Source: a virus
IMG/VR virus record: IMGVR_UViG_3300035698_031273
Span: 1-64,000 of that record
DNA length: 64,000 nucleotides
Reading direction: 5' to 3' (one strand)
Below, one piece after another: positions 1 through 64,000 of the stretch (positions are counted from its first letter, which is position 1; each line of letters opens with the position of its first letter). A program made the position numbers and the translations under genes. The notes beneath the pieces were generated by a model that worked only from the letters and a program-made list of their open reading frames with translations, did no database searches and had not been told where the DNA came from.

Positions 1-179
1 CTTGATTTAGGTGACATTCTTTATGGTGTGTAATCGGTCTAAAATAAATTATTAGTTACTAGAAAAAAAAATAAAAATTTTTTTTTTTTTTTTTTTCTTT
101 TTAAAAAATTATATTTTAAAATATATTTTTAATTTATAAATGTTTTTTTTTTTTTTTTTATAGAATAAAGAGTTAATTT
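1..179. other. AT-rich leader with two long poly-T tracts
   Basis: No gene is visible in this stretch. It holds a run of about 19 T at 78-96 and about 17 T at 143-159, separated by A/T-only sequence. Such homopolymers are frequent points of sequencing or assembly length error. The sequence just before the first gene has only a weak purine-rich ribosome-binding site. No convincing sigma70 promoter was found, although the AT content makes chance -10 matches common. Confidence 0.6.
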
Positions 180-779
180 ATGGAAAAATATTATATTTCA
201 GTGAAGAAATTAGAAGAAGCAGGCTATTTAGCATCTTTAATTGGTATTTCTAAGAGTTTTAAGCAGAAATTAGATAAAATGCCAGAAGTGGCAGAGAAAT
301 TAGCATTTAAGGACGGAGGACACAATAAGTTTTTAGAATCAATAATAATTTGGTTAGAAGTAAAAGCACCAAGATATTGGTGGCAAGAAGCTGATACTTA
401 TAGAATGTCAACAAAACAATCAGAATCTACTATTCACTCTCTTATAAAAGATATAACAAAAATTCCAGAAAAAGTTATAACATCTAAGACAAATAAAATA
501 AATATAGTAACAGAGTATATAAATAACAATTTTGAATTAGGTAGTATTTGTTTTGATCAATTTGTAGATTTATATTATGCTTGTGTTGAGAAAGATAGGC
601 TTAGAGTTAAAAAATGTCTTCCAGAAGGGTATTTACAGACAAGAATATGGTGTATGAGTTATAAAACACTACGAAACATCATCTTACAAAGAAAAAATCA
701 TCCTCTTCCTCATTGGAATTCTTTTATTTCCAAAACATTAAATCTTGTGAATAATCCAGAATTATTGCCAATTATTTAA
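180..779 (+). CDS. Conserved phage protein, possibly ThyX-like
   Basis: A 199-residue protein. Seen: a central block around residues 63-86 (APRYWWQE followed by TYR, then TKQSEST) and a C-terminal block around 147-180 (LPEGYLQTRIW, then YKTLRNIILQRKNH). I recall similar blocks in phage proteins annotated as thymidylate-synthase-complementing (ThyX) relatives, but the canonical ThyX RHRxxSxNExSxR signature is not intact, so enzymatic activity is doubtful. A strong hairpin terminator follows about 50 bases after the stop, so the gene is probably transcribed separately from the protease gene downstream. The start is the first ATG of the frame. Confidence 0.75.
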   Translation: MEKYYISVKKLEEAGYLASLIGISKSFKQKLDKMPEVAEKLAFKDGGHNKFLESIIIWLEVKAPRYWWQEADTYRMSTKQSESTIHSLIKDITKIPEKVITSKTNKINIVTEYINNNFELGSICFDQFVDLYYACVEKDRLRVKKCLPEGYLQTRIWCMSYKTLRNIILQRKNHPLPHWNSFISKTLNLVNNPELLPII

Positions 780-827
780 TAAAAGGAATATTTTTGATAT
801 AATTAGAAATATAAAAGTTATAATTTT

Positions 828-866
828 AAAAGGAAAGGTCTCGGGGGAGGGCACCTTTCCTTTTTT
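828..866 (+). terminator. Rho-independent terminator
   Basis: A perfect 12-bp stem (AAAAGGAAAGGT pairing with ACCTTTCCTTTT) encloses a G-rich loop and runs into T-rich sequence. It lies between the 199-residue gene and the papain-like protease gene. The stem is nearly symmetrical, so weak action on the other strand is possible. Confidence 0.8.
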
Positions 867-949
867 ATTTTCCAATTTTCTCTTCTCACACAGGAAATTT
901 AATATAATTTTAGTAATAATAGTAGGTTTTTTATTGAAAGGACTCCATA

Positions 950-1804
950 ATGAGAAAAATATCACCTCTTTTGTATGGTATAAAGCCAGGAAGTTCAATT
1001 GGACAAGATTTGAAAAGAGATCCAGTTGACAATAGAGATCATTTATTAAAAAGTTTACCTTTATTTAAAGAGGGAATTACTATTCCTTCTGTTATTGATC
1101 ACACTTCAGAAATGAGTCCAGTGAAGGACCAAGGGAACGTTGGGGCTTGTGTGAGCTTCGCAGTAGCAGCAATGAAAGAATGGCAAGAAAAGAAAGAACA
1201 CGAAAAAGAAGTTGAAGAAGGAAAACCAGATCATAGGAAAGGGAAGGTTTATGATTATTCAGAGGCATGGATTTATCGTATGTGCAAGGAAATTGATGAA
1301 TGGCCCGGGGAAGAAGGCACTAGTATCCGTTGTGGAATGAAAGTATTAAATAAAATTGGTGTACCTACGGAAAAAGCATGGACTTATGAAAAAATATTCT
1401 CAGGGGAACCTAAAAAATGGGCTCATTTAATTGCTAGATGGGCTATAGCAGGAGAATATTATAGAATTGAGAATACTCAACAACTAAAAACATCTCTTAT
1501 GAATGGACCAGTTGTAATGGGAATTCCTTGTTTTGTAGAAATTTTTTATGTAGGAGAAAATGGAATTGTTCCTTATCCGGCTGATATAAATAAAATATAT
1601 GGAGGTCATGCCATAACAGCAGTTGGTTTTTCGGATAATACCCAATTAATAAAATTTAAGAATTCATGGAGCGGCTCGTGGGGGGATAATGGTTATGGTT
1701 ATATTTCTTATAAATATTTTGATGATTTAGCTTGGGATACTTGGGGATGTAAAGATATAACGGTTACAAAGGAAATGCTTAAGGGATCTTCGGCAATTTT
1801 ATAA
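950..1804 (+). CDS. Papain-family (C1A) cysteine protease
   Basis: A 284-residue protein with the papain catalytic arrangement. The oxyanion-hole Gln is about residue 61 and the nucleophile Cys about residue 67 (DQGNVGACVSFA). The catalytic His is about 220 (GGHAITAVGF) and the Asn about 238 (KNSWSGSWGDNGYGY). All four key positions are present, so it is probably active. There is no signal peptide and no long inhibitory propeptide; roughly 55 residues precede the active-site block. AAGGA upstream of the ATG supports the start. It heads the cluster of tagged genes but lacks the W-Y-K leader itself. Possible roles are host-protein cleavage or processing of virion proteins; the substrate cannot be read from sequence. 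Confidence 0.88.
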   Translation: MRKISPLLYGIKPGSSIGQDLKRDPVDNRDHLLKSLPLFKEGITIPSVIDHTSEMSPVKDQGNVGACVSFAVAAMKEWQEKKEHEKEVEEGKPDHRKGKVYDYSEAWIYRMCKEIDEWPGEEGTSIRCGMKVLNKIGVPTEKAWTYEKIFSGEPKKWAHLIARWAIAGEYYRIENTQQLKTSLMNGPVVMGIPCFVEIFYVGENGIVPYPADINKIYGGHAITAVGFSDNTQLIKFKNSWSGSWGDNGYGYISYKYFDDLAWDTWGCKDITVTKEMLKGSSAIL

Positions 1805-1816
1805 AGAGAGTAAAAA

Positions 1817-2065
1817 ATGACTTGGTATAAAAAATGTAAAAAAGTAAATAAAATACCTGGTGGCAAAGCAGATGGTATGGATTTAAATGGATTTGACCAA
1901 GTAGAGCTTGAGAAGGGAAAAAATGTGGAATTTGAGCATTCCAATGACCCCGAGATAGCTCAAGAAATTTCATCTGATCATTTAGAAGAGCACCCAGAGT
2001 ATTATATTGGTCTAAAACATATGGAAGATTTGCTAACAGAACTAGAGAAAAAAAGAAAAAAATGA
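1817..2065 (+). CDS. Small W-Y-K-tagged protein, unknown function
   Basis: An 82-residue acidic protein beginning MTWYKKCKK, the first member of the tagged set. The rest (about residues 20-82) is Asp/Glu-rich and helical-looking, ends in a Lys/Arg run, and has no domain I recognise. GAGAG lies upstream of the ATG. The stop overlaps the next start as ATGA, so translation is probably coupled to the 805-residue gene downstream. It could be a minimal carrier of the tag or an accessory to its larger neighbour. Confidence 0.7.
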   Translation: MTWYKKCKKVNKIPGGKADGMDLNGFDQVELEKGKNVEFEHSNDPEIAQEISSDHLEEHPEYYIGLKHMEDLLTELEKKRKK

Positions 2066-4479
2066 GTTGGTATAACTTTATTAAATTAGCTGATTATGAG
2101 CAATTTCGTTCTAAAGTAGAACAGGAATCTAGGCAAAATCCCTATCCCTTCAAAGATTGGTTCGACGAACAAGGTAGAGTTTATATTCCTTTTTCTTCTC
2201 TTTCTACAGAAGAAAATCAACAGAGTGATACAGATGTAGAGCAACTATTAACTGAAAATGGTTGTCAAATAACTGATTATAGGGGTGGTTATTGTCAATC
2301 TGGAAACAGAACTTATAAAATTGGAAAATTTTTAGAGCAAATAAGAAAAAGACAATTACAAGTGCTTAGGGAACAACACCAAAAAGGGGAAATTTACAAC
2401 TTAGAAAGAGCATTAGAAGAAACAAATAAATATTTTAATGATGTTATAAATACTTTTACAAATTCTTCCCTAAGGGCTCAAAAAGGTTCAGAGGGATTTT
2501 TTATTGTCATTTCCCAAAATCCTCATGATGTTGCTCAGATGTCAACTGACAGAGACTGGACATCTTGTATGGAATTGGGGAGTGGGTCATATCATAAAGA
2601 TATTTATTGTGAAGTTAGAGAAGGTGGTTTAGTTGCTTACCTTATTAATAAAAATGACTTAAATATAGAAAACCCATTGGCCAGAATACACATAAGAAGA
2701 TTTTCAAATAAAGATGGTCAATCTGTGGCTATTCCAGAAGAATCGGTTTACGGAAACGAAGTAACTGGTTTTTCTCAAGGTGTTAAAGAATGGTTAAATA
2801 ATAAACAGGGAAATGTTCAACCAGGAGTATATTCAAGACAGGGAGGGGGATATTCTGATACATTCTCTGATAGGACATTTTTTGGGCCTGAAGATCCAAA
2901 AGAAGTTATGAAATGGCTTAAAGGAGAAGTTGAAGGTTCTGTTTATTCTGAATGGGAAGTAGAGGATGCATTAAATTCTCAATATACAGAATTTGTTGAA
3001 GCTGCTTACATGGATGAAGATGGGAATATTCATACTGATACTGATGAAATCGGTGATTATGAAAAAATATTTAAAAACAAGGAAGAGGCAGAATTATATT
3101 TGGAGAAAATGAAACAAGAAGATAAAAAACACGGTATTTATGATAGAGAAATTTTTGATAATATGAAAAATGAAGAAGAGGGTTTTGAATATGATATCGA
3201 GTGGACCGAAAAAGATGAGGAAGGAAATTGGGCACTTCCAAGATTTAGTATTTCTGAAATAAACCATGATAATAGGAGTGCATTAAAAAAAGAAGCAGTA
3301 AAGATTATTTTAAATGCAGAAAAAGGAGTATATCCTGAAGAAATATTAGAAGAAGTAAAAAAATATATTTTCTTTAAATCTCCTCATCCTACAGTTAATT
3401 TTGATATCAAGAAACAATTTTATATTAAATATCCTAATTTAATGACAGAAGAAGATATTCAATCATTGAGTACTTCTCAAAATATAGAATTCGTAAAAAA
3501 TTTGCCAGAAGAAGAACAAGTACCATATAAAGAAGCGTGGTTAGATAAAATAAACGGTATTATTGATAATCCAGAAAATTTAATTGATGATGAAACTCAA
3601 AGAATGATACGAAAAAGAGATCTGAATACAGACATAGGAGAGAGAGCAGAAATAGATTCACATATATTGACTAGAATAGAACTTCGTGTTAATGATGAAA
3701 TTGCTTCACCTCTTGAGATATTTAAGCCTATTCCAGAACCTTTAATTAGAAAATTAGTAAATTTTGCAAATAATATTAATTCTTTTCTTGGAAAATTTAT
3801 TAATTTAAAGGAAGAAAATTTTTATGATGAAGTTGGTGGATTTGATAAGAGTCTTTATCATAAAAAGAAAGAAGTTGATAATATTAACTTTAAGAAAATT
3901 TCTTTTAATGAAAGAATACACGCTAAAGTAGTATTTTCTTTAAATATGTCTGGTAGCGATACTCCTACTGTACAAAGATATTATGCAAGTTTGCTACCTT
4001 TATGGAAAGAAGATTATACTGGTAGTAATTATAGCAATGTTAATATAAATACTTTAGGGTCTGCTATTGCAAATTTAGGAGAGAATGGAAGACAATTTAT
4101 TCCTTTTATTAAACAAAAAATACAAGAAACACAAGAATACAGAAAATTAAAAGAAGAATCTATAGAAAGTAAGGAAAATTATGTACAAAAACAAGAATTA
4201 CAAAGAATTGATAAGTTAATAGAAAGATATTTATACATATTAGATGCTGTAGAAAGTGGTACAGGCAGATCAAGTAAATATAGATTTTCTAAAAATAGAA
4301 AGTTTTATAAAATGGCAAATAACTGGTATGGCAGAACAAAAGATAAATTAGAAAATATGTTAGGTTTGGGAAAATATGAGCCTAAGCCTAAAAAGAAGAA
4401 GAAAAAGGAAGAAAAGGGAGATTGTGATTGTGCTCATTCTTTGGACATGCATTGTGATGGTGGAGATGACGGATGGTGA
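2062..4479 (+). CDS. Large W-Y-K-tagged phage protein with RDWTSCM-type domain
   Basis: An 805-residue protein starting MSWYNFIKLADY. Around residues 150-245 is a block I recognise from phage hypothetical proteins: a run ending MSTDRDWTSCMEL, followed by a strand-rich segment. Its biochemical role is unknown. The middle (about 330-640) is acidic and helical. Near the C-terminus, residues 753-760 read NNWYGRTK, resembling an internal copy of the tag. A Lys-rich stretch and a Cys/His/Asp-rich tail (CDCAH, HCDGGDDGW) follow. An in-frame Met two codons before the internal motif (nt 4312) could start a 55-residue tagged product, but has no clear ribosome-binding site. The gene overlaps both neighbours. 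Confidence 0.8.
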   Translation: MSWYNFIKLADYEQFRSKVEQESRQNPYPFKDWFDEQGRVYIPFSSLSTEENQQSDTDVEQLLTENGCQITDYRGGYCQSGNRTYKIGKFLEQIRKRQLQVLREQHQKGEIYNLERALEETNKYFNDVINTFTNSSLRAQKGSEGFFIVISQNPHDVAQMSTDRDWTSCMELGSGSYHKDIYCEVREGGLVAYLINKNDLNIENPLARIHIRRFSNKDGQSVAIPEESVYGNEVTGFSQGVKEWLNNKQGNVQPGVYSRQGGGYSDTFSDRTFFGPEDPKEVMKWLKGEVEGSVYSEWEVEDALNSQYTEFVEAAYMDEDGNIHTDTDEIGDYEKIFKNKEEAELYLEKMKQEDKKHGIYDREIFDNMKNEEEGFEYDIEWTEKDEEGNWALPRFSISEINHDNRSALKKEAVKIILNAEKGVYPEEILEEVKKYIFFKSPHPTVNFDIKKQFYIKYPNLMTEEDIQSLSTSQNIEFVKNLPEEEQVPYKEAWLDKINGIIDNPENLIDDETQRMIRKRDLNTDIGERAEIDSHILTRIELRVNDEIASPLEIFKPIPEPLIRKLVNFANNINSFLGKFINLKEENFYDEVGGFDKSLYHKKKEVDNINFKKISFNERIHAKVVFSLNMSGSDTPTVQRYYASLLPLWKEDYTGSNYSNVNINTLGSAIANLGENGRQFIPFIKQKIQETQEYRKLKEESIESKENYVQKQELQRIDKLIERYLYILDAVESGTGRSSKYRFSKNRKFYKMANNWYGRTKDKLENMLGLGKYEPKPKKKKKKEEKGDCDCAHSLDMHCDGGDDGW

Positions 4480-4928
4480 ATTGGTATAAGCAAACACAGC
4501 AACAATATTTATGGGAAGATGATACGGAACTTCCTTTTGCTAATGTTAAGTCTACTAAAGAATACTGGGACAAGAAATATCCTAAAGCTGGTAACAATGT
4601 TAGTGGATTAAATGTTGTAGGAAGTGTTGATAATACAGGCTCTATTAGTGCTGCAATGGAAAATTATTATATATATTATGATATTCGTGAAATTCCAATG
4701 TCTGATTTTGGAGAAGGTGGTTCTTACTCAGTTGATAATAATGAGAGAAATAGAAAATTAGCAGAAGAAATAAAAATGTCAGGTGAAATTTCTCCTCTAA
4801 TTGTAGTCATAGACGAGGAAGGTACTTATATTTTAGAAGGAGCACATAGATTTGATGCTTTATATTTATTGGGAGTACAATCTTTTCCTGCTTTATTGGT
4901 TTTAGATCAGGATGAAAGTGAAAAATGA
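4476..4928 (+). CDS. W-Y-K-tagged ParB-like (ParB/Srx fold) protein
   Basis: About 150 residues. The GTG at 4476 gives MNWYKQTQQ, matching the other tagged proteins exactly, so I prefer it to the in-frame ATG three bases earlier (MVNWYK). The C-terminal half (about 95-148) carries a ParB/Sulfiredoxin-type signature: SPLIVVID, then ILEGAHRFDALYLLG with the G-x-H-R box, then FPALLVLD. In ParB-like proteins this box binds a nucleotide or forms a nuclease centre. The N-terminal extension (YLWEDD...LPFAN) is closely similar to that of the interrupted gene at 12954, although the bodies differ. The start overlaps the upstream stop. Confidence 0.72.
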   Translation: MNWYKQTQQQYLWEDDTELPFANVKSTKEYWDKKYPKAGNNVSGLNVVGSVDNTGSISAAMENYYIYYDIREIPMSDFGEGGSYSVDNNERNRKLAEEIKMSGEISPLIVVIDEEGTYILEGAHRFDALYLLGVQSFPALLVLDQDESEK

Positions 4929-6685
4929 ACTGGTATAAAATAGCACAACAAGGTTTACTTTTTAATCCTTATGACAAATATAGGGATGAGGAAGAGGGAG
5001 CAGAAAAAATATCTCCATCTTATGTAGACCCCAATACAGGAGAAAAATTTTACGAATGTACAAATTGCGGAAAATCTTTTCCTGAAGAAGAATTAGAGTG
5101 GGATGTTTCAAGAAGCGATAAAAATGAATATTCCTTTTCTCTCATAGAGAAACCTTTGAGAGAATTTTTTACAGAAGTATGGAATTATCTACAACCACTT
5201 TATATTAAATACCAAAAAGAAAAAGGCAATGAAAATTCTTCTTGTGAATCTTGGACATCTCCTACTGAAGAATTACCTAATATTGTTAAAAAACATGAAT
5301 TTCAATTTGATCAATTATTATCATATTCTAAGTATTCTTATGATTATAGTTTGTTAACTTTAATTAATATATTAAAAGAAACATCAATTATAAATGGTTG
5401 TGAACTAGAAGAGATTAATAAAATCTTTTCTAATATGGATCAATTAATAAATACAATATTTACAAATCCTACTAATATTTTTATTCCTATTCTTGAACCT
5501 TATTGTAAAGAATGTATAGAAGATTTTCCCAATTGTAACCTTTGTTGGAAAAAGATATTGCCAGAAGAAAGGAAGTGGCAAGATGTAGATAAAGGTTTTA
5601 TTTGTGCAAAATGTATAGAAAATGGAGAAGGTAGTGTATGTATTGAATGTGGTCAGGCAGATGATACAGATAATATGGTATATACTAATGACGGTACTCT
5701 TTGTAAAAATTGTTCTTCTTCACCATATCAAAATCAGATGTATTCAGAATGGGCTGAAGAAGCTATTTCTGATTTAGATATTCCCGTAGGAAAATACGAA
5801 CCTGTTGTTAAAAAAACCTTAACAAGTCTTAGACAATTTCTTTTAACATATTATAAAAGATATGGAGATGTTTCTTTAGAGCAAAATGAACTATCAAAAT
5901 TAATTCATTTTGCTGAAAAAGCTCGTTTATCCGATCAATCTATGGAATATTTAAAATCTTCTGTTGGAGGTCATATTTCTATTGGTTTTTTAATTGACCA
6001 TATAGATAATAATTTAGGAGCACAAGAATATATGGAAGATTTGTATCCTGGTATAAAAAAATATGAGGATATACCTTTTGATATTAATGTGGTTCCTAAT
6101 GATGTAAAAAAAGTCATGGGTTTTACTATTACAATTACTCCTTCTGACAAATTCTTTTCTTGGGCAAAAAATATACATCCTAATATTGAAGAAGTATGGA
6201 GTAGTATGAGATACACTCCTCATCATGAAGGAACCTTAGCCTATGCACGTTGTAGTTTTAATGGAGATATTTTAGTTGTAAATAATTTACAAAGAGATGC
6301 TGATTTTGATAATTTTCTTAATCAATCTATGTCTGATAATTCTAAAAATGTTGAAGTTGCTAAATGGATGGATAAGGTAACTAAAAATTGGGATATATTT
6401 TTATTACATATTGTAAAATCAATTTGTATAGCAAAAAGTATTGATGGCTATTTAACAACATTTGATCAACAATCTGAAAAGTGGGAAAGTTTACCAATTC
6501 ATAAAAGTCGTCGTTCTTATGAAGATGTTCCTCGAAAAATGGATTTTCCTTTAGAGGTACCTAGTCCAACTGCACTTGTAGAAGATGACATTAAAGGAGA
6601 TATGTATCGGGTTGCTCATGAAAACTGGTATAGAAGAGCACAAAGACATAAATTCGGAAATAATTTTGACTACAAGGTATTTTAA
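4925..6685 (+). CDS. Large W-Y-K-tagged multi-zinc-ribbon protein
   Basis: A 586-residue protein starting MNWYKIAQQG. It has a zinc-ribbon knuckle at 45-48 (CTNC) and a denser Cys cluster at roughly 190-265 (CKEC, CNLC, CAKC, CIEC, CKNC), probably two or three small zinc domains. Around 430-460 is a segment (YARCSFNGDILVVNNLQRD) like the phage polyvalent-protein motif usually written GxLVIxEIQSD. The last 21 residues contain ENWYRRAQRHK, a near copy of the tag, suggesting that a former neighbouring gene start has been absorbed. The first 29 nucleotides are identical to those of the interrupted tagged gene at 12954. ATGA overlap with the upstream stop. Confidence 0.8.
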   Translation: MNWYKIAQQGLLFNPYDKYRDEEEGAEKISPSYVDPNTGEKFYECTNCGKSFPEEELEWDVSRSDKNEYSFSLIEKPLREFFTEVWNYLQPLYIKYQKEKGNENSSCESWTSPTEELPNIVKKHEFQFDQLLSYSKYSYDYSLLTLINILKETSIINGCELEEINKIFSNMDQLINTIFTNPTNIFIPILEPYCKECIEDFPNCNLCWKKILPEERKWQDVDKGFICAKCIENGEGSVCIECGQADDTDNMVYTNDGTLCKNCSSSPYQNQMYSEWAEEAISDLDIPVGKYEPVVKKTLTSLRQFLLTYYKRYGDVSLEQNELSKLIHFAEKARLSDQSMEYLKSSVGGHISIGFLIDHIDNNLGAQEYMEDLYPGIKKYEDIPFDINVVPNDVKKVMGFTITITPSDKFFSWAKNIHPNIEEVWSSMRYTPHHEGTLAYARCSFNGDILVVNNLQRDADFDNFLNQSMSDNSKNVEVAKWMDKVTKNWDIFLLHIVKSICIAKSIDGYLTTFDQQSEKWESLPIHKSRRSYEDVPRKMDFPLEVPSPTALVEDDIKGDMYRVAHENWYRRAQRHKFGNNFDYKVF

Positions 6686-7176
6686 TGAGTTGGTATAAAA
6701 TAGCACAAAATTATATTCCTGAATGGGATTTTCCAGAGGCAGAGGATTCTCATGATTATAATCCATCATGGGATTATGAAATAGATGTTCTTCCAGATGA
6801 AAAAATTGTAGCAATTGCTGAAAAAGTAATGAATGAAATAAATACAAAAATGTTACCTGAAATTGGTATGGGGAAAGCTAAAATATCTTATATTAAAGAT
6901 GAAGAGAATGCATTGGCTAGATATATTTCTGGAACAGCCCCTTATCCTGTTTTTGTTATTGATATTAATAATATAAAAAAAGCAGTAGAGGAATGTATTA
7001 AAGATAATTTTTGTGATTTAGAACATGAGCTTTCAATTGGGATTAGTACAACACTTTTTCATGAGTTGGGACATGCGATTCAAGATTGGATGAATTTAGA
7101 GTCTAATGAGGATGAAGCAGAAGAATTTGCCAGACATTATAGTGATTTTGGAGAGATCTCAAATTTTTGGGAATAA
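6685..7176 (+). CDS. W-Y-K-tagged zinc metallopeptidase (HExxH)
   Basis: A 163-residue protein starting MSWYKIAQN. Residues 126-130 are HELGH, a zincin HExxH motif on a predicted helix, followed by AIQDW and an acidic helix (DEAEEFAR, about 143-150) that could supply the third zinc ligand. A preceding strand (YPVFVIDINN) fits the usual zincin edge strand. The length fits a minimal metalloprotease domain without secretion signals. The ATG begins on the last base of the upstream stop codon. Substrate unknown; a role against host proteins is inferred only from its place among other tagged effector-like genes. Confidence 0.78.
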   Translation: MSWYKIAQNYIPEWDFPEAEDSHDYNPSWDYEIDVLPDEKIVAIAEKVMNEINTKMLPEIGMGKAKISYIKDEENALARYISGTAPYPVFVIDINNIKKAVEECIKDNFCDLEHELSIGISTTLFHELGHAIQDWMNLESNEDEAEEFARHYSDFGEISNFWE

Positions 7177-7178
7177 AA

Positions 7179-7661
7179 ATGAGTTGGTATAAAAAAATTA
7201 AAATATCAGCAACCAAACAAGAATTAGAGTCTATAGGAGTAGAAATTGTAAATGGAGATGCTATTCTTTATAGAGGGACAGATATTAAAGATCTTACTAT
7301 CAATAATTTAAGATACGGAGATTTTTTATCTTCTGTTCCATCTGGCACTGATTTAACAGGAAATGCTGGAGCAGATTCATATGGTAAATACATAGAGAAA
7401 TATATAGTCCCTATTGATCATATTGAGATTTCTAATGGAGAACTTCAATACAAAGGTCCTTCAAAAAGTTTATCAGGTGGAAGTAAATACCCAGAAGAAA
7501 TATATAGAGCTTATAATGATTATTATGGAAGTAATTATACTTCTCAGCAAATAGATCAAGAAGATTATAAAATAGTAAAGATGGTAGCATCAATGGCTCT
7601 TGGTGGTGGTCGTGACGAATTTGATATTTTATTAAGAAATCATAAAAATGAATTGGTATAA
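7179..7661 (+). CDS. W-Y-K-tagged ADP-ribosyltransferase-like protein
   Basis: About 160 residues starting MSWYKKIK at the ATG at 7179; a TTG four codons earlier is possible but would bury the tag. After a short lead, AILYRGTDI (about 28-36) looks like the arginine-containing first motif of ADP-ribosyltransferase (ART) folds. It is followed by YGDFLSS and a pattern ending YGKYIEKYIVP, as in many phage and toxin ARTs. The catalytic Glu cannot be assigned with certainty. The C-terminus is the ELV forced by the 14-base overlap with the next tagged gene. Alternative: a related NAD-binding fold without transferase activity. Confidence 0.65.
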   Translation: MSWYKKIKISATKQELESIGVEIVNGDAILYRGTDIKDLTINNLRYGDFLSSVPSGTDLTGNAGADSYGKYIEKYIVPIDHIEISNGELQYKGPSKSLSGGSKYPEEIYRAYNDYYGSNYTSQQIDQEDYKIVKMVASMALGGGRDEFDILLRNHKNELV

Positions 7662-8517
7662 AATTAGTCAAATAGAAAATTGGTCTTCTCAAGATATTTT
7701 AAGGCATATTGAAAAACTTTATAAACAATGGGATCCTTTATACTCTAAAGTTGAATCTAACCAAGTAATGCTGCCAGAAGAGATAGAAAGAGAAGAAGAT
7801 TTAAGAAATCAACAAAGGTTATATGGACGTTTATATAATGAAGAAATAGAAAAAGAAAAAGAACAAACATCTGCTAAAATATTAGAAGGAAAACCCCATG
7901 AGGTTCCACAAGAGAATTTTTTAAATTATCATAAAACAGGTGATATTGTAGACTCGGCTTACAATGATTATAAAACAATAGAAGGTTTATCGTGGCTGGG
8001 AAAACCTTCTGATTATCCTATTTTATTAATGCAAAAAAAATATGGTGATGAAATTATTGAATTTAGAAAGAAAAAAGAAAAATTAAAATATGTAAGAACT
8101 AATAATGAAGAGATAGTTAGAGATGAGAAAGGTTTAGCAACATATCTTTCTGATGAGGAAATTAAAGAACGGGGATATCCTTTATATTCTACCGATATTA
8201 CAGTTTTTAATGAAAAAGGACAACCAATAGGTTCAGCTTCTGACGAATTTGGAACAGATGGAATTTGGGTAATAGAACAATATCAAGGAAAAGGTATAGG
8301 AACTGATTTACTTCATGAATTTAGAAAACAATTTTCTCATAAAAGAAAAATGGGACAAATGACTACTTCTGGTAGGAATACCACAAGAGCATATCATAGA
8401 AGATTAGTACAAGAAGCCATTAAAAATAATCAATTTGTTCCAAAAAATGTTCTAGAGACATATAAAGGAGAAGAGTGGGCAAATAAGGTTTTAGAGGATA
8501 AAAATGAATTGGTATAA
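7648..8517 (+). CDS. W-Y-K-tagged GNAT acetyltransferase-like protein
   Basis: A 289-residue protein starting MNWYKISQ. The C-terminal third resembles a GNAT domain: a strand around FNEKGQPIGSASDEFG, then IWVIEQYQGKGIGTDLLHEF. The last part contains the Q-x-x-G-x-G acetyl-CoA pyrophosphate loop (about residues 209-218) at the start of a helix. A further helix (TTRAYHRRLV) follows. The N-terminal 170 residues are highly charged and helical with no recognised domain. The gene overlaps both neighbours by 14 bases and the protein ends NELV. Likely acyl transfer from acetyl-CoA; acceptor unknown. Confidence 0.7.
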   Translation: MNWYKISQIENWSSQDILRHIEKLYKQWDPLYSKVESNQVMLPEEIEREEDLRNQQRLYGRLYNEEIEKEKEQTSAKILEGKPHEVPQENFLNYHKTGDIVDSAYNDYKTIEGLSWLGKPSDYPILLMQKKYGDEIIEFRKKKEKLKYVRTNNEEIVRDEKGLATYLSDEEIKERGYPLYSTDITVFNEKGQPIGSASDEFGTDGIWVIEQYQGKGIGTDLLHEFRKQFSHKRKMGQMTTSGRNTTRAYHRRLVQEAIKNNQFVPKNVLETYKGEEWANKVLEDKNELV

Positions 8518-9316
8518 AAAATCATATAATACTCAAGTTGGTATGTTAAACAGATATCTGAGAGAAGGATTTAATATTTATGATTATATTCCTTACTTGA
8601 TGGATTTTTTAGAAGAAAAGCATCCGGAAGTAATTGATAATTTATACAAAGCACAAGAAATGAATAAAAATAACTTATTCAACAAAAAAGATTTATATTA
8701 TGATGATGAAGATTATATAATGGAAAAATGGGTAGATTATGCCACTCCAGAACAAATAAAAGAATTTAAAGAATGGATAGAGAATAAAAAATTAGATTCT
8801 TCTAGACGGGATGCTCCTCCTTATGAGGCAATGGATTATAATAAATTTATTAAACCAACATGGTTAGTACATTTTACTGATAGTCCAGATGATATATCTG
8901 AAGAGGGTTTTGCTAAAGGATGGGAAGAAATGGAAGGCTTATCATATACTACTTTCTATAGAAATCCTAAGTCTCCAGGTTATAATTTTTCTTTTCATGC
9001 AGATAATTATAGAGATATTAGAGCAGCAGCTCGAGGTAAAAAATATGGTGAACATGCGGTTTTATTTTGGGGTAGTGGTGTAGAAGCCACTCATTATGGA
9101 GATGAAGAAGATCAAGTGATTGTCTGGGGTCCATCTATAAATACTAATTTAATAATTCCTATTATGAGACAAAGTGATACTGGTAATTGGGCTATAATGA
9201 ATAATAGATATAAATATGATGAACAACCAATGTATGAAAGTGAAAATATTACAGATGTTATTGATTGGGGAATAAATAATAGTGATTTAGTTAGAAGGGT
9301 AATGCATAAATTTTGA
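8504..9316 (+). CDS. W-Y-K-tagged ART-like protein
   Basis: A 270-residue protein starting MNWYKKSYN. The N-terminal 110 residues are acidic and helical. From about residue 119, TWLVHFTDSPDDISEEGFAKG fits the H-x-[ST]...EGF pattern that opens many ADP-ribosyltransferase or Tpt1/PARP-like folds. It is followed by an aromatic strand (YNFSFHA) and an AVLFWGSGVEA strand. GAGG lies 8-9 bases before the ATG, better than most tagged genes. The stop overlaps the TTG start of the next gene (TTGA). The ART assignment rests on short motifs and is tentative. Confidence 0.65.
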   Translation: MNWYKKSYNTQVGMLNRYLREGFNIYDYIPYLMDFLEEKHPEVIDNLYKAQEMNKNNLFNKKDLYYDDEDYIMEKWVDYATPEQIKEFKEWIENKKLDSSRRDAPPYEAMDYNKFIKPTWLVHFTDSPDDISEEGFAKGWEEMEGLSYTTFYRNPKSPGYNFSFHADNYRDIRAAARGKKYGEHAVLFWGSGVEATHYGDEEDQVIVWGPSINTNLIIPIMRQSDTGNWAIMNNRYKYDEQPMYESENITDVIDWGINNSDLVRRVMHKF

Positions 9317-9786
9317 ATTGGTATAAATTATCTAAAAAATTAGAACCTTGGGAAATGACAAGAAAAGAATATGATTCTATGCCATATCCTCCTTTAAAAC
9401 CCAATAAGATATTTTATGTTAATGTTTACGGAAGAAATGTTGAATTTATTCAAAATCCAACAAGTTCAGATATAAGACAAATGAGTAAAGAAGTTATATC
9501 TGACTATCCTATGTATCCTTTGGGTACCCCTAAATTAAGATCAACACAAGATGAGAATGGTAATAAATATTATTGGAAAGCTTCTGAATCTGTGCATGCT
9601 CATATAGAGCCTTTAATAAGTAAAATAATTAATACTGAATTAAATCAAAATGCAGCAAGACCTTATTATTATACAGTTATATATGATGCTTTAAAAGAAA
9701 AAAAACCAGTTCCCAACAATATATTTAACGAGTTTGCACAACAATATCCAGATGCAGCTAGGAAATTTAATTATGAATTGGTATAA
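9313..9786 (+). CDS. W-Y-K-tagged phage protein, unknown function
   Basis: A 157-residue protein starting (TTG) NWYKLSKK. The TTG start is chosen because it restores the tag and overlaps the upstream stop as TTGA. The central part (about 45-105: PTSSDIRQMSKEV, then a DENGNKYYWKA strand followed by SVHAHIEPLI) resembles a small domain found in phage hypothetical proteins. I cannot give it a function. It ends YELV because the next tagged gene overlaps it by 14 bases. Confidence 0.7.
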   Translation: MNWYKLSKKLEPWEMTRKEYDSMPYPPLKPNKIFYVNVYGRNVEFIQNPTSSDIRQMSKEVISDYPMYPLGTPKLRSTQDENGNKYYWKASESVHAHIEPLISKIINTELNQNAARPYYYTVIYDALKEKKPVPNNIFNEFAQQYPDAARKFNYELV

Positions 9787-10540
9787 AACAGCACAACAAA
9801 TATTAAATGTTAATCCATATCTTTCTAAAGAAGAAAAATCTTCTATAAGAGAGATAAATAAAAATATAAAAGAACAACAATTTGCTTTAGAACTTTATCA
9901 AAATAGCATTTTGGAAAAACAAAATAAAGCAAAACAAGAAAACAGACCTTTAAATGAAGATGAAGAAACATATATAAAAGGAGCAGAATTTTTTATAGAT
10001 AAAATAAATACTAGTATTCAAAGGTTGCAAGAAAATGTAGAATTTATAAAAGACAAGGTAAAAGAAGAACTTTCTCAGGAAGTTAGTGGGGGTAGGAAAA
10101 CAACAAGTTTAATAAATGAAGCTGTTAAAGAATTTAAAATAACTACAGACATAAATGAAGCTGGATATATTATGCCAAATGGAAAAATGTTAGATTTTTC
10201 CGGAAAAAGAGAAAAAGCATTAGGAGGAACTAGATCACTTGATCATAGATCAATTGCTAGAATAAAAGGAATAGAAGGATCTTATACTGATGGGATGAAT
10301 GAATTTATAAATAAAACAGGAGCAATTAGAGTAAATTCTAGTGTAGGATTAGGTATAGATGTAGCTAAACCAATCACTCCTCAACAAAAAGCAACAATAT
10401 TAAGAAATATTAGAGGAAAAGAATATTTTTTAATAGAGGTTAATGATAATGGAGGAATTGCTATCTGGCAAAAAGAAATACAAATGCCTTTGGTATTTAG
10501 TGCTGCTAAATTAATTGAGGAAGCAAATACTCAATTTTAA
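9773..10540 (+). CDS. W-Y-K-tagged polyvalent-type phage protein
   Basis: About 255 residues from the ATG at 9773 (MNWYKTAQQ); an upstream in-frame ATG at 9734 would hide the tag inside and is rejected. Residues 20-110 are a charged coiled-coil-like helix region. From about 125 a compact domain appears: INEAGYIMPNGKMLDFSG, then GGTRSLDHRSI, then GMNEFINKTGAIRV. This pattern is familiar from large phage and conjugative 'polyvalent' proteins as an associated domain of unknown activity. It is the last gene before a short break in the tagged operon. Confidence 0.72.
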   Translation: MNWYKTAQQILNVNPYLSKEEKSSIREINKNIKEQQFALELYQNSILEKQNKAKQENRPLNEDEETYIKGAEFFIDKINTSIQRLQENVEFIKDKVKEELSQEVSGGRKTTSLINEAVKEFKITTDINEAGYIMPNGKMLDFSGKREKALGGTRSLDHRSIARIKGIEGSYTDGMNEFINKTGAIRVNSSVGLGIDVAKPITPQQKATILRNIRGKEYFLIEVNDNGGIAIWQKEIQMPLVFSAAKLIEEANTQF

Positions 10541-10613
10541 ATAATATAGTTTTTAAAGAATAAAATCAATGGATACTAAAATGTATCAGCACCTTAACAA
10601 AGGAGAGTAAAAA

Positions 10614-10739
10614 ATGGGTTTAATAAGCGGATTAATAATTGGATTTGTTATTGGAGTTGTTTTTGCCCCAATAGCACTTAGATTGTTTAAAGTTCTTTGG
10701 AGTAAAATATCAAAGAATGTAGATAGTTTAGAAAAATGA
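10614..10739 (+). CDS. Small single-pass membrane protein
   Basis: A 41-residue protein starting MGLISGLIIGFVIGVVF. A single hydrophobic Gly-rich helix (about residues 3-22) is followed by a basic amphipathic tail. A clear AAGGAGAG ribosome-binding site precedes the ATG, unlike most tagged genes nearby. It overlaps the HicA-like gene by ATGA, so the two are probably translationally coupled. It could be a holin- or pinholin-like peptide or an inner-membrane accessory; the sequence does not decide. Confidence 0.65.
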   Translation: MGLISGLIIGFVIGVVFAPIALRLFKVLWSKISKNVDSLEK

Positions 10740-11008
10740 ATTGGTATAAAAGACATATATATGCAGGTCGTCCTAAAAGATTACCGTCTGTTACTCTTCG
10801 AGATTTAATGAAAATATTAAATAAAGAAGAATGTCAGTTTGTGAGAAAAACGCCTAGAGGACATAATATTTGGAGATGTCCTAATAATAATAATCATAAT
10901 TTCCCTATCCCAAATCATCGAGGAGATATAACGGATGTTATAACACCTATTATTCAAAAAGGACTGGGAATGACTGTAGATGAGTTTGTAAATAAATATT
11001 ACAGGTAA
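10736..11008 (+). CDS. W-Y-K-tagged HicA-like mRNA interferase
   Basis: A 90-residue protein starting MNWYKRHIYAG. After the leader, residues 18-88 follow the HicA fold order: a helix (TLRDLMKILNKEE), a strand with KTPRGHNIWRCP carrying the conserved His that in HicA is catalytic, a short strand (NFPIPNHRGDI), then a helix ending GLGMTVDEFVNKY. HicA toxins cleave mRNA and are usually followed by an HicB antitoxin. No HicB-like gene is adjacent here; the next gene encodes a membrane protein. A tagged solitary HicA is unusual and fits delivery to the host, but it could also be an inactive or RNA-binding derivative. Confidence 0.7.
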   Translation: MNWYKRHIYAGRPKRLPSVTLRDLMKILNKEECQFVRKTPRGHNIWRCPNNNNHNFPIPNHRGDITDVITPIIQKGLGMTVDEFVNKYYR

Positions 11009-11084
11009 AACTAATATATCTGGTGTCAACTCATAATGAATATTTTTGAATTTATAAATAAATTTAATAGATAAGGAGGTAAAT

Positions 11085-11318
11085 ATGAAAATTGGTTTTT
11101 TTGAGAATGAACCAGGAGAAAAAAGTATAACTAGATTAGTTTTTGCTTTTTTAATTTTGAATGCTACTCTCATGTCTTGGTTTTTATTAATATCAAATCC
11201 TGTACTATGGCAAGCGGCTGCTACTATGTTTGGTACTGTATCTGGTGTTGCTACCGGGCTTAAGTTGATTCAGAAATCACAAGAGGTTAACGAAAAAAAC
11301 GGCAAAAAAGTAACATGA
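11085..11318 (+). CDS. Small two-helix membrane protein, holin-like
   Basis: A 77-residue protein. The short N-terminus (KIGFFENEPGEKSITRL) leads into a hydrophobic helix (about 19-38), a short turn and a second Ala/Gly-rich helix (about 45-62), then a charged tail. The layout of two helices with a charged end and an S-x-T-R-L lead resembles small phage holin/membrane proteins. A near-perfect AAGGAGGT ribosome-binding site suggests strong translation. ATGA overlap couples it to the ART-like gene. No endolysin is visible nearby, so a lysis role is unproven. Confidence 0.65.
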   Translation: MKIGFFENEPGEKSITRLVFAFLILNATLMSWFLLISNPVLWQAAATMFGTVSGVATGLKLIQKSQEVNEKNGKKVT

Positions 11319-12280
11319 CATGGTATGGAAATTTAAAACTCGCCTCCGTAGAATATATGTATCATGGGACAGGTATGCAAAATCTTTCTTCTATTCTTTC
11401 AGAAGGATTAGTGCCGGGTAGATCTCTTATTTACGATGAGCCATTAGACTATTCTTCTATTAGAAGTTATGGAGGAATTTATCTTACTAATAACATAATG
11501 ACAGCTTATTCTTCTGGCACAAAAAATATTGAGAAAACGAAATCAGAAGAAAACAAAAGAGTTATTATAGTTGTTAAAATAGAAACAAAAACACCTCATG
11601 TAATTATAGATGAAGATTTATTTATGTCTCCAGGTTATTCTATTCAGAAAAAATTACCAGTAAATCTAAATGTATCAAATAGTTATGATTATTTAGCTTA
11701 TTTTGTGACCACAGAAATGAATTCTAAAATTGATGAACTTGTTGATAGTTACATAGAGAGTTTAGAATTTGTAAATAAAATACAGGATAATAGAATTTTA
11801 ACTAATTTGAGACCTCTTATTGCTGAATTGATACAGGCATATTTATGGAGACAATTGGCATATCAAATGGACAATTATTTCTTAGATGCCCATGACTATC
11901 AAAAAGAAGAATTTTTTACTAAATATCCACAGTTAAGAAATATTAATGTAGAGGAATGGGAAGTAAAATATAGATCAATAGCAGATAATATTATGAGAAA
12001 AGTGCATAGATTAAAAGAAATTATAGAAGAAAGATATTCTTATAATTTGAGATCACTAGAACCAATTTCATTTAGAGGAAAAAATAAAATTGTTTTAATA
12101 TCTGTTTTGAAACAAAATGATATTGAAAATGAGTATTATTTTGAATCTGATATTTTATATATGGGTGATGAGCAGGCTGCTCAAAAAATGATAGATGACT
12201 TGACTGGTCGTTTAAGTACTTATGCAAAAATAACCTATAGAGATAATGTGTTATATGAAAACGAAAAAGAATTGGTATAA
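11315..12280 (+). CDS. W-Y-K-tagged ART-like protein (YHGT type)
   Basis: A 321-residue protein starting MTWYGNLKLAS, a variant tag. Residues 14-34 contain MYHGTGMQNLSSILSEGLVPG, the H-G-T and E-G-L signature of Tpt1/PARP-like ADP-ribosyltransferases. A strand GGIYLTNN with AYSS follows, as in the NAD-binding core. The C-terminal 170 residues form a long helical region plus a strand block and may be a regulatory or substrate-binding part. The last residues (KELV) arise from a 14-base overlap with the next gene. No ribosome-binding site is evident; ATGA coupling to the holin-like gene is likely. Confidence 0.72.
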   Translation: MTWYGNLKLASVEYMYHGTGMQNLSSILSEGLVPGRSLIYDEPLDYSSIRSYGGIYLTNNIMTAYSSGTKNIEKTKSEENKRVIIVVKIETKTPHVIIDEDLFMSPGYSIQKKLPVNLNVSNSYDYLAYFVTTEMNSKIDELVDSYIESLEFVNKIQDNRILTNLRPLIAELIQAYLWRQLAYQMDNYFLDAHDYQKEEFFTKYPQLRNINVEEWEVKYRSIADNIMRKVHRLKEIIEERYSYNLRSLEPISFRGKNKIVLISVLKQNDIENEYYFESDILYMGDEQAAQKMIDDLTGRLSTYAKITYRDNVLYENEKELV

Positions 12281-12638
12281 ATTAGCACAATCTGAAAATC
12301 AATATTTATATCATGGAACCTCTGAAGGTGCTTTTAGAAAAATACGAGAAGAAGGATTAGTTACTAATGGTGGTTTTATATATTTATCTGAAGATATTCA
12401 ATATGCTAAAACATATTCTGAAAGAAAAGGAAATAATATTGCTGGATCAAGAATTTTAAGAATTTTAAAAACCCCAGATATGTTACGAGATGAAAGGATA
12501 AGTATTCCAGGAGATTATATTACAAATAGAAATATTTCTCCTCAAGAAATAGAAGTTTTAGTAGAAAATAAATGGATTCCTATACAAGAATATAGTAACC
12601 CAGATATTAATATAATGCCATATTTTAATAAAAGTTAG
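12255..12638 (+). CDS. ART-like protein (YHGT type) with altered W-Y-K tag start
   Basis: About 127 residues if started at ATG 12255 (MKTKKNWYKLAQ); an in-frame ATG at 12246 is also possible. In other tagged genes the codon before NWYK is the start; here it is AAG, so the start has apparently moved upstream and the tag is now internal by five residues. YLYHGTSEGAFRKIREEGL (about 17-35), GFIYLSEDIQYAKTY (about 40-55) and a following basic strand give a compact ART core of the Tpt1/PARP type. The gene overlaps the upstream stop. Confidence 0.68.
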   Translation: MKTKKNWYKLAQSENQYLYHGTSEGAFRKIREEGLVTNGGFIYLSEDIQYAKTYSERKGNNIAGSRILRILKTPDMLRDERISIPGDYITNRNISPQEIEVLVENKWIPIQEYSNPDINIMPYFNKS

Positions 12639-12645
12639 ACAAATT

Positions 12646-12957
12646 ATGAATTGGTATAAATTATCTTCACAAATACAATTGTTCAGAGGAGAGATGGAGT
12701 CTGGACAAGGAAATAATTATTATTCTCCAGATAAGGAGTTTGCAAGACAATTCACTCAAAGTGGTCAAGATAAAGAAATTAAAACAATAATTATGGATAA
12801 ATCTGATATTTATAGAAAAAATCCTTTACCGAGATCTTACGGTTTTGACGATAAAGAACTTGATAATGCAATAGCAGAGGCCAAGGAGAATGGATTTAAA
12901 GCACTTTGGATTGATGAGGGAGAAGGACAGCCCAATTCAGTTTTTCTAATAAAATGA
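12646..12957 (+). CDS. W-Y-K-tagged small ART-like protein
   Basis: A 103-residue protein starting MNWYKLSSQ. QLFRGEMESG (about 12-21) looks like an ART R-G motif. NNYYSPDKEFARQFT (about 23-37) matches the strand-plus-helix that follows it in phage and toxin ARTs, and a basic strand (IKTIIMD) comes next. The end (GFKALWIDEGEGQPNSVFLI) resembles the final strands of that fold. It is a minimal domain with no extra regions. Stop and next start overlap as ATGA. Function inferred from short motifs only. Confidence 0.65.
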   Translation: MNWYKLSSQIQLFRGEMESGQGNNYYSPDKEFARQFTQSGQDKEIKTIIMDKSDIYRKNPLPRSYGFDDKELDNAIAEAKENGFKALWIDEGEGQPNSVFLIK

Positions 12958-13112
12958 ACTGGTATAAAATAGCACAACAAGGATATCTCTGGGATAATGA
13001 CCCATCTCTTCCCCATGCCAATACTTCATGGGAACCTTCTGGTGATATATTTGAGGATATTAAAGAATGCTCTACAATGGGGGAACTTAATAGGGTTTTT
13101 AGCAGTTATTGA
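12954..13112 (+). pseudogene. 5' part of a W-Y-K-tagged ART-like gene split by a TnpB element
   Basis: Encodes 52 residues starting MNWYKIAQQGYLW and then meets a stop where the inserted element begins. The leader is identical over 29 nucleotides to the gene at 4925, and the following YLWDNDPSLPHAN resembles the N-terminus of the ParB-like gene at 4476. Joining codons up to 13109 (...SSY) to codons from 14412 (KNGIENRY...) gives one open frame of about 148 residues. The truncated peptide may still be made. Confidence 0.75.
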
Positions 13113-13209
13113 TAAACTTACAAAATTATACAAAAACTTCAATAAATTTATAAAAATAATTTAAATTTTTATTAAAGGAGTTTTAGGATATACCCAGTAA
13201 TTATAATAT

Positions 13210-14379
13210 ATGATTAAGACAGAAAGACATTTTACCACAGGAAACCAAGAAATTATAAATCTTTGTTCTTTAAGTAAAGATTTATATAATCGGTGTCTTT
13301 ATCTAATTAGGCAAGAATATTTTAAACATAAGAGACTACCTGATATAAATATTCTTGTAGATTCAACTAGATGTTTAGATTGTTTTAAAAATCTTCATAA
13401 TACGAAGACTGCCAAACAAACAATCAGAAAAGTATTGTCTGACTGGTCTAATTTTAGGAAAGCATTAAATGCTTTTTACAAAAATCCTAATAAATTTTTA
13501 TCAAAACCCAGACCTCCAAAATACAAAAAGAAATTATCTCAAGTTATATTTTATAGTGAAACTATTAGCAGAAAGGGCTTAAAACATGACATAATTCAAC
13601 CTACAAACAATTGTTTTTCAATTAAATCCAGTATTAAAAAATTTAGACAGGTAGTCATTACTCCAAAAACCTTTGGTTTTGTCATAGATGTACAGTATAA
13701 AGTAGAAGAAAAGAAAAATCCTAGTAGAAAAGGAATTTGTTTTATAGATTTAGGTGTTAATAATTTGGCTTCTATAACTTCAGATCAACTAACTCCCATA
13801 TTGATCAATGGTAGAATAGTTAAAAGTATTAACCAATATTATAACAAATATCCAACTAAAAAGAACTCAAGAAAAAGGTATTTTAGACTAGAAAATTATT
13901 TTCATCACGTAAGTAAATATATTATTGACTTATGTAAAAACAATAATATAGGAAGAATAATTATAGGAAAGAATGATTATTGGAAACAAAAGATAAAAAT
14001 GAAAAAGAAGAACAAACAGAATTTTCAGTATATTCCTTTTTATAAATTGATACAAAAAATTCAGTATAAAGCTAAATTAGAGGGAATTATAGTAGAGTTT
14101 ACTGAAGAAAGTTATACAAGTAAAAGTAGTTTTCTAGACAGAGATCCTTTAGATGGAAGTACTATTTCTGGTAAAAGAGTTCAAAGAGGATTATATAAAA
14201 GTAAAGATGGAAAAATTTTAAATGCAGATGTAAATGGAAGCTTAAACATAGGGAGAAAAGTAATCGGAGAGAAGATTTATGATCTTTTATCTGATAGGAG
14301 CGTTACCGCAACGCCAGTGGTCATTAACCCATTGAAATTATCATCTTCAAAGTTATTTTGTCAAAAGATGGTCGGTTAA
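13210..14379 (+). CDS. tnpB: TnpB-family RNA-guided nuclease (zinc-finger-less subtype)
   Basis: A 389-residue protein. RuvC residues are visible: Asp180 in FIDLGVNNLASI, Glu299/300 in EFTEESYTSKSSFLD, and Asp340 in LNADVNGSLNIGRK, with IIIGKNDYWKQ between them. The usual four-Cys zinc finger between RuvC-II and III is replaced by SSFLDRDPLDG and GKRVQRGLYK, a known variant of IS1341-type TnpB proteins. Length is normal and all three acidic residues are present, so it is probably an active nuclease guided by an RNA from the element's right end. TnpB helps retain and spread such elements. Codon use is as AT-rich as the phage, so it is not an obviously recent arrival. Confidence 0.9.
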   Translation: MIKTERHFTTGNQEIINLCSLSKDLYNRCLYLIRQEYFKHKRLPDINILVDSTRCLDCFKNLHNTKTAKQTIRKVLSDWSNFRKALNAFYKNPNKFLSKPRPPKYKKKLSQVIFYSETISRKGLKHDIIQPTNNCFSIKSSIKKFRQVVITPKTFGFVIDVQYKVEEKKNPSRKGICFIDLGVNNLASITSDQLTPILINGRIVKSINQYYNKYPTKKNSRKRYFRLENYFHHVSKYIIDLCKNNNIGRIIIGKNDYWKQKIKMKKKNKQNFQYIPFYKLIQKIQYKAKLEGIIVEFTEESYTSKSSFLDRDPLDGSTISGKRVQRGLYKSKDGKILNADVNGSLNIGRKVIGEKIYDLLSDRSVTATPVVINPLKLSSSKLFCQKMVG

Positions 14380-14411
14380 TGATACAAACTTGTAAGTTTT
14401 TGTAAATTTAT
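14290..14411 (+). ncRNA. Putative omega-RNA (reRNA) scaffold of the TnpB element
   Basis: By analogy with studied TnpB systems, the guide RNA scaffold covers the 3' end of tnpB and the element's right end, with the guide copied from flanking DNA. Here that is the end of the gene plus a hairpin (AAACT-TGTA-AGTTT, 14386-14399). The guide would begin at about 14412, inside the interrupted phage gene. Boundaries are estimates; no transcription evidence is available. Confidence 0.4.
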
Positions 14412-14702
14412 AAGAACGGTATAGAAAATCGTTATACTCCTGCTGGAATTTTTGTTAGTGAAAATATTGATTTAGCATCTACATATGGGGATATAATAGG
14501 AATAAATGTTGGAGAAATGAAGAATGATAATTATATGCCTGTAGTTTCAATAGAGGAGCCAGTTGAAGAATCTCAAATGAGAGAGGCAATAGCACATAAA
14601 TTGGGGGTGGATAATTTCATAAGTGAATATGAGGCAGGAATTGAAATAGATACGGTTATTTTTTATGGTAAAATTCCACCGAAATATTTAATATTTCAAT
14701 AA
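14412..14702 (+). pseudogene. 3' part of the split W-Y-K-tagged ART-like gene
   Basis: A reading frame open from the element's right end encodes 96 residues. YTPAGIFVSENIDLASTYGDI closely follows the strand-helix pattern seen in the intact YHGT-type protein at 12255 (FIYLSEDIQYAKTY). The frame has no start of its own until ATG 14517, so a 61-residue remnant might be translated. In phase with the 12954 fragment once the element is removed, which supports a single ancestral gene. Confidence 0.72.
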
Positions 14703-14719
14703 TTTTTCACAAAAAATAT

Positions 14720-14747
14720 TTGAAAAGTGAAAAAAATTCGTTAGAAT
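14720..14747 (+). promoter_or_regulatory. Sigma70-type promoter for the outer-membrane protein gene
   Basis: TTGAAA at 14720-14725 and TAGAAT at 14742-14747 are separated by 16 bases, about 45 bases before a strong AAGGAGAG ribosome-binding site and the ATG at 14792. Together with the terminator after the gene this makes a self-contained transcription unit. Confidence 0.6.
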
Positions 14748-14791
14748 AGAAATTGTGTTAGGTTGTTTTTACTTTTTTTAAGGAGAGTTTT

Positions 14792-15673
14792 ATGAGAAAA
14801 CTAATGGCAAGTTTACTAGTATTGTGTTTACTATTTTTTGGAGGAGCGGCTTTTGCTGAAGAAGAGGGGTCTACTGTAGTCCCTGTTGCTCCTAGTGTTA
14901 CAGAGTTAGAACCGTTGATAGATGGTAATTTATTTGGAACAGATTTGAGTGAAGCAACTTGGAAAGAGGCAGATGTAACTATTGAAACTAGTTATGCAAG
15001 TAAATATAAATGGTATGGTAGAAGTCTTTTTGGTTCAACTCCGGTTTGGTCAGCTCGTTCAGTAATTGGTTTACCCAAAGGATTAACTCCATTTGGTGGT
15101 GGTCTTTATGCTGATATTACTGGTTATTTTCCTGCTGGATCAGGTGCTGAGAAAGAGACAGAGATGGATTATTCTTTGTTTTGGCATGCAACTGCAAATG
15201 AGGGCAAGAGAACTCAATTGGAAATTTTTGTAGATTATACCTATTATGATCTTATAAAATCTAATAGGCATTGTGACGGGCAAGAGATTGGAACTACTGT
15301 TTTCATGCCTAATGTAATTGACATTGCAGATGGTGTTATATTGATTGGTCCTAAATATAGAAGTGCTATTTTATGGGATCAAAATCGGGAAGAGATGGAA
15401 CGGTATAATGGGAACGTTCAGGTAGGTGGTCTTGTTTGTCAAATAAATGCAATAGATGGACTTCCTTTAATTGCTAATGCTGATGTTACTTATCTCGATG
15501 TTGGTGATGTAGAGGCTGGTTTTAGTCATAGCACATTTGGCTTAGAGACAAAAATTCAGATTACAAAAGATAGTTATATTAGTCCTTTTGTAAATTATCA
15601 GATGAGAATAGATGATACATTAGAAGATGAAGATGGATTTTGGGGTGGTGTAACCATGGCATATACTTTCTAA
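14792..15673 (+). CDS. Outer-membrane beta-barrel protein with signal peptide
   Basis: A 293-residue protein with a clear Sec signal peptide (basic MRK, hydrophobic core, A-F-A cleavage near residue 22). The mature part has alternating aromatic strands. The first (ETSYASKYKWYGRSLFG, about 69-86) resembles the S-x-Y-x-W-R-G opening strand of small OM barrels of the Gcw_chp type. The last strand ends GVTMAYTF with a terminal Phe, the classical Bam recognition signal. A phage coding for such a protein suggests expression during infection to alter the host surface, for example superinfection exclusion like lambda Lom or receptor masking. It has its own promoter and terminator. Confidence 0.82.
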   Translation: MRKLMASLLVLCLLFFGGAAFAEEEGSTVVPVAPSVTELEPLIDGNLFGTDLSEATWKEADVTIETSYASKYKWYGRSLFGSTPVWSARSVIGLPKGLTPFGGGLYADITGYFPAGSGAEKETEMDYSLFWHATANEGKRTQLEIFVDYTYYDLIKSNRHCDGQEIGTTVFMPNVIDIADGVILIGPKYRSAILWDQNREEMERYNGNVQVGGLVCQINAIDGLPLIANADVTYLDVGDVEAGFSHSTFGLETKIQITKDSYISPFVNYQMRIDDTLEDEDGFWGGVTMAYTF

Positions 15674-15703
15674 GGTATATAAAAACGTAATATTATCCTC
15701 CCA

Positions 15704-15742
15704 AACCCCTGTAAATGATTTATCGTTTACGGGGGTTTTTTT
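15704..15742 (+). terminator. Rho-independent terminator
   Basis: A 12-bp GC-containing stem (AACCCCTGTAAA with TTTACGGGGGTT, one T-G pair) with a 10-base loop is followed by seven T. It ends the outer-membrane protein transcription unit. Confidence 0.9.
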
Positions 15743-15827
15743 AATATTGGAGGATTTAACTACTAATTAACGAACTAAATAAGTGTATAAATATATTAAT
15801 TAAAATAAAGAGAAAAAGGAGAAAAAG

Positions 15828-16034
15828 ATGGCTAAAATTCGTATTCCGTTAGTTTCTGGAGGAAGAGGTAGAGGAATGGGTCCATGTGGTGGAGGACAGG
15901 GGCCAGGTGGAGGAAGAGGACAGGGGACAGGTGGAGGAAGAGGTTTAAATAGAAATACTGGTCCTTGTCAAAATGGTGGGCCTGGACGTGGTTTAGGACA
16001 AGGTCAGGGCAAAGGACTAGGGAGAGTTAAATAA
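15828..16034 (+). CDS. Small Gly/Arg-rich low-complexity protein
   Basis: A 68-residue protein: MAKIRIPLVSGG followed by Gly-rich repeats with Arg, Gln and Pro (GGGRGQG, GPGRGLGQGQGKG) and two isolated Cys (GPCGGGQ, GPCQNGG). It resembles short Gly-rich proteins of the DUF5320 type. Its Gly content contrasts with the AT-rich neighbours. A GGAG ribosome-binding site precedes the ATG. Possibly disordered, RNA-binding or a structural decoration; no function can be assigned. Confidence 0.6.
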   Translation: MAKIRIPLVSGGRGRGMGPCGGGQGPGGGRGQGTGGGRGLNRNTGPCQNGGPGRGLGQGQGKGLGRVK

Positions 16035-16131
16035 TTTAATTTTTAAATAATTTAATAATAATATGTTATTTATCATAATGATGATGTTATTTATAACAGT
16101 TATTTTATGATCTTTTTTATCGGTGATTTAA

Positions 16132-19083
16132 TTGTCAATTACACCTCCTAGAGAAGAGTATATAGCTACTAATGCTACTGTAGCCAAGACTCTAATTATA
16201 AGTGATATTCTTGCTTTACCCCCTCTTCGTCCAAAACAGAGTTTAAATCTTTTACAATTTGCTACTTTGGCTCAAGTAATAGCATCTGTACCACTAAATA
16301 ATTATGTTAAAAATGGACTAATAACAATAACTCCTTATACTCACACTCACGATGACAAGGCAGATGTAGGTCATTTACTTGCTTCTCATGGAGATACTAA
16401 TGTCACGGGGGCACAGCTTAATGTATTAGCTGGAGGAAGAACTTCTGATGCATCTGCCCTCCATATTCATACAGACACAACCACTTATATTAGTAATCAT
16501 ATAAGTAAAACAACTGATGTCCATGGTATTTCTAATACTTCTAATTTAGCATTTAAAAATCTTGATATAAGTCAATTTGATGGACTAAATTTTTCTACTC
16601 AACAATTGGATGTTGCTGTTTCTGCTTCTCATGATAAACTTCACATTATATCAAGTCATACAGATACTGAAGCTACTGGTTCTCAATTGGATAGATTGGT
16701 GGGAGGAGGAAATGTAGATCATTTACATACCCATGATTATTCTGTTGTTAGTCATAATGCTTTGCAAAATATTCAAGGTGGCACCACTGATGAATATTAT
16801 CATTTGACTAGTGATGACTATACAGAACTTTCACAATGGATAGATAGTGTTGTTTTATCTCCAGATGGAAGTCTTAATTTAGTAAATGGACGTTTATATT
16901 TTACCGCAGATAGATGTGCTACTATTTATTTTGACAATAATGAATTAGTATTTGATTTACCTTGTATTTCAATTGATGCTATTTTTGGTTTTTATGAAGA
17001 TGTAAGAATTAACACAGATAAAAGATTATATTTTGGTTCTAATAAAGAAACATTTTTCTATTTTGATGGAGATAATTTACTTTTTGATGTAAACAATCCT
17101 AGTGAAGTAGGCACTTTAATATTTAATATATTTCCTCAAACTCCTCAATCTGCTCCTTCATATGATTATGAAGTAGCTAATAAAAAATATGTAGATGACT
17201 CCACTTCTGGTGTAACAGTTAATCATAATGACACTTTAAATAAACAAGGAGGTCAGGTTGGAGAATACTATCATTTTAATGCAGCAGATTATACAGAATT
17301 AACAAATTGGTTAAACACAGTTACCTTATCTGTAGACGGAAGTCTTAACTTAGCAAATGGGAGTTTGTATTTTACTCCAGACAGATGTGCTTCTATTTAT
17401 TGGCAAAATGATGAATTAGTATTTGATCTACCTTGTGTTACAACAGAATCTCTTTTTAATTTTTATGGAGACATAAAACTAAATACGGATGATAGATTAT
17501 ATTTTGGTTCTAATAAAGAAACATTTTTCTATTATGATGGAGATAACTTAATTTTTGACGTAAGCAATCCTAGTGAATCAGGAACGTTAATATTTGATGT
17601 TTTTCCCCAGACTCCTCAGTCTGATCCTTCTTATGATTATGATGTTGCTAATAAACAATACGTAGATAGTGAAATAGTAGATATTAACCATAATGATACT
17701 TTAAATAAACAAGGTGGAGCAGCTAATGAATATTATCATTTAGATGCAGCAGATTATACTGAATTAACAAATTGGTTGCCTGATGTTATTCTATCCGCTG
17801 GAGGGGATGTAAATTTAAATACTGGGGATTTAACAGCGACAGATGTTACTATTATTAATGATTTAGAAGTATATTTAATGGCATCTCCTACTTATTCATT
17901 AATCAATATAAATACAAATTCTAGTGATACGGCTGTTATCTCAGGTTTCTTTGATAATTCTACTTATGTTGGAGCTACAGAAACAGCTTATCACCGTGCA
18001 ACTTTTAATCAGGTAGAAAACATTGCTACTGCAACTACAATTACTCAGTATTTGAGAGATGATGATATTGGTGTTTCTGGGAATATAGGAACTTTATTAG
18101 GAATTGCTCAGTTAGAATTATATGGTCATAATATAGATATTGATATAGACGTAAATCATATTGTTGCTAGGAATAGCGTTTATATTTGTAAAGGTGTTAA
18201 TATATCTATAGATTCTGGTGGGACAAAGTCAGGCCTGGCTGTCCCATTCTCTTATAGATGGGTTAAAGGAAATGAAGTAACGATAAATTCTTCTACTACT
18301 GTTGGGGTAGATCTCCCGGAATTTAACCATGGTTTTTCTTCTACTCTTTCAGGAAATTTAGGAACAACCTCTACAACAAAAAAAATAGGATATTACACTA
18401 CTATTTCTGGTACTGCTGACGAAAGTCATGGTATTTATATAGATGATGTTACTGGAGCCACAGCTAACTATGCAATAACTATTGATTCTGATACTATTGG
18501 CATATGGTTTGGAGATGATCAGGATTTTTCAATTTATTGTGATGGAACAGACCTTTTATTTGATAATCCAACAACAACAGGGGATTTTAAATTTAGCCGT
18601 TCAATTTATTTAACTGGTAGTTCTGTACTCTATTATAACGATACTAATACAGGTATATGGGAGGATGGGTCAAGTAACCTGACATTTAAGGATACGGTGG
18701 CAGGTACTTTAACTTTGGACGACATGGGTAAACAAAAAATAATTTATATTTCAAAAAAAGTGTTATATGGTGATCCTTCTATTCAAATAGAAAGTATTGA
18801 AGATGGTACTTGGGCAGTTGACGAAGCCATTATTAAATCAGTATCTATTGATACCGATTCAACAGATTGGAGTCTTACAATATATTGTGATACAGATGGG
18901 AGTAGCGGTATCTTTAGCAATATAATACTAGCAAGTCATTTAAGTGGGTCTCAGGCATTGGTATTAGACTTGCCTTATATAGACAATGAATCTTCACAAC
19001 AAATCCACTTGGTTTATGATGATAATACTGGAGATGCTTTAATAGCACATGTTTCTATTACTGGTGTTGCAGCCAGAGTCTAG
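16132..19083 (+). CDS. Large fibre-like virion protein with internal repeats and H-x-H motifs
   Basis: A 983-residue protein from a TTG start. The N-terminal 190 residues carry tail-fibre style His motifs (THTHDDK, LHIHTD, HLHTHDY), which in T4 and P2-type fibres bind metal along the trimer axis. Two full repeats of about 148 residues follow (nt about 16756-17196 and 17227-17671), each with EYYHL/F...DYTEL, DRCA..IY and GSNKETFF, and a third truncated repeat starts near 17692. The C-terminal 400 residues are strand-rich. Probably a trimeric fibre or surface protein, but it lies away from the tail cluster, so a capsid fibre is also possible. Confidence 0.75.
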   Translation: MSITPPREEYIATNATVAKTLIISDILALPPLRPKQSLNLLQFATLAQVIASVPLNNYVKNGLITITPYTHTHDDKADVGHLLASHGDTNVTGAQLNVLAGGRTSDASALHIHTDTTTYISNHISKTTDVHGISNTSNLAFKNLDISQFDGLNFSTQQLDVAVSASHDKLHIISSHTDTEATGSQLDRLVGGGNVDHLHTHDYSVVSHNALQNIQGGTTDEYYHLTSDDYTELSQWIDSVVLSPDGSLNLVNGRLYFTADRCATIYFDNNELVFDLPCISIDAIFGFYEDVRINTDKRLYFGSNKETFFYFDGDNLLFDVNNPSEVGTLIFNIFPQTPQSAPSYDYEVANKKYVDDSTSGVTVNHNDTLNKQGGQVGEYYHFNAADYTELTNWLNTVTLSVDGSLNLANGSLYFTPDRCASIYWQNDELVFDLPCVTTESLFNFYGDIKLNTDDRLYFGSNKETFFYYDGDNLIFDVSNPSESGTLIFDVFPQTPQSDPSYDYDVANKQYVDSEIVDINHNDTLNKQGGAANEYYHLDAADYTELTNWLPDVILSAGGDVNLNTGDLTATDVTIINDLEVYLMASPTYSLININTNSSDTAVISGFFDNSTYVGATETAYHRATFNQVENIATATTITQYLRDDDIGVSGNIGTLLGIAQLELYGHNIDIDIDVNHIVARNSVYICKGVNISIDSGGTKSGLAVPFSYRWVKGNEVTINSSTTVGVDLPEFNHGFSSTLSGNLGTTSTTKKIGYYTTISGTADESHGIYIDDVTGATANYAITIDSDTIGIWFGDDQDFSIYCDGTDLLFDNPTTTGDFKFSRSIYLTGSSVLYYNDTNTGIWEDGSSNLTFKDTVAGTLTLDDMGKQKIIYISKKVLYGDPSIQIESIEDGTWAVDEAIIKSVSIDTDSTDWSLTIYCDTDGSSGIFSNIILASHLSGSQALVLDLPYIDNESSQQIHLVYDDNTGDALIAHVSITGVAARV

Positions 19084-19091
19084 GAGTTTTT

Positions 19092-19340
19092 ATGGCTAAT
19101 TTAACTATAACTGTACCAGATCAATATGTATCAGAATTACTGGAAGCTTTTAAGACAGTTTATCCAAAGATAGACACTAGTGATCCAAACAATATTATTA
19201 CTGTTGATTGTACTGATGTTGAGTGGACGAGATTAAAAATAATTGATTATATTAAAAAAGTATATTCAAAATATAAGAGGCAACAGGCTATCTCAACAGC
19301 TTTATCTGAAGTTTCTATACCGGAAGATTTAGCTGAGTAA
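19092..19340 (+). CDS. Small phage protein, unknown function
   Basis: An 82-residue protein starting MANLTITVPDQYVSELLEAF, eight bases after the fibre-like gene. It alternates a strand, an amphipathic helix, a strand (ITVDCTDVEW) and a basic helix (IDYIKKVYSKYKRQQAI). No catalytic motif. Position suggests co-expression with the fibre-like protein, as a chaperone or minor subunit. Confidence 0.65.
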   Translation: MANLTITVPDQYVSELLEAFKTVYPKIDTSDPNNIITVDCTDVEWTRLKIIDYIKKVYSKYKRQQAISTALSEVSIPEDLAE

Positions 19341-19376
19341 AGGATTTTTAAGGTTATTTTATAATTTAAAGATAAT

Positions 19377-20435
19377 ATGAGTTGGTATAAAAAATCACAA
19401 TTTACAGAGGAAAATACGAGTGGAGTACAAGTTCCTACGATAACTGTCCAACCATATGAGCCTATTGTACAACAAGTAGTAGAAGAAATTAAGGAACAAA
19501 ATCCTTCTTTTTTCGTAGGGATAAATCAAATAGTTGTTGATCCTGGTTATTCCCAATTTGGATCTGTATCTAGTTCTAATCCTGCGGATATAAATATTAA
19601 TTTTAATAAAATAAAAGATGATTTTAGATATCAAATGGGTGTATCTTTCAATCCTTATAATGCTTATCATTTACAATTATTTAAAGATAGTATCAGGCGT
19701 ATCATAGTTCATGAAAAAGCACATGTATCGGACGCTCAACAGGCACAAGAAGGTTCTGAAATTCCTTTATCAGGAGAAGAATTATTTCCTGGAGGAGAAA
19801 GCGTGGCACAACAAGCAGAACAAAAATATTTCAACATGAGTAAGAAAATAGAAAAAAAATCTGTATCAAAGAAAAAATCCACACTAAAGAAAAAAATTAC
19901 ATTGAAGAAAAAACCCACACTTGATTATAAAAATCAAGATGTTCAAAATTTAAGTTTTGGAGACATACAGAGGTATACATTTGACTCATATAATATTAAA
20001 ATAACTTTAAGTAAAACTAAAAAACGTTATGCTGTAGCTTTAGTTGTTACCCATGCATATCTTGGGACTTTCGTTCTGAATATTTTTTGGTCATTTGGTT
20101 TGAACGAACAAGATAAAGCTAACAGTTTATTTAAGAAAGCTACAAAGATAATAAAAGAAGTAGTAAAGTATTTTATTGACAATGAGATGGTAACTTCTAC
20201 ATTCGTATCTTTTTTAAATAATAGATTAACTCCACTAAAGACACGAGAAATGATAAAAACTAATGTGCCTTTTATAAATTATTCTTATGATTTGGAGGTG
20301 GAACAGGATTGGAGAAGTAGTATTTATGGTAATAGGTATCAACAGGTTGTTGAACCAGAAGAAAGTTTTTCACAAGCAAAGGAAAAAAGTCCATATGATC
20401 CCAAGAATTATAATAAAGGAAGGTTTGATATATAA
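19377..20435 (+). CDS. W-Y-K-tagged HExxH metallopeptidase-like protein
   Basis: A 352-residue protein starting MSWYKKSQF, the tagged gene outside the main cassette. Residues 112-116 are HEKAH on a helix (IRRIIVHEKAHVSDA), a zincin HExxH motif; Glu/Gly-rich sequence (about 125-142) may supply a third ligand. A Lys-rich linker (about 150-182, KKIEKKSVSKKK and similar) joins it to a second domain (about 185-330) with strand-helix character, beginning NLSFGDIQRYTF, that I cannot name. No ribosome-binding site is obvious. The domain resembles phage zincins rather than secreted proteases because there is no signal peptide. Confidence 0.7.
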   Translation: MSWYKKSQFTEENTSGVQVPTITVQPYEPIVQQVVEEIKEQNPSFFVGINQIVVDPGYSQFGSVSSSNPADININFNKIKDDFRYQMGVSFNPYNAYHLQLFKDSIRRIIVHEKAHVSDAQQAQEGSEIPLSGEELFPGGESVAQQAEQKYFNMSKKIEKKSVSKKKSTLKKKITLKKKPTLDYKNQDVQNLSFGDIQRYTFDSYNIKITLSKTKKRYAVALVVTHAYLGTFVLNIFWSFGLNEQDKANSLFKKATKIIKEVVKYFIDNEMVTSTFVSFLNNRLTPLKTREMIKTNVPFINYSYDLEVEQDWRSSIYGNRYQQVVEPEESFSQAKEKSPYDPKNYNKGRFDI

Positions 20436-20446
20436 GGGTTATATTT

Positions 20447-20878
20447 ATGAAAATTTATAGTACAAAAAAATTTGTAAAAAATGCTCAATTTAATAATTTG
20501 CCAGGAGATCCAAGTTATCCTCCTGGGATGCGTTCTAGGGATGTAGATCCTGGTTTTGAAAGTCCAGGCACCCCAATTAATATACAAGAAACTATTGATT
20601 TAAAAATATCAAGAGATTGGGATGATTATAAACAATGGTATACCATTGATAATGAGACTGGATTATTAGCGGGAAAGGCAGGAGTTAGTAATATTGATGT
20701 CAATTTAACATTTAAGGCGGAGGGACATAGAGAGAGTTCTGATAATTTCAATATAAACTTTAAAGTTAATAAAATTACATCTGATGCAGGGGACGATATT
20801 ACTAAATATGAGATACATGAGGGAGAGGAAGAAATTATTAGGAATAAACTAGAAGAGGTAATTAAATCTCTTTTATGA
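20447..20878 (+). CDS. Phage protein, unknown function
   Basis: A 143-residue protein starting MKIYSTKKFVKNAQ, which could be a diverged version of the W-Y-K leader (M-x-x-Y then basic residues and A-Q) but is not a clear match. A Pro/Gly-rich linker (about 19-47) precedes a strand-rich domain (IDLKISRDWDDYKQWY, then VNLTFKAEG, then FNINFKV) and a C-terminal acidic helix. It ends convergently with the minus-strand gene, sharing six bases. Confidence 0.65.
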   Translation: MKIYSTKKFVKNAQFNNLPGDPSYPPGMRSRDVDPGFESPGTPINIQETIDLKISRDWDDYKQWYTIDNETGLLAGKAGVSNIDVNLTFKAEGHRESSDNFNINFKVNKITSDAGDDITKYEIHEGEEEIIRNKLEEVIKSLL

Positions 20879-21130
20879 TACTAGTTGATTAATTCTCCAT
20901 ATTGCTGATATTATAGCTTGCCTTATGTTTGGCTCGTCGTAAACTAAAACAGAACCATTGGGATTTAGGATAGACCATCCTTTATCTTTTTCTTTTTTTA
21001 TTTTGTATCCTGGTGGGACACTTTTCAGAAAGATAGTTGGTTCTATTCCTTTTAACCCTTTTTCCAATAATTGATGTGTTGGAATTTCGTCTACAACTTG
21101 TGATATTAATAATTTAGCATACCATCCCAT
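20873..21130 (-). CDS. Minus-strand protein with variant W-Y tag
   Basis: An 85-residue protein starting MGWYAKLLIS, with Gly for the usual Asn/Ser/Thr at position 2 and Ala for Lys at position 5. The body contains GWSILNPNGSVLVYDEP and a C-terminal helix (IRQAIISAIWRIN), with no recognised domain. It is the only gene on this strand between 1 and 33 kb, lacks a clear ribosome-binding site, and is bounded by a hairpin upstream. The tag match supports it being a real gene. Confidence 0.62.
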   Translation of the reverse strand: MGWYAKLLISQVVDEIPTHQLLEKGLKGIEPTIFLKSVPPGYKIKKEKDKGWSILNPNGSVLVYDEPNIRQAIISAIWRINQLVS

Positions 21131-21144
21131 TTATATATTTTCAA

Positions 21145-21186
21145 TAAAAAAAGAGTCATTCCTTGTTGGGATAGGCTCTTTTTTAA
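21145..21186. terminator. Hairpin with flanking A and T runs, possible bidirectional terminator
   Basis: AAAAAAGAG at the left and CTCTTTTTT at the right pair across an inner imperfect stem (ATTCC with GGGAT). It would stop + strand transcripts before the 21284 operon; on the minus strand it lies just upstream of the 85-residue gene. Confidence 0.6.
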
Positions 21187-21283
21187 AAATAAGGTTTTAA
21201 TGTGAAAAAATAACTGTCAAAATAACAATATATAGTTATGAATTGTCAAAATTGTCGATACAAAAAATAAATGGAGGTTAATT

Positions 21284-21628
21284 ATGATAGAAAAATCAGA
21301 TGGTATTGTTGGCAGAAAATTTTCTGAACAAGAAATAGCTAAATTGAAACAATCTATTCATGGCAAAATAGTTCCTTTTTACTTTGTTCCTTCTACAAAG
21401 TTATTAGAGATGTGTGCTTTAAATGAACATCCGAATATACAGGCTTTAGGAAAGAGTAGAGATCTGTTTCTAAAAGGAGAAACTTATCTCTTGCATCAGG
21501 ATATGATAATTAAATATTTAGAAGGTACGTTGGACGAGAGGAACACATGGTTGTTATCTATGGGGGAAATAAGAGTATACGGAGTTACAGATCCAATTGT
21601 TAAAAAGGACAATAATAATGCCAATTGA
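21284..21628 (+). CDS. Small phage protein, unknown function
   Basis: A 114-residue protein opening the operon that leads to the PhoH-like gene. A TGGAGG ribosome-binding site is well placed before the ATG. The N-terminal helix is basic (QEIAKLKQSIHG); the middle has a strand (KIVPFYFVPSTKLLEMCAL) and a helix, and the end returns to a strand (IRVYGVTDPIV). No motif is recognised. It overlaps the next gene by 11 bases. Confidence 0.7.
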   Translation: MIEKSDGIVGRKFSEQEIAKLKQSIHGKIVPFYFVPSTKLLEMCALNEHPNIQALGKSRDLFLKGETYLLHQDMIIKYLEGTLDERNTWLLSMGEIRVYGVTDPIVKKDNNNAN

Positions 21629-21941
21629 AAAAAAAACAAAGAAAATTAAAAGTAAAGTAGAAGATAATAAAGTAGAAGATAATAAAGTAGAAGATAATAA
21701 AGTAGAAGATAATAAAGTAGAAGATAATAAAGTAGAAGATAATAAAGTAGTATTATACAATGACATAGAAGGGAAATTTATACATATAAAAGTAGGAGAT
21801 GCAGCAAGCCCGGCTAATGGAGATGTTGTAGACGATATAGAGTATAAGATAAATAAATTATTTAATGATAATAATGTTGATTGTATTGCTTTTGTAACCC
21901 ATCACGCTGTAGAAATAAATTTAATTGAAAGATCTATTTAA
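21618..21941 (+). CDS. Small protein with K-V-E-D-N tandem repeats
   Basis: About 107 residues from ATG 21618 (MPIEKKTKKIKSK). Six perfect repeats of the pentapeptide KVEDN form a charged linker (residues 13-42), followed by a compact C-terminal domain (VVLYNDIEGKFIHIKVGD, then VDCIAFVTHHAVEINLIE). The repeat is perfect at DNA level, so the number is likely to vary between isolates. The domain is not recognised. Confidence 0.7.
   Translation: MPIEKKTKKIKSKVEDNKVEDNKVEDNKVEDNKVEDNKVEDNKVVLYNDIEGKFIHIKVGDAASPANGDVVDDIEYKINKLFNDNNVDCIAFVTHHAVEINLIERSI
21654..21750 (+). repeat. 15-bp tandem repeat, six perfect copies plus a partial
   Basis: The unit AAAGTAGAAGATAAT is repeated without change from 21654 to 21743, with a partial seventh copy (AAAGTAG). 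Being a multiple of three, it keeps the frame and codes for KVEDN. Perfect identity suggests recent slippage expansion. Confidence 0.95.
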
Positions 21942-21958
21942 AGATCGGCAGGTGAATA

Positions 21959-22357
21959 ATGAGTATTCTATTTAATAGTTTTACAGATTATTGGTATTTT
22001 GCAAAACATTTTAACGAGCAGCAAAGAACAGTATTTTTTAACAGTCTTCCTGTTAATCAACAAACGAAAATTAGAGACTCATATAGAACTGGTTCATGGG
22101 AAGATGTCTTTAAACGTAATCTTATACATAACTATTTAGAAGAAATGAAATCTAAGTATGGTTATGATTTACTATCAATAAAGCTCAAGGTATTACATGG
22201 GAAAAGTGTTTATCTACCCAAAGATTTTTGGGAAGAAGTTACTGACGAGTTAAGAAAATATGACTATAAGCATATTCAGTTTGTTTTAGGAGGTATAAAA
22301 AGTTATCCATGTCCAGCTAATAATAATATTGTTTTAATAGATAAGACACATGTTTAA
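21959..22357 (+). CDS. Phage protein, unknown function
   Basis: A 132-residue protein starting MSILFNSFTDYWYFAKHF. The N-terminal half is helical with many aromatics; the C-terminal half alternates strands and helices (LLSIKLKVLHGKSVYLP, then HIQFVLGGIKSYPCP). A GGCAGGTG sequence precedes the ATG. It sits just upstream of the PhoH-like gene and is probably co-transcribed with it. Confidence 0.7.
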   Translation: MSILFNSFTDYWYFAKHFNEQQRTVFFNSLPVNQQTKIRDSYRTGSWEDVFKRNLIHNYLEEMKSKYGYDLLSIKLKVLHGKSVYLPKDFWEEVTDELRKYDYKHIQFVLGGIKSYPCPANNNIVLIDKTHV

Positions 22358-22386
22358 TTATAGTTTTTTTGGAGAACAATTTATAT

Positions 22387-23148
22387 ATGTCCAGAAAAAA
22401 AAGAAGTGCTGCCAGTTCAAATGGTAGTACAGATAGCGTGAATGGAGATACAAATTCTAATAAACATGAAAAAAATTCTACTAACAGATTAAAAAATAAA
22501 GTTATAATAAAAGCTAAAGATGAAACACAACGTTGTGCGATCAAGTCTATAGGTGAAAATCAAATAACTGTTTTGACTGGTATTGCCGGATCTGGCAAAA
22601 CATATATAGCAGTTTCTTGTGGTTTAAAGGAGTTTTTAAAGGGGAAATATGAAAGAATGATATTTACCAGACCATGTGTAGAAGCTAATGGGGAAAAATT
22701 AGGTTATTTACCGGGAGATTTTAACGAGAAAATTTCTCCCTATATGTTGCCTATTTTTAATATTTTAATGAAGTTTTTGTATAAAAAACACATTGATAAT
22801 TTAATTGCCGATGGAAAAATACTTACTCTTCCTTTGGCTTTTCAGAGGGGAATTAGTCTAGAGAATAGTTTTTGTGTATTAGACGAATCTCAGAATACAG
22901 TCACCTCTCAAATGAGAATGTTTCTTACTAGAATAAGTCAAGATAGTAAAATTGTAATTACTGGAGACTTAAGACAATCGGATATAAGGGGCAAAAATGG
23001 GTTACAGGACCTTTGTGATAGGATGGTTGGAGTAAATGGACTAGATATAATTGAATTAACAGAGCCAGTTAGACATCCTTTAATTGTAGAAATAGAAAAT
23101 AGGTATCAACAGAACGGCAAAGGATTTTTACTGGAAAAAATGAAATAA
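22387..23148 (+). CDS. phoH: PhoH-like P-loop ATPase
   Basis: About 253 residues from ATG 22387, with GGAGAA 10 bases upstream; a TTG at 22369 is less likely. After a disordered Ser/Asn-rich leader of about 40 residues comes the PhoH core. Walker A is GIAGSGKT (about 65-72), followed by MIFTRPCVEANGEKLGYLPGD, a Walker B region (SFCVLDESQN) and the sensor-like KIVITGDLRQSD. PhoH proteins are cytoplasmic ATPases related to the helicase superfamily and are very common in phages; proposed roles involve RNA handling, not settled. The C-terminal block (LTEPVRHPLIVEIENRY) completes the family pattern. Confidence 0.93.
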   Translation: MSRKKRSAASSNGSTDSVNGDTNSNKHEKNSTNRLKNKVIIKAKDETQRCAIKSIGENQITVLTGIAGSGKTYIAVSCGLKEFLKGKYERMIFTRPCVEANGEKLGYLPGDFNEKISPYMLPIFNILMKFLYKKHIDNLIADGKILTLPLAFQRGISLENSFCVLDESQNTVTSQMRMFLTRISQDSKIVITGDLRQSDIRGKNGLQDLCDRMVGVNGLDIIELTEPVRHPLIVEIENRYQQNGKGFLLEKMK

Positions 23149-23193
23149 CTAAGTATGTATATAGTTTAGTTATTATGTAAGGAACATTTTACA

Positions 23194-25872
23194 ATGGGAA
23201 TTATAATTTCGTACCCAAAATCATTTAATTATTTGAAATATGTCAATTATTTGAAATATGTCAAAAAAGTTGCTATGGATTTTCCTCAAGAAACTGATGT
23301 TATGCCTCAAATGGAGGGTGGAATGGGTGGAATGGGTACTGGTGGCACTGGTATTGCTGAATTACCTCCTCAAGAGACTGATATAGAAAATCAAATGAAG
23401 GATTATATTATTAAGAATTTAGGTAATGAAAATCCTGATATTGTTGACCAATCTTGGTTAGAAGAAAAAAATAAAAAAATATTTATGATGATTGCTGATA
23501 ATATTGGTGTGGAGAAGAATAGAAAAAAAGAAGCAGCCGATTTAGTAAATAGAGTTATGTTTGCTCAAGAACCAGAGAAAGAATATTTACCAACAAATAT
23601 AGAGAAGTCTTTGAATTCATCAAGAGCAGAATTTAATATCTTTACCACAGATAAGCCTATTAAAAAAGTACTGAAGACAATATTAAGGAGAATAACTAAC
23701 TACTCACATAAAGATGAGGCAACAGTAGAAGATGCAATGTGGAACTCATCTCTTAGAGTGTTTTTAAATAAAGAAGATTATGATTATTTTAGAGGGATAG
23801 AATCTGGAAAAAAGACAAGAATAAAAGATGAAAGAATTGATTTTTTTACTTTTGATAAAAAAAATAGTGAAAAAGAAACTGTGTTTCGTAATCGTAGTTT
23901 ATTATCAGAAGAAATTAATAATAAATTTAAAAATAGAGAGGGTGAAATAATTGATATTAACACGGTATCAGAAGGTGATTTGTATGAATTATTGGCAAAT
24001 CAAGAGGTTGCTCCATTAGTGATAGAACACTTTAATAATCTTTTCAATAATAGAGACCCTTTTTTTATGGAAGCTCTTTTTCTTAATATAAACAATAAAA
24101 CTTGGACTTACCTTAATCATGGAGTGGGTGCAGATATCCAAGAAGATGAAGTACAAAAATCTCTAAATTTTAGAACAGAAGAAGGAAGTAGTGTAGCAGA
24201 GATGACTCCTGAAGAAGCGGGGCAAAGTAGAATGGAGCAAAGTAATTTAACGGAAGAAGGAAAAGAAGTAGCCCAGGAGAGAATTAATGAGGCGGTAAGA
24301 GACGTATATTTAGATGGAGAAAATGCAATCGTTCCTCGTGTAGCAGGTGTATCCAAAGTGGTGTATGATTTTATGTCAAAATCAGCATTAGATCTGTTAG
24401 ATAAAATAGATGAATTTTTGAGGGTGACAAATGATATGGGTAGAAAATCATCACTTGAATCTACTAAAAAAAGATTAGATAAGATGAAAGGAGATTATAT
24501 TTATAATAAGGATGATGTTAATCATTTGCAGCCTATAGATAAAAAAGCATCATTAGAAGCAATAGAAGGAATAGAAAAATTAGATAAAAGAAATTTGGAA
24601 TTAATACCTAATGACAAGAGTTACATGGGGTTGGGACCTTATGCTCTAAAAAACAGAGCATTAAAGATGTTAAGAAAGGCAGAACGACTTGATTTGTATA
24701 CTTCTTTATTTGCGACAAATATAAACGAGGTATTACAACCGGGAAATGCTACAACGAATGATAAAGGAGTTCTGCAATATAGAGCTAAAAATTTACCTAG
24801 ATATATAGGCTCAAAAGAACAAAAACAAGGACAAGGGGGCTCTTCTTTTAATATTCCTGATACATTAATATCTCAAAGAGAAATTGCTGTAGATTCTGAG
24901 ACGGGGGATCCATTGCCGACATATGAAGGTAATAAAGGTCCAAGCAAAACTTTTATGGATTGGGATCCTAATTTTAGTTCTATGGTTCCTCCTCTTCAAT
25001 TGGCAGCATATTTTAAAAGAATGGGTGAAGTAAAACAAGAAATAAAGAAAGCTATTCAATTATCAATTGGTAGTTCTGAACACAATATAGGACTGGAAGA
25101 TATAGTGCAAAGTGTTTTAAAACACACAGGAAACACTGTTTATAGTTTTTTAAAAGAAATAAAACCAAATGTTTCTCAAGATGATATTGAAAAATTTATC
25201 AAGACCACTTTTTATCAAAATAATGACTATATAAACTACATACAAGGTGAACCGTTTATAGATAGTGAAGGCAAGAAAAAAAGGGGGATAGCCTTTAAGA
25301 GCATTAAGCCCCAATGGTATATGGAACCAGAATATCAAGATTATGCTCTTAGTTTACTGGATCCTACTGGGTCTGGGGTTATAACAGAGCAGGACGCTCA
25401 AATTTTAAAAGTATTTTCTAATTTTATGAACATAAGAGGGGAATATACTGGCAAAGGAAAAAAGTCAGAGGTTGGAGAAAGAGGAGCTAATGTTTCTTTA
25501 ACTGGCTTGCCTCGTGCTTTCAATTATTACAGATCACGTAAAGAGTATATCCCAATGGAAATAGTTAGGCAGGTTACTAAATATTTAAAGCCAGACGAAA
25601 AAACATCTATTCTTGAAAAGGCTCACGCTTATAATCTTGCTTTATACAATCATACACAAGAAGAAAAGAAAAAAACAAAAAGCCATTCTTTAGAACAAAT
25701 TGTATATGCCTATGAATTAGCAGTAGATAATATATATAAGTTATCTAATTTAAGACAAGATATGAAAATGTTTAAACTATCTTCAGTAGTACACGAAACT
25801 ATTAACATTAAAATTAAGCAGATCAAGAGAGATTTTAGTAAATTAGTAAGTTTATATAATATCTATGAATAA
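23194..25872 (+). CDS. Large phage protein, unknown function
   Basis: An 892-residue protein, mostly charged and helical. The N-terminus has two tandem NYLKYV units (from an exact 18-bp duplication), then a Met/Gly-rich linker (MEGGMGGMGTGGTG). Residues about 75-300 and 370-620 are helical with acidic stretches; the C-terminal part (about 760-890) is also helical. No catalytic motif or capsid/portal signature is recognised. AAGGA 10 bases before ATG 23194 supports the start. Its size and its position before the methyltransferase and structural genes suggest an internal or minor virion protein, but this is a guess. Confidence 0.7.
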   Translation: MGIIISYPKSFNYLKYVNYLKYVKKVAMDFPQETDVMPQMEGGMGGMGTGGTGIAELPPQETDIENQMKDYIIKNLGNENPDIVDQSWLEEKNKKIFMMIADNIGVEKNRKKEAADLVNRVMFAQEPEKEYLPTNIEKSLNSSRAEFNIFTTDKPIKKVLKTILRRITNYSHKDEATVEDAMWNSSLRVFLNKEDYDYFRGIESGKKTRIKDERIDFFTFDKKNSEKETVFRNRSLLSEEINNKFKNREGEIIDINTVSEGDLYELLANQEVAPLVIEHFNNLFNNRDPFFMEALFLNINNKTWTYLNHGVGADIQEDEVQKSLNFRTEEGSSVAEMTPEEAGQSRMEQSNLTEEGKEVAQERINEAVRDVYLDGENAIVPRVAGVSKVVYDFMSKSALDLLDKIDEFLRVTNDMGRKSSLESTKKRLDKMKGDYIYNKDDVNHLQPIDKKASLEAIEGIEKLDKRNLELIPNDKSYMGLGPYALKNRALKMLRKAERLDLYTSLFATNINEVLQPGNATTNDKGVLQYRAKNLPRYIGSKEQKQGQGGSSFNIPDTLISQREIAVDSETGDPLPTYEGNKGPSKTFMDWDPNFSSMVPPLQLAAYFKRMGEVKQEIKKAIQLSIGSSEHNIGLEDIVQSVLKHTGNTVYSFLKEIKPNVSQDDIEKFIKTTFYQNNDYINYIQGEPFIDSEGKKKRGIAFKSIKPQWYMEPEYQDYALSLLDPTGSGVITEQDAQILKVFSNFMNIRGEYTGKGKKSEVGERGANVSLTGLPRAFNYYRSRKEYIPMEIVRQVTKYLKPDEKTSILEKAHAYNLALYNHTQEEKKKTKSHSLEQIVYAYELAVDNIYKLSNLRQDMKMFKLSSVVHETINIKIKQIKRDFSKLVSLYNIYE
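23227..23262 (+). repeat. 18-bp perfect tandem duplication
   Basis: Two exact copies of an 18-base unit (AATTATTTGAAATATGTC) lie near the start of the 892-residue gene and keep the frame. They look like a recent slippage duplication. Confidence 0.9.
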
Positions 25873-26998
25873 TCTATATTTTCGTCTTGTAAATAATAAT
25901 GCTTTAGATGCACTAAAGAAACTACCAGATAATTCTGTGCATTGTTGTGTAACCTCTCCTCCTTATTGGTCTTTTCGGGATTATGGAGAAGTCAATCAAA
26001 TCGGGAAAGAACCAACTATAAAAGAATATATTATTAGTCTTTTAGATGTGTTCTGGGAATTAAAAAGAGTACTTAGAGATGATGGGAATCTTTGGTTGAA
26101 TGTAGGAGATGGATATTGTGGAGCAGGTCATTTAAATGATAGTACAGATCCTAATTTTCCTTTAGGTAAAAATGGTCAATATCTTGCTCTTAATAATAAA
26201 ATAGAAGGTTACAAAAATAAGGATTTATTAGGTATTCCATGGCAATTGTCTCAAGCACTGCAGAAACCAAAAATTAAATGTAATTGTTGTGGACTAAATG
26301 ATTATTGGGAAAAATGGGGTCATTTGGTTGATGGGAAAATATGTCCTTTTTGTAAAAAAATAGTTGATTATAAAATATCAGAAAAAGGATGGTATTTTCG
26401 TTCTGATGTAATATGGTATAAACTCAATAGTTATCCAGAAAAAGTGAAAGATAGACCAGTTAAAAGTCACGAATATCTTTTTTTACTATCAAAGAAAAAG
26501 ACTTATTACTTTGATTTTTATGCTATTAGACAGAAGGTAAAAGAACATTTGAAAGACAATAGTGCTAGAAAATTTGTGAAAAAGAATACGGTTTGGGAAT
26601 CTGGTATTTCAACATTTCGTGGAGCACATTTTGCTACTTTTCCCCCTAAATTAGTTGAACCTTGCATTTTAGCAAGTACAAGTGCCAAGGGTTGTTGTTC
26701 TTCTTGTGGTTCCCCATGGAAGAGGATTATTGAAATTAAAAAAGTAAGTTTTAAAAATCGGAGTAAAAAGGTTACTGATTATCGTTCTATAGGATGGGAA
26801 CCAACGTGTTCTTGTAAAAATAATGAGCCAATTCCTTCTACGGTTTTAGATTGTTTTAATGGGGCAGCTTCCACAGGAGTAGCAGCTTTAACAAATTCAA
26901 GAAATTATGTTGGAATTGAAATAAATTCCGATTATATAGATATCAGCAGGAATAGGTTAAGAGAAATAGACCCGTTGGGGATAGAGGAATTATTATGA
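25865..26998 (+). CDS. Beta-class DNA methyltransferase (N4-cytosine type) with zinc ribbons
   Basis: A 377-residue protein. Motif IV TSPPYWSF (about 30-37) comes first and motif I, LDCFNGAASTGVAAL with VGIEINSDYIDIS (about 330-365), last. This is the beta-class order, and SPPY favours cytosine-N4 methylation. An insertion at about 140-170 carries CNCC and CPFC pairs, probably a zinc ribbon, and a second Cys cluster (CCSSCG, then CSC) occurs at about 278-320. No restriction endonuclease gene is nearby, so it is likely an orphan phage methyltransferase protecting phage DNA. It overlaps the upstream gene by eight bases and the next by ATGA. Confidence 0.88.
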   Translation: MNNLYFRLVNNNALDALKKLPDNSVHCCVTSPPYWSFRDYGEVNQIGKEPTIKEYIISLLDVFWELKRVLRDDGNLWLNVGDGYCGAGHLNDSTDPNFPLGKNGQYLALNNKIEGYKNKDLLGIPWQLSQALQKPKIKCNCCGLNDYWEKWGHLVDGKICPFCKKIVDYKISEKGWYFRSDVIWYKLNSYPEKVKDRPVKSHEYLFLLSKKKTYYFDFYAIRQKVKEHLKDNSARKFVKKNTVWESGISTFRGAHFATFPPKLVEPCILASTSAKGCCSSCGSPWKRIIEIKKVSFKNRSKKVTDYRSIGWEPTCSCKNNEPIPSTVLDCFNGAASTGVAALTNSRNYVGIEINSDYIDISRNRLREIDPLGIEELL

Positions 26999-27168
26999 AA
27001 ATTACAGTCGTATGCTCTCATTGTGGAGAACACGATAAAGATCCTAATCTTGAGATTAATTTTCGTGATGGAAAAATTTATTATATATGTTCAGAATGCC
27101 GAAAAGAAAGTATTATTAGTTTAAAGGCAGAAAATAAACCTTTTCCCAGAGCCAGATTGACTCATTAA
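26995..27168 (+). CDS. Mini zinc-ribbon protein
   Basis: A 57-residue protein with two C-x-x-C knuckles: VVCSHCGE near the start and YICSECRKE about 24 residues later. This is the spacing of a single treble-clef or zinc-ribbon domain. The start overlaps the methyltransferase stop (ATGA) and the stop abuts the next ATG, so the three are probably translationally coupled. It may be a nucleic-acid-binding or protein-adaptor domain. Confidence 0.75.
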   Translation: MKITVVCSHCGEHDKDPNLEINFRDGKIYYICSECRKESIISLKAENKPFPRARLTH

Positions 27169-27777
27169 ATGTATTTTATTGTTAATAATAAAAAAAATGA
27201 GATAGTTATTTCCGATTTAAAGCTTTGTCTAGGACCAAGACAAGCTATGGATTTAGATAAAATATTTAAACGAGATCAAATAGAATATTCAAAAGATTTA
27301 AAATTAAGTATAAAAAAAGGCATTGTAACAATACGTCAAAAATCTCCGTCAGGTAGAGAACACCAAAGTACGATTATTAATACAAATAGTGGTGTTGGTG
27401 CCGAAGAAATAGAAAAAATAAAAGATGACTTAACTAAAGAAATACGTGATGGAATAGGTTCTATTAGAAATGATTTAGAACATCAAGATAGTAATAAAGA
27501 AACACCTCCCGTTAAACCAAATTCAGAAATGTCTGAATTAAAAGAAATATTATCTCAACTGACTGTTGCTGTTGGAGGTTTGTCTAAAGATGCTAAAACA
27601 GACGATAAAAATAATGAGTTAGAGACAGATGATATAGATGGTTCTGCTTTAACGGAAATACATAAACGTGCTGTTAATAAAATGACAAAAGATGTTTCCG
27701 GTTCAGTTAATAATATGGAATTACAAGAATTAGATTCTGTCGAAGATAATGTTTCTGAATTAGAAAATTTATTATAA
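27169..27777 (+). CDS. Phage protein, unknown function
   Basis: A 202-residue protein. A strand-rich N-terminal part (about 1-75: MYFIVNNKKNEIVISDLKL, RQAMDLD, KGIVTIRQKS) is followed by a coiled-coil-like helix (EEIEKIKDDLTKEIRDGIG, about 88-110) and an acidic, largely disordered C-terminal half with a second helix (MSELKEILSQLTVAVGG). It directly precedes the actin-like gene and might be its partner, but no sequence motif proves this. Confidence 0.68.
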   Translation: MYFIVNNKKNEIVISDLKLCLGPRQAMDLDKIFKRDQIEYSKDLKLSIKKGIVTIRQKSPSGREHQSTIINTNSGVGAEEIEKIKDDLTKEIRDGIGSIRNDLEHQDSNKETPPVKPNSEMSELKEILSQLTVAVGGLSKDAKTDDKNNELETDDIDGSALTEIHKRAVNKMTKDVSGSVNNMELQELDSVEDNVSELENLL

Positions 27778-27787
27778 GGAATAAATT

Positions 27788-28825
27788 ATGAGTAAAGCTA
27801 TAGCTTCCGATATCGGAACAATGTTTTTCCAAGTAGCAGAATTAAATGAAAATAAAAAAACTATAATAAAAACAATAAGAAATTCTTTTGTAGAACTAGA
27901 AGACTCTGAAGATGTAGAACAAGTTCTTCAACAAAACAAGTGGAAATATGTCAAAGACGAAGATAAATACTATGTTATTGGAGAAGATAGTCTCGTTGTA
28001 GCCAAAATGTTTCCTGGAAGAGTTGAATTAAGAAGACCTATGCAAGACGGTGTTCTTAATAAAGGGGAACAGAAAAAGATGTTGGTAATGGCAGAAATAA
28101 TTGAAAAAGCTATAGGGCAGGCTCCTGATGATAATTCTTTAGTTTGTATATGTGTATCGAGTCCCTCTGCTGATGGTTCTGCTGATAGTACTTTTCATCG
28201 TGCTCGTTTAGAAGGAATGTTTTCCAGATTGGGATGGAATGTAAAAGTAATAGATGAAGCATTGGCGGTTATATTGGCAGAAAAACCAGTTATTGTTGAA
28301 GAAGATGGAACAGAGTCTCCATTTAGTGGGATCGGAATAAGTCTAGGAGCGGGTCGGGCCAACTGTGTTTTAGCTTATAAAGGATTGCAAATTATAGGGT
28401 TCTCAGTTGCTAGATGTGGAGATTTTATTGATAAAAAAGTGGCTGATCAAACGGATACTCCTATTTCTCAAGTTATTTCTAGAAAAGAGAAAAAATTAGA
28501 TTTTGACAATATAGATTATGATGATGATATTTTATTTGCTTTAGATGCTTATTATGGAAGTGTAATAGAACATGTCTTTAAAATATTTTCTAATAAATTT
28601 AGTGAAGTAAAAAGTCAATTCGAAACACCATTAGATATTGTAATTGCTGGTGGTACCAGTATGCCTAATGGGTTTGAGAAAAAAGTTGAAAAAGTTATAA
28701 ATAAATTAAACCTTCCTTTTAAGATAAAAGAAGTGAGAAAATCTAAAGATCCAAGAAATGCAGTTGTTAAAGGACTTTTGACTCAAGCTATTATTAGCCA
28801 AAAAAGATTGGAAAAGAAAAAATAG
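27788..28825 (+). CDS. Actin-like ATPase (ParM/MreB superfamily)
   Basis: A 345-residue protein with the actin/Hsp70 ATPase pattern: phosphate-1 loop SDIGTMFFQVAE (about 7-18), phosphate-2 region GIGISLGAGRANCVLAYKG (about 179-197) and the adenosine loop IVIAGGTSMPNGFEKKV (about 287-303). Length and spacing match bacterial and phage actin-like filaments such as ParM/AlfA types. It could form a filament for genome or virion positioning, or be a non-polymerising relative. The upstream gene could be an adaptor. A strong terminator follows, so it ends its transcription unit. Confidence 0.82.
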   Translation: MSKAIASDIGTMFFQVAELNENKKTIIKTIRNSFVELEDSEDVEQVLQQNKWKYVKDEDKYYVIGEDSLVVAKMFPGRVELRRPMQDGVLNKGEQKKMLVMAEIIEKAIGQAPDDNSLVCICVSSPSADGSADSTFHRARLEGMFSRLGWNVKVIDEALAVILAEKPVIVEEDGTESPFSGIGISLGAGRANCVLAYKGLQIIGFSVARCGDFIDKKVADQTDTPISQVISRKEKKLDFDNIDYDDDILFALDAYYGSVIEHVFKIFSNKFSEVKSQFETPLDIVIAGGTSMPNGFEKKVEKVINKLNLPFKIKEVRKSKDPRNAVVKGLLTQAIISQKRLEKKK

Positions 28826-28865
28826 TCAAAAATAAACCTTAAAAAGGTTTTGGGAGTAATTTTTA

Positions 28866-28896
28866 AGAAACTAAATTAAGTTTAGTTTCTTTTTTT
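28866..28896 (+). terminator. Rho-independent terminator
   Basis: Perfect 10-bp stem AGAAACTAAA / TTTAGTTTCT with a 5-base loop, followed by a T run. A smaller hairpin (AACCTT/AAGGTT) lies just upstream. It separates the actin-like gene from the head-tail gene block. Confidence 0.88.
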
Positions 28897-28909
28897 ATGG
28901 AAAGATAAA

Positions 28910-29629
28910 ATGGGATATTCTTCTATTACTGATGTTCAGAATGTAATGGCACAGGCATTAACAAGTGCTACCACTGCTACTCTCTCGGGGACATCTAATC
29001 TTTTAAATGTCGGGAGAGTTTTAGACACAAATTTAGTAACAACTTCATTGATAGATAGTTATATTACATATGCAGATAATGAAATAGATAGTTATATTAG
29101 TAGTATATATAAAACTCCTCTTTGTGAATTGGCAGATTTTGAATCAGAAGTATATTCTGCTATTAGTGATTATAATTCATATCTTGTTATAGAAAGGGCT
29201 TGTCCTCTTTCTGTAGGAGATACAGTTATTTTAATTGAAGGGGAGTATGAAGAAAGGCATGTTATTGATGAGGTTATTGGAGATGGGGTTTATAGCACTA
29301 CAGATCCTATTCAATATGAATTTTCTACAGATGCCCGTTTAATAAGGGTGAAATTTCCAGATCCTATTACTTTAATATCTGCTCGAATAGCTGCTGCTAA
29401 TATTTTTGACAAGTATTTTGCTTCTCAAAACTCTCCAAATATTTCTGAATATGGAAAACATATAAGAGAATTGGCTAGGTCTGATATTAATAATATTTTA
29501 AACGGAAGAGCAACATTGCATGGTCAACTTAGAATTGGAAGAAGATTTTTTAATGCAAATTTGACTGATCAATATGATTTGCCCAGAGGAACTGAAAGTT
29601 CTAAAGATATTAGTGAATTAAGTAAGTAA
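28910..29629 (+). CDS. Head-tail connector protein, DUF1320/gp36-like
   Basis: A 239-residue protein. The core pattern is that of Mu gp36-type head-tail joining proteins: an N-terminal ITDVQNVMAQAL, then LIDSYITYADNEIDSYISSIYKTPL (positions about 46-72) and a later helix LISARIAAANIFDKYF. An insertion of about 45 residues (about 90-135) is strand-rich and unusual. It is the first gene after the terminator and opens the tail-morphogenesis block. Confidence 0.72.
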   Translation: MGYSSITDVQNVMAQALTSATTATLSGTSNLLNVGRVLDTNLVTTSLIDSYITYADNEIDSYISSIYKTPLCELADFESEVYSAISDYNSYLVIERACPLSVGDTVILIEGEYEERHVIDEVIGDGVYSTTDPIQYEFSTDARLIRVKFPDPITLISARIAAANIFDKYFASQNSPNISEYGKHIRELARSDINNILNGRATLHGQLRIGRRFFNANLTDQYDLPRGTESSKDISELSK

Positions 29630-29632
29630 CAT

Positions 29633-29944
29633 ATGGCTGATAATGAAAAATTTGTAAACGACATGGAACATACTTCTAATGAAATGAGGAAGATATCCAG
29701 TAGTGGTAATGTTGATTTTGTTTTAGGCTCTGATTTTGTTGACAATAAATTAAAAAATAAAAAGGTTAATACTAAACTTAGTAAGACAGATAAAGATGCT
29801 AGGGATGAAGCTAGATTTAGGAAAACGTTGTTTAAAGAACCTTTTGATGAATCTGGTACTCCTCCAGAAGAGATGGATGATGCAGAATTTTCTATTATAA
29901 ATAAATATATGGAACGATTTTTAGACAACTTATTTAATATTTGA
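29633..29944 (+). CDS. Small acidic phage protein, unknown function
   Basis: A 103-residue highly charged protein between the connector and the next structural gene. NVDFVLGSDFVDNKLKNKK is followed by helices rich in Lys, Arg and Asp, and a C-terminal helix (EFSIINKYMERFLDNLFNI). Such proteins in tail operons are often minor head-completion or assembly factors; nothing here proves it. Confidence 0.7.
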   Translation: MADNEKFVNDMEHTSNEMRKISSSGNVDFVLGSDFVDNKLKNKKVNTKLSKTDKDARDEARFRKTLFKEPFDESGTPPEEMDDAEFSIINKYMERFLDNLFNI

Positions 29945-29951
29945 AATTTTT

Positions 29952-30845
29952 ATGGAATATATTTTAGATAGTGTTAGAAGAATGGTAAAAAGATGGGTGT
30001 CTACTGCAACTCCTATTACGGTGAATACGTCTCCAGGGGACACAATGGTTACTGTTAGAAGTTCTATTCGGTTTAGAGCAGGAGAAGAAGTTATGCTAAG
30101 AGATCCTCTTAGATATGAAACAGGATTAGTAATAGATGAAATAATTGATAATAACACTATAAGTCTAACTACTCCAGTTTTAAATAAATGGACAGTGGCT
30201 CAAAATACCGTTTTAGAGAAAACTATAAATCAGATGTTTGTACAGGGTATTTATATTGGAGATCCAGAAGTTATTCCTATGTATCCAGCGATAACAGTAA
30301 ATGGGATGGATAGGAACTCAGAATGGCTTACTTTAGACAGTACAAAAGAGCGTTATAATGTTCAAATAAATATATATGTTATGGATAGTACTCAAGAAGA
30401 TGGATATAGATTTCTTTTGAAAATGACTGATATTATTCAAAAAGGTTTAAAAAAGAACATACTTCCTTTAGTTGGAAGTTATGATGTTATATCTCCTACT
30501 GCTGACATTGCTTTTGGAGATGAATATATAAAAGTTGATAGTACTTCTGATTTACCAGAAAGAGGAAGACTTATTATTGAAGATCAATATCAATCTCAAG
30601 AAACATGGCTACAAGAGATTGTAGATGATACTACTATAATAATAAATCAGGGAGCGTGCTATACTTTTGATAAAGATGATACCAGTATAATTGTTCCTAA
30701 TAGATTTATTTTTAATTCATGGCCTGCTACGATTGATTATGGAAAAATACATAAAGGTGACTTATTGAAAGCATCAACGATTAGTTGGTTCGCAGAAGAG
30801 GAAGAAATGCAGTTAATGAGAAAACAAGATACTCATTTAACTTAA
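29952..30845 (+). CDS. Probable head/tail structural protein
   Basis: A 297-residue strand-rich protein. It contains two similar beta modules: PGDTMVTVRSSIRFRAGEEVML with VIDEIIDNNTISL (about 27-70), and FGDEYIKVDSTSDLPERGRLII with IVDDTTIII (about 190-235). This 'signal-then-IxEIxDxTTI' module is common in phage tail proteins. A central block (RYNVQINIYVM, about 138-148) resembles tail-terminator or neck proteins. Neck or tail-completion protein is the best guess from order and content. Confidence 0.72.
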   Translation: MEYILDSVRRMVKRWVSTATPITVNTSPGDTMVTVRSSIRFRAGEEVMLRDPLRYETGLVIDEIIDNNTISLTTPVLNKWTVAQNTVLEKTINQMFVQGIYIGDPEVIPMYPAITVNGMDRNSEWLTLDSTKERYNVQINIYVMDSTQEDGYRFLLKMTDIIQKGLKKNILPLVGSYDVISPTADIAFGDEYIKVDSTSDLPERGRLIIEDQYQSQETWLQEIVDDTTIIINQGACYTFDKDDTSIIVPNRFIFNSWPATIDYGKIHKGDLLKASTISWFAEEEEMQLMRKQDTHLT

Positions 30846-30975
30846 TTTAAAAAAAAGGGTAAATATATAAAAAGTTGAAAAATAATAAATAGATGATTTG
30901 TAAAAAAGGTATTTGTTAATAGTTTTGGTATTTAAAATAGGTTTTTTAGAGTTATTAGAATAGGAGAGTTGAGTA

Positions 30976-31392
30976 ATGGCAGTTATAGCACAGTCAACAT
31001 ATTTAAGCATAGCTAATGATTATGATGCTGCTAGAGAATATATGTTAAGAGGTAAAGCTAGATTATTAGATGCGGTACAGACAATAGTCAATTTAACAGG
31101 AAATGCAGCACTCGCACCTGAAGTTGATTTGTTAAATATTTTTTGGGATAGTTATCAGGTTAATAACGAGTTCTTTTCTGGGACAAGCACCTTAATACCG
31201 GCAGTTAGAGCTATAAATAATCATGTGTTAAATGAAGGTAGCTATGCTAACTTAGATGCTTATTATGAAGATACCACAGGTGATTTGGGAGGCTTTACAG
31301 TTCCATGTTTTTGGGCACAAATGAGTATATCTGCAGGATTTAGTATTAGTGGTGGCAACATAGATCCATGTCCAACGGATTTTGATTATTAA
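30976..31392 (+). CDS. Small virion-associated protein, unknown function
   Basis: A 138-residue protein starting MAVIAQSTYLSIANDYDAAREY, helical in its first half (KARLLDAVQTIVNL) and Gly/Ser-rich at the end (GFSISGGN). Preceded by a GGAGAG ribosome-binding site after a 130-base AT-rich spacer, it is probably expressed strongly. Its position directly before the putative tail tube gene suggests a tail or decoration role. Confidence 0.68.
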   Translation: MAVIAQSTYLSIANDYDAAREYMLRGKARLLDAVQTIVNLTGNAALAPEVDLLNIFWDSYQVNNEFFSGTSTLIPAVRAINNHVLNEGSYANLDAYYEDTTGDLGGFTVPCFWAQMSISAGFSISGGNIDPCPTDFDY

Positions 31393-31457
31393 TTTAAGAC
31401 AAGATAATTCTTGTTTTAATATATTTTGTTTAAAGATTAAGAATAGGAGATAGACAT

Positions 31458-32483
31458 ATGGCTTTTGGCATACCTGCTGCTGCTATGGGATTTGTTGGGT
31501 TTGCGAGATTTAACATTCCCAATAATACTACCGTTGTAAGAGCAACAAGTGCTGATCTTAAGTTGAGTCAAGAAATTACGAAGCCCGATGTGATTGATAG
31601 TCGATTTGATCGTACTTTGTATCAATTGGGTCCAAAAATTGTAGAAGGATCTATTGAGTTTCCGGCTATCTTTGACAGTGGTACAACTCAGAATATTAGT
31701 GATGTAGCAAAGGCTTTGTACGAAAGAACGGTATATAGAGATACTTATGGAAAATTACAGTATATGGATGTTGAGGTGAAGTATAGTTATGAAAATGCTT
31801 CTTTTCTGTATCCTAATTGCATTATAAATAGTTGGAATTTTTCAGTTGATCAGCAAGATGTTATTAAAATAACTGTAAATGTAATAGGTGGAGTTAATGC
31901 CAACGAAGCGAGAATAAGTAAGGTTTTTGCGGAACCAACCGAAGCAAATATGGCTCTTACTCGTATTTGTACCTGGAACGATGCTGTTTTTAGAGTATTT
32001 AACTCTGATTTTGATCTAGATATTGGAGGTGAATGGATTAGGCATTTTGATGTAGAAATTAATAATGATGCTGAGCGTTTTTATACTCTTAATGGACTTC
32101 TTCTTCCTCAAGATGTTTCTCCTAAGAAAAGAGAAGTTACTGGTTCTATGATTATTATGGGTCGTCATCCTAATTTATCTAGTCAGGCTCTTACTAATCA
32201 AGAGCGTTGTACTGAAAGTACATGGGTTAAATTTGGATATCAGATATCAAATAGTCAGTGTGGAGCAGGTTTTTATTCTTGTTTACCAAATTCAGTTTTT
32301 CAAATTGAAGAAATAGCATTAACAAACGATCTTTTTGAAACAACAGTAAATTTCCATAATTTTCCTGTGGCTCGACAAAGATTAAGTACAGAGTCTTATG
32401 ATTTTAATCAGACTACTGGCTCAACAACTGATCCTGATCCTATGCTAAGATATATAAATGAGGATCCAGATTCATTTACATAA
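31458..32483 (+). CDS. Putative tail tube protein
   Basis: A 341-residue strand-rich protein starting MAFGIPAAAMGFVGFARFN. Features typical of long-tail tube proteins are a strand VVRATSADLKLSQEIT, a segment VEGSIEFPAIFD, and INSWNFSVDQQDVIKITVNVIGG (about 117-140), the last resembling the 'S-x-x-V-x-x-x-xxixxxxxg' tube motif. A second copy of such strands follows at 180-330. Good GGAG ribosome-binding site, a strong terminator after the gene, and position before the chaperone and tape measure all agree. Abundant expression is expected. Confidence 0.72.
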   Translation: MAFGIPAAAMGFVGFARFNIPNNTTVVRATSADLKLSQEITKPDVIDSRFDRTLYQLGPKIVEGSIEFPAIFDSGTTQNISDVAKALYERTVYRDTYGKLQYMDVEVKYSYENASFLYPNCIINSWNFSVDQQDVIKITVNVIGGVNANEARISKVFAEPTEANMALTRICTWNDAVFRVFNSDFDLDIGGEWIRHFDVEINNDAERFYTLNGLLLPQDVSPKKREVTGSMIIMGRHPNLSSQALTNQERCTESTWVKFGYQISNSQCGAGFYSCLPNSVFQIEEIALTNDLFETTVNFHNFPVARQRLSTESYDFNQTTGSTTDPDPMLRYINEDPDSFT

Positions 32484-32510
32484 TTTATTATAATTTTTCT
32501 CATTTTCTTT

Positions 32511-32538
32511 AAAAATCCCGTATTTCACGGGGTTTTTT
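32511..32538 (+). terminator. Rho-independent terminator
   Basis: CCCGT/ACGGG stem with a 5-base loop, flanked by A-rich and T-rich arms and a T6 run. It lies directly after the putative tail tube gene, allowing its level to be set separately from downstream genes. Confidence 0.85.
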
Positions 32539-32678
32539 ATCATGTTTGGTAGAAAATACCTATTTCTGTGTTTCTATGCATGGAAATATAAGTAATTAAA
32601 TATCTTTTAAAATTTCTATTCTTTTGTGTTTTATTTTTTTTGTCGATAGATACTTAGTGTGTTTTAAGGAGAATCAAG

Positions 32679-33125
32679 ATGCTTTTGAATGATAGTTCCA
32701 ATAATTTTATTATAGTTAAAGTTTACTATATGTATCGGGAAGATGAATTTGGTAAACGTGTAGTTGTGGTTTCTGATAAAAAAGCTGAAGAAATGCTTTC
32801 AAATATTGATGAGGCTAATAAGAAACAGGTGCAGATATTATCTACTCAGTGGAGACAACTTTCTTGGAAGGACCAGAAAGTCATTGTTAAGCAATCTGCT
32901 AGTATTTCTGATCCTGTTACAGGTAGTGTAAATTTTGATTTATATGGTTTTAGAGACGCTAGGATTAAGGCCTGTCTTAAAAAGTGGAATTTGACTGATG
33001 ATGAACAAAATCCTATTCCAGTTACACCTGAAAATATTGATTTTTTACCAGCAGATATTGTTTTTGCTTTACAGGCTAAATTTGATGCTGCAGTGGAGGT
33101 CAGCGAAGAGGAAATGGGAAAATAG
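32679..33125 (+). CDS. Tail assembly chaperone (gpG-like)
   Basis: A 148-residue protein. The C-terminal half (ARIKACLKKWNLTDDEQNPIPVT, then INFLP-type sequence IDFLPADIVFALQAKF) is the signature of tail-assembly chaperones that act with the tape measure protein. The last codons hold a perfect slippery heptamer, so a minority of ribosomes should shift -1 and add about 68 residues from the next frame to give a gpGT fusion, as in lambda. Preceded by AAGGAG. Confidence 0.82.
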   Translation: MLLNDSSNNFIIVKVYYMYREDEFGKRVVVVSDKKAEEMLSNIDEANKKQVQILSTQWRQLSWKDQKVIVKQSASISDPVTGSVNFDLYGFRDARIKACLKKWNLTDDEQNPIPVTPENIDFLPADIVFALQAKFDAAVEVSEEEMGK

Positions 33126-33155
33126 CAGAGGCCATGAGTGCTTTAGCTGGTGGCC
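33116..33155 (+). promoter_or_regulatory. Programmed -1 frameshift site GGGAAAA with stimulatory hairpin
   Basis: G-GGA-AAA (33116-33122) is in the correct frame immediately before the UAG stop (33123-33125). After a -1 slip the frame reads on through GCA-GAG-GCC into the downstream gene. A spacer of seven bases leads to a stem GGCCA (33130-33134) / TGGCC (33151-33155). Lambda G/GT uses GGGAAAG in the same place. Confidence 0.85.
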
Positions 33156-33325
33156 GTAGTGTTCCATGTTCAAATCCTTGTATTTCAGAATTTTTGTTGG
33201 CAAAAGAATTTCACTGGACTCTAAAAGAGATAGATGAAACACCTTATGAGAAGATAAAGCTTTTTCTTGATATGTTATCCATTTATAATAGAGTCCAAAA
33301 TAGTGCTAATAAGAGTAAAAAATGA
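33134..33325 (+). CDS. Tail assembly chaperone C-terminal part (T domain), mainly made by -1 frameshift
   Basis: 63 residues from ATG 33134, in the frame reached by -1 slippage from the chaperone gene. SVPCSNPCISEFLLAKEFHWTLKEIDETPYEKIKLF is arranged like lambda T, with EFHWTLKEIDE the most typical part. No clear ribosome-binding site precedes the ATG, so expression as the fusion is more likely than independent translation. It overlaps the following small gene by ATGA. Confidence 0.8.
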   Translation: MSALAGGRSVPCSNPCISEFLLAKEFHWTLKEIDETPYEKIKLFLDMLSIYNRVQNSANKSKK

Positions 33326-33444
33326 ATGATTTATTAATATTTTTGTTTATAAGGGAATTTTATTTAACATTGGAAGAAATAAAAAAAATACCAAGTAATA
33401 TGGTGAGAGAAATGATTTTGTTATTAAGAAAGGAAAATTTATGA
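33322..33444 (+). CDS. Small second T-domain-like protein
   Basis: A 40-residue protein (MNDLLIFLFIREFYLTLEEI...). Its REFYLTLEEIKKIPSNMV aligns with KEFHWTLKEIDETPYEKI of the preceding T domain, showing that it is a duplicated, shortened copy. ATGA overlaps at both ends couple it to its neighbours. Confidence 0.7.
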   Translation: MNDLLIFLFIREFYLTLEEIKKIPSNMVREMILLLRKENL

Positions 33445-33863
33445 TTAGTGTATTGGTAAAAGAAAACGAAGAAATAACAGTAAAGATTGTTATTGGTGCT
33501 AATAAAGATGGAAATATTTATTGTGAGCCATTTAGAGACAAAGAAGAACTAGTGAAGTTTCTTGGTGAGGACATTAAAGGAGAAATAGAAGAACATATGG
33601 TTATTTTTAGGAGACCAAGTTCTAAAGACATGAAGGAAATATCTGCTGATGTATTTAGTTTTGGAGGAGAAGGTGATATAGGTTTTAATCCTTTGGCTGC
33701 TCGGTTTGCTAAAATGAAAAAACTTATAAAATCATGGTCTTTTTTTGATGAACAGGGAAATAAAATTGCTGCTACTGCTGATAATATCTCTTCTTTAAAT
33801 CCTGCTATTGGCAATGTTTTAGGAGCAGAATTAGATTCAGCAACAGGTGGATTAATTAGATAG
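33441..33863 (+). CDS. Second tail assembly chaperone-like protein
   Basis: A 140-residue protein. Its C-terminal half (MKKLIKSWSFFDEQGNKIAATADNISSLNPAIGNVLGAEL) parallels the first chaperone's KACLKKWNLTDDEQNPIPVTPENIDFLPADI region, with W, D-E-Q and the N-I-x-x-L pattern in the same order. The N-terminal part differs. The order chaperone-T-T-chaperone suggests a local duplication. It ends convergently with the minus-strand membrane gene, leaving only one base between stops. Confidence 0.72.
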   Translation: MISVLVKENEEITVKIVIGANKDGNIYCEPFRDKEELVKFLGEDIKGEIEEHMVIFRRPSSKDMKEISADVFSFGGEGDIGFNPLAARFAKMKKLIKSWSFFDEQGNKIAATADNISSLNPAIGNVLGAELDSATGGLIR

Positions 33864-33864
33864 T

Positions 33865-34263
33865 TCACCTGCCTGTTATTTTTCCAAGAAAGCCAGATAT
33901 GACAGTTCCCGCATAGAAGATAAGTAGAAGTATTAAATATCCTACCAATTGTATTTCTTTGGCGGAACAAGGCCACTCCCATATCCATACACAAATAACT
34001 GTTAATATCCATATGAGAAATGTGGGAATCCATGATCGTGTTACAAATATTAATAGAAAACTAAAAACAATAACTAAACAGAGACGGTCAAAGTGAAAAT
34101 CTTCTATTTCTTCATCTTCTTGTAGTGTCCATCCTTGTTTGATATCATGTCCGAGTTCCACCATCTCAGGATCATTTTTGCATTCTCCATAAGCCCACCA
34201 CATGACAACAATGAACAGAACTACTGCTCCTATTTTTGTAATTATTCCTAGTTTTGTTTCCAT
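33865..34263 (-). CDS. Multi-pass membrane protein, copy A of a duplicated pair
   Basis: A 132-residue protein starting METKLGIITKIG. Four hydrophobic segments (about 8-24, 60-76, 80-95, 104-124) are separated by an acidic loop (WTLQEDEEIEDFHFDRL). It is paralogous to the next minus-strand gene, sharing METKL, the acidic loop (W-T-x-Q-E-D-E) and a WPxxxKEI segment. AGAGG precedes the ATG. Transcribed against the tail operon, it is an accessory gene; function unknown, possibly an inner-membrane exclusion protein. Confidence 0.78.
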   Translation of the reverse strand: METKLGIITKIGAVVLFIVVMWWAYGECKNDPEMVELGHDIKQGWTLQEDEEIEDFHFDRLCLVIVFSFLLIFVTRSWIPTFLIWILTVICVWIWEWPCSAKEIQLVGYLILLLIFYAGTVISGFLGKITGR

Positions 34264-34320
34264 TTTTACCTCTGGTTTTATTGCCTTTTATTTCATTTCT
34301 CTATTTTAATAGGTTTTCTT

Positions 34321-34338
34321 ATATAATGCTGGAAAATT
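34321..34338. repeat. 18-bp repeat, copy 1
   Basis: ATATAATGCTGGAAAATT, perfect match to three other copies. It lies 58 bases upstream of the start of the minus-strand gene at 34263. Confidence 0.9.
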
Positions 34339-34343
34339 TTAAA

Positions 34344-34730
34344 TTATTTATTAAAAATGCCTTTTATAGCAGCTCCAAATACAAGAACAAGTCCTATTGC
34401 AAGAAATGCAGCAATTTCTAATTCTTTAAAAGTTAAAGGCCATTTCCATATTGCTACAGAAAGAATAATTAATGCCCATAAAGAAACTACAAAGCCAGGA
34501 GATATAAACAATAAAATAAAACTAATTCCCATTAACAAGAATAAACGTCCTAGATGAACATCTTCTGTTGTTTCATCTTCTTGTTGAGTCCATTCTTCTG
34601 TAGCAATATTTGCAATAGGAGCCAAGTCAGGCCACACTGCTTTATATCCCCACCATATGGCAATTATGAATAAAATTGGCACTCCTATTATAAGACAGTA
34701 GTTTTTGATTACTTCTAATTTAGTTTCCAT
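34344..34730 (-). CDS. Multi-pass membrane protein, copy B of a duplicated pair
   Basis: A 128-residue protein starting METKLEVIKNYC. Four hydrophobic segments and an acidic loop (WTQQEDETTEDVHLGRL) match its paralogue at 33865, with WPLTFKELE near the end. A sigma70 promoter (TTGATA-17-TAAAAT on this strand) lies 27-55 bases upstream. One copy of the 18-bp repeat lies about 60 bases upstream of the start in both paralogues, so gene and control region were duplicated together. Confidence 0.78.
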   Translation of the reverse strand: METKLEVIKNYCLIIGVPILFIIAIWWGYKAVWPDLAPIANIATEEWTQQEDETTEDVHLGRLFLLMGISFILLFISPGFVVSLWALIILSVAIWKWPLTFKELEIAAFLAIGLVLVFGAAIKGIFNK

Positions 34731-34756
34731 TTTTTTACCCTTTATTTAGGTTTTTT

Positions 34757-34785
34757 ATTTTAGCATCTTTCTCTACATATATCAA
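34757..34785 (-). promoter_or_regulatory. Sigma70 promoter for the minus-strand membrane genes
   Basis: On the minus strand TTGATA (34785-34780) and TAAAAT (34762-34757) are separated by exactly 17 bases, upstream of ATG 34730. The nearest 18-bp repeat copy ends eight bases upstream of the -35 element, a position suited to an activator or operator. Confidence 0.65.
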
Positions 34786-34792
34786 TTGAATC

Positions 34793-34810
34793 ATATAATG
34801 CTGGAAAATT
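34793..34810. repeat. 18-bp repeat, copy 2
   Basis: Perfect copy, 63 bases upstream of the start of the minus-strand gene at 34730, just beyond its -35 element. Confidence 0.9.
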
Positions 34811-34872
34811 ATAGAATTTTGCCCAAAAATAATGAAAAAACTGCATTTTTACTCAAAAATAAGGCATTTTTC

Positions 34873-34890
34873 ATATAATGCTGGAAAATT
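34873..34890. repeat. 18-bp repeat, copy 3
   Basis: Perfect copy, 80 bases from copy 2. The spacing sequence contains partly repeated A/T-rich words (ACTCAAAAATAAGG and ACTCAAAAAGAGGG). Confidence 0.9.
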
Positions 34891-34922
34891 TCACATTTTA
34901 ACATAAATAAATGGGGTTTTTT

Positions 34923-34940
34923 ATATAATGCTGGAAAATT
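34923..34940. repeat. 18-bp repeat, copy 4
   Basis: Perfect copy, 50 bases from copy 3 and about 95 bases before the tape measure ATG. The 302-base gap 34731-35033 contains no gene, only these repeats, the minus-strand promoter and A/T-rich sequence. Confidence 0.9.
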
Positions 34941-35033
34941 CCTAATTTTACTCAAAAAGAGGGATTTTTCAGAAAAAATTAAAATAAAAGGGTAGGAAAT
35001 TTCTTTAAAAAATTCTTTGAGGATTAATTTATT

Positions 35034-38000
35034 ATGCCAGAAGATGTAAGTAAAAATATAAATTATAATATAGAAGCTAATCTTAAATCTGTAGGTTTTG
35101 GTAAGGCTACTGGTGATGTTAACAAAGTTTTAGAGGAGATGAAAAAACTAAATATCGTTAATAAAGCAGCACAAAAAATTTATGGAGATACAGGAAAATC
35201 TATTGTTAAGATGGCCAGAGACAATGTAAGAAGTTCTAAAAATACTTCTAAGGCTACGAAGGAATTAACCGAACATACAAAAGGCTATAGGAGAGAAATA
35301 AATGTCTTAACAAGATCAGTAAAAAATGCTATTGGCTCTATTACTAAAATAGGGGTTGCATTAGTAACAGCTGGTGAAATAAATATTAGAGGTTTCAAGA
35401 CTTTACAGGAATTAAACAAGTCATATATTAAAGTATCTGGCTCTGCTTTAAAATATGGAATTGGCTTGGGTGAAGTTGAGGCCATGTCGAAGCGAGCTAT
35501 TAATACAATGGGATTAACTCGTAAAGAAGCACTTGAATTGTTTGATGTTTTTCAGAAAGGATTTGTTGGAGTAAGTACTATAGGAGTTAAGGGTTTTGAA
35601 AAGATATCTTCAAATATTAGAAATGTTGTAGGTCCAGATTTACAAGCCATTACAGCAGCATTCGGAGAAATAAATGCAATAACTCAAAGATTGCCTAGTA
35701 CACTTTCTTTGTTTGAAAATGTTAAAGACCCAGCCATTAATAAAAATTTGAGAGAATCTATTACTTTATGGCAATTAAGTGGAACCATGACTAGAGAATC
35801 AGCAAATATGATGCGTGATTATATTACACAGGGTCAGCAATTAACGGAATTTGAAAAAGCAGAACGAGAAGAACTGAAAAAAAGTCAAGCGGTGTTTCAA
35901 AAGTTTAAGGAAATTGCTATAATCGTTGGATCAGGAGTAGCCAAGGCATTAATGCCTATCTTTGAGGAAATATCTTCTTGGATGAAAAAGTTTAGAGAAG
36001 GACCTACTTTAGGAGACATGTTTGAGAAGTTTAAAGAAAAAGTAGAAGAGACAGTGCCTCATTTAAAGAAATTTGCTCAGGCTATTGCTTACTTAGGGTT
36101 AGTTGCATGGTTAGCAAAAGTTGCTGTTGGAGCAATGCTGGTAGCAAAGGCTATTGCTGCAATTGGATTTACACCGCTTCTTATAGGTATTACCGCTGCT
36201 GTTGCGGGCTTTTTTGCACTTAAAGCAGCATGGGATCATTTTTTCGGCAGCAAAGGTATGGATAAAATGTTAGAAGGGCAAAAAAAACAAGCTGAGCAAA
36301 CCAAAAAACAAAAAGAGATTGAAGAAGAGAGGCAAAAAGAAGCATTAAAAGCTGCTCAAGCTATAGGACAAGCAGAGTCAGATAGAGCCGCTGCTATTGT
36401 AGCAAGAACTCAGCTTAGTCAGAAATCAATAGATGCTCAAAAAAGTGAGTTGTCTAGTCTGGTGAAATATATGCAGATGACTAATAGAATTTCTACCGAA
36501 GAACTTATGATAAAACGAGATAAAATATTAAAAGAAATTACATATCAGATAGGTCGTCAAGAAATAATTATACAAAATGCTAAAAAAATTCTAGCTAGTG
36601 AAACAGCTACTGCTGATCAAAAAAAAGAGGCAGGAACATCAGAATCTAATGCAATTGCAAAAATAAATACATTAAGGGTAGAAGAGTTAACCACAGCAGA
36701 AAGCATTATGCCAGTTTACCAAACAAGATTAGATATTGTTAGTAAAGAAGCTAATTTGATGGGATCAATGGTACAATTGGTAGACAATTATGCTATTGGT
36801 GTTGGAGCTTCAGCAAAAATGAGAATGCAAGCAGTTTCTGCCTTAGACAAACAAATGAAAGTTCTTAAAGACGAAATGAAAATAGCTGAAGATTTGTATG
36901 AAAAGAATGGGGATTTATATGCCCTTCAGAGTAGAATGCTTGATTTACAGAACCAACAATTGCAAGTCCAGATGAAACAAGCTTCAATGGTAAAAACTTT
37001 ACGTGATGGATGGATCGAAGCTATTGGAGCTATGAATACTGGAGCCGGAAGATATTCTAAGATAATTATGGATGCCAATCAAAATACTGCTCAATTAATA
37101 AAATTTGGGGGTATTATTTCTTCTCGTTCTGGTTCTTATGATCCTGAAGCTGGCTATAGAACTGCTGCTAGATATTCTGCTAATCAACAGGGAGGTTTTA
37201 CTGCTCCTCAATATGGAGTTGGAGGTCAAGGAGGTTTTGCTTATCGTACTCCTACTACTCCACTTGAAGCACTTATGTTGGAGCAAACAAAACGTATGGA
37301 AGCCGCTGGTCTTGCTGCTTCTTATGGTGAAGCCATTTCTGCAGGAAAAGGTAATCAAGAAGGACAGGCTCTTTCTCAACATCCTTATAAAGAAGCTTAT
37401 ATGAATTCTGGTGGAGGTCAAATGGGTGGTGGAGCATCGAAAAAAGTAGAGGACAGCAGAAAAATATATAATGATAGAATGGCGGCTAATTTAGGAATAC
37501 CGACATCTAAAAAAACAAAATCTGAAGATGAAATAGAGGGTAGTAAAACAGATATAGAAAAAATTGTAGCAGAATTAGTTAAAATATCAACTGATAAAGT
37601 AGAAATTAATGGAAAAAATATAAGTTTTTCACCAACAGGAGGAGTTTCACCAACGGGAACAGTTTCACAAGTTCCGCCTCCTACTCCTACTGAATTAGAA
37701 GCAGCATCTCAAATAACAGGAACATTACCAGTAACAAAAGCTAAGCCTATCGGACCAGAGATGACAGGTGAAGTTGAATATAGTAGTTCTGGTGCAATTA
37801 GTAGTGCTGGTATTCCTCGGGGTTTGACGGTAGGAGGTGTGGAATATAGCCAAAAACAAGCAGAACAATATAGACAGATAAAGGCACATAAACTTTCTCC
37901 TGAAATAGAGGAAAAAATACGTACTACTGAAGGAGAACCACGTTTACAGGAAATTAAAGAGAAACTTGCTGCCGAACGAGATGTGTGGTTTACACAACTT

Positions 38001-38600
38001 GAGAATCTTGTATCTTCAGGAAATGCAGGAGGACGAACAGAACAAGAGGTTCAGGTAGAAATGAAAAGGCTAAAAAATAGCGGTTGGGGTGGGTTATATA
38101 ATACTTTATTGACCGACGACGCACTGAGAAATAAAGCTAGTAAAAGATTAGAACAAAGAACTCAAAAAGAGGAATCTATGTCTCCTTCAATGAGAACAAG
38201 AGAAGCAGGACAGTTTGATCCGGATATAAATAGAAGCGTTATGGCTGCTGATGCCGCTATTGCCTCAGATGAAGAAGATAAATATAACAAAGATATTGCA
38301 CGGGAACAAAAATATCTTAAATCACAAGATGTTGTGCAGCAGATGAGACAAGCAGCAAATGTAAGAGTAGATGAACATCGGCAACAATGGGAAGGACAAA
38401 ATTCATCTTTTACTCCTTTTGATACAAATAATAATGTTGTTCATGTTAAATCAGATCCGGTTTCTGTTAATTTGAAATTAACCGATCTTTTTAAATTTCT
38501 TAAAACTTTTGACAATCGTGTTGCATCTACTATTGAGAGTGCGTCTACTGTGGCGGTAGAAAATCATATTGCTAAAAATGCTGATGGTTTAGTTTCATAA
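35034..38600 (+). CDS. Tail tape measure protein
   Basis: A 1188-residue protein. The N-terminal 330 residues are helical with coiled-coil character. A hydrophobic stretch follows (about 345-400: AYLGLVAWLAKVAVGAMLVAK and IGITAAVAGFFAL, two membrane-like helices), then long charged helices (about 410-650), a Gly/Tyr/Gln-rich region (about 690-810) and a disordered Pro/Thr section. This layout and the position after the tail chaperones are diagnostic. If the usual rule of about 0.15 nm per residue holds, the tail would be roughly 180 nm long. No lysozyme or peptidase domain is recognised. Confidence 0.9.
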   Translation: MPEDVSKNINYNIEANLKSVGFGKATGDVNKVLEEMKKLNIVNKAAQKIYGDTGKSIVKMARDNVRSSKNTSKATKELTEHTKGYRREINVLTRSVKNAIGSITKIGVALVTAGEINIRGFKTLQELNKSYIKVSGSALKYGIGLGEVEAMSKRAINTMGLTRKEALELFDVFQKGFVGVSTIGVKGFEKISSNIRNVVGPDLQAITAAFGEINAITQRLPSTLSLFENVKDPAINKNLRESITLWQLSGTMTRESANMMRDYITQGQQLTEFEKAEREELKKSQAVFQKFKEIAIIVGSGVAKALMPIFEEISSWMKKFREGPTLGDMFEKFKEKVEETVPHLKKFAQAIAYLGLVAWLAKVAVGAMLVAKAIAAIGFTPLLIGITAAVAGFFALKAAWDHFFGSKGMDKMLEGQKKQAEQTKKQKEIEEERQKEALKAAQAIGQAESDRAAAIVARTQLSQKSIDAQKSELSSLVKYMQMTNRISTEELMIKRDKILKEITYQIGRQEIIIQNAKKILASETATADQKKEAGTSESNAIAKINTLRVEELTTAESIMPVYQTRLDIVSKEANLMGSMVQLVDNYAIGVGASAKMRMQAVSALDKQMKVLKDEMKIAEDLYEKNGDLYALQSRMLDLQNQQLQVQMKQASMVKTLRDGWIEAIGAMNTGAGRYSKIIMDANQNTAQLIKFGGIISSRSGSYDPEAGYRTAARYSANQQGGFTAPQYGVGGQGGFAYRTPTTPLEALMLEQTKRMEAAGLAASYGEAISAGKGNQEGQALSQHPYKEAYMNSGGGQMGGGASKKVEDSRKIYNDRMAANLGIPTSKKTKSEDEIEGSKTDIEKIVAELVKISTDKVEINGKNISFSPTGGVSPTGTVSQVPPPTPTELEAASQITGTLPVTKAKPIGPEMTGEVEYSSSGAISSAGIPRGLTVGGVEYSQKQAEQYRQIKAHKLSPEIEEKIRTTEGEPRLQEIKEKLAAERDVWFTQLENLVSSGNAGGRTEQEVQVEMKRLKNSGWGGLYNTLLTDDALRNKASKRLEQRTQKEESMSPSMRTREAGQFDPDINRSVMAADAAIASDEEDKYNKDIAREQKYLKSQDVVQQMRQAANVRVDEHRQQWEGQNSSFTPFDTNNNVVHVKSDPVSVNLKLTDLFKFLKTFDNRVASTIESASTVAVENHIAKNADGLVS

Positions 38601-38623
38601 CATTTCTTTTTTAGGTAGTTCAT

Positions 38624-41600
38624 ATGGCTATTGTTTGTAAGGCAGAAGGATTTTTGGCTTATAATTCATCTGATTTAATTCCAGATGGATATATATGGCC
38701 CATTTTAAATAAAGAACACCCTGTTGGTGGTGTCAGGCAAAATGATTTAGATAATCCAGATGAAGGTGTCTCTTTTACTTACGAAAGAGATGCTGATGGT
38801 AATGTAACAGGAATAATTGAAAAAAGAAAACAATTGCCATGTTCATCTATAAATATTGAATGTATTTTTGGAAAACAGATGACAAATCAAGGGGGAACCC
38901 TTGTAGAACCAGGTACTTTTTTTGGGACTCCTGCTGGTAGTATAATAGCGGGATCTCTTCTTACAGGAGTTATGACAGGAGCACCATCACAAGGAACATC
39001 TAATTTTATTTTTCATATATGTGCAACAGAAACCAGATTTAATGTTCCTGTTAAAATAACTGAAGAAATTTTACAAACAGGTATATTTGAATTACCCTAT
39101 TATCCAATGTCAGTATTTGCTGTTGTTAAAGAATTTGTCGACCCCAATGACGAAACAGATACTGTTCCACATGGTTTGAAGTTCACAGATGCACAATTAT
39201 CTCAACTAGGATTATCTGAGACACGTAGACAGTATTTTAAAATAAAAGGGGTTACAGATTATAAGGGACGTTTTGGTGGAGTATATGGTAGTGCTGCTGG
39301 ACAACCACCACAATATGGCACTCCTGAAGCAGTAGATAGTATTTCTCCAGATTTATTTTTAGAAATTATAAGAGATAATAGAAAACTTAAATTTAGAGGA
39401 GATAATCCAGATGGAGGAGTTATATCTGGTTTACCTGTTGCCTCTACAACACAGAATGACATTACTGATAAAAAAATAAAAATAAATACTGATGGTCTAA
39501 CTGAAGAAGATTTAGGAAAAAAACTTTATATTACTATGTGCTTAGGGAGAGATAGATATGTTAGACATGTTGTTTCTCATCGTGGTAATGCTATTAACGC
39601 TGGTTCTGTTGGTGGTTCTGGAACAGCAGGCATTTTTTCTATAGGATTTGTAGTAGATGCATGGAATTATCAATTGTGTCAATGGATGGTTCCCAAGGGA
39701 GATCCTTCATTTAATGATAGTGATTCAGAATTTAAAGTTCCTTACTCATCTTTTCCTGCTCCAGTAACTGGAGAAACACTTGCTTCTCGTGTGGGAGAAT
39801 CAGATAGTTATGACGTAATAGAAGGATGGAGATTATCTGAAGGTATAACATATAAAACTTCAAAAATGTGGGCAGCAGATAAAAGGGGTATTATATTAAT
39901 TACCATAGAACATGGTCAAGTTAAACAAGCAACAGATACTATTATATTTCCCAGAGACCAAATAAGAGACCAAAATTGGTTTGATAATTATTTAAAGGAA
40001 AATAATTTAGAACAAGAAAATATTTCTTTATTTTCTGTTCAAGATGTTACTGGAATATTATATGATATTAGTGATATCAATAATACTCTTTTATATGATC
40101 AAGAAAAAATACCATATTATAGACCATTTGCGTTAGCACTTCAAAATGTAAGTAAATATTCTACAGACGATAGTCAGAGTGGTGTAGGAATAGTAAATCT
40201 TGATATTGTTAATAATAACTTACAAGTAGATGGTTCTTTTTATGATTTATCTAATTCATTATTTAAATCTACTCCTATGAGTTCTTATTTGGCTTCTGAC
40301 TCTACAGCAGGAGAAATGGGATATTCTGGGTTTGGTTGTACATTTATAGATGACAAAGGTAGTTATTTTGCAGGAAGCAATCCGTCTAATCAAACTACTT
40401 TTAGTCTGTATGTTCCAACAGGATTTATTATTGAGTCAGACTGGAGATTATTTAGTCCAGAATTTTATGGAAAATTTAGCAATAAAACAAGAATATATGT
40501 TGAAGATTTTTCTGGAGATGTTACTAGTCAACTTAGTAATTTATTTGTAAAGACAACTCCTATTATTGAGGGAGCTATATCTGTAGATCATAATTATTTT
40601 AGAGACGCAATATTAGTATTTGAAGATAATAAACTTAACGAGTGTATTTCTTTTCAATATTTTCCAAGAAGAAGTTATAAAAAAATAAGAAACAGATTAA
40701 CTTATAATAAAAATTTAAGTCATAATGTTCTTCCTTTTAATCATCATGATTTTTTAGGGGTTGGTTACGATAGATTAATAGGAACTATTCCTAGTTATAG
40801 CGTTGGGCGTCCTGCTTCTGTTGATTATTTTTATGCTTGCAATCCCCATCTTTCGGGAACATCTTATGATGAAATATATACTAAGAAAGTATTAGTTGAT
40901 GAAGGTCAAGTTAATTATATTGCTCCTGATAAAATAAGTATTGATATTGATGAAATTGATTTATTTCGTTCTCTTCAAATAACCTATTATTGTCATAATG
41001 TAGTAAATCTTTCAGAGGATCAAAAAAATATTTCTTTGCAATTTACCAGTACTAATACTGTAATTAATAATGTATACATGCCATTTTCTATGTCTACTTC
41101 TTCTTTTCCTAATCTTTTAATTATAGATTGTCGTTTTTATCGAGGAGGCCCTATTATATTAGAAGGGGAAATATTAAGATATGTAACTATACAAAAGATA
41201 GAAGCCATTACCATGGAACAGAATACTTTTTTTAAGTATAAGGTAGATGGTAAACAGCCTTCTATGATATATAGTGGGGATAATAAAATTGCAGTACTTT
41301 ATTCAGACAAGATGAATAATCTTTCTATAACTATTAGTTATGATAATGGGCTTAGCTGGTTTAATTATCAGGGTATCATTAGATTAGCAAAGGGAGAAAC
41401 TGCTAGTTTGCCATACATTGTTCATGATGATGTTATGAGTTTTATCCATTTGTTTTATGTTTTGAATAATAAATTTTTAATGTATCGGCAAGTAAATTTA
41501 AATGATCTTGTCTGTGAAGATTCTTTTTTAACATACAATCCTCCTGATTTAATAGGTCCAAATATTTCAGATGATGAAATTCAAGGAATAAATTTAGATG

Positions 41601-42490
41601 GGTCTTTGCAGGACTATACCGATAGGGGAAAACGACTTAGAACACAAACGAGCTATTTTGTTTGTGGAGATGCAGAGGATACATTTTTTTTACAAGAGAT
41701 AGGTATATCTCAAGAAAGACAAGATGCTGGTCTATCACAGAGATTTGTATATATGGGTAATGAATCACAAATGGATAAACCTTTTGAGGAAAGTAGATAT
41801 GCTGCTTATAAAGATAAGCACGGAAGAGTAAAATTATATTTTACTACAGAAGGAAAATTAAATATAAAAATAAGTTCTAATTTTCTTACTTGGTCTTATG
41901 CTGGTAAAGATATAGTTTTTCACAGGAATTTCTTTCCTAGTGATGGTAGTATAACTCAGGTTGATTTAAGTGATACTGAAATAAATAATATTCAGACAAT
42001 TTATAATGAATACTCAGATGTAGTTTCAATAGTTTATTTCCATGATAATATGATGTTTTTAAGAAGTTTTCCTAATCATTTAATAGTAGCAAATTATGTG
42101 AATGATCAGTTAGATGCTGAGATTATTACTAATTTTATTAATATCAATAGGGATAATTTTGATGATATTCCGATATTTCTTACGGGTAGATTATCTGATG
42201 AAATTCAATCATCATATACTATTGTTAGAGGAAAAATTGATTCTGGAGCAGTAGTTAAAGAAGCATATTTAGATAGTAATTCATCTATTATGGTACCTTA
42301 TCCAATTGATGAACTATCCGGTTTTTCCGGATTGTTGGATGTAGATACAGAGGTACAGCCATTTGGATTTATAAATGAAACAGGTGCTATAAGATTATTT
42401 TATATGGATTCTGAGGGGAACGTTCAAGGAATGTTAATTATGGCTGGTAAATATCCAACATTGGATGTTAAAATGGAAAATGCTTTATGA
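38624..42490 (+). CDS. Giant tail-tip structural protein
   Basis: A 1288-residue strand-rich protein directly after the tape measure, the usual place of distal tail and hub proteins. Around residue 905 ISYDNGLSWFNYQG matches an Asp-box (S-x-D-x-G-x-x-W) as found in sialidase-type beta-propellers, and is followed by strands like those of propeller blades. The N-terminal part contains Gly/Pro-rich linkers (FGTPAGSIIAGSLLTGVM). No enzyme active site is recognised. It overlaps the next gene by ATGA. Confidence 0.75.
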   Translation: MAIVCKAEGFLAYNSSDLIPDGYIWPILNKEHPVGGVRQNDLDNPDEGVSFTYERDADGNVTGIIEKRKQLPCSSINIECIFGKQMTNQGGTLVEPGTFFGTPAGSIIAGSLLTGVMTGAPSQGTSNFIFHICATETRFNVPVKITEEILQTGIFELPYYPMSVFAVVKEFVDPNDETDTVPHGLKFTDAQLSQLGLSETRRQYFKIKGVTDYKGRFGGVYGSAAGQPPQYGTPEAVDSISPDLFLEIIRDNRKLKFRGDNPDGGVISGLPVASTTQNDITDKKIKINTDGLTEEDLGKKLYITMCLGRDRYVRHVVSHRGNAINAGSVGGSGTAGIFSIGFVVDAWNYQLCQWMVPKGDPSFNDSDSEFKVPYSSFPAPVTGETLASRVGESDSYDVIEGWRLSEGITYKTSKMWAADKRGIILITIEHGQVKQATDTIIFPRDQIRDQNWFDNYLKENNLEQENISLFSVQDVTGILYDISDINNTLLYDQEKIPYYRPFALALQNVSKYSTDDSQSGVGIVNLDIVNNNLQVDGSFYDLSNSLFKSTPMSSYLASDSTAGEMGYSGFGCTFIDDKGSYFAGSNPSNQTTFSLYVPTGFIIESDWRLFSPEFYGKFSNKTRIYVEDFSGDVTSQLSNLFVKTTPIIEGAISVDHNYFRDAILVFEDNKLNECISFQYFPRRSYKKIRNRLTYNKNLSHNVLPFNHHDFLGVGYDRLIGTIPSYSVGRPASVDYFYACNPHLSGTSYDEIYTKKVLVDEGQVNYIAPDKISIDIDEIDLFRSLQITYYCHNVVNLSEDQKNISLQFTSTNTVINNVYMPFSMSTSSFPNLLIIDCRFYRGGPIILEGEILRYVTIQKIEAITMEQNTFFKYKVDGKQPSMIYSGDNKIAVLYSDKMNNLSITISYDNGLSWFNYQGIIRLAKGETASLPYIVHDDVMSFIHLFYVLNNKFLMYRQVNLNDLVCEDSFLTYNPPDLIGPNISDDEIQGINLDGSLQDYTDRGKRLRTQTSYFVCGDAEDTFFLQEIGISQERQDAGLSQRFVYMGNESQMDKPFEESRYAAYKDKHGRVKLYFTTEGKLNIKISSNFLTWSYAGKDIVFHRNFFPSDGSITQVDLSDTEINNIQTIYNEYSDVVSIVYFHDNMMFLRSFPNHLIVANYVNDQLDAEIITNFININRDNFDDIPIFLTGRLSDEIQSSYTIVRGKIDSGAVVKEAYLDSNSSIMVPYPIDELSGFSGLLDVDTEVQPFGFINETGAIRLFYMDSEGNVQGMLIMAGKYPTLDVKMENAL

Positions 42491-45400
42491 AAATAGCTAC
42501 TGATGGAAATATAAGAAATATACCTAAAATAAAATATCCTGGTCCAGGAGATTTTAAAGATGTAGAAAATCCTGTTTCTGCTATAAATACAGGTATAGTT
42601 GCTTTAAAATGTATTATTAATGGAATTAGTCCTTTTGAAAGAAGTTCTCGTGAAGATGATGCTTTAGTTTTTAATAATAATACTTTTAGTGAAGAAAGAT
42701 TACAATATTATCCAGATATTCCCCCTAATTCTGTTCAAACAATACAGGGTCTGGAGGGAATTACATTAATGCCTAAATATGTATTTAGGCATAATTATTT
42801 ACAATGTACTCCAAGTAAATTTGCTGTAGTAGCAAATGCTAAATGGGAGGAATTAAAAGGAAGTGATAAGGCATATCAAGTAAAATATATGGAGGAACAA
42901 ACATGGCTTATAAGACCAGGTTTGTTTGATAGTGATTTTATTCGTATTGATAAGTATGGCAATACTATCTCATTAGATTGTGTTTCTGAACAAATATGGC
43001 AATATGTGGCAGCTCAATTACCAGATAATTCTGATGATATTGATAAAAATAATGATGGGTCTGCTAATTCTCGTGTAAGTTTGGACCAATGGACAGAACA
43101 ATATAGTACTAGGATTATGCAACCAGCTAGTAGTAATAGTTTAGATGAGCAAACAGTAGAAATTCAATATCCCGTACAAATATCTTCTTCTAATTGTCAG
43201 GGAGTTGGAGTTCATTGGGGGCTAAAGAAAAAGACACCTTTATTTAAGGGAGAAGATTTTTTTATTCAATTTAGAAAAGTATCACTTGCTGAAGATATTC
43301 CTTCTTTAACCAAAGATGACTCAGAAAGAAGATTTTCTTATTATAATAGTGATTATAAAATTTTAGACGTAAATAGAGTAAGTGATTTATCTTGGTTGCC
43401 AGAATTAGAAACTTATATTTATGATAATCAGGGAGTTTTGGGAGTTTCTTATAGATACGATGAATATGGTGTTCAAAATGTTGAAATTACTGATAAAAAA
43501 ACTTTAAATTTTTCTAATCAAGCTTATTATATTGTGGAAATAGGTGATTTTCAATCTGATCCTGAGAATCATTATTTCATTGTTATTTGTCAAAATTCTG
43601 TTCCACTATGTTTAACAGTAGAAGACAAAGAAGTTTTAGATGTTTTTGGACAAGAAGGTATACTTAGGTTTTCTAGAGTTTTGAGTACATGTAATGGAAG
43701 TATGATACGTCTTGGGGAGGAAAGTTCTGGTACTAAAATAAGGGGTGCAGATTTAATTAATACAGAAGTTTTAATGATGACTGTTAGAAATTATTTAGGA
43801 AAGTTGATGATAACCTTTAATGGAAAGGGTTTTGAAACAACACCTTGGGTAATTGATCGTACTGATTTAGGAGTAGATGGTAGTAGTAAAGTTAAAATAG
43901 TTAATGTTCCTCATTCTACAATTTCTGTTTTTGGAGGAAATATTAATTCAGGTGTTTTATTTGGTCCTTTACAATATCAAAAAAAAGTAAGTTTTCGTCA
44001 TCCTTCTCAATTAATGAGATATAAAAATACTGTTGGAATAAATAACGAGTCATTTTCTTTACCTTCTCAGTCTAATTTTCATAATCTTTATTTAAGAATA
44101 AATGATATTGGAGAACCTGTTCCCAGTCTTATTAATACTGGAGAAGTTATTTTTGGTAACAACGATCCGTATAAACCATATTTTACACAAGATGCTCAAG
44201 TTTTTAGAGAACACTTAAAAGATGAAAATAATATATGGAATTGGGGAAATTTTTTCGGAGAAGAATCATTAAGGGAAATGTTACCTCCTATTTCTTATTA
44301 TGTTAAATTATTTGATAATGCTATGACAGGTGAGTTTAGAAAGGCTTTTCAGGCTTGGTATTATTCTCTTAATTATTCTGAAATTAAAGTTGATAAATAT
44401 AATATTTCTATAGACGCAAGTAATCGGCGTCAGTATTTTTTTACAGAAATAAAATTATTAGCAGGAGATCATTTATTTGGTAGTCAAGATGTTTTGCCTT
44501 CTGGTGTTGTTCGTAAAAACGAGAATAATAATCTTCCTTATGTTAATATGTGGGCTTTACAATCTTGTAAACCACCCATCCTAACGATGATTAGGTTGGT
44601 TGCTGATTCTAACCCAACTCCCAGATGGCAGACAGAGATAGTAGATGCCAGTAATCATGTTCTTAGTTTTAATGAAACATGGAGCACCACAGACTTTACT
44701 TCGTTGGAACATAAAGGATCAATTAAATTTTTAGTAAACGAAGGTATGTATATGGATGAATGGGATCAAGGTTATGTCACAGAGAGATTATTATCTCTTA
44801 GAGACAAAACTTTTTATGTTGAAATATGGGGTGGTTACGAAGCACAAGTTGGTGATTCATCTAATGATCTTGATAGATGTAATTATCCACAAATGCCAGG
44901 TTTATATAAATTATTTACAGGTATTTGTAGTGGGGGAACTATTACTAGGTCTTATGGGCAGAGGGTAATGGACTGTGTTTTGGAGGACTATTCAAAAGTT
45001 CTTAAAGATCAAAGATTTTTTAATAGTCCTTTTTTTGATGGAGTTAGGGATGTTAATGCTGTAAATCAAATTTTAGATATGGCAGGTTTTCGTTCAGATA
45101 TGATTCCGTGGAATATTGTTCTTTCCGATGGAACTCCATTAACTTTGCAGAATTATGGTCCCAGAATAATATTAGATAATTTAGCTTCTACTCCAGCTAA
45201 TTACCAAATGAATCTTATTTTTCCTGATAATAGAATAGCTTATTCTTTACCATATGCTTTGCCAAGTTCTTACGCCCGTTTAACACAACCATTTTACAAA
45301 TTTAAAGCTGGTAGTGATACTTTTCATGATGGTATTGCGAAGATATCTAAAACAGGGGGAAAAATATTTTTCTTTGACCAGTTTGGTATTGCTCACTTTG

Positions 45401-45969
45401 AAAATTATTTTGATCATTATCAGGATATAGTTTTAACCGGAGGGACAGTTGATTTAAGTGAGATTGCTTTTTTGTATTCAACTAATCCAGATACTTATGC
45501 TGGACAATTAATATTTAAAGGAATGACAGTAAACCACGATGTGTCTTCTGCATATAATCATATTAAATTATTAACAAATACTCCTAATTTCACTCCTGTT
45601 TGGATGGATAATGTTAATTGGGATTCATTTGATAATCCTGAGTCAGAAGGATTTCTTGGTTATTTAAAGTTATTTTATCAGGCAGAAGGTGTAATTGGGG
45701 ATGAAGCTGCTGCAGCACGTTTGTTGGAATTTTATAGTATACAAATGTTTAAACCTCCTGTTGTAGTTAATTTTGAAAGTTATGGTCAGCCCGTTAGAGC
45801 TTTAGATATTATTGGATTAAATTATGTTCCATTAAGGGTAATGAAGGTAGAATCTACTATGGAGCCTCAAAAAAATATATGGTGGCAGACATTAGAGTGT
45901 GAGTGGACTAGTGTTGCTGACTATTATAATCTTTTAACAGCTAGAAATCCACTTATCACGGAGGTTTAA
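42487..45969 (+). CDS. Giant tail-tip/baseplate-like protein
   Basis: A 1160-residue protein. Strand-rich throughout, with a conserved-looking C-terminal third: YKLFTGICSGGTITRSYGQRV followed by MDCVLEDYSKVLKDQRFFN (about 805-845), and later KMFKPPVV-like IQMFKPPVVVNFESYGQPVRALDIIGL (about 1090). The 'measure a field, then D...L' pattern resembles tail-hub proteins of siphoviruses, but homology cannot be shown by eye. It lies third after the tape measure, where hub or tail-associated proteins are expected. Confidence 0.7.
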   Translation: MKIATDGNIRNIPKIKYPGPGDFKDVENPVSAINTGIVALKCIINGISPFERSSREDDALVFNNNTFSEERLQYYPDIPPNSVQTIQGLEGITLMPKYVFRHNYLQCTPSKFAVVANAKWEELKGSDKAYQVKYMEEQTWLIRPGLFDSDFIRIDKYGNTISLDCVSEQIWQYVAAQLPDNSDDIDKNNDGSANSRVSLDQWTEQYSTRIMQPASSNSLDEQTVEIQYPVQISSSNCQGVGVHWGLKKKTPLFKGEDFFIQFRKVSLAEDIPSLTKDDSERRFSYYNSDYKILDVNRVSDLSWLPELETYIYDNQGVLGVSYRYDEYGVQNVEITDKKTLNFSNQAYYIVEIGDFQSDPENHYFIVICQNSVPLCLTVEDKEVLDVFGQEGILRFSRVLSTCNGSMIRLGEESSGTKIRGADLINTEVLMMTVRNYLGKLMITFNGKGFETTPWVIDRTDLGVDGSSKVKIVNVPHSTISVFGGNINSGVLFGPLQYQKKVSFRHPSQLMRYKNTVGINNESFSLPSQSNFHNLYLRINDIGEPVPSLINTGEVIFGNNDPYKPYFTQDAQVFREHLKDENNIWNWGNFFGEESLREMLPPISYYVKLFDNAMTGEFRKAFQAWYYSLNYSEIKVDKYNISIDASNRRQYFFTEIKLLAGDHLFGSQDVLPSGVVRKNENNNLPYVNMWALQSCKPPILTMIRLVADSNPTPRWQTEIVDASNHVLSFNETWSTTDFTSLEHKGSIKFLVNEGMYMDEWDQGYVTERLLSLRDKTFYVEIWGGYEAQVGDSSNDLDRCNYPQMPGLYKLFTGICSGGTITRSYGQRVMDCVLEDYSKVLKDQRFFNSPFFDGVRDVNAVNQILDMAGFRSDMIPWNIVLSDGTPLTLQNYGPRIILDNLASTPANYQMNLIFPDNRIAYSLPYALPSSYARLTQPFYKFKAGSDTFHDGIAKISKTGGKIFFFDQFGIAHFENYFDHYQDIVLTGGTVDLSEIAFLYSTNPDTYAGQLIFKGMTVNHDVSSAYNHIKLLTNTPNFTPVWMDNVNWDSFDNPESEGFLGYLKLFYQAEGVIGDEAAAARLLEFYSIQMFKPPVVVNFESYGQPVRALDIIGLNYVPLRVMKVESTMEPQKNIWWQTLECEWTSVADYYNLLTARNPLITEV

Positions 45970-45970
45970 T

Positions 45971-46201
45971 TTGAATACATCAAAAAATAATGTTCGTTTG
46001 TCAGAATTAGAAAAAGGCATACAGAAAATGATTGATTATAGAATGAGAACCAATCAAAGCAATTATGATTTTGTCAGGGATCGTAATGGAATATTTAATT
46101 CTGGAGCCTTTCAATTAAATAATTTTGGAGGGACATCGAATTATGCGTCGTTTGGTGGAGGACGTAAACGTGTAGGGGAAAAATATATTGTTGGAAAATA
46201 A
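45971..46201 (+). CDS. Small tail-region protein, unknown function
   Basis: A 76-residue protein from a TTG start that follows the previous stop by one base, with GGAGG just upstream. The first half is basic and helical (LSELEKGIQKMIDYRM); the second is Gly/Phe-rich (FNSGAFQLNNFGG, FGGGRKRVG), resembling disordered connector tails. Confidence 0.65.
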   Translation: MNTSKNNVRLSELEKGIQKMIDYRMRTNQSNYDFVRDRNGIFNSGAFQLNNFGGTSNYASFGGGRKRVGEKYIVGK

Positions 46202-46236
46202 ATTTATAAATCGTAATTTTAGGAGTAATAAATAAA

Positions 46237-49200
46237 ATGGGTACTACCCAATTCTATGCGATGGCCTACTTCGATTTTGGTGATGATCTATCAACTCCTT
46301 TAAATGTACAAAAGGAAATTGATCGTTTTGTTCTTATAGATAAACAAATATATGCTTTATATAATGTTTTTGGAAATGGAGTTATTAGTGGATGGGAAGT
46401 CTCAGACGGGGGATATTCTAATGAAACAGGTATTGCTGTTATTATCTCTCCTGGTATTGGTATAATAAAATATTTAGCTGCTGAAACTACTTTTACTAAT
46501 AATGTTGACGGGTTGCCTCCTAATAGTATTTTCCATTTATATGCAGTTCTACAAGGAAAAACAGTTCAGAATAGGCTTATTAATTTTGCTATTTCATCAA
46601 GTAATATTGACAATGATTCATCTTTGAAGTTGGCTACCATTACAACAGGAGATAATGCTGTAGCCACTATAGACAATACGGTTAGAGATTTAATTAGCTT
46701 TGATGAAGTAATTAGAGAACAAATAGATGCTCATAAACATAGGGGCAGTCCTACTAAAATAGATTTGCAAAATGAAGTTAAGAATCAGTTGCCTGGGGCT
46801 AGAATAGAAGGTATAGATGCTTCTAAAATTGTTAGTGGAACATTTGACCTTGAAAGACTTCCTTCTATTGATCATAATGATCTTGAAAACAATGGTATAT
46901 TAACACATGCTGCACTTGATACTTTATCTAGGTCTTTAACTCAAAGCAATAAAGAGTTATTAGGGGAAATAGCCAGTATAAATCTTTTTAAACAACTTAT
47001 TTTTTTGAAATATAAATTTGATGTACATAATACAGCTTATGTTATTGATGAACATTTTGTCAATGAATTTGTTATTATTCCTGGAATCACTCCCGATGCT
47101 TATATTGATTTTTCTGCCAGTACTGCTCAGATAAATTTACAAGAACATTGTATTAGTGGTAAACCGGCAAAGATAGGTACATTTACATCTATTTATTGGG
47201 ATTCTCAACAATCTTTTGAAGGAGCGGAAAGTTATAGTGATGTTATTATTTCAGGTGGTCAGGTTTCGTTATCTAGAGACTATACAGTAGTAGATATAAT
47301 AGAAAATTTTGAAGAAGCCACTAGACCAGGTCAACCTATCCCTGGTTTTACTAAATCAGTTGTTATTTTAAATGATGATTCAGAGATTGTTGCTGAAGGA
47401 TCTGATGTGAATAAGATAGAAGGTTTTTATAGTGGTAGTTTTACATCTTCAGCCACTATTAGGAGTAACTTTACAAAGATATTTTCTACCCCTCGTAATT
47501 GGACTAATTATAATGAATTAGTTTTTGATATTAAATGTTCTATTACTTCCCATCAACCAGTTTATGGGTATTTTGTTTATGTAGATGGAAATGGAACAGA
47601 ACATAATAGAGAATTTACTATTTTATCAACTAATCAAACGACGTTTAATGAAGATCCTGCTAAAAATAATTTTGAAACGGTTGTGGTGGACATATCATTT
47701 TGGGACAGATCTAATATTACTAAAGTAGTAATATATACTGATGAAAATGATGAAAATTTTGTTTTTTATCTAGACAATATGTTTGTTCGTCGTGAAAATT
47801 TAGTGGTTTCAGAAGGTTTTATAAGATTAAGACATGAAGCACAAACTTCTGTTACTTTTTATTCTGTGATTTATAATGCTACTGTTCCTGACAATACAGG
47901 GATACAGGTTAGGGTTAGAGTAGCTAATTCTGTTGATTTATTAGATAGAGTAGGTTATTCTTTATCTCTTAATGATGGGGATATATTTGCAATAGTAGGG
48001 ACTGCAGCAGAAATCGAAATAAGATTAACTAGTAGTGATGGACAATCTACTCCTATTTTGGATTCTGTTGAATTAAGGATGTTGGTAGAAGCTACTTTTC
48101 ATGGTTTTGATATAAATACTGCTACTGAATGGAATAGGGGAGATAAACAAAATATTACTGTTTCAGAATCAGTTACTTCTTCATTAGATTCTGATCTAAG
48201 TATAAGTCCATATATTAATGTGGACGGATTATCTTTTTCCGTTAAAGATATAATTAGTGAAATAACTGATGAGGGTGTAGCAATTTATGGTATATCTGGT
48301 AAAAATATGCCTATTTCTCCTTTGCAAGCGGCTCATTGGGCTGATTATCCCGCGTATAAGTTTGATGATATACTTTCGGTTGTAAGAAAATATAATAAAC
48401 ATTTTTTAGTGGCAGATTCAAAAAATAATCGAGTTATTGAAGTAGATAAGGATGGTAATTTTATTCGTGGTTTTGCATCTACATATGTTAGTAGTGGCAA
48501 CTTCTACCCTTCTAACTCTTGCTATAAGTCTTCTAATGGTGTTTTAACAATTGTTTGTACTTCATCTTCTATAGTATCAGATATAACTAAAATAGTTCTA
48601 TATTTGAGTGGAGCACCTACAAAGTTAACATCCAATGAGATCGTTTTATCTACGAATAAAGGGCAAGGAAAAGTTATTGAGATACAACTTGGTAGTGTTT
48701 TGATGGCACAGTTGGCTGGGGTAAGTTCAGGACTTACTATAGATTTTGAAGTAGGAGCATTTAGTAGTGGAATTGAAAAAGATTTTAATGCAACTAAATT
48801 ATATGGATTATATGGCATAGAGTGTTTTATTGGTGATTATACTTATATGGATGGTATTAAAACTCCAGTTTTTGTTAATATTTTATCTTCAGATAATTGG
48901 GTTGTGTGTAATGCCGGTATACGTTATACAGAGGATGGAGAAGATATATCTTTTGAAAATCTTGGTGTAGAAGTTCCGTCAATTATTGAGTTTAAACCAT
49001 CTACATTGGAGACTGTTTTTACTACTGATAGAATTGGTTTTTCAGAATTTACATTGGGAAGTTTAGTGGAGATTAGTAGTACTCGGTGGGTGGTAGCAGC
49101 TTTGGGAAGTTTTGCTGGTGCTTTAGGTGCAGTTGTTCCCGATAGTAATATTTCTCATTTTAGATCTGCTGCTTTAGAGGCTCTAAAAGATTTTAGATCA

Positions 49201-49458
49201 GGAATATTTATTATTGATAAACCATCTGATGTTCCTAAACTTCAATATACAGCCCCAGATGGTCTTTATATTTCTGATATTTCTAGGGCATCAGACGGAA
49301 CGTTTTTGGCTGGTGAATCAGCTTTTGTTAATGCTAGTGGAAGACTTATTAAATTAGATTCTTTTTGGAATATAACCTGGATGTATGGAAATGGAACATT
49401 AAATGCTGTTAATGACGCTAAGATAATGTCTAATGGAAATGTGATTGTAAGTGTTTAG
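46237..49458 (+). CDS. Large tail fibre-like protein with C-terminal beta-propeller features
   Basis: A 1073-residue protein starting MGTTQFYAMAYFDFGDD. The first 250 residues resemble fibre attachment regions (FGNGVISGWEV, then DAHKHRGSPTKIDL with an H-x-H motif, then LERLPSIDHNDL). Middle domains (about 340-620) are jelly-roll-like strand blocks. Near 724-747 FLVADSKNNRVIEVDKDGNF fits an NHL-type propeller blade, with further blade-like segments to the end. Likely a receptor-binding or tail-side fibre. Confidence 0.75.
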   Translation: MGTTQFYAMAYFDFGDDLSTPLNVQKEIDRFVLIDKQIYALYNVFGNGVISGWEVSDGGYSNETGIAVIISPGIGIIKYLAAETTFTNNVDGLPPNSIFHLYAVLQGKTVQNRLINFAISSSNIDNDSSLKLATITTGDNAVATIDNTVRDLISFDEVIREQIDAHKHRGSPTKIDLQNEVKNQLPGARIEGIDASKIVSGTFDLERLPSIDHNDLENNGILTHAALDTLSRSLTQSNKELLGEIASINLFKQLIFLKYKFDVHNTAYVIDEHFVNEFVIIPGITPDAYIDFSASTAQINLQEHCISGKPAKIGTFTSIYWDSQQSFEGAESYSDVIISGGQVSLSRDYTVVDIIENFEEATRPGQPIPGFTKSVVILNDDSEIVAEGSDVNKIEGFYSGSFTSSATIRSNFTKIFSTPRNWTNYNELVFDIKCSITSHQPVYGYFVYVDGNGTEHNREFTILSTNQTTFNEDPAKNNFETVVVDISFWDRSNITKVVIYTDENDENFVFYLDNMFVRRENLVVSEGFIRLRHEAQTSVTFYSVIYNATVPDNTGIQVRVRVANSVDLLDRVGYSLSLNDGDIFAIVGTAAEIEIRLTSSDGQSTPILDSVELRMLVEATFHGFDINTATEWNRGDKQNITVSESVTSSLDSDLSISPYINVDGLSFSVKDIISEITDEGVAIYGISGKNMPISPLQAAHWADYPAYKFDDILSVVRKYNKHFLVADSKNNRVIEVDKDGNFIRGFASTYVSSGNFYPSNSCYKSSNGVLTIVCTSSSIVSDITKIVLYLSGAPTKLTSNEIVLSTNKGQGKVIEIQLGSVLMAQLAGVSSGLTIDFEVGAFSSGIEKDFNATKLYGLYGIECFIGDYTYMDGIKTPVFVNILSSDNWVVCNAGIRYTEDGEDISFENLGVEVPSIIEFKPSTLETVFTTDRIGFSEFTLGSLVEISSTRWVVAALGSFAGALGAVVPDSNISHFRSAALEALKDFRSGIFIIDKPSDVPKLQYTAPDGLYISDISRASDGTFLAGESAFVNASGRLIKLDSFWNITWMYGNGTLNAVNDAKIMSNGNVIVSV

Positions 49459-49479
49459 GTTTTATGACGAAACAAATTT

Positions 49480-50580
49480 ATGATAAAAACCAAGATACGC
49501 TACGCATGTTTTTTAAATCATACGGGATATAGTCAAGCAGCACAGGATTATATCTTAGCTTTATATAATAGTGGCAAATATGATATTAAAATAAATTTAT
49601 ATGGAAAGCACCCTTCTAAATTAGCTATATCTGAGAAAACAAATAAATTATTTAAAAATATGATAGATAAAGATGATAATGGTCGTAAAATACTTATATA
49701 TCATTGTATTCCACCTATGCAAAAAAGAGCTGCTTCTTCTAAAATAAATATTGGTTTTGGTACTTTTGAGACTTTTTCACCTCCAGATGATTGGGTGTCA
49801 ATTCTTAAAAGAAATACGGCAGTAATTTTTCCTTCTAGTTTTAATAAAAAAATATTTAGTAATTTTTTGTTTAAAAAACCATGTTTTCATATTCCTCATT
49901 GTGTGAATACTGAATTATATAATGATGCAGTTGAGCCTAAAATTAATTATGACAAATTCACATTTTTATTTATTGGTAGTTGGAGGCTACGAAAGGGTTA
50001 TTCTGCATTACTTGAGGCATATTTTTCTGAATTTGATGTTTCTGATAATGTGCAATTACTTATAAAGACCGATAAGTCAGACCAATCTGAAAAATATATT
50101 TGTGAGTTAAAACGTCAATACAAATTAAAAAGTAAAGGATTACCATCTATTATTTTTGAAAAAGATATATTGGATGAAACAAAAATGCCGGGATTTTTAA
50201 AATCTGCAAATTGTTTAATAATGCCGACAATGGGAGAAGGCTTCGGTTTACCAGGTTTGCAGTGCATGTCTCTTGGAGTACCTATAGTTATAACAAATTT
50301 TTCAGGGTGCCAAGACTATGCTAATAACGACAGGGCAACAATGTTGGAAATAGAGGGATATAGACAATTTTCTAATTTAGATAGGATACCTCAATTTTCC
50401 AATAAAAAATGGGCATTTGTTTCTGTGAGACAAATAAAAGAAAAGATGAGATTTGTGGTAAATAATTATGAACAGGTAGAAAATAAAGCTAAAAATGCCA
50501 TACCGTTTGTTCATAAAGAATTTAATTATAATATCACAGAAGAAAAATTTTCTAGTATGTTGGGAATGTTTTATGATTAA
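49480..50580 (+). CDS. GT4-type glycosyltransferase
   Basis: A 366-residue protein with a C-terminal GT-B domain. FTFLFIGSWRLRKGYSALLEAY (about 162-183) opens the domain. CLIMPTMGEGFGLPGLQCMSLGVPIVIT (about 246-273), with the E-G-F-G-L-P-x-L-x-x-M pattern, is the donor nucleotide-sugar site of GT4 enzymes. The N-terminal half is the expected acceptor domain (IKTKIRYACFLNHTGYSQAAQDYI). It could glycosylate a tail or adhesin protein made by its neighbours, or modify the host surface. Overlap with the next gene suggests coupled expression. Confidence 0.88.
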   Translation: MIKTKIRYACFLNHTGYSQAAQDYILALYNSGKYDIKINLYGKHPSKLAISEKTNKLFKNMIDKDDNGRKILIYHCIPPMQKRAASSKINIGFGTFETFSPPDDWVSILKRNTAVIFPSSFNKKIFSNFLFKKPCFHIPHCVNTELYNDAVEPKINYDKFTFLFIGSWRLRKGYSALLEAYFSEFDVSDNVQLLIKTDKSDQSEKYICELKRQYKLKSKGLPSIIFEKDILDETKMPGFLKSANCLIMPTMGEGFGLPGLQCMSLGVPIVITNFSGCQDYANNDRATMLEIEGYRQFSNLDRIPQFSNKKWAFVSVRQIKEKMRFVVNNYEQVENKAKNAIPFVHKEFNYNITEEKFSSMLGMFYD

Positions 50581-53500
50581 AGCTATAATTGATCCTCAGT
50601 TTGGAACTATAGAGCAGGCTAAACATTTAAGGTTGAGTTTATTTAATCTTCCTAATGATACAGGAATGCGTATCAAAATAGAAGATGCTACCAATTTATG
50701 TGCAGTAAAATTTAATGGGGAAGATAATTTTGATATAAATCCTAATATAAAGAATGTTAATGGAACTATTAATATTACTATTCCTGAAGAATGTGCATAT
50801 AATGTTATTAGTTTGTTCGTGTTTTTATTCAAGAAGGAATCAGATGCTTATAAATTGTTTAGGATAATACCTTTTGTTTATCATGTAAAAAAAGAATTAT
50901 TTAAATCAGAATTTGATGGAAAAATAAATTTATTTCCTTCATTTGTCGAGAAAAGTCAATCTTTTATGATATCTGTGCAGGCTGATCCTAATACTGAATA
51001 TTTTGTATTAATAAATGACAAAGATTTTTTTATTAAGACTAATGAAATTGGTGCTGGTACTACTCATGCCAAAGCAACTGATTTTTTAATTAATAAAGAA
51101 GTTGTTGTTCTTCAGAATTTTCCAATAGGAATATCTAAAAGTAAGAATGAAATTCCGTGTTTTAGTGGGTGTGAACTTTGTGTTTTGCCAAATAATGTAA
51201 AAACACATGTAGATCCTCGTTGTGAAATCTCAGGTTATATATTTACTTTACCTGAAGAATGTAAAGATTCTGAAATACCAGAGGATGTGGTACCTACTCC
51301 TCCTGATCCTAGAGTGGAACCAATAGATATAGAAACGAAACGTACCGACTGTAAGAATAAGATGGTAGATCATACGGGATTAGAATTTTGTAGAATAAAT
51401 AATCATGATGCTACTATTTTAGCAAGTGGACAGTCATTACATGCTGTAATAAGTGTTGATTCTGAAATTGTGGAATCAAGTAATGAAGCATATAATTATC
51501 CGAGAATATTTATATTAGATGACGAGTCTTCATTAGATGTGCAGGTATTATTTAGTGCTAAAGTATCTGTTCCTCCAAAAGCTACTACTGATGACTTGGT
51601 AATATATGTTGACAAAAATACTTATGATATGTGTTCTAGAATCTTTAGTGAAACGGTGTATATTGTTGTGTTTAATGAACAACTTGGTTATCGTTCATTT
51701 GAATTAATTGGCAGAGAAATTCCAGATAATTATGTTCCTTTTTATAGAGTAATTGCTTCTAAGGGAGAATCAACCGTTTCGGTTGATGAATGGATTCTTT
51801 GTGAATATGCTGTGTTTTTCATAAAGGGTGAGTCTTATCCTAATATTGAAGCTTCTTATGTGGAAACACTACCAATTATAAAAGATTCTTCTGCTAATAT
51901 TGTTCCTTCTCTCAGTGTAACAATAGCAAGCAATCGATATCATGTTGGATCTTCATACGAATCTTATGTTTATGTTATTGCTGAGGCTGTTATTTCTAAT
52001 GAAAGTCAACTTTTTTATTATTCTTTTACTGTTGGAGAAACTGGATATTTAAGTAAAAGTTTTGGATGGAAACAAATTACTTATGATGGAAATAATTATA
52101 ATCCTAAGGCAATTGTTGATTCTCGTGGAAGTGTACATGTAACATGGGAAAGCGATAGAACAGGGAATATTCAAGTATATTATGGAGTTCTTGGTCCAGC
52201 TTCTCGCATGTTGGGAAATACAATTTTATCTTCGATATGTGATAAATATGCAGAATTATATAGAAAAGAGGATAAGCCTTTTACATATGTTACCGAGAAT
52301 GTAATTATTGATGCTGGACAAGAATATGGAATATCACCTCAAATTGTTTTCGATAGTTATCCTGTCTTAGATACATTGGAAAGTGGAGTGGTTACAATTA
52401 AGGGTGAAGATTCTTTTTCTGTTTCTGGTAATCCTATTTCAGACACAGCTATGTTTTTCTATGCTTTAGATGATGATTCTGGATTAGATTTAAATAATAA
52501 TATGTTACAAATTAACTATCAAGTTGATTTTAATTTTTCAATGTCTATATCAAGAACTTCTCCAATTGATGAAGATGTAACGTTGTCTGGTTCTATAAAT
52601 CCTTTACAAATAGACGATTTATTTTCTCAATGGAAACAACAATTTACTTTTTCAAGCAATACAGATATTTATAATTTTCCTGTTTATTCTATAGGAAATA
52701 ATACGTTTATAATAGGTAGACAAGATTCTCTTTATGATCGTATTTTTCCAATAGTTGGGGCTTATCGTAATTCAGATATAGATCATGTTGCTGCTGAAAC
52801 TGATATAGCATTATCTTTTGTGCCAATATTAAATGGTGATGATAGCAATGTTAGACACTGGATTATTGGAGTTATGCCAGAAAAAGTTAGATTTGAAGCT
52901 AATAATTTAATTAGAACACAATTGGATTGGTGTAGTGAGAAAGGTGTTATATGTACTCCAGATTGTGGATACGTAGACAACATGAGTGAAATTGTATATA
53001 CAGGAAAAGCAAAATTTGTTTTTGTGTATAATGGAGATGATTCTTTTTATGGTACTCCTGATTATAGGAAAGCAGGAATTGTAAGAGAAATTAATGGGTC
53101 TTTTGATTTAGCAGAAATAAATAATATTCAAATAATTGTTGGGTATGAGAAACTTTATGCAGAAAATTTTTCTGACTTATTTGAAGAAAAAGATTATTCG
53201 TTTGAACAAGAAACTTCTTTTTATATTTGTACTGTTACATTATTTTTTAATAATAATGCTATTTTTTCTGAATCTTTTCCCACTAGTCTTGCCAGCATAG
53301 ATCGGTTTGATTTAGGATTTGGATTGCCCACAGGAGGATATTTAATAACCGATGATTTTTATCCATATGAGTCAAATATTTTTGATGATTTAGAAGAAAC
53401 AAGTTTTAATGTTGAGTTTGACAATATTGTTTTATCTTCTCCTACTTTTTATGTAAATGAGGAGATTGCTATAGTTCCCTTGTCTATTAGAAACATTTTA

Positions 53501-54289
53501 GACCCTGTTGTATCATCAAGTGTTTCGTCTACTCAACTCCAAGAGTTTTTTGAAAGCGAAAATAATTATATTACTATGGGATTTCCGGGAACAATTGATG
53601 AAGATCCAGTTTCTGGTTTAAGCGATTTTGCTATCGGAGCTAGAGATAATTTATTTCTTCAATTGCCAATTACATTAGAAGGTATAAATATGGCATCTTC
53701 TATTGCTGTTGGAGTTGGTGACGAGCCTCATTTATCGTGGCAATCTAATAGAAATAAGAATTGGAATATATATTATAGTAATGCTCTTGATATTAACATT
53801 CCTTTTCGTTTTGATACTAGGATAACTAGTTCAACCAGTAATAGTTTATCCCCATCTGTTTCTGTAAGTAGAAATGGTAAAAGAATGATATGTTGGCATG
53901 ATAACAGAAACGGTGATTATGATATTTATTCAGCATATTCTTCTGACACTTCGAATGCTGGACAAAATAATTGTTCTCTTTATCATGCAATGGATGTAAT
54001 GCAAACACATACTGATTCTTTATGTTCCATTACGTTTTCTTATACGTCCACGAGTACAGCAACTTATAATTTTATTATTTATTTTTATAATGATAGTTAT
54101 CAGACTGATTTGTATAGCACCATTAGCTCTATAAATTTAGTTAATGGCTGGCAAAAAGATGGTATTCCTTTTGACCCCGATGGAACTGAAATTACAAATG
54201 GACAGACTGTAACCATTACTTATGCTCCACAAGTTGATGATGGAATATTTGATCGTATTTTATATTATAAACATGCAGTAGATAGTTAA
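50573..54289 (+). CDS. Giant tail adhesin-like protein with WxxxR...IY repeats
   Basis: About 1238 residues from ATG 50573, which overlaps the glycosyltransferase stop by eight bases. Three spaced motifs of the form W-x-S/D-x-R-x-x-x-x-x-I/V-Y are seen: TWESDRTGNIQVYYG (about 523), SWQSNRNKNWNIYYS (about 1054) and CWHDNRNGDYDIYSA (about 1107). They are each preceded by a hydrophobic H-x strand and resemble repeated propeller blades. A Pro-rich linker (about 243-258) separates N-terminal and central domains. Probably a structural or receptor-binding protein; a possible target of the adjacent glycosyltransferase. Confidence 0.72.
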   Translation: MIKAIIDPQFGTIEQAKHLRLSLFNLPNDTGMRIKIEDATNLCAVKFNGEDNFDINPNIKNVNGTINITIPEECAYNVISLFVFLFKKESDAYKLFRIIPFVYHVKKELFKSEFDGKINLFPSFVEKSQSFMISVQADPNTEYFVLINDKDFFIKTNEIGAGTTHAKATDFLINKEVVVLQNFPIGISKSKNEIPCFSGCELCVLPNNVKTHVDPRCEISGYIFTLPEECKDSEIPEDVVPTPPDPRVEPIDIETKRTDCKNKMVDHTGLEFCRINNHDATILASGQSLHAVISVDSEIVESSNEAYNYPRIFILDDESSLDVQVLFSAKVSVPPKATTDDLVIYVDKNTYDMCSRIFSETVYIVVFNEQLGYRSFELIGREIPDNYVPFYRVIASKGESTVSVDEWILCEYAVFFIKGESYPNIEASYVETLPIIKDSSANIVPSLSVTIASNRYHVGSSYESYVYVIAEAVISNESQLFYYSFTVGETGYLSKSFGWKQITYDGNNYNPKAIVDSRGSVHVTWESDRTGNIQVYYGVLGPASRMLGNTILSSICDKYAELYRKEDKPFTYVTENVIIDAGQEYGISPQIVFDSYPVLDTLESGVVTIKGEDSFSVSGNPISDTAMFFYALDDDSGLDLNNNMLQINYQVDFNFSMSISRTSPIDEDVTLSGSINPLQIDDLFSQWKQQFTFSSNTDIYNFPVYSIGNNTFIIGRQDSLYDRIFPIVGAYRNSDIDHVAAETDIALSFVPILNGDDSNVRHWIIGVMPEKVRFEANNLIRTQLDWCSEKGVICTPDCGYVDNMSEIVYTGKAKFVFVYNGDDSFYGTPDYRKAGIVREINGSFDLAEINNIQIIVGYEKLYAENFSDLFEEKDYSFEQETSFYICTVTLFFNNNAIFSESFPTSLASIDRFDLGFGLPTGGYLITDDFYPYESNIFDDLEETSFNVEFDNIVLSSPTFYVNEEIAIVPLSIRNILDPVVSSSVSSTQLQEFFESENNYITMGFPGTIDEDPVSGLSDFAIGARDNLFLQLPITLEGINMASSIAVGVGDEPHLSWQSNRNKNWNIYYSNALDINIPFRFDTRITSSTSNSLSPSVSVSRNGKRMICWHDNRNGDYDIYSAYSSDTSNAGQNNCSLYHAMDVMQTHTDSLCSITFSYTSTSTATYNFIIYFYNDSYQTDLYSTISSINLVNGWQKDGIPFDPDGTEITNGQTVTITYAPQVDDGIFDRILYYKHAVDS

Positions 54290-54301
54290 TAGGGAGAGAT
54301 A

Positions 54302-57300
54302 ATGCCACTTTTACGAGTATCAAATAAATATAATCATTTACCAAACGAATGTTATATTACAGTAAGTACCAATAATTCTGAGTCTTTTTACACAACTGAT
54401 TGTACTAAGTCTTTTACTCTTGAGGAAAGACCTTTTACTCTACCATTAAATGTTACTATTAAATTTGAAAAAATAGAAGGTGCCGAATTTGAGGAAGTGT
54501 ATGTTGATCGTTCTAGTGCTCAATATGGACTAACAGATTCTACAGTATATAGGGATGGAGAATGGAGACCAGCATATAAGGTAGAAATAATAATGCCAGA
54601 TAATAGTTATAGTTCTTATGATGTAGAAATACGTTATAAAAATAGTTATTATTTAACGGTCAAAAAAGAAGGAACAATATCTGGGCAAATTTATGGAGGA
54701 GAAGAAGAACAAAGACAAAGAATATATTATGATACCCCTATACTTCTTAGTTCATCTAATGATTATTATATCTTGTTGGCCACTAGTAATGATCCTAGAG
54801 ATGAGGTAAAAAGGTGGATTAATACCGAGGAATCAAGTGCAGAAGCTGAGAATCATGTAAATATGGAAGGAGGAGATAAGACTGTATTTGTAGAGTTTAT
54901 TAGACCAGGAACACAAAGTTATACATTAACAACATCTGTCCTACCAGATAATGATATTGGAGGTACTTTATTAACTAATCCACAAGGACCAGATCATATA
55001 GAGGGAACAACAGTATTATTAAATGCATCTCCGGCTCCAGGGGGACCAGGGGAGCCAGGTTGGTTTGTTGAGGAATGGATTGGTACAAATGATGATGATT
55101 TGACCACTTCTAATAATGAAATTACGATGCCCAGTCAGGACACTACTGTAACTGTGAAATTTGGACATGCTCCATTTCATATAGAAGTAGAAGTTTATAC
55201 TGGTGGAATTCTTAATAATACTGGTGGAACTGTTGATATTATATCAGATGAATATACTGCTGGTTCTGTTGTTAATATAACAGCTACTCTTGCTACTGGA
55301 TATAAAGTTCAAAAGTGGGTGGGAACTCAGATTGAAGCAACCTCATCTAATTCTAATTCTATTTTTGTGGATGCAAAGAAGACTGTCCAAGTTTATTTTA
55401 TAGAGACAACAATTATAAATTATACTTTAGAAACTTCTGTTGTAGACAATAATTATGGTTATATTCAACCATCCTCAGGAGACCATGAAAGCGGCATAAC
55501 AGTTACTTTAACTGCTGGTGCAGATGTTGGATATCGTGTTAAAAAATGGACAGGAACAGATAAAGATAACATAGTGGATAAAATAAATTATGTTACTATG
55601 ACTTCTGCTAAAACTGTCGAAGTACAATTTGAAGTAGATCCTGATTATGTTGCTCCTCCAGACACTGACTTGGACCCTGCAGTTCCAGATGAACATGGAT
55701 GGATAATATCTCCTTATACATATGATAACATATTTTTATGTCCTTCTGATGAAATTTTGGGAAATGTAATTAGATTTACTTATTATAATGACACTGGTTC
55801 GGAACAAAATTTAAATTTTCATATAAGATTTTATGCTGATATGGGAAGGGAAATTTTATTATATACCGCTTTTACTGTTTCAAATACAAAAAGATGGTTT
55901 ATAGAAAATGCTCCTCCTATTGTATTTCCTAATGGGGGAATTACTGTGTCTGATGAAGGTACGACTGACATTATGTTTGTCCCAGAAGTTTTACCACATG
56001 AAAAAATAGAAGAACAGAGAAGATATTTAGCAAATACTACTAGTGGAAATACTTATGAATTGCCATTATTATGTGGTGTTAAATATTATGCTGATATAAG
56101 TTATAAGTTTCAGAACAGTAATTATATTTATCCTTTAAAAACAATAGTCTTTAGAACAACTGGCGAAGTTATACAAGGTAATTTTGGTAGGAGAAATGTT
56201 GACGAAAGCACATGGGTCTGTTCTGGGCAAGGTGTTGATGACATGAGAGTTACTAGTTCAATGGGGCAGGCTATATCTCCATCATTAGAATCTAATTTAT
56301 TTGGACATTTTATGGTTGTTTGGGAAGACACGAGGAATGGGCTTCCTAAAATATATGGGGCAACCTATGATTCTGATAGTGAAGTGTTATACTCTAGTGG
56401 TCAAGGATATTTTGATTCAGTAAAACTTGATCAAGGACAACATCCTAAAATTTTAGTTGATCAAGCACAAAATTTTTATATATCTTCTATTGATCGGGAT
56501 CAGATATATGTAAATAAGTGTTCTTTGCCGGTTAGAGGTATTCAGGAACCTCCTGTTATTTATGATTCTGAACAATTGTGTTTTCCTGGATCTGGTACTT
56601 TTTTAGATATAGGAGATGACATTAGAATAAGAATTTATCAGGAAGATAATAAGGGCAGTCTTGTCATTAGTGAATCGGAAGTCTTAACTGTGGTAACGAG
56701 TACTTATGTTCGTTTTGATGTAACTGGAGTAGCTGGTTCATATGCTGTTAGATTAAGATCATCTTCAGATAAAAATTGGAGTGATTGGATCAATATAGGA
56801 GTTGGTATTTATACTGGAGTGAATGAACAGGGACAACCTAAACCCAAGACAGAAGCTGACTTTTCTTATGATGCTTATTTTATTGGAAATAATAGATTTG
56901 TAGTTCCATGGGACATAAGTCGTGCAAATGGAATACGTAGAGTTTGTGGGCAAATTCTTACTGTATATGGAATTACTAAAACATTTTGTATTGAATTCCT
57001 TTCTAATTTTGATGAGTTAGATTATTCAGTTGAATTTTATAAAGATAGCGATTTTAGTAATAAGTTTTCTTTTTATAATGGAATGTTTGTGCTTAGTGCT
57101 GTTACTAGTAATATTGTATATGTAAAAATAAAATTTAACACGAATGAAGACATGGGAAGTTTAACATTTAATATAGTACAGCAAGGAATTAATGATAGAT
57201 TTGGAGAGCATAACGGGCTTATATTGACCAAATCTCTTACGGAAGAAGGAGTATATACCGGAAGTTTTGAAATAGAAAAAAGTGATGGAGTTTTTAATAA

Positions 57301-57607
57301 AGATGGAAAAGGTATTCTGACAGTTAATATTCCTGGTTTTCCTACCAACTTAGAAGCTACATATTGTAAAGATGACATTTTTTCTTCTGACGGAAATTAT
57401 TTAGATTATTATAATGTAAATGGCACTTTTGTCAACCATGAAACATTAAGAAAAGCTAATGATGTTAGTGCTGAGGAAGTTTTTTCAGCATATCGTACAG
57501 CCCAATTTAATCGTGTTATTGATACAAATAGTCTAAAGAGATTATATGACAGTGATGATCCTCAGTATTTATTTGGTGATACTTCTTTTTACAAAGATAG
57601 AGAATAG
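54302..57607 (+). CDS. Giant adhesin-like protein with InlB-type repeats
   Basis: A 1101-residue protein. Residues about 118-455 contain four degenerate repeats of about 80 residues, each with a T-L-x-x-S/V strand, a G-x-T/V-V-x-L/I-x-A block and a closing W-x-G-T...V-x-V-x-F segment (GYKVQKWVGTQ, GYRVKKWTGTD, FVEEWIGTN). This is the divergent InlB B-repeat / bacterial repeat pattern of surface adhesins. A later VVWEDTRNGLPKIYGA (about 674) repeats the W-R-IY motif of the preceding gene. The end is acidic and helical. Likely a host-binding tail component. Confidence 0.76.
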   Translation: MPLLRVSNKYNHLPNECYITVSTNNSESFYTTDCTKSFTLEERPFTLPLNVTIKFEKIEGAEFEEVYVDRSSAQYGLTDSTVYRDGEWRPAYKVEIIMPDNSYSSYDVEIRYKNSYYLTVKKEGTISGQIYGGEEEQRQRIYYDTPILLSSSNDYYILLATSNDPRDEVKRWINTEESSAEAENHVNMEGGDKTVFVEFIRPGTQSYTLTTSVLPDNDIGGTLLTNPQGPDHIEGTTVLLNASPAPGGPGEPGWFVEEWIGTNDDDLTTSNNEITMPSQDTTVTVKFGHAPFHIEVEVYTGGILNNTGGTVDIISDEYTAGSVVNITATLATGYKVQKWVGTQIEATSSNSNSIFVDAKKTVQVYFIETTIINYTLETSVVDNNYGYIQPSSGDHESGITVTLTAGADVGYRVKKWTGTDKDNIVDKINYVTMTSAKTVEVQFEVDPDYVAPPDTDLDPAVPDEHGWIISPYTYDNIFLCPSDEILGNVIRFTYYNDTGSEQNLNFHIRFYADMGREILLYTAFTVSNTKRWFIENAPPIVFPNGGITVSDEGTTDIMFVPEVLPHEKIEEQRRYLANTTSGNTYELPLLCGVKYYADISYKFQNSNYIYPLKTIVFRTTGEVIQGNFGRRNVDESTWVCSGQGVDDMRVTSSMGQAISPSLESNLFGHFMVVWEDTRNGLPKIYGATYDSDSEVLYSSGQGYFDSVKLDQGQHPKILVDQAQNFYISSIDRDQIYVNKCSLPVRGIQEPPVIYDSEQLCFPGSGTFLDIGDDIRIRIYQEDNKGSLVISESEVLTVVTSTYVRFDVTGVAGSYAVRLRSSSDKNWSDWINIGVGIYTGVNEQGQPKPKTEADFSYDAYFIGNNRFVVPWDISRANGIRRVCGQILTVYGITKTFCIEFLSNFDELDYSVEFYKDSDFSNKFSFYNGMFVLSAVTSNIVYVKIKFNTNEDMGSLTFNIVQQGINDRFGEHNGLILTKSLTEEGVYTGSFEIEKSDGVFNKDGKGILTVNIPGFPTNLEATYCKDDIFSSDGNYLDYYNVNGTFVNHETLRKANDVSAEEVFSAYRTAQFNRVIDTNSLKRLYDSDDPQYLFGDTSFYKDRE

Positions 57608-57612
57608 TTAAA

Positions 57613-59073
57613 ATGGCAGTTCTTGATAGTCCAACTTTAATATATCCTAACGGGGGAGAAGATATATGGTTTAGGGAAATAACCATTACATGGGAAGAGC
57701 CAGATTACGATACTTCTAATTATAATTGGTATGAAATATTCTTTACGGATAATTATACTGTTAGTGGCAGTCCAGATTGGATGCAAATAGCATCTCTTCC
57801 TGTTTCTGTAACGTCTTTTCAATGGTATATGCCGGTATTTGTTAAGGGAATACAATGTAGGTTTGCAATAAGATTAAGAAATGAAAAAGGAGAAAGAAGT
57901 GAAAGAATTATTTCTGCAGGCAATATTACAATTAAAAGTAGTCCTTTAGAAAGTCCTTCTGTTTTTAGTCCTGCTCCTCAAGGCAATTATTTTGCATATG
58001 TTCCTATTATTTTTAATCAAGAAAATGTGATAGGTAAAATTTCTCAACGTGCATTTTATCGAGGATACTATAGTTCAGAAACCCACGATATTGATTGGAC
58101 AGTTATTCCAAAAATATTTTATGTTGGTTCTCCCACATATTATTGGAGTGTAGAAAATCTTTCGTCTTCTAATGATTATTCTTTTAAGTTTGAGTTGGTT
58201 GAAGGAGATAGTATTTCCAAACCTGTTTTTATAAACAATGTAAATATAAATGTTTTGAATTATTTTACAATAGATACCATTCCTCCAAAAGGAACAGTTA
58301 CAATAACAAATAATCAACAATATACCAATAATAGAGATGTTATACTTGATGTTAAATCTTTCGACGAAACCACTTCTGTGAAAAGTGTAACTATACAGCA
58401 GGCGGTAATATCTTCTGATGGATTTCAAATTGAATCTGTCGGTATAGCACAGAATTTAGGTAATGTAATTACTTGGCAAATTTCAGGAGAAGAAGATGGG
58501 GTCAAATATTTACAGGCTAAATTGAAGGACTATGGAGATAATGTGGAAATCAATTCCTATAGTGATGAAAAGAAATATTTTCGAGTATATAATAGTATTG
58601 CTGATAGTACAGTATCTTCAATAATGGTAAATGGAAGTGATATTTGGTCAGCTTTTGCAGGTGATGGTTATCAAGTTTATAAGAACAGGGAGTTTGTTGT
58701 TGCTCCGTCGTATGAAGTAACATCTATGCATTTTTATAGTAATGTTCCTTATTTTTGTTTGAAAACATCTTCAAATACTGGTATTTTTCAGCGTTATATA
58801 AACGAGACATTATATACTTTGATGACATTTACAGATATAGATAGTATTATAAATTCTTCAACTGTGTTTAATAGTCTTCTTATTTTAGGAATGGAAAATG
58901 GAAATCTTTATTCTTTCAACGGAACGACGTTAAGTTTGCTTACATCCTACAACAATAGTATTACTGGTGTTTTTACAGATAATAACCTTTTATATATTAC
59001 TCTTGATAAAAGTTCTATTATGGGAGTTTATGATGGTTACAGTTTTTCAACCGTTTCTTCTCTTTGGAGCTGA
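57613..59073 (+). CDS. Tail protein with Ig/Fn3-like and propeller-like domains
   Basis: A 486-residue protein. The N-terminal LIYPNGGEDIW followed by ITITWEEP (about 8-27) is the 'PNGGE-W...I-W' opening of an Ig-like surface domain. A second strand block (ESPSVFSPAPQGNYF) and DTIPPKGTVTI (about 221) mark further sandwich domains. The C-terminal 150 residues have propeller-like repeats (GNLYSFNGTTLSLLTSYN). It continues the run of tail-surface proteins. Confidence 0.7.
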   Translation: MAVLDSPTLIYPNGGEDIWFREITITWEEPDYDTSNYNWYEIFFTDNYTVSGSPDWMQIASLPVSVTSFQWYMPVFVKGIQCRFAIRLRNEKGERSERIISAGNITIKSSPLESPSVFSPAPQGNYFAYVPIIFNQENVIGKISQRAFYRGYYSSETHDIDWTVIPKIFYVGSPTYYWSVENLSSSNDYSFKFELVEGDSISKPVFINNVNINVLNYFTIDTIPPKGTVTITNNQQYTNNRDVILDVKSFDETTSVKSVTIQQAVISSDGFQIESVGIAQNLGNVITWQISGEEDGVKYLQAKLKDYGDNVEINSYSDEKKYFRVYNSIADSTVSSIMVNGSDIWSAFAGDGYQVYKNREFVVAPSYEVTSMHFYSNVPYFCLKTSSNTGIFQRYINETLYTLMTFTDIDSIINSSTVFNSLLILGMENGNLYSFNGTTLSLLTSYNNSITGVFTDNNLLYITLDKSSIMGVYDGYSFSTVSSLWS

Positions 59074-59075
59074 TC

Positions 59076-60053
59076 ATGGGGAATAATGCGGAAATTAAAT
59101 ATTATCTAACTAGCTTGCAAAATAGCATTGCTCAGAATAATTTATCGCAATCTATTGGAGGGTATATAAGTACATCTCTTTTATACCCAGAAACAACAAT
59201 AACTTCTACTGTTAGTTTTTTTGATACAACATTGGAGATATCTGATTTTACTCAGGTTCCGAATCAGGTATATTTATTTTCAGGATATGAGCTTATTGAG
59301 GTAGATGCAATTACTTCAAATACTGTTGTAATTCAAGAAAGAAGTGTAAATGGTATTAGAGATACACATATTTCTGGAGATATAGTAAAAGGAGTTTCAT
59401 CAAGACTGTTGTTTGATAATTTTTTTAATGAAGAAAATAAGCAATATCGTTGTTTTGCCATAAAAAACGATAGTGCAACAGTTACTTTTTTTGATGTTTC
59501 AGTTAAGTTGTCTTTAAATAGTCAGAATAATTATAGTTCATATAATGTAGCTGTTGAAATTCCTAGCAATGATTATGTAAGTTCTGCATCTACGTCCGAG
59601 GGGACAGACTCTACATTAATTGACAACACTCTTATTTCTTATAGCTTAAATCAATTTAATGATGCTGTTATCAATATCCTTTCAGGTAGTAATCTAGGTC
59701 AAACAAGAATTATTTCTTCTTTTGATAATATTACGGGAACGATTACTGTAAGTAGTTCTTTTCCTCATGATAATGTAACGGGAATAAATTATGAAATTGA
59801 ACCTGGTCCGGCTCAAAGAACTAAATCAGGTGAGATATCTCCAGATATCTCTTTGTCTACATTTTCTGGCTTTAAGAGTGTTAATGTAGGAATTCCAATT
59901 GATGTAAATGGTTTGAGAGACAATGGTAGTAATCTAGAACCTAATGATGTAATTTATGTTTGGGTAGAACGTAGTATGTTGATTAATGGTTTGGCTTATG
60001 ATAATAATACTTTTGTTCTGGATGTTGATTATTCAGATATTGGAGGGTCATAA
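59076..60053 (+). CDS. Tail-region protein, strand-rich, unknown function
   Basis: About 325 residues from ATG 59076, which has GGAG about seven bases upstream; a TTG at 59064 is less likely. Strand-rich and Ser/Thr-rich: SGYELIEVDAITSNTVVIQERSV (about 75-97) repeats the 'xELIxVDxI-x-x-x-T-V-x-I' module seen in the 297-residue protein at 29952. Later GTITVSSSFPHDNVTGINYEI gives a second module. Probably a beta-sandwich tail decoration protein. Confidence 0.66.
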   Translation: MGNNAEIKYYLTSLQNSIAQNNLSQSIGGYISTSLLYPETTITSTVSFFDTTLEISDFTQVPNQVYLFSGYELIEVDAITSNTVVIQERSVNGIRDTHISGDIVKGVSSRLLFDNFFNEENKQYRCFAIKNDSATVTFFDVSVKLSLNSQNNYSSYNVAVEIPSNDYVSSASTSEGTDSTLIDNTLISYSLNQFNDAVINILSGSNLGQTRIISSFDNITGTITVSSSFPHDNVTGINYEIEPGPAQRTKSGEISPDISLSTFSGFKSVNVGIPIDVNGLRDNGSNLEPNDVIYVWVERSMLINGLAYDNNTFVLDVDYSDIGGS

Positions 60054-60055
60054 TT

Positions 60056-61063
60056 TTGGATTTAAGATCTTCTGTTAAAATGTTCTTACAATTTGAAACT
60101 TCAGATGTTTTAATAGATTCGGTATCTAGTAATCATTTAGATGTGGTTGGGACTTCAGGTGTGAGTACGATTTCTGGTGATCTTGGTTATGTCATGCAAC
60201 AAGATCAGTATCTTTTTATGAATAATTCTAGATTTTCGGTTGACCAAGAAATGATGATAGGGTTTTGGCTTTATCCTGTTAATCCTGGGATGGTAGTTGA
60301 AACCCCACCTACCATTGAACCCTTAAGAATTTCTCTTATGGATTACGGGAATGATAATCCTTCTTTAAATCCTACTATTCTTGGGGATAAGTTATTTGTA
60401 CTTTATGAAGAGACTAATACTAACGGTACGAATGTTTTGAATTTACATATGAACAATAGCGGATATACCGCAAAAACAGAATCATATACAGCAGGAGTTT
60501 GGCATCATTTTCTTATTGCTTATGATGGCAAAGAATCATCAATAAGAATAATTGTAGATGGCAGAAACAGTAATATAACTGATGGAGGCAATGTTCCTAT
60601 TCACTTATATTCTACTGTTGCTGATTTTTATCTTAATAGAAAAATAATTGAAGGAAGTTATGATGTTGCTAATAATCAGGGGTATATAGGTGATATTTTT
60701 GTTATGAACGAAGTATTATCATCTACTAATGATTTGGAAATATTTGTTAGAAAAATAGTAAACAAATCAACCGAATGGACTTTAGATGAGGAAAATTGGT
60801 TTACAGAATATTTTAATCAGGGGTTTTATATCCCTCAGGACCCAACTACAATAAGTGCCACATCATTTATTAATGATATGAAAGATTTGTACATTTCTAA
60901 TACTAAGGGGCAGATTAATAGAGGGTCTCCTTTGTTTTGGGAAGTAAGAAGATCTTTTTCTCAATCTTCTGAAATAAATTTGCTTAATAAAAATGTTCGG
61001 GGTAGTCAGGTGAGTTCTAGTAACGGGTATCTAGAAATAGGTGGGTCAGTTGTTCGTTTTTAG
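60056..61063 (+). CDS. Tail protein with LamG/concanavalin-like domain
   Basis: A 335-residue protein from a TTG start two bases after the previous stop. The pattern FSVDQEMMIGFWLYPV, then AGVWHHFLIAYDGKESSIRIIVDG, then GYIGDIFVMNEVLS is that of LamG/concanavalin-A-like lectin domains (W-H-H/x and D-G pairs). These commonly bind sugars in tail adhesins. The C-terminal part (about 240-335) is helical with a Trp-rich segment. Confidence 0.74.
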   Translation: MDLRSSVKMFLQFETSDVLIDSVSSNHLDVVGTSGVSTISGDLGYVMQQDQYLFMNNSRFSVDQEMMIGFWLYPVNPGMVVETPPTIEPLRISLMDYGNDNPSLNPTILGDKLFVLYEETNTNGTNVLNLHMNNSGYTAKTESYTAGVWHHFLIAYDGKESSIRIIVDGRNSNITDGGNVPIHLYSTVADFYLNRKIIEGSYDVANNQGYIGDIFVMNEVLSSTNDLEIFVRKIVNKSTEWTLDEENWFTEYFNQGFYIPQDPTTISATSFINDMKDLYISNTKGQINRGSPLFWEVRRSFSQSSEINLLNKNVRGSQVSSSNGYLEIGGSVVRF

Positions 61064-61072
61064 GAAATACAA

Positions 61073-63163
61073 ATGGACTTAACAGTAAAAATAAATAATA
61101 TAAGTACTTCTAATCAAGTTGTTATTACTGATGATAAACCTACAATTACTTGGGATTTTGAAGAACTAATAGATGTCAATATAAGTGGAGATGCTGGAAT
61201 AATATCTTCAACAGAACCAATAGAACAATTAGATTTTACAATTTTGATTGCTGATAATAATGTTGGCTGGGGAGAAAGTTTTTTTGTAGGGAATATTACT
61301 CAATCTGATATTATTACTACTAAAAGAAAATCTTGGAAATATCTTGGACCATTGCTTGAAAGAGGACTAACTTATTATGGTCAAATTAGAGTTCGTGATG
61401 AACTTAATCAAAGTAGTGGCTGGGTAGAGTTTTCTTTTCGTTATAATTCTTTACCTTATATTCAGACTGCTAGTTTATCTCCTTCTTCTCCAACTATAGA
61501 TGATGACATAATCTTATCTTATACTTATTATGATGCTGATGGAGACATAGAATCAGGCACTTTTATTCGTTGGTATCAGAACGGAGAGTATCGTTCTCAA
61601 TTTGATGACAATTTAATAATTCGTTCAGATTTCACCAAAGATGGAGATATATGGTCTGTTAACATTATTCCTAGTGACGGATATGAATATGGTCAAAAAT
61701 ATGTTCCATCTTCAGTTGTGGTTAATTATAATTATCCAGAGATTTCTTCGGCTACAATATCTCCTTCCACTCCTAATGAAAATGACATTTTAAAAGCAGA
61801 ATTTGTAACAGATTTTAAGGATTTTACTGGTTCTGAACAAATTAGATGGTTTGTAAACAATGTCTTACAATCAACACTAGAAAATAATATTTATGCCAGA
61901 CCAGATGTTGGTCCGGGAGATATTGTTTTTTATCAAATAAAATATCCGGAGGATACATCATATTCTACCTCTCAGAGTGTTACGATTGTAGACTCAAATT
62001 TTGTTGTAAGAGATATAAAGGTAGATGGATCAGTGGAGCCTCTTTCTGTTATTACTACTAGACCAATTGTGACATGGGCTGTGCATAGTCCATCTAACAG
62101 AAAAAACACTTATCTTTCTATTAGGGTAGGAACATACTATGGTGCTGCCAATATTTATAGTTCTGTTATAAATACGGATGATACGGCTTGGCGTTTGCCA
62201 GATAATATAATAGAAAAAGGAAATGATTATTTTATAGGTATATCTGTTAGTGACTCAACAACATTTCCAGAACATATATATACAAAGTTTCGTGTTACTG
62301 GATCTAGATGGACAGAAAGTGTGAGCAATACAACAGGATGGACGGTTGAAACAAGTTTTCTACTTAGTTCAGAAGATGATTTTAGTGAACAAATTTATCA
62401 GTTTGTTAGGATACAAGATGGTAGTTATTTTGCGGAAATAAGAATACATAATGAAAAATTAGCGTTTGTATCAAGTGATACCACTTATTCTGCAGCAATA
62501 ACTACTCAGGGAGCACATGTATTAACCATTGTAGGACAAAATAATAATATAAGAGTATATTTAGATCGTATTTTATTGATAAATGCTGATGGATTGTTTA
62601 CTCAGCCTACATCTGCTAAACTTCTAGAAATCGGGAATAATAAGGATTCTAATTTTGTTATCTTTTATAAATATGTATACTATACTACATTAAGTGATTA
62701 TTATCCTGAAAGTTCTTCTCAATATTATAATATTAGTTTTGGAGAGTATTTAAACTTTCCGAATAATTCAATAGTATCTTTAAGAGAGTATATAGAGAAC
62801 CTAACAGAATATAAAATATTTTCTACTAATCCTCATAATGAAGAAGAGGGGGCAACTATTTATAAACTAATTCCAGGCGAGCCGATTAGTTTACATACAG
62901 TGAATAGAACATTTTCACCTATAAATAAAATAAGAGTTTCTCCAAATAGGAATTATACTGTTTTTTGTCATTCTAAAGGAGCTTCTATATTTCGAGGATA
63001 TCATATAGAAGATTATACTTCTTCTTATATATGGGATATTAGTTCAGCGGTTTTACCAGATAATGATGGATGGGAATTATATCAAAGTTTGGGTAGGAAT
63101 TCAGTTCAATTAGTAAGTGAAGGTTTGGTTATAAATACTTTGTATCAAGGACAAGAAAATTGA
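61073..63163 (+). CDS. Tail protein with Ig-like and LamG-like domains
   Basis: A 696-residue protein. Ig/Fn3-type domains occur at about 20-115 (DKPTITWDFE ... GLTYYGQIRVRDE), at about 128-210 (SPTIDDDIILSYTYYDADGD) and at 225-305. A lectin-like block follows at about 400-520 (WTVETSFLLSSEDDF, then LTIVGQNNNIRVYLDRILL). It is another modular surface protein of the tail tip. Strand-rich, with no enzyme motif. Confidence 0.7.
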   Translation: MDLTVKINNISTSNQVVITDDKPTITWDFEELIDVNISGDAGIISSTEPIEQLDFTILIADNNVGWGESFFVGNITQSDIITTKRKSWKYLGPLLERGLTYYGQIRVRDELNQSSGWVEFSFRYNSLPYIQTASLSPSSPTIDDDIILSYTYYDADGDIESGTFIRWYQNGEYRSQFDDNLIIRSDFTKDGDIWSVNIIPSDGYEYGQKYVPSSVVVNYNYPEISSATISPSTPNENDILKAEFVTDFKDFTGSEQIRWFVNNVLQSTLENNIYARPDVGPGDIVFYQIKYPEDTSYSTSQSVTIVDSNFVVRDIKVDGSVEPLSVITTRPIVTWAVHSPSNRKNTYLSIRVGTYYGAANIYSSVINTDDTAWRLPDNIIEKGNDYFIGISVSDSTTFPEHIYTKFRVTGSRWTESVSNTTGWTVETSFLLSSEDDFSEQIYQFVRIQDGSYFAEIRIHNEKLAFVSSDTTYSAAITTQGAHVLTIVGQNNNIRVYLDRILLINADGLFTQPTSAKLLEIGNNKDSNFVIFYKYVYYTTLSDYYPESSSQYYNISFGEYLNFPNNSIVSLREYIENLTEYKIFSTNPHNEEEGATIYKLIPGEPISLHTVNRTFSPINKIRVSPNRNYTVFCHSKGASIFRGYHIEDYTSSYIWDISSAVLPDNDGWELYQSLGRNSVQLVSEGLVINTLYQGQEN

Positions 63164-64000
63164 GTACATACAAAAATCTTATTTTATCTAATAATCCAAT
63201 TATGTATTGGAAACTAGATACTTCTGGACTCAGTAGTAGACCCCCTTATACGGAATTTTATGATGAAATGTCGTATAGAAATGGGGCTTCCGTAAGTCTT
63301 TATGGTTATGATTTTAGTTTGTATTCAGATGACAGTCTTGTTCTTAGTGATAGCTCTGGCAAATCAATATATCAACCATTTGATGTAGCGGGAACACCTC
63401 ATTATATTACTGATATTAGTACTGAGTTTACTAATGTAGGAGGCACATCTGTATTGCAAGTTGGTGGGAGTATATTATATCCATTTACACTTGAAGCTTG
63501 GATTAAACCAATATCTCTTCCAACTGATGCTTCACAAGCATTAATAATGGGACACTATGATAGAACAGGTGTATCTTATACGGGATGTTCAGTGACTATT
63601 GATAGATGGGGAGTAATCCGGGCTGGGGCTTGTCTTCCTTGTGGAGCAGCAGGAACAATTGCTTCCTATGCTATTGCGGTAATAAATCATGTATATCATA
63701 TAGTTTTTGTTAAGAAATCTAATCTTACAACTGAACTTTGGATAAATGGGGTGTTAGAAGGTACAGGTTCTCATCTTTCTCCCTCGGGAACAATTAATTC
63801 AGGTTTTCGTATTTTTTATGGTCCCTGGTATTCTACTTTTAGTGGTTATATAGATGAGGTTGTTGCTTATAATCATGTTTTAGATGAAACTGATATTCAA
63901 GAACATTATGAATTGGGAACTACCTCCGGGATATTGCCAGATATTATTGACACAACTGGTGAAAGTGTTTATACAGAATATGGAAGAATTACAGGAGGAA
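63160..64000 (+). CDS. Tail protein with LamG-like domain (3' end beyond window)
   Basis: An open frame from TTG 63160, overlapping the previous stop as TTGA, to the window end (about 280 residues, incomplete). NPIMYWKLDTSG is the usual start of a LamG-like lectin domain. It is followed by PFTLEAWIKPISLP, HVYHIVFVKKSNLTTELWINGVLEG and FSGYIDEVVAYNHVLDETDIQEHYELG, a complete concanavalin-like domain. It continues the series of glycan-binding tail proteins. Confidence 0.78.
   Translation, partial: MSTYKNLILSNNPIMYWKLDTSGLSSRPPYTEFYDEMSYRNGASVSLYGYDFSLYSDDSLVLSDSSGKSIYQPFDVAGTPHYITDISTEFTNVGGTSVLQVGGSILYPFTLEAWIKPISLPTDASQALIMGHYDRTGVSYTGCSVTIDRWGVIRAGACLPCGAAGTIASYAIAVINHVYHIVFVKKSNLTTELWINGVLEGTGSHLSPSGTINSGFRIFYGPWYSTFSGYIDEVVAYNHVLDETDIQEHYELGTTSGILPDIIDTTGESVYTEYGRITGG

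What the first reader, a model, noticed from the sequence alone, without database searches (positions are those of the whole stretch)
33865..34940. Duplicated antisense membrane genes, each preceded by an 18-bp repeat
Seen: two paralogous four-helix proteins in a row on the minus strand, and four perfect copies of ATATAATGCTGGAAAATT. Copies 1 and 2 lie 58 and 63 bases upstream of the two starts, so control and gene were duplicated together; copies 3 and 4 extend the array. A sigma70 promoter (TTGATA-17-TAAAAT) sits next to copy 2. Inference: an operator or activator site for membrane genes expressed against the tail operon, perhaps a moron for exclusion. No other copy was noticed in the window.
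Basis: partly seen in the sequence, partly recalled or inferred. Interest (0 to 1): 0.65.

Follow-up and report, generated by a model that had tools for sequence, protein, structure and literature searches.

The report
Membrane-gene pair inserted before tape measure
A large uncultured phage carries two related small membrane-protein genes, backwards and with their own set of four identical 18-letter DNA sites, in a gap of its tail operon where related phages carry either nothing or unrelated membrane-protein genes; they are probably accessory genes that act on DNA injection (for example, shutting out rival phages), but this is inferred, not shown.

Summary
Two paralogous 3-4-helix genes (35% identical, minus strand) and exactly four perfect 18-mers lie at 33865-34940. 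No other 18-mer copy (<=2 mismatches) occurs in the 107-kb record; eight exact hits elsewhere in IMG/VR all fall inside long ORFs. The 18-mer is the invariant core of a decayed ~50-bp tandem unit: flanks 48-52% identical, core 100%. This points to a selected protein-binding site.

Comparison adds the main result. The tail gene order is conserved in relatives (records up to 0.55 Mb). The whole 1.17-kb module sits between the conserved gene at 33441 and the tape measure gene (TMP). That junction is empty in nine readable relatives. In five records (four distinct) it holds a + strand membrane gene: three families, none related to the window pair. No other small + ORF nearby has even two helices (0 of 192). 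One such gene (L124) has its own private three-copy repeat array upstream. Where membrane genes are unrelated, TMPs are largely unalignable although tail tubes are 81-89% identical. HK97 gp15, a known superinfection-exclusion moron, occupies the same slot.

Best reading: a separately controlled moron paired with TMP function, probably exclusion. Mechanism inferred. The proteins have no recognisable family.

The parts
33865..34263 (-). P0001, 132-aa membrane protein (4 predicted helices, acidic loop 1)
   Evidence: AF2 helices 2-30, 56-74, 78-94, 101-129 but pLDDT 53
34344..34730 (-). P0002, 128-aa paralogue of P0001 (3-4 predicted helices)
34321..34338 (.). 18-mer copy 1, in the leader of P0001
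34793..34810 (.). 18-mer copy 2, upstream of P0002, next to the -35-like box
34873..34890 (.). 18-mer copy 3, in the tandem array
34923..34940 (.). 18-mer copy 4, in the tandem array
34844..34971 (.). tandem array, period 50, 2.6 copies, containing 18-mer copies 3 and 4
34931..34972 (+). hairpin formed in + strand RNA from copy 4 and its downstream arm (-15.9 kcal/mol, z -4.6; much weaker on the minus strand)
34757..34785 (-). sigma-70-like promoter TTGATA-17-(TGC)TAAAAT for P0002
   Evidence: weak: fewer matches in region than in shuffles
33844..33871 (+). terminator-like hairpin at the end of the gene at 33441, between convergent genes
   Evidence: z -3.1; the stricter scan did not report it
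33441..33863 (+). conserved upstream neighbour, probably tail-assembly (chaperone-like by position)
   Evidence: no family hit
35034..38600 (+). probable tape measure protein (TMP), conserved downstream neighbour
   Evidence: position, length, synteny with relatives; no named family hit
31458..32483 (+). tail tube protein used to find the relatives
   Evidence: (PF18906)

Best explanation
The stretch 33864-35033 is a moron-like insertion in the late tail region. It consists of two duplicated inner-membrane-protein genes read against the tail operon, under a private operator (the 18-mer) that was duplicated with the gene and multiplied into a small array. A regulator encoded elsewhere (phage or host) binds the 18-mers and sets expression of the pair independently of the tail genes. 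The proteins sit in the host inner membrane and interact with the tape-measure-dependent DNA injection step, most likely blocking injection by related phages (superinfection exclusion in the manner of HK97 gp15). Shown by comparison: the insertion, the recurrent slot, predicted membrane character, private conserved repeat. Inferred: regulation through protein binding, link to TMP, exclusion.
For: Insertion: gene order g29952-g30976-tube-g32679-g33134-g33441-TMP is largely conserved and TMP follows g33441 directly in L113, L114 and L115 and in L116, L117, L119, L120, L123 and L132. Slot: L124, L126=L127, L128 and L129 carry one + strand gene there with 3 strict helices; 0 of 192 other + ORFs of 70-400 aa within 10 kb have >=2 (Fisher 8e-8, or 3e-6 counting homologous genes once). 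Three families, none related to P0001/P0002. Co-turnover: L126/L128/L129 have tubes 81-89% identical but membrane genes about 23%; homologous membrane genes (L126/L128, E 4e-17) go with full-length-alignable TMPs (39% over 902 aa), unrelated ones with TMPs alignable only in pieces. The tube tree needs two changes of the label, also across the bootstrap range, which favours a separate gain in the window lineage but does not prove it. A second private array: three 20-bp repeats upstream of the L124 gene, found nowhere else in that 164-kb record. 18-mer core 100% against flanks 48-52% while the genes are 35% identical. HK97 gp15 lies between tail chaperone and TMP with a terminator, the layout of L126, L128 and L129 (terminator after the membrane gene); HK97 gp15 is a predicted inner-membrane exclusion protein, and hybrids with HK022 tail tube and TMP escape it (PMC10883804).
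Against: No sequence similarity of P0001/P0002 to any known exclusion protein or any family; models too poor for a fold search. No regulator identified. Window orientation differs from the relatives and from gp15. 18-mer spacing to the best -10-like boxes is not constant. No transcript data. Co-turnover rests on three close phages, and TMPs evolve fast anyway. Exclusion is established mainly for prophage genes; nothing shows that this phage is temperate.
Confidence: 0.45

Rival explanations
1. The pair is a holin/antiholin-like lysis set: small multi-helix proteins, paralogous, one antagonising the other, with non-homologous holins in the same slot of relatives.
For: Size and helices fit holins; paralogous pairs and non-homologous replacement are typical of holins (own knowledge).
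Against: No lysis enzyme beside them in the window, as far as scanned with Pfam; opposite strand to the late genes in the window; the relatives' genes of 189-207 aa carry long soluble C-terminal tails; a single gene, not a pair, in relatives.
Confidence: 0.15
2. The membrane proteins are partners of TMP in the virion or in assembly/injection (not exclusion): they help pore formation or tail assembly and are exchanged together with TMP.
For: Slot directly beside TMP; co-turnover with TMP in L126/L128/L129.
Against: Absent from the slot in nine readable relatives with the same tail genes; minus-strand orientation and private repeats in the window suggest separate timing.
Confidence: 0.2
3. The 18-mers act on the + strand: as TATAAT-containing promoters or RNA hairpins of the TMP operon, not as operators of the minus genes.
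For: Each copy contains a perfect TATAAT on the + strand; copies 2-4 lie in the divergent region before TMP; copy 4 forms a strong hairpin in + strand RNA, much weaker on the minus strand.
Against: Copy 1 precedes no conserved + gene; the scan lists a -35/-10 pair on the + strand only at copy 2; only copy 4 folds well; relatives start TMP without such a repeat.
Confidence: 0.15
4. The array is an iteron-type replication origin or a partition site (for instance for the volactin-like gene at 27788).
For: Direct 18-bp repeats in AT-rich DNA; an actin-like gene 6 kb away.
Against: Irregular spacing 472/80/50; one copy in a gene leader; no initiator or adaptor gene recognised beside it; no GC-skew change at the site; not found in relatives.
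Confidence: 0.05

Closest known systems
HK97 gp15 (superinfection-exclusion moron)
   Same: Small predicted inner-membrane protein encoded between the tail chaperone and TMP genes of a long-tailed phage, with a terminator at the junction; exclusion function and link to tail tube/TMP reported (PMC10883804).
   Different: No sequence similarity found (gp15 hits phrog_5031; P0001/P0002 hit nothing); gp15 is 62 aa, single, on the + strand; here two paralogues of about 130 aa, reversed, with a private repeat array, in a large uncultured phage.
HK97 gp23 'reverse moron'
   Same: A moron on the strand opposite to the tail operon (annotation).
   Different: Other position (between the I and J homologues); homology to the window pair not tested.
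TP-J34 Ltp and Tuc2009 Sie2009
   Same: Membrane-anchored exclusion proteins that block DNA injection; Ltp exclusion is overcome by TMP changes (PMC10883804).
   Different: Gram-positive hosts; Ltp is a lipoprotein; no direct sequence comparison made here.

Membership tests
Phage moron | Extra gene(s) between two genes that are adjacent in related phages | tested here: met
   Junction empty in L113/L121, L114/L118, L115/L125, L116, L117, L119, L120, L123 and L132
Phage moron | Own promoter and terminator | tested here: inconclusive
   One 10/12 sigma-70-like match and one terminator-like hairpin; promoter matches not above shuffles; hairpin not reported by the stricter scan
Phage moron | Deviating base composition | tested here: inconclusive
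   GC3 0.178 for P0002 (mean of other genes 0.176, sd 0.029) but 0.263 for P0001
Phage moron | Dispensable for growth, expressed independently of the late operon | not testable with these tools
   needs RNA and deletion data
HK97 gp15-type superinfection exclusion | Sequence homology to gp15 | tested here: not met
   gp15 hits phrog_5031; P0001/P0002 hit no PHROG at E<=0.1
HK97 gp15-type superinfection exclusion | Membrane protein encoded beside TMP | tested here: met
   (membrane character is a prediction)
HK97 gp15-type superinfection exclusion | Blocks DNA injection of related phages | not testable with these tools
   needs infection assays
Holin | Encoded with an endolysin, late expressed | tested here: inconclusive
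   No lysis domain among the window genes scanned with Pfam; the record is probably a fragment and not every gene was scanned
Iteron origin | Regularly spaced iterons with a skew change at the site | tested here: not met
   Irregular spacing 472/80/50; cumulative skew smooth
Iteron origin | Initiator gene beside the repeats | tested here: inconclusive
   Neighbouring genes have no initiator match, but several have no family match at all

The most novel reading that the evidence does not exclude
In this lineage of large phages the junction before the tape measure gene is a turnover site for unrelated membrane proteins that match the resident tape measure type, some of them switched by private, locally evolved repeat operators: an exclusion or injection-specificity locus that changes together with TMP.
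Probability: 0.3. Interest if true: 0.7.

Novelty: new variant of a known kind. Interest (0 to 1): 0.45.

Why it matters
How large phages defend an infected cell against relatives is poorly known. If the slot before TMP holds exclusion genes, synteny alone would point to candidates that no sequence search finds, and close phages (L126, L128, L129) that differ in membrane gene and TMP give a direct test of specificity. Private repeat arrays before two unrelated genes of the slot would be an example of local, repeatedly evolved control of accessory genes.

Tried and rejected
Homologues of P0001/P0002: none in IMG/VR, genome contigs, phages, plasmids, PDB sequences, Pfam/PHROG/NCBIfam/PADLOC, or 34 records reached through the relatives (one weak partial hit at E 0.003 with a stop inside, disregarded). 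Direct searches for relatives with TMP, tube and DnaB failed; the helicase alignment A3 worked. AF2 models of both proteins have pLDDT 53-54, so no fold search was run. The 18-mer elsewhere in IMG/VR lies inside long ORFs in three distinct contexts: chance. In 12 relatives, near-matches are at control level. No Rfam match. An antisense 'membrane' ORF at 29569-29928 was rejected: a + ORF of 103 aa (29633-29944) fills that gap. Host assignment through TnpB failed. An archaeal host, suggested by volactin, was rejected because of a bacterial-type IF3 gene.

Full report
What was checked. The window is the first 64 kb of a 107,069-b IMG/VR virus record. The 18-mer ATATAATGCTGGAAAATT occurs exactly four times (34321, 34793, 34873, 34923), always in one orientation, with no further copy at <=2 mismatches in the record. 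Eight exact hits in IMG/VR lie inside long ORFs in three distinct contexts and are chance. TRF finds a 50-bp tandem array at 34844-34971, so copies 3 and 4 are units of a decayed array. Flanks of 20 nt are 48-52% identical between copies (chance 33%) while the core is 18/18 in all four. Since the two genes have drifted to 35% identity, an unchanged core means selection or recent gene conversion; selection is likelier because the flanks are not homogenised.

The genes. P0001 and P0002 are read on the minus strand; the minus frame gives by far the best similarity between the two regions (235 against <=131), both start METKL, both have Shine-Dalgarno-like leaders. Predicted topology: helix, acidic loop, three more hydrophobic helices (the strict script counts 4 and 3). 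No family, no homologue anywhere searched. Behind both 18-mers (copies 1 and 2) a TAGAGAAA follows at the same 17-nt distance (p about 0.011), which supports duplication of control element and gene together. A gapped alignment of the whole leaders is not significant (382 of 2000 shuffles as good).

Relatives. An alignment of the UvsW-like helicase found related IMG/VR contigs; three had a tail tube 40-48% identical, and a tube alignment found 17 loci, some in records of 350-548 kb. The window is therefore probably a fragment of a larger phage. Gene order around the tube is largely conserved. In L113, L114 and L115 (the same contigs as L121, L118 and L125), and in L116, L117, L119, L120, L123 and L132, TMP follows the g33441 homologue with a short gap. 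The window's 1.17 kb is thus an insertion. L122 also shows only a 104-nt gap there, but its small genes were not matched by similarity, so it is not counted among the nine.

The slot. L124, L126 (=L127), L128 and L129 carry one + strand gene at this junction, with 3 strict helices; L130 carries a soluble one. Of 192 other + strand ORFs of 70-400 aa in the relatives' loci none has two helices (Fisher 8e-8, or 3e-6 if homologous genes are counted once; many of the 192 may be spurious ORFs, so this is indicative). L126 and L128 are homologous (E 4e-17); L124, L129 and the window pair show no similarity to them or to each other. The tube tree puts L124-L129 in one clade and the window among phages with an empty slot, which favours at least two gains; one origin is not ruled out by starred branches alone. 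Within L126/L128/L129 tubes are 81-89% identical and the gene after TMP 61-63%, but g33441 32-45%, membrane genes about 23% and TMP 29-40%; TMPs align over full length only where the membrane genes are homologous. L124 has three 20-bp repeats upstream of its gene, private in its 164-kb record, a second case of a local array before an unrelated membrane gene. L126, L128 and L129 have none. L126, L128 and L129 have an intrinsic terminator between membrane gene and TMP; L114 and L119 have one in the otherwise empty junction.

Known parallel. In HK97, gp15 (annotated moron) lies between the frameshifted tail chaperone and TMP, followed by a terminator. Literature describes it as a predicted inner-membrane exclusion protein that blocks DNA injection, escaped by hybrids with HK022 tail tube and TMP (PMC10883804). 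The original HK97 paper was not held. The window pair sits in the same place and has the same general character but is not detectably homologous, so it is filed as 'works like', not as a member.

Mechanism and its limits. I favour a separately controlled accessory pair acting at the membrane on TMP-dependent injection, most likely exclusion (0.45). The weakest links are regulation by the 18-mers (no regulator known; a sigma-70 match that is not above chance; a + strand hairpin at copy 4, z -4.6, that this model does not explain) and the exclusion function itself. Holin, virion partner and + strand promoter remain open.

Noticed in passing
window 1817-20435 (genes starting at 1817, 2062, 4473, 4925, 6685, 7167, 7648, 8504, 9313, 9734, 11315, 12246, 12646, 19377): At least a dozen otherwise different proteins share an N-terminal motif like M[NST]WYK, repeated at DNA level (ATGAATTGGTATAAA). 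It looks like a shared targeting tag (packaging or localisation).
   Followed up: no
record G000 94765-95259 (L016:12765-13259): A complete translation initiation factor IF-3 gene (PF05198 and PF00707); points to a bacterial host.
   Followed up: partly
window 27788-28825: Volactin-type actin homologue (PF25216, E 1e-60), a family described in haloarchaea; the only phage-collection hits are two uncultured huge phages.
   Followed up: partly
window 34931-34972: Copy 4 and its downstream arm form a 13-bp hairpin in + strand RNA with G-U pairs (z -4.6), much weaker on the minus strand; unexplained.
   Followed up: partly
L124:12375-12475 and L124:12843-12894: Two different direct-repeat families flank the membrane gene before TMP; the first is private in its record, the second was not searched.
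   Followed up: partly
record G000 95268-98357: AAA ATPase gene split by an intein, with an HNH-like ORF inside (by reading; intein domain).
   Followed up: no
window 14792-15673: Protein with a signal peptide and beta-barrel-like sequence by eye, possibly an outer-membrane protein; no Pfam hit.
   Followed up: no
window 13210-14379 and record G000 104570-105715: Two TnpB-like genes in one phage record: the first by Pfam, the second by reading its sequence only.
   Followed up: no
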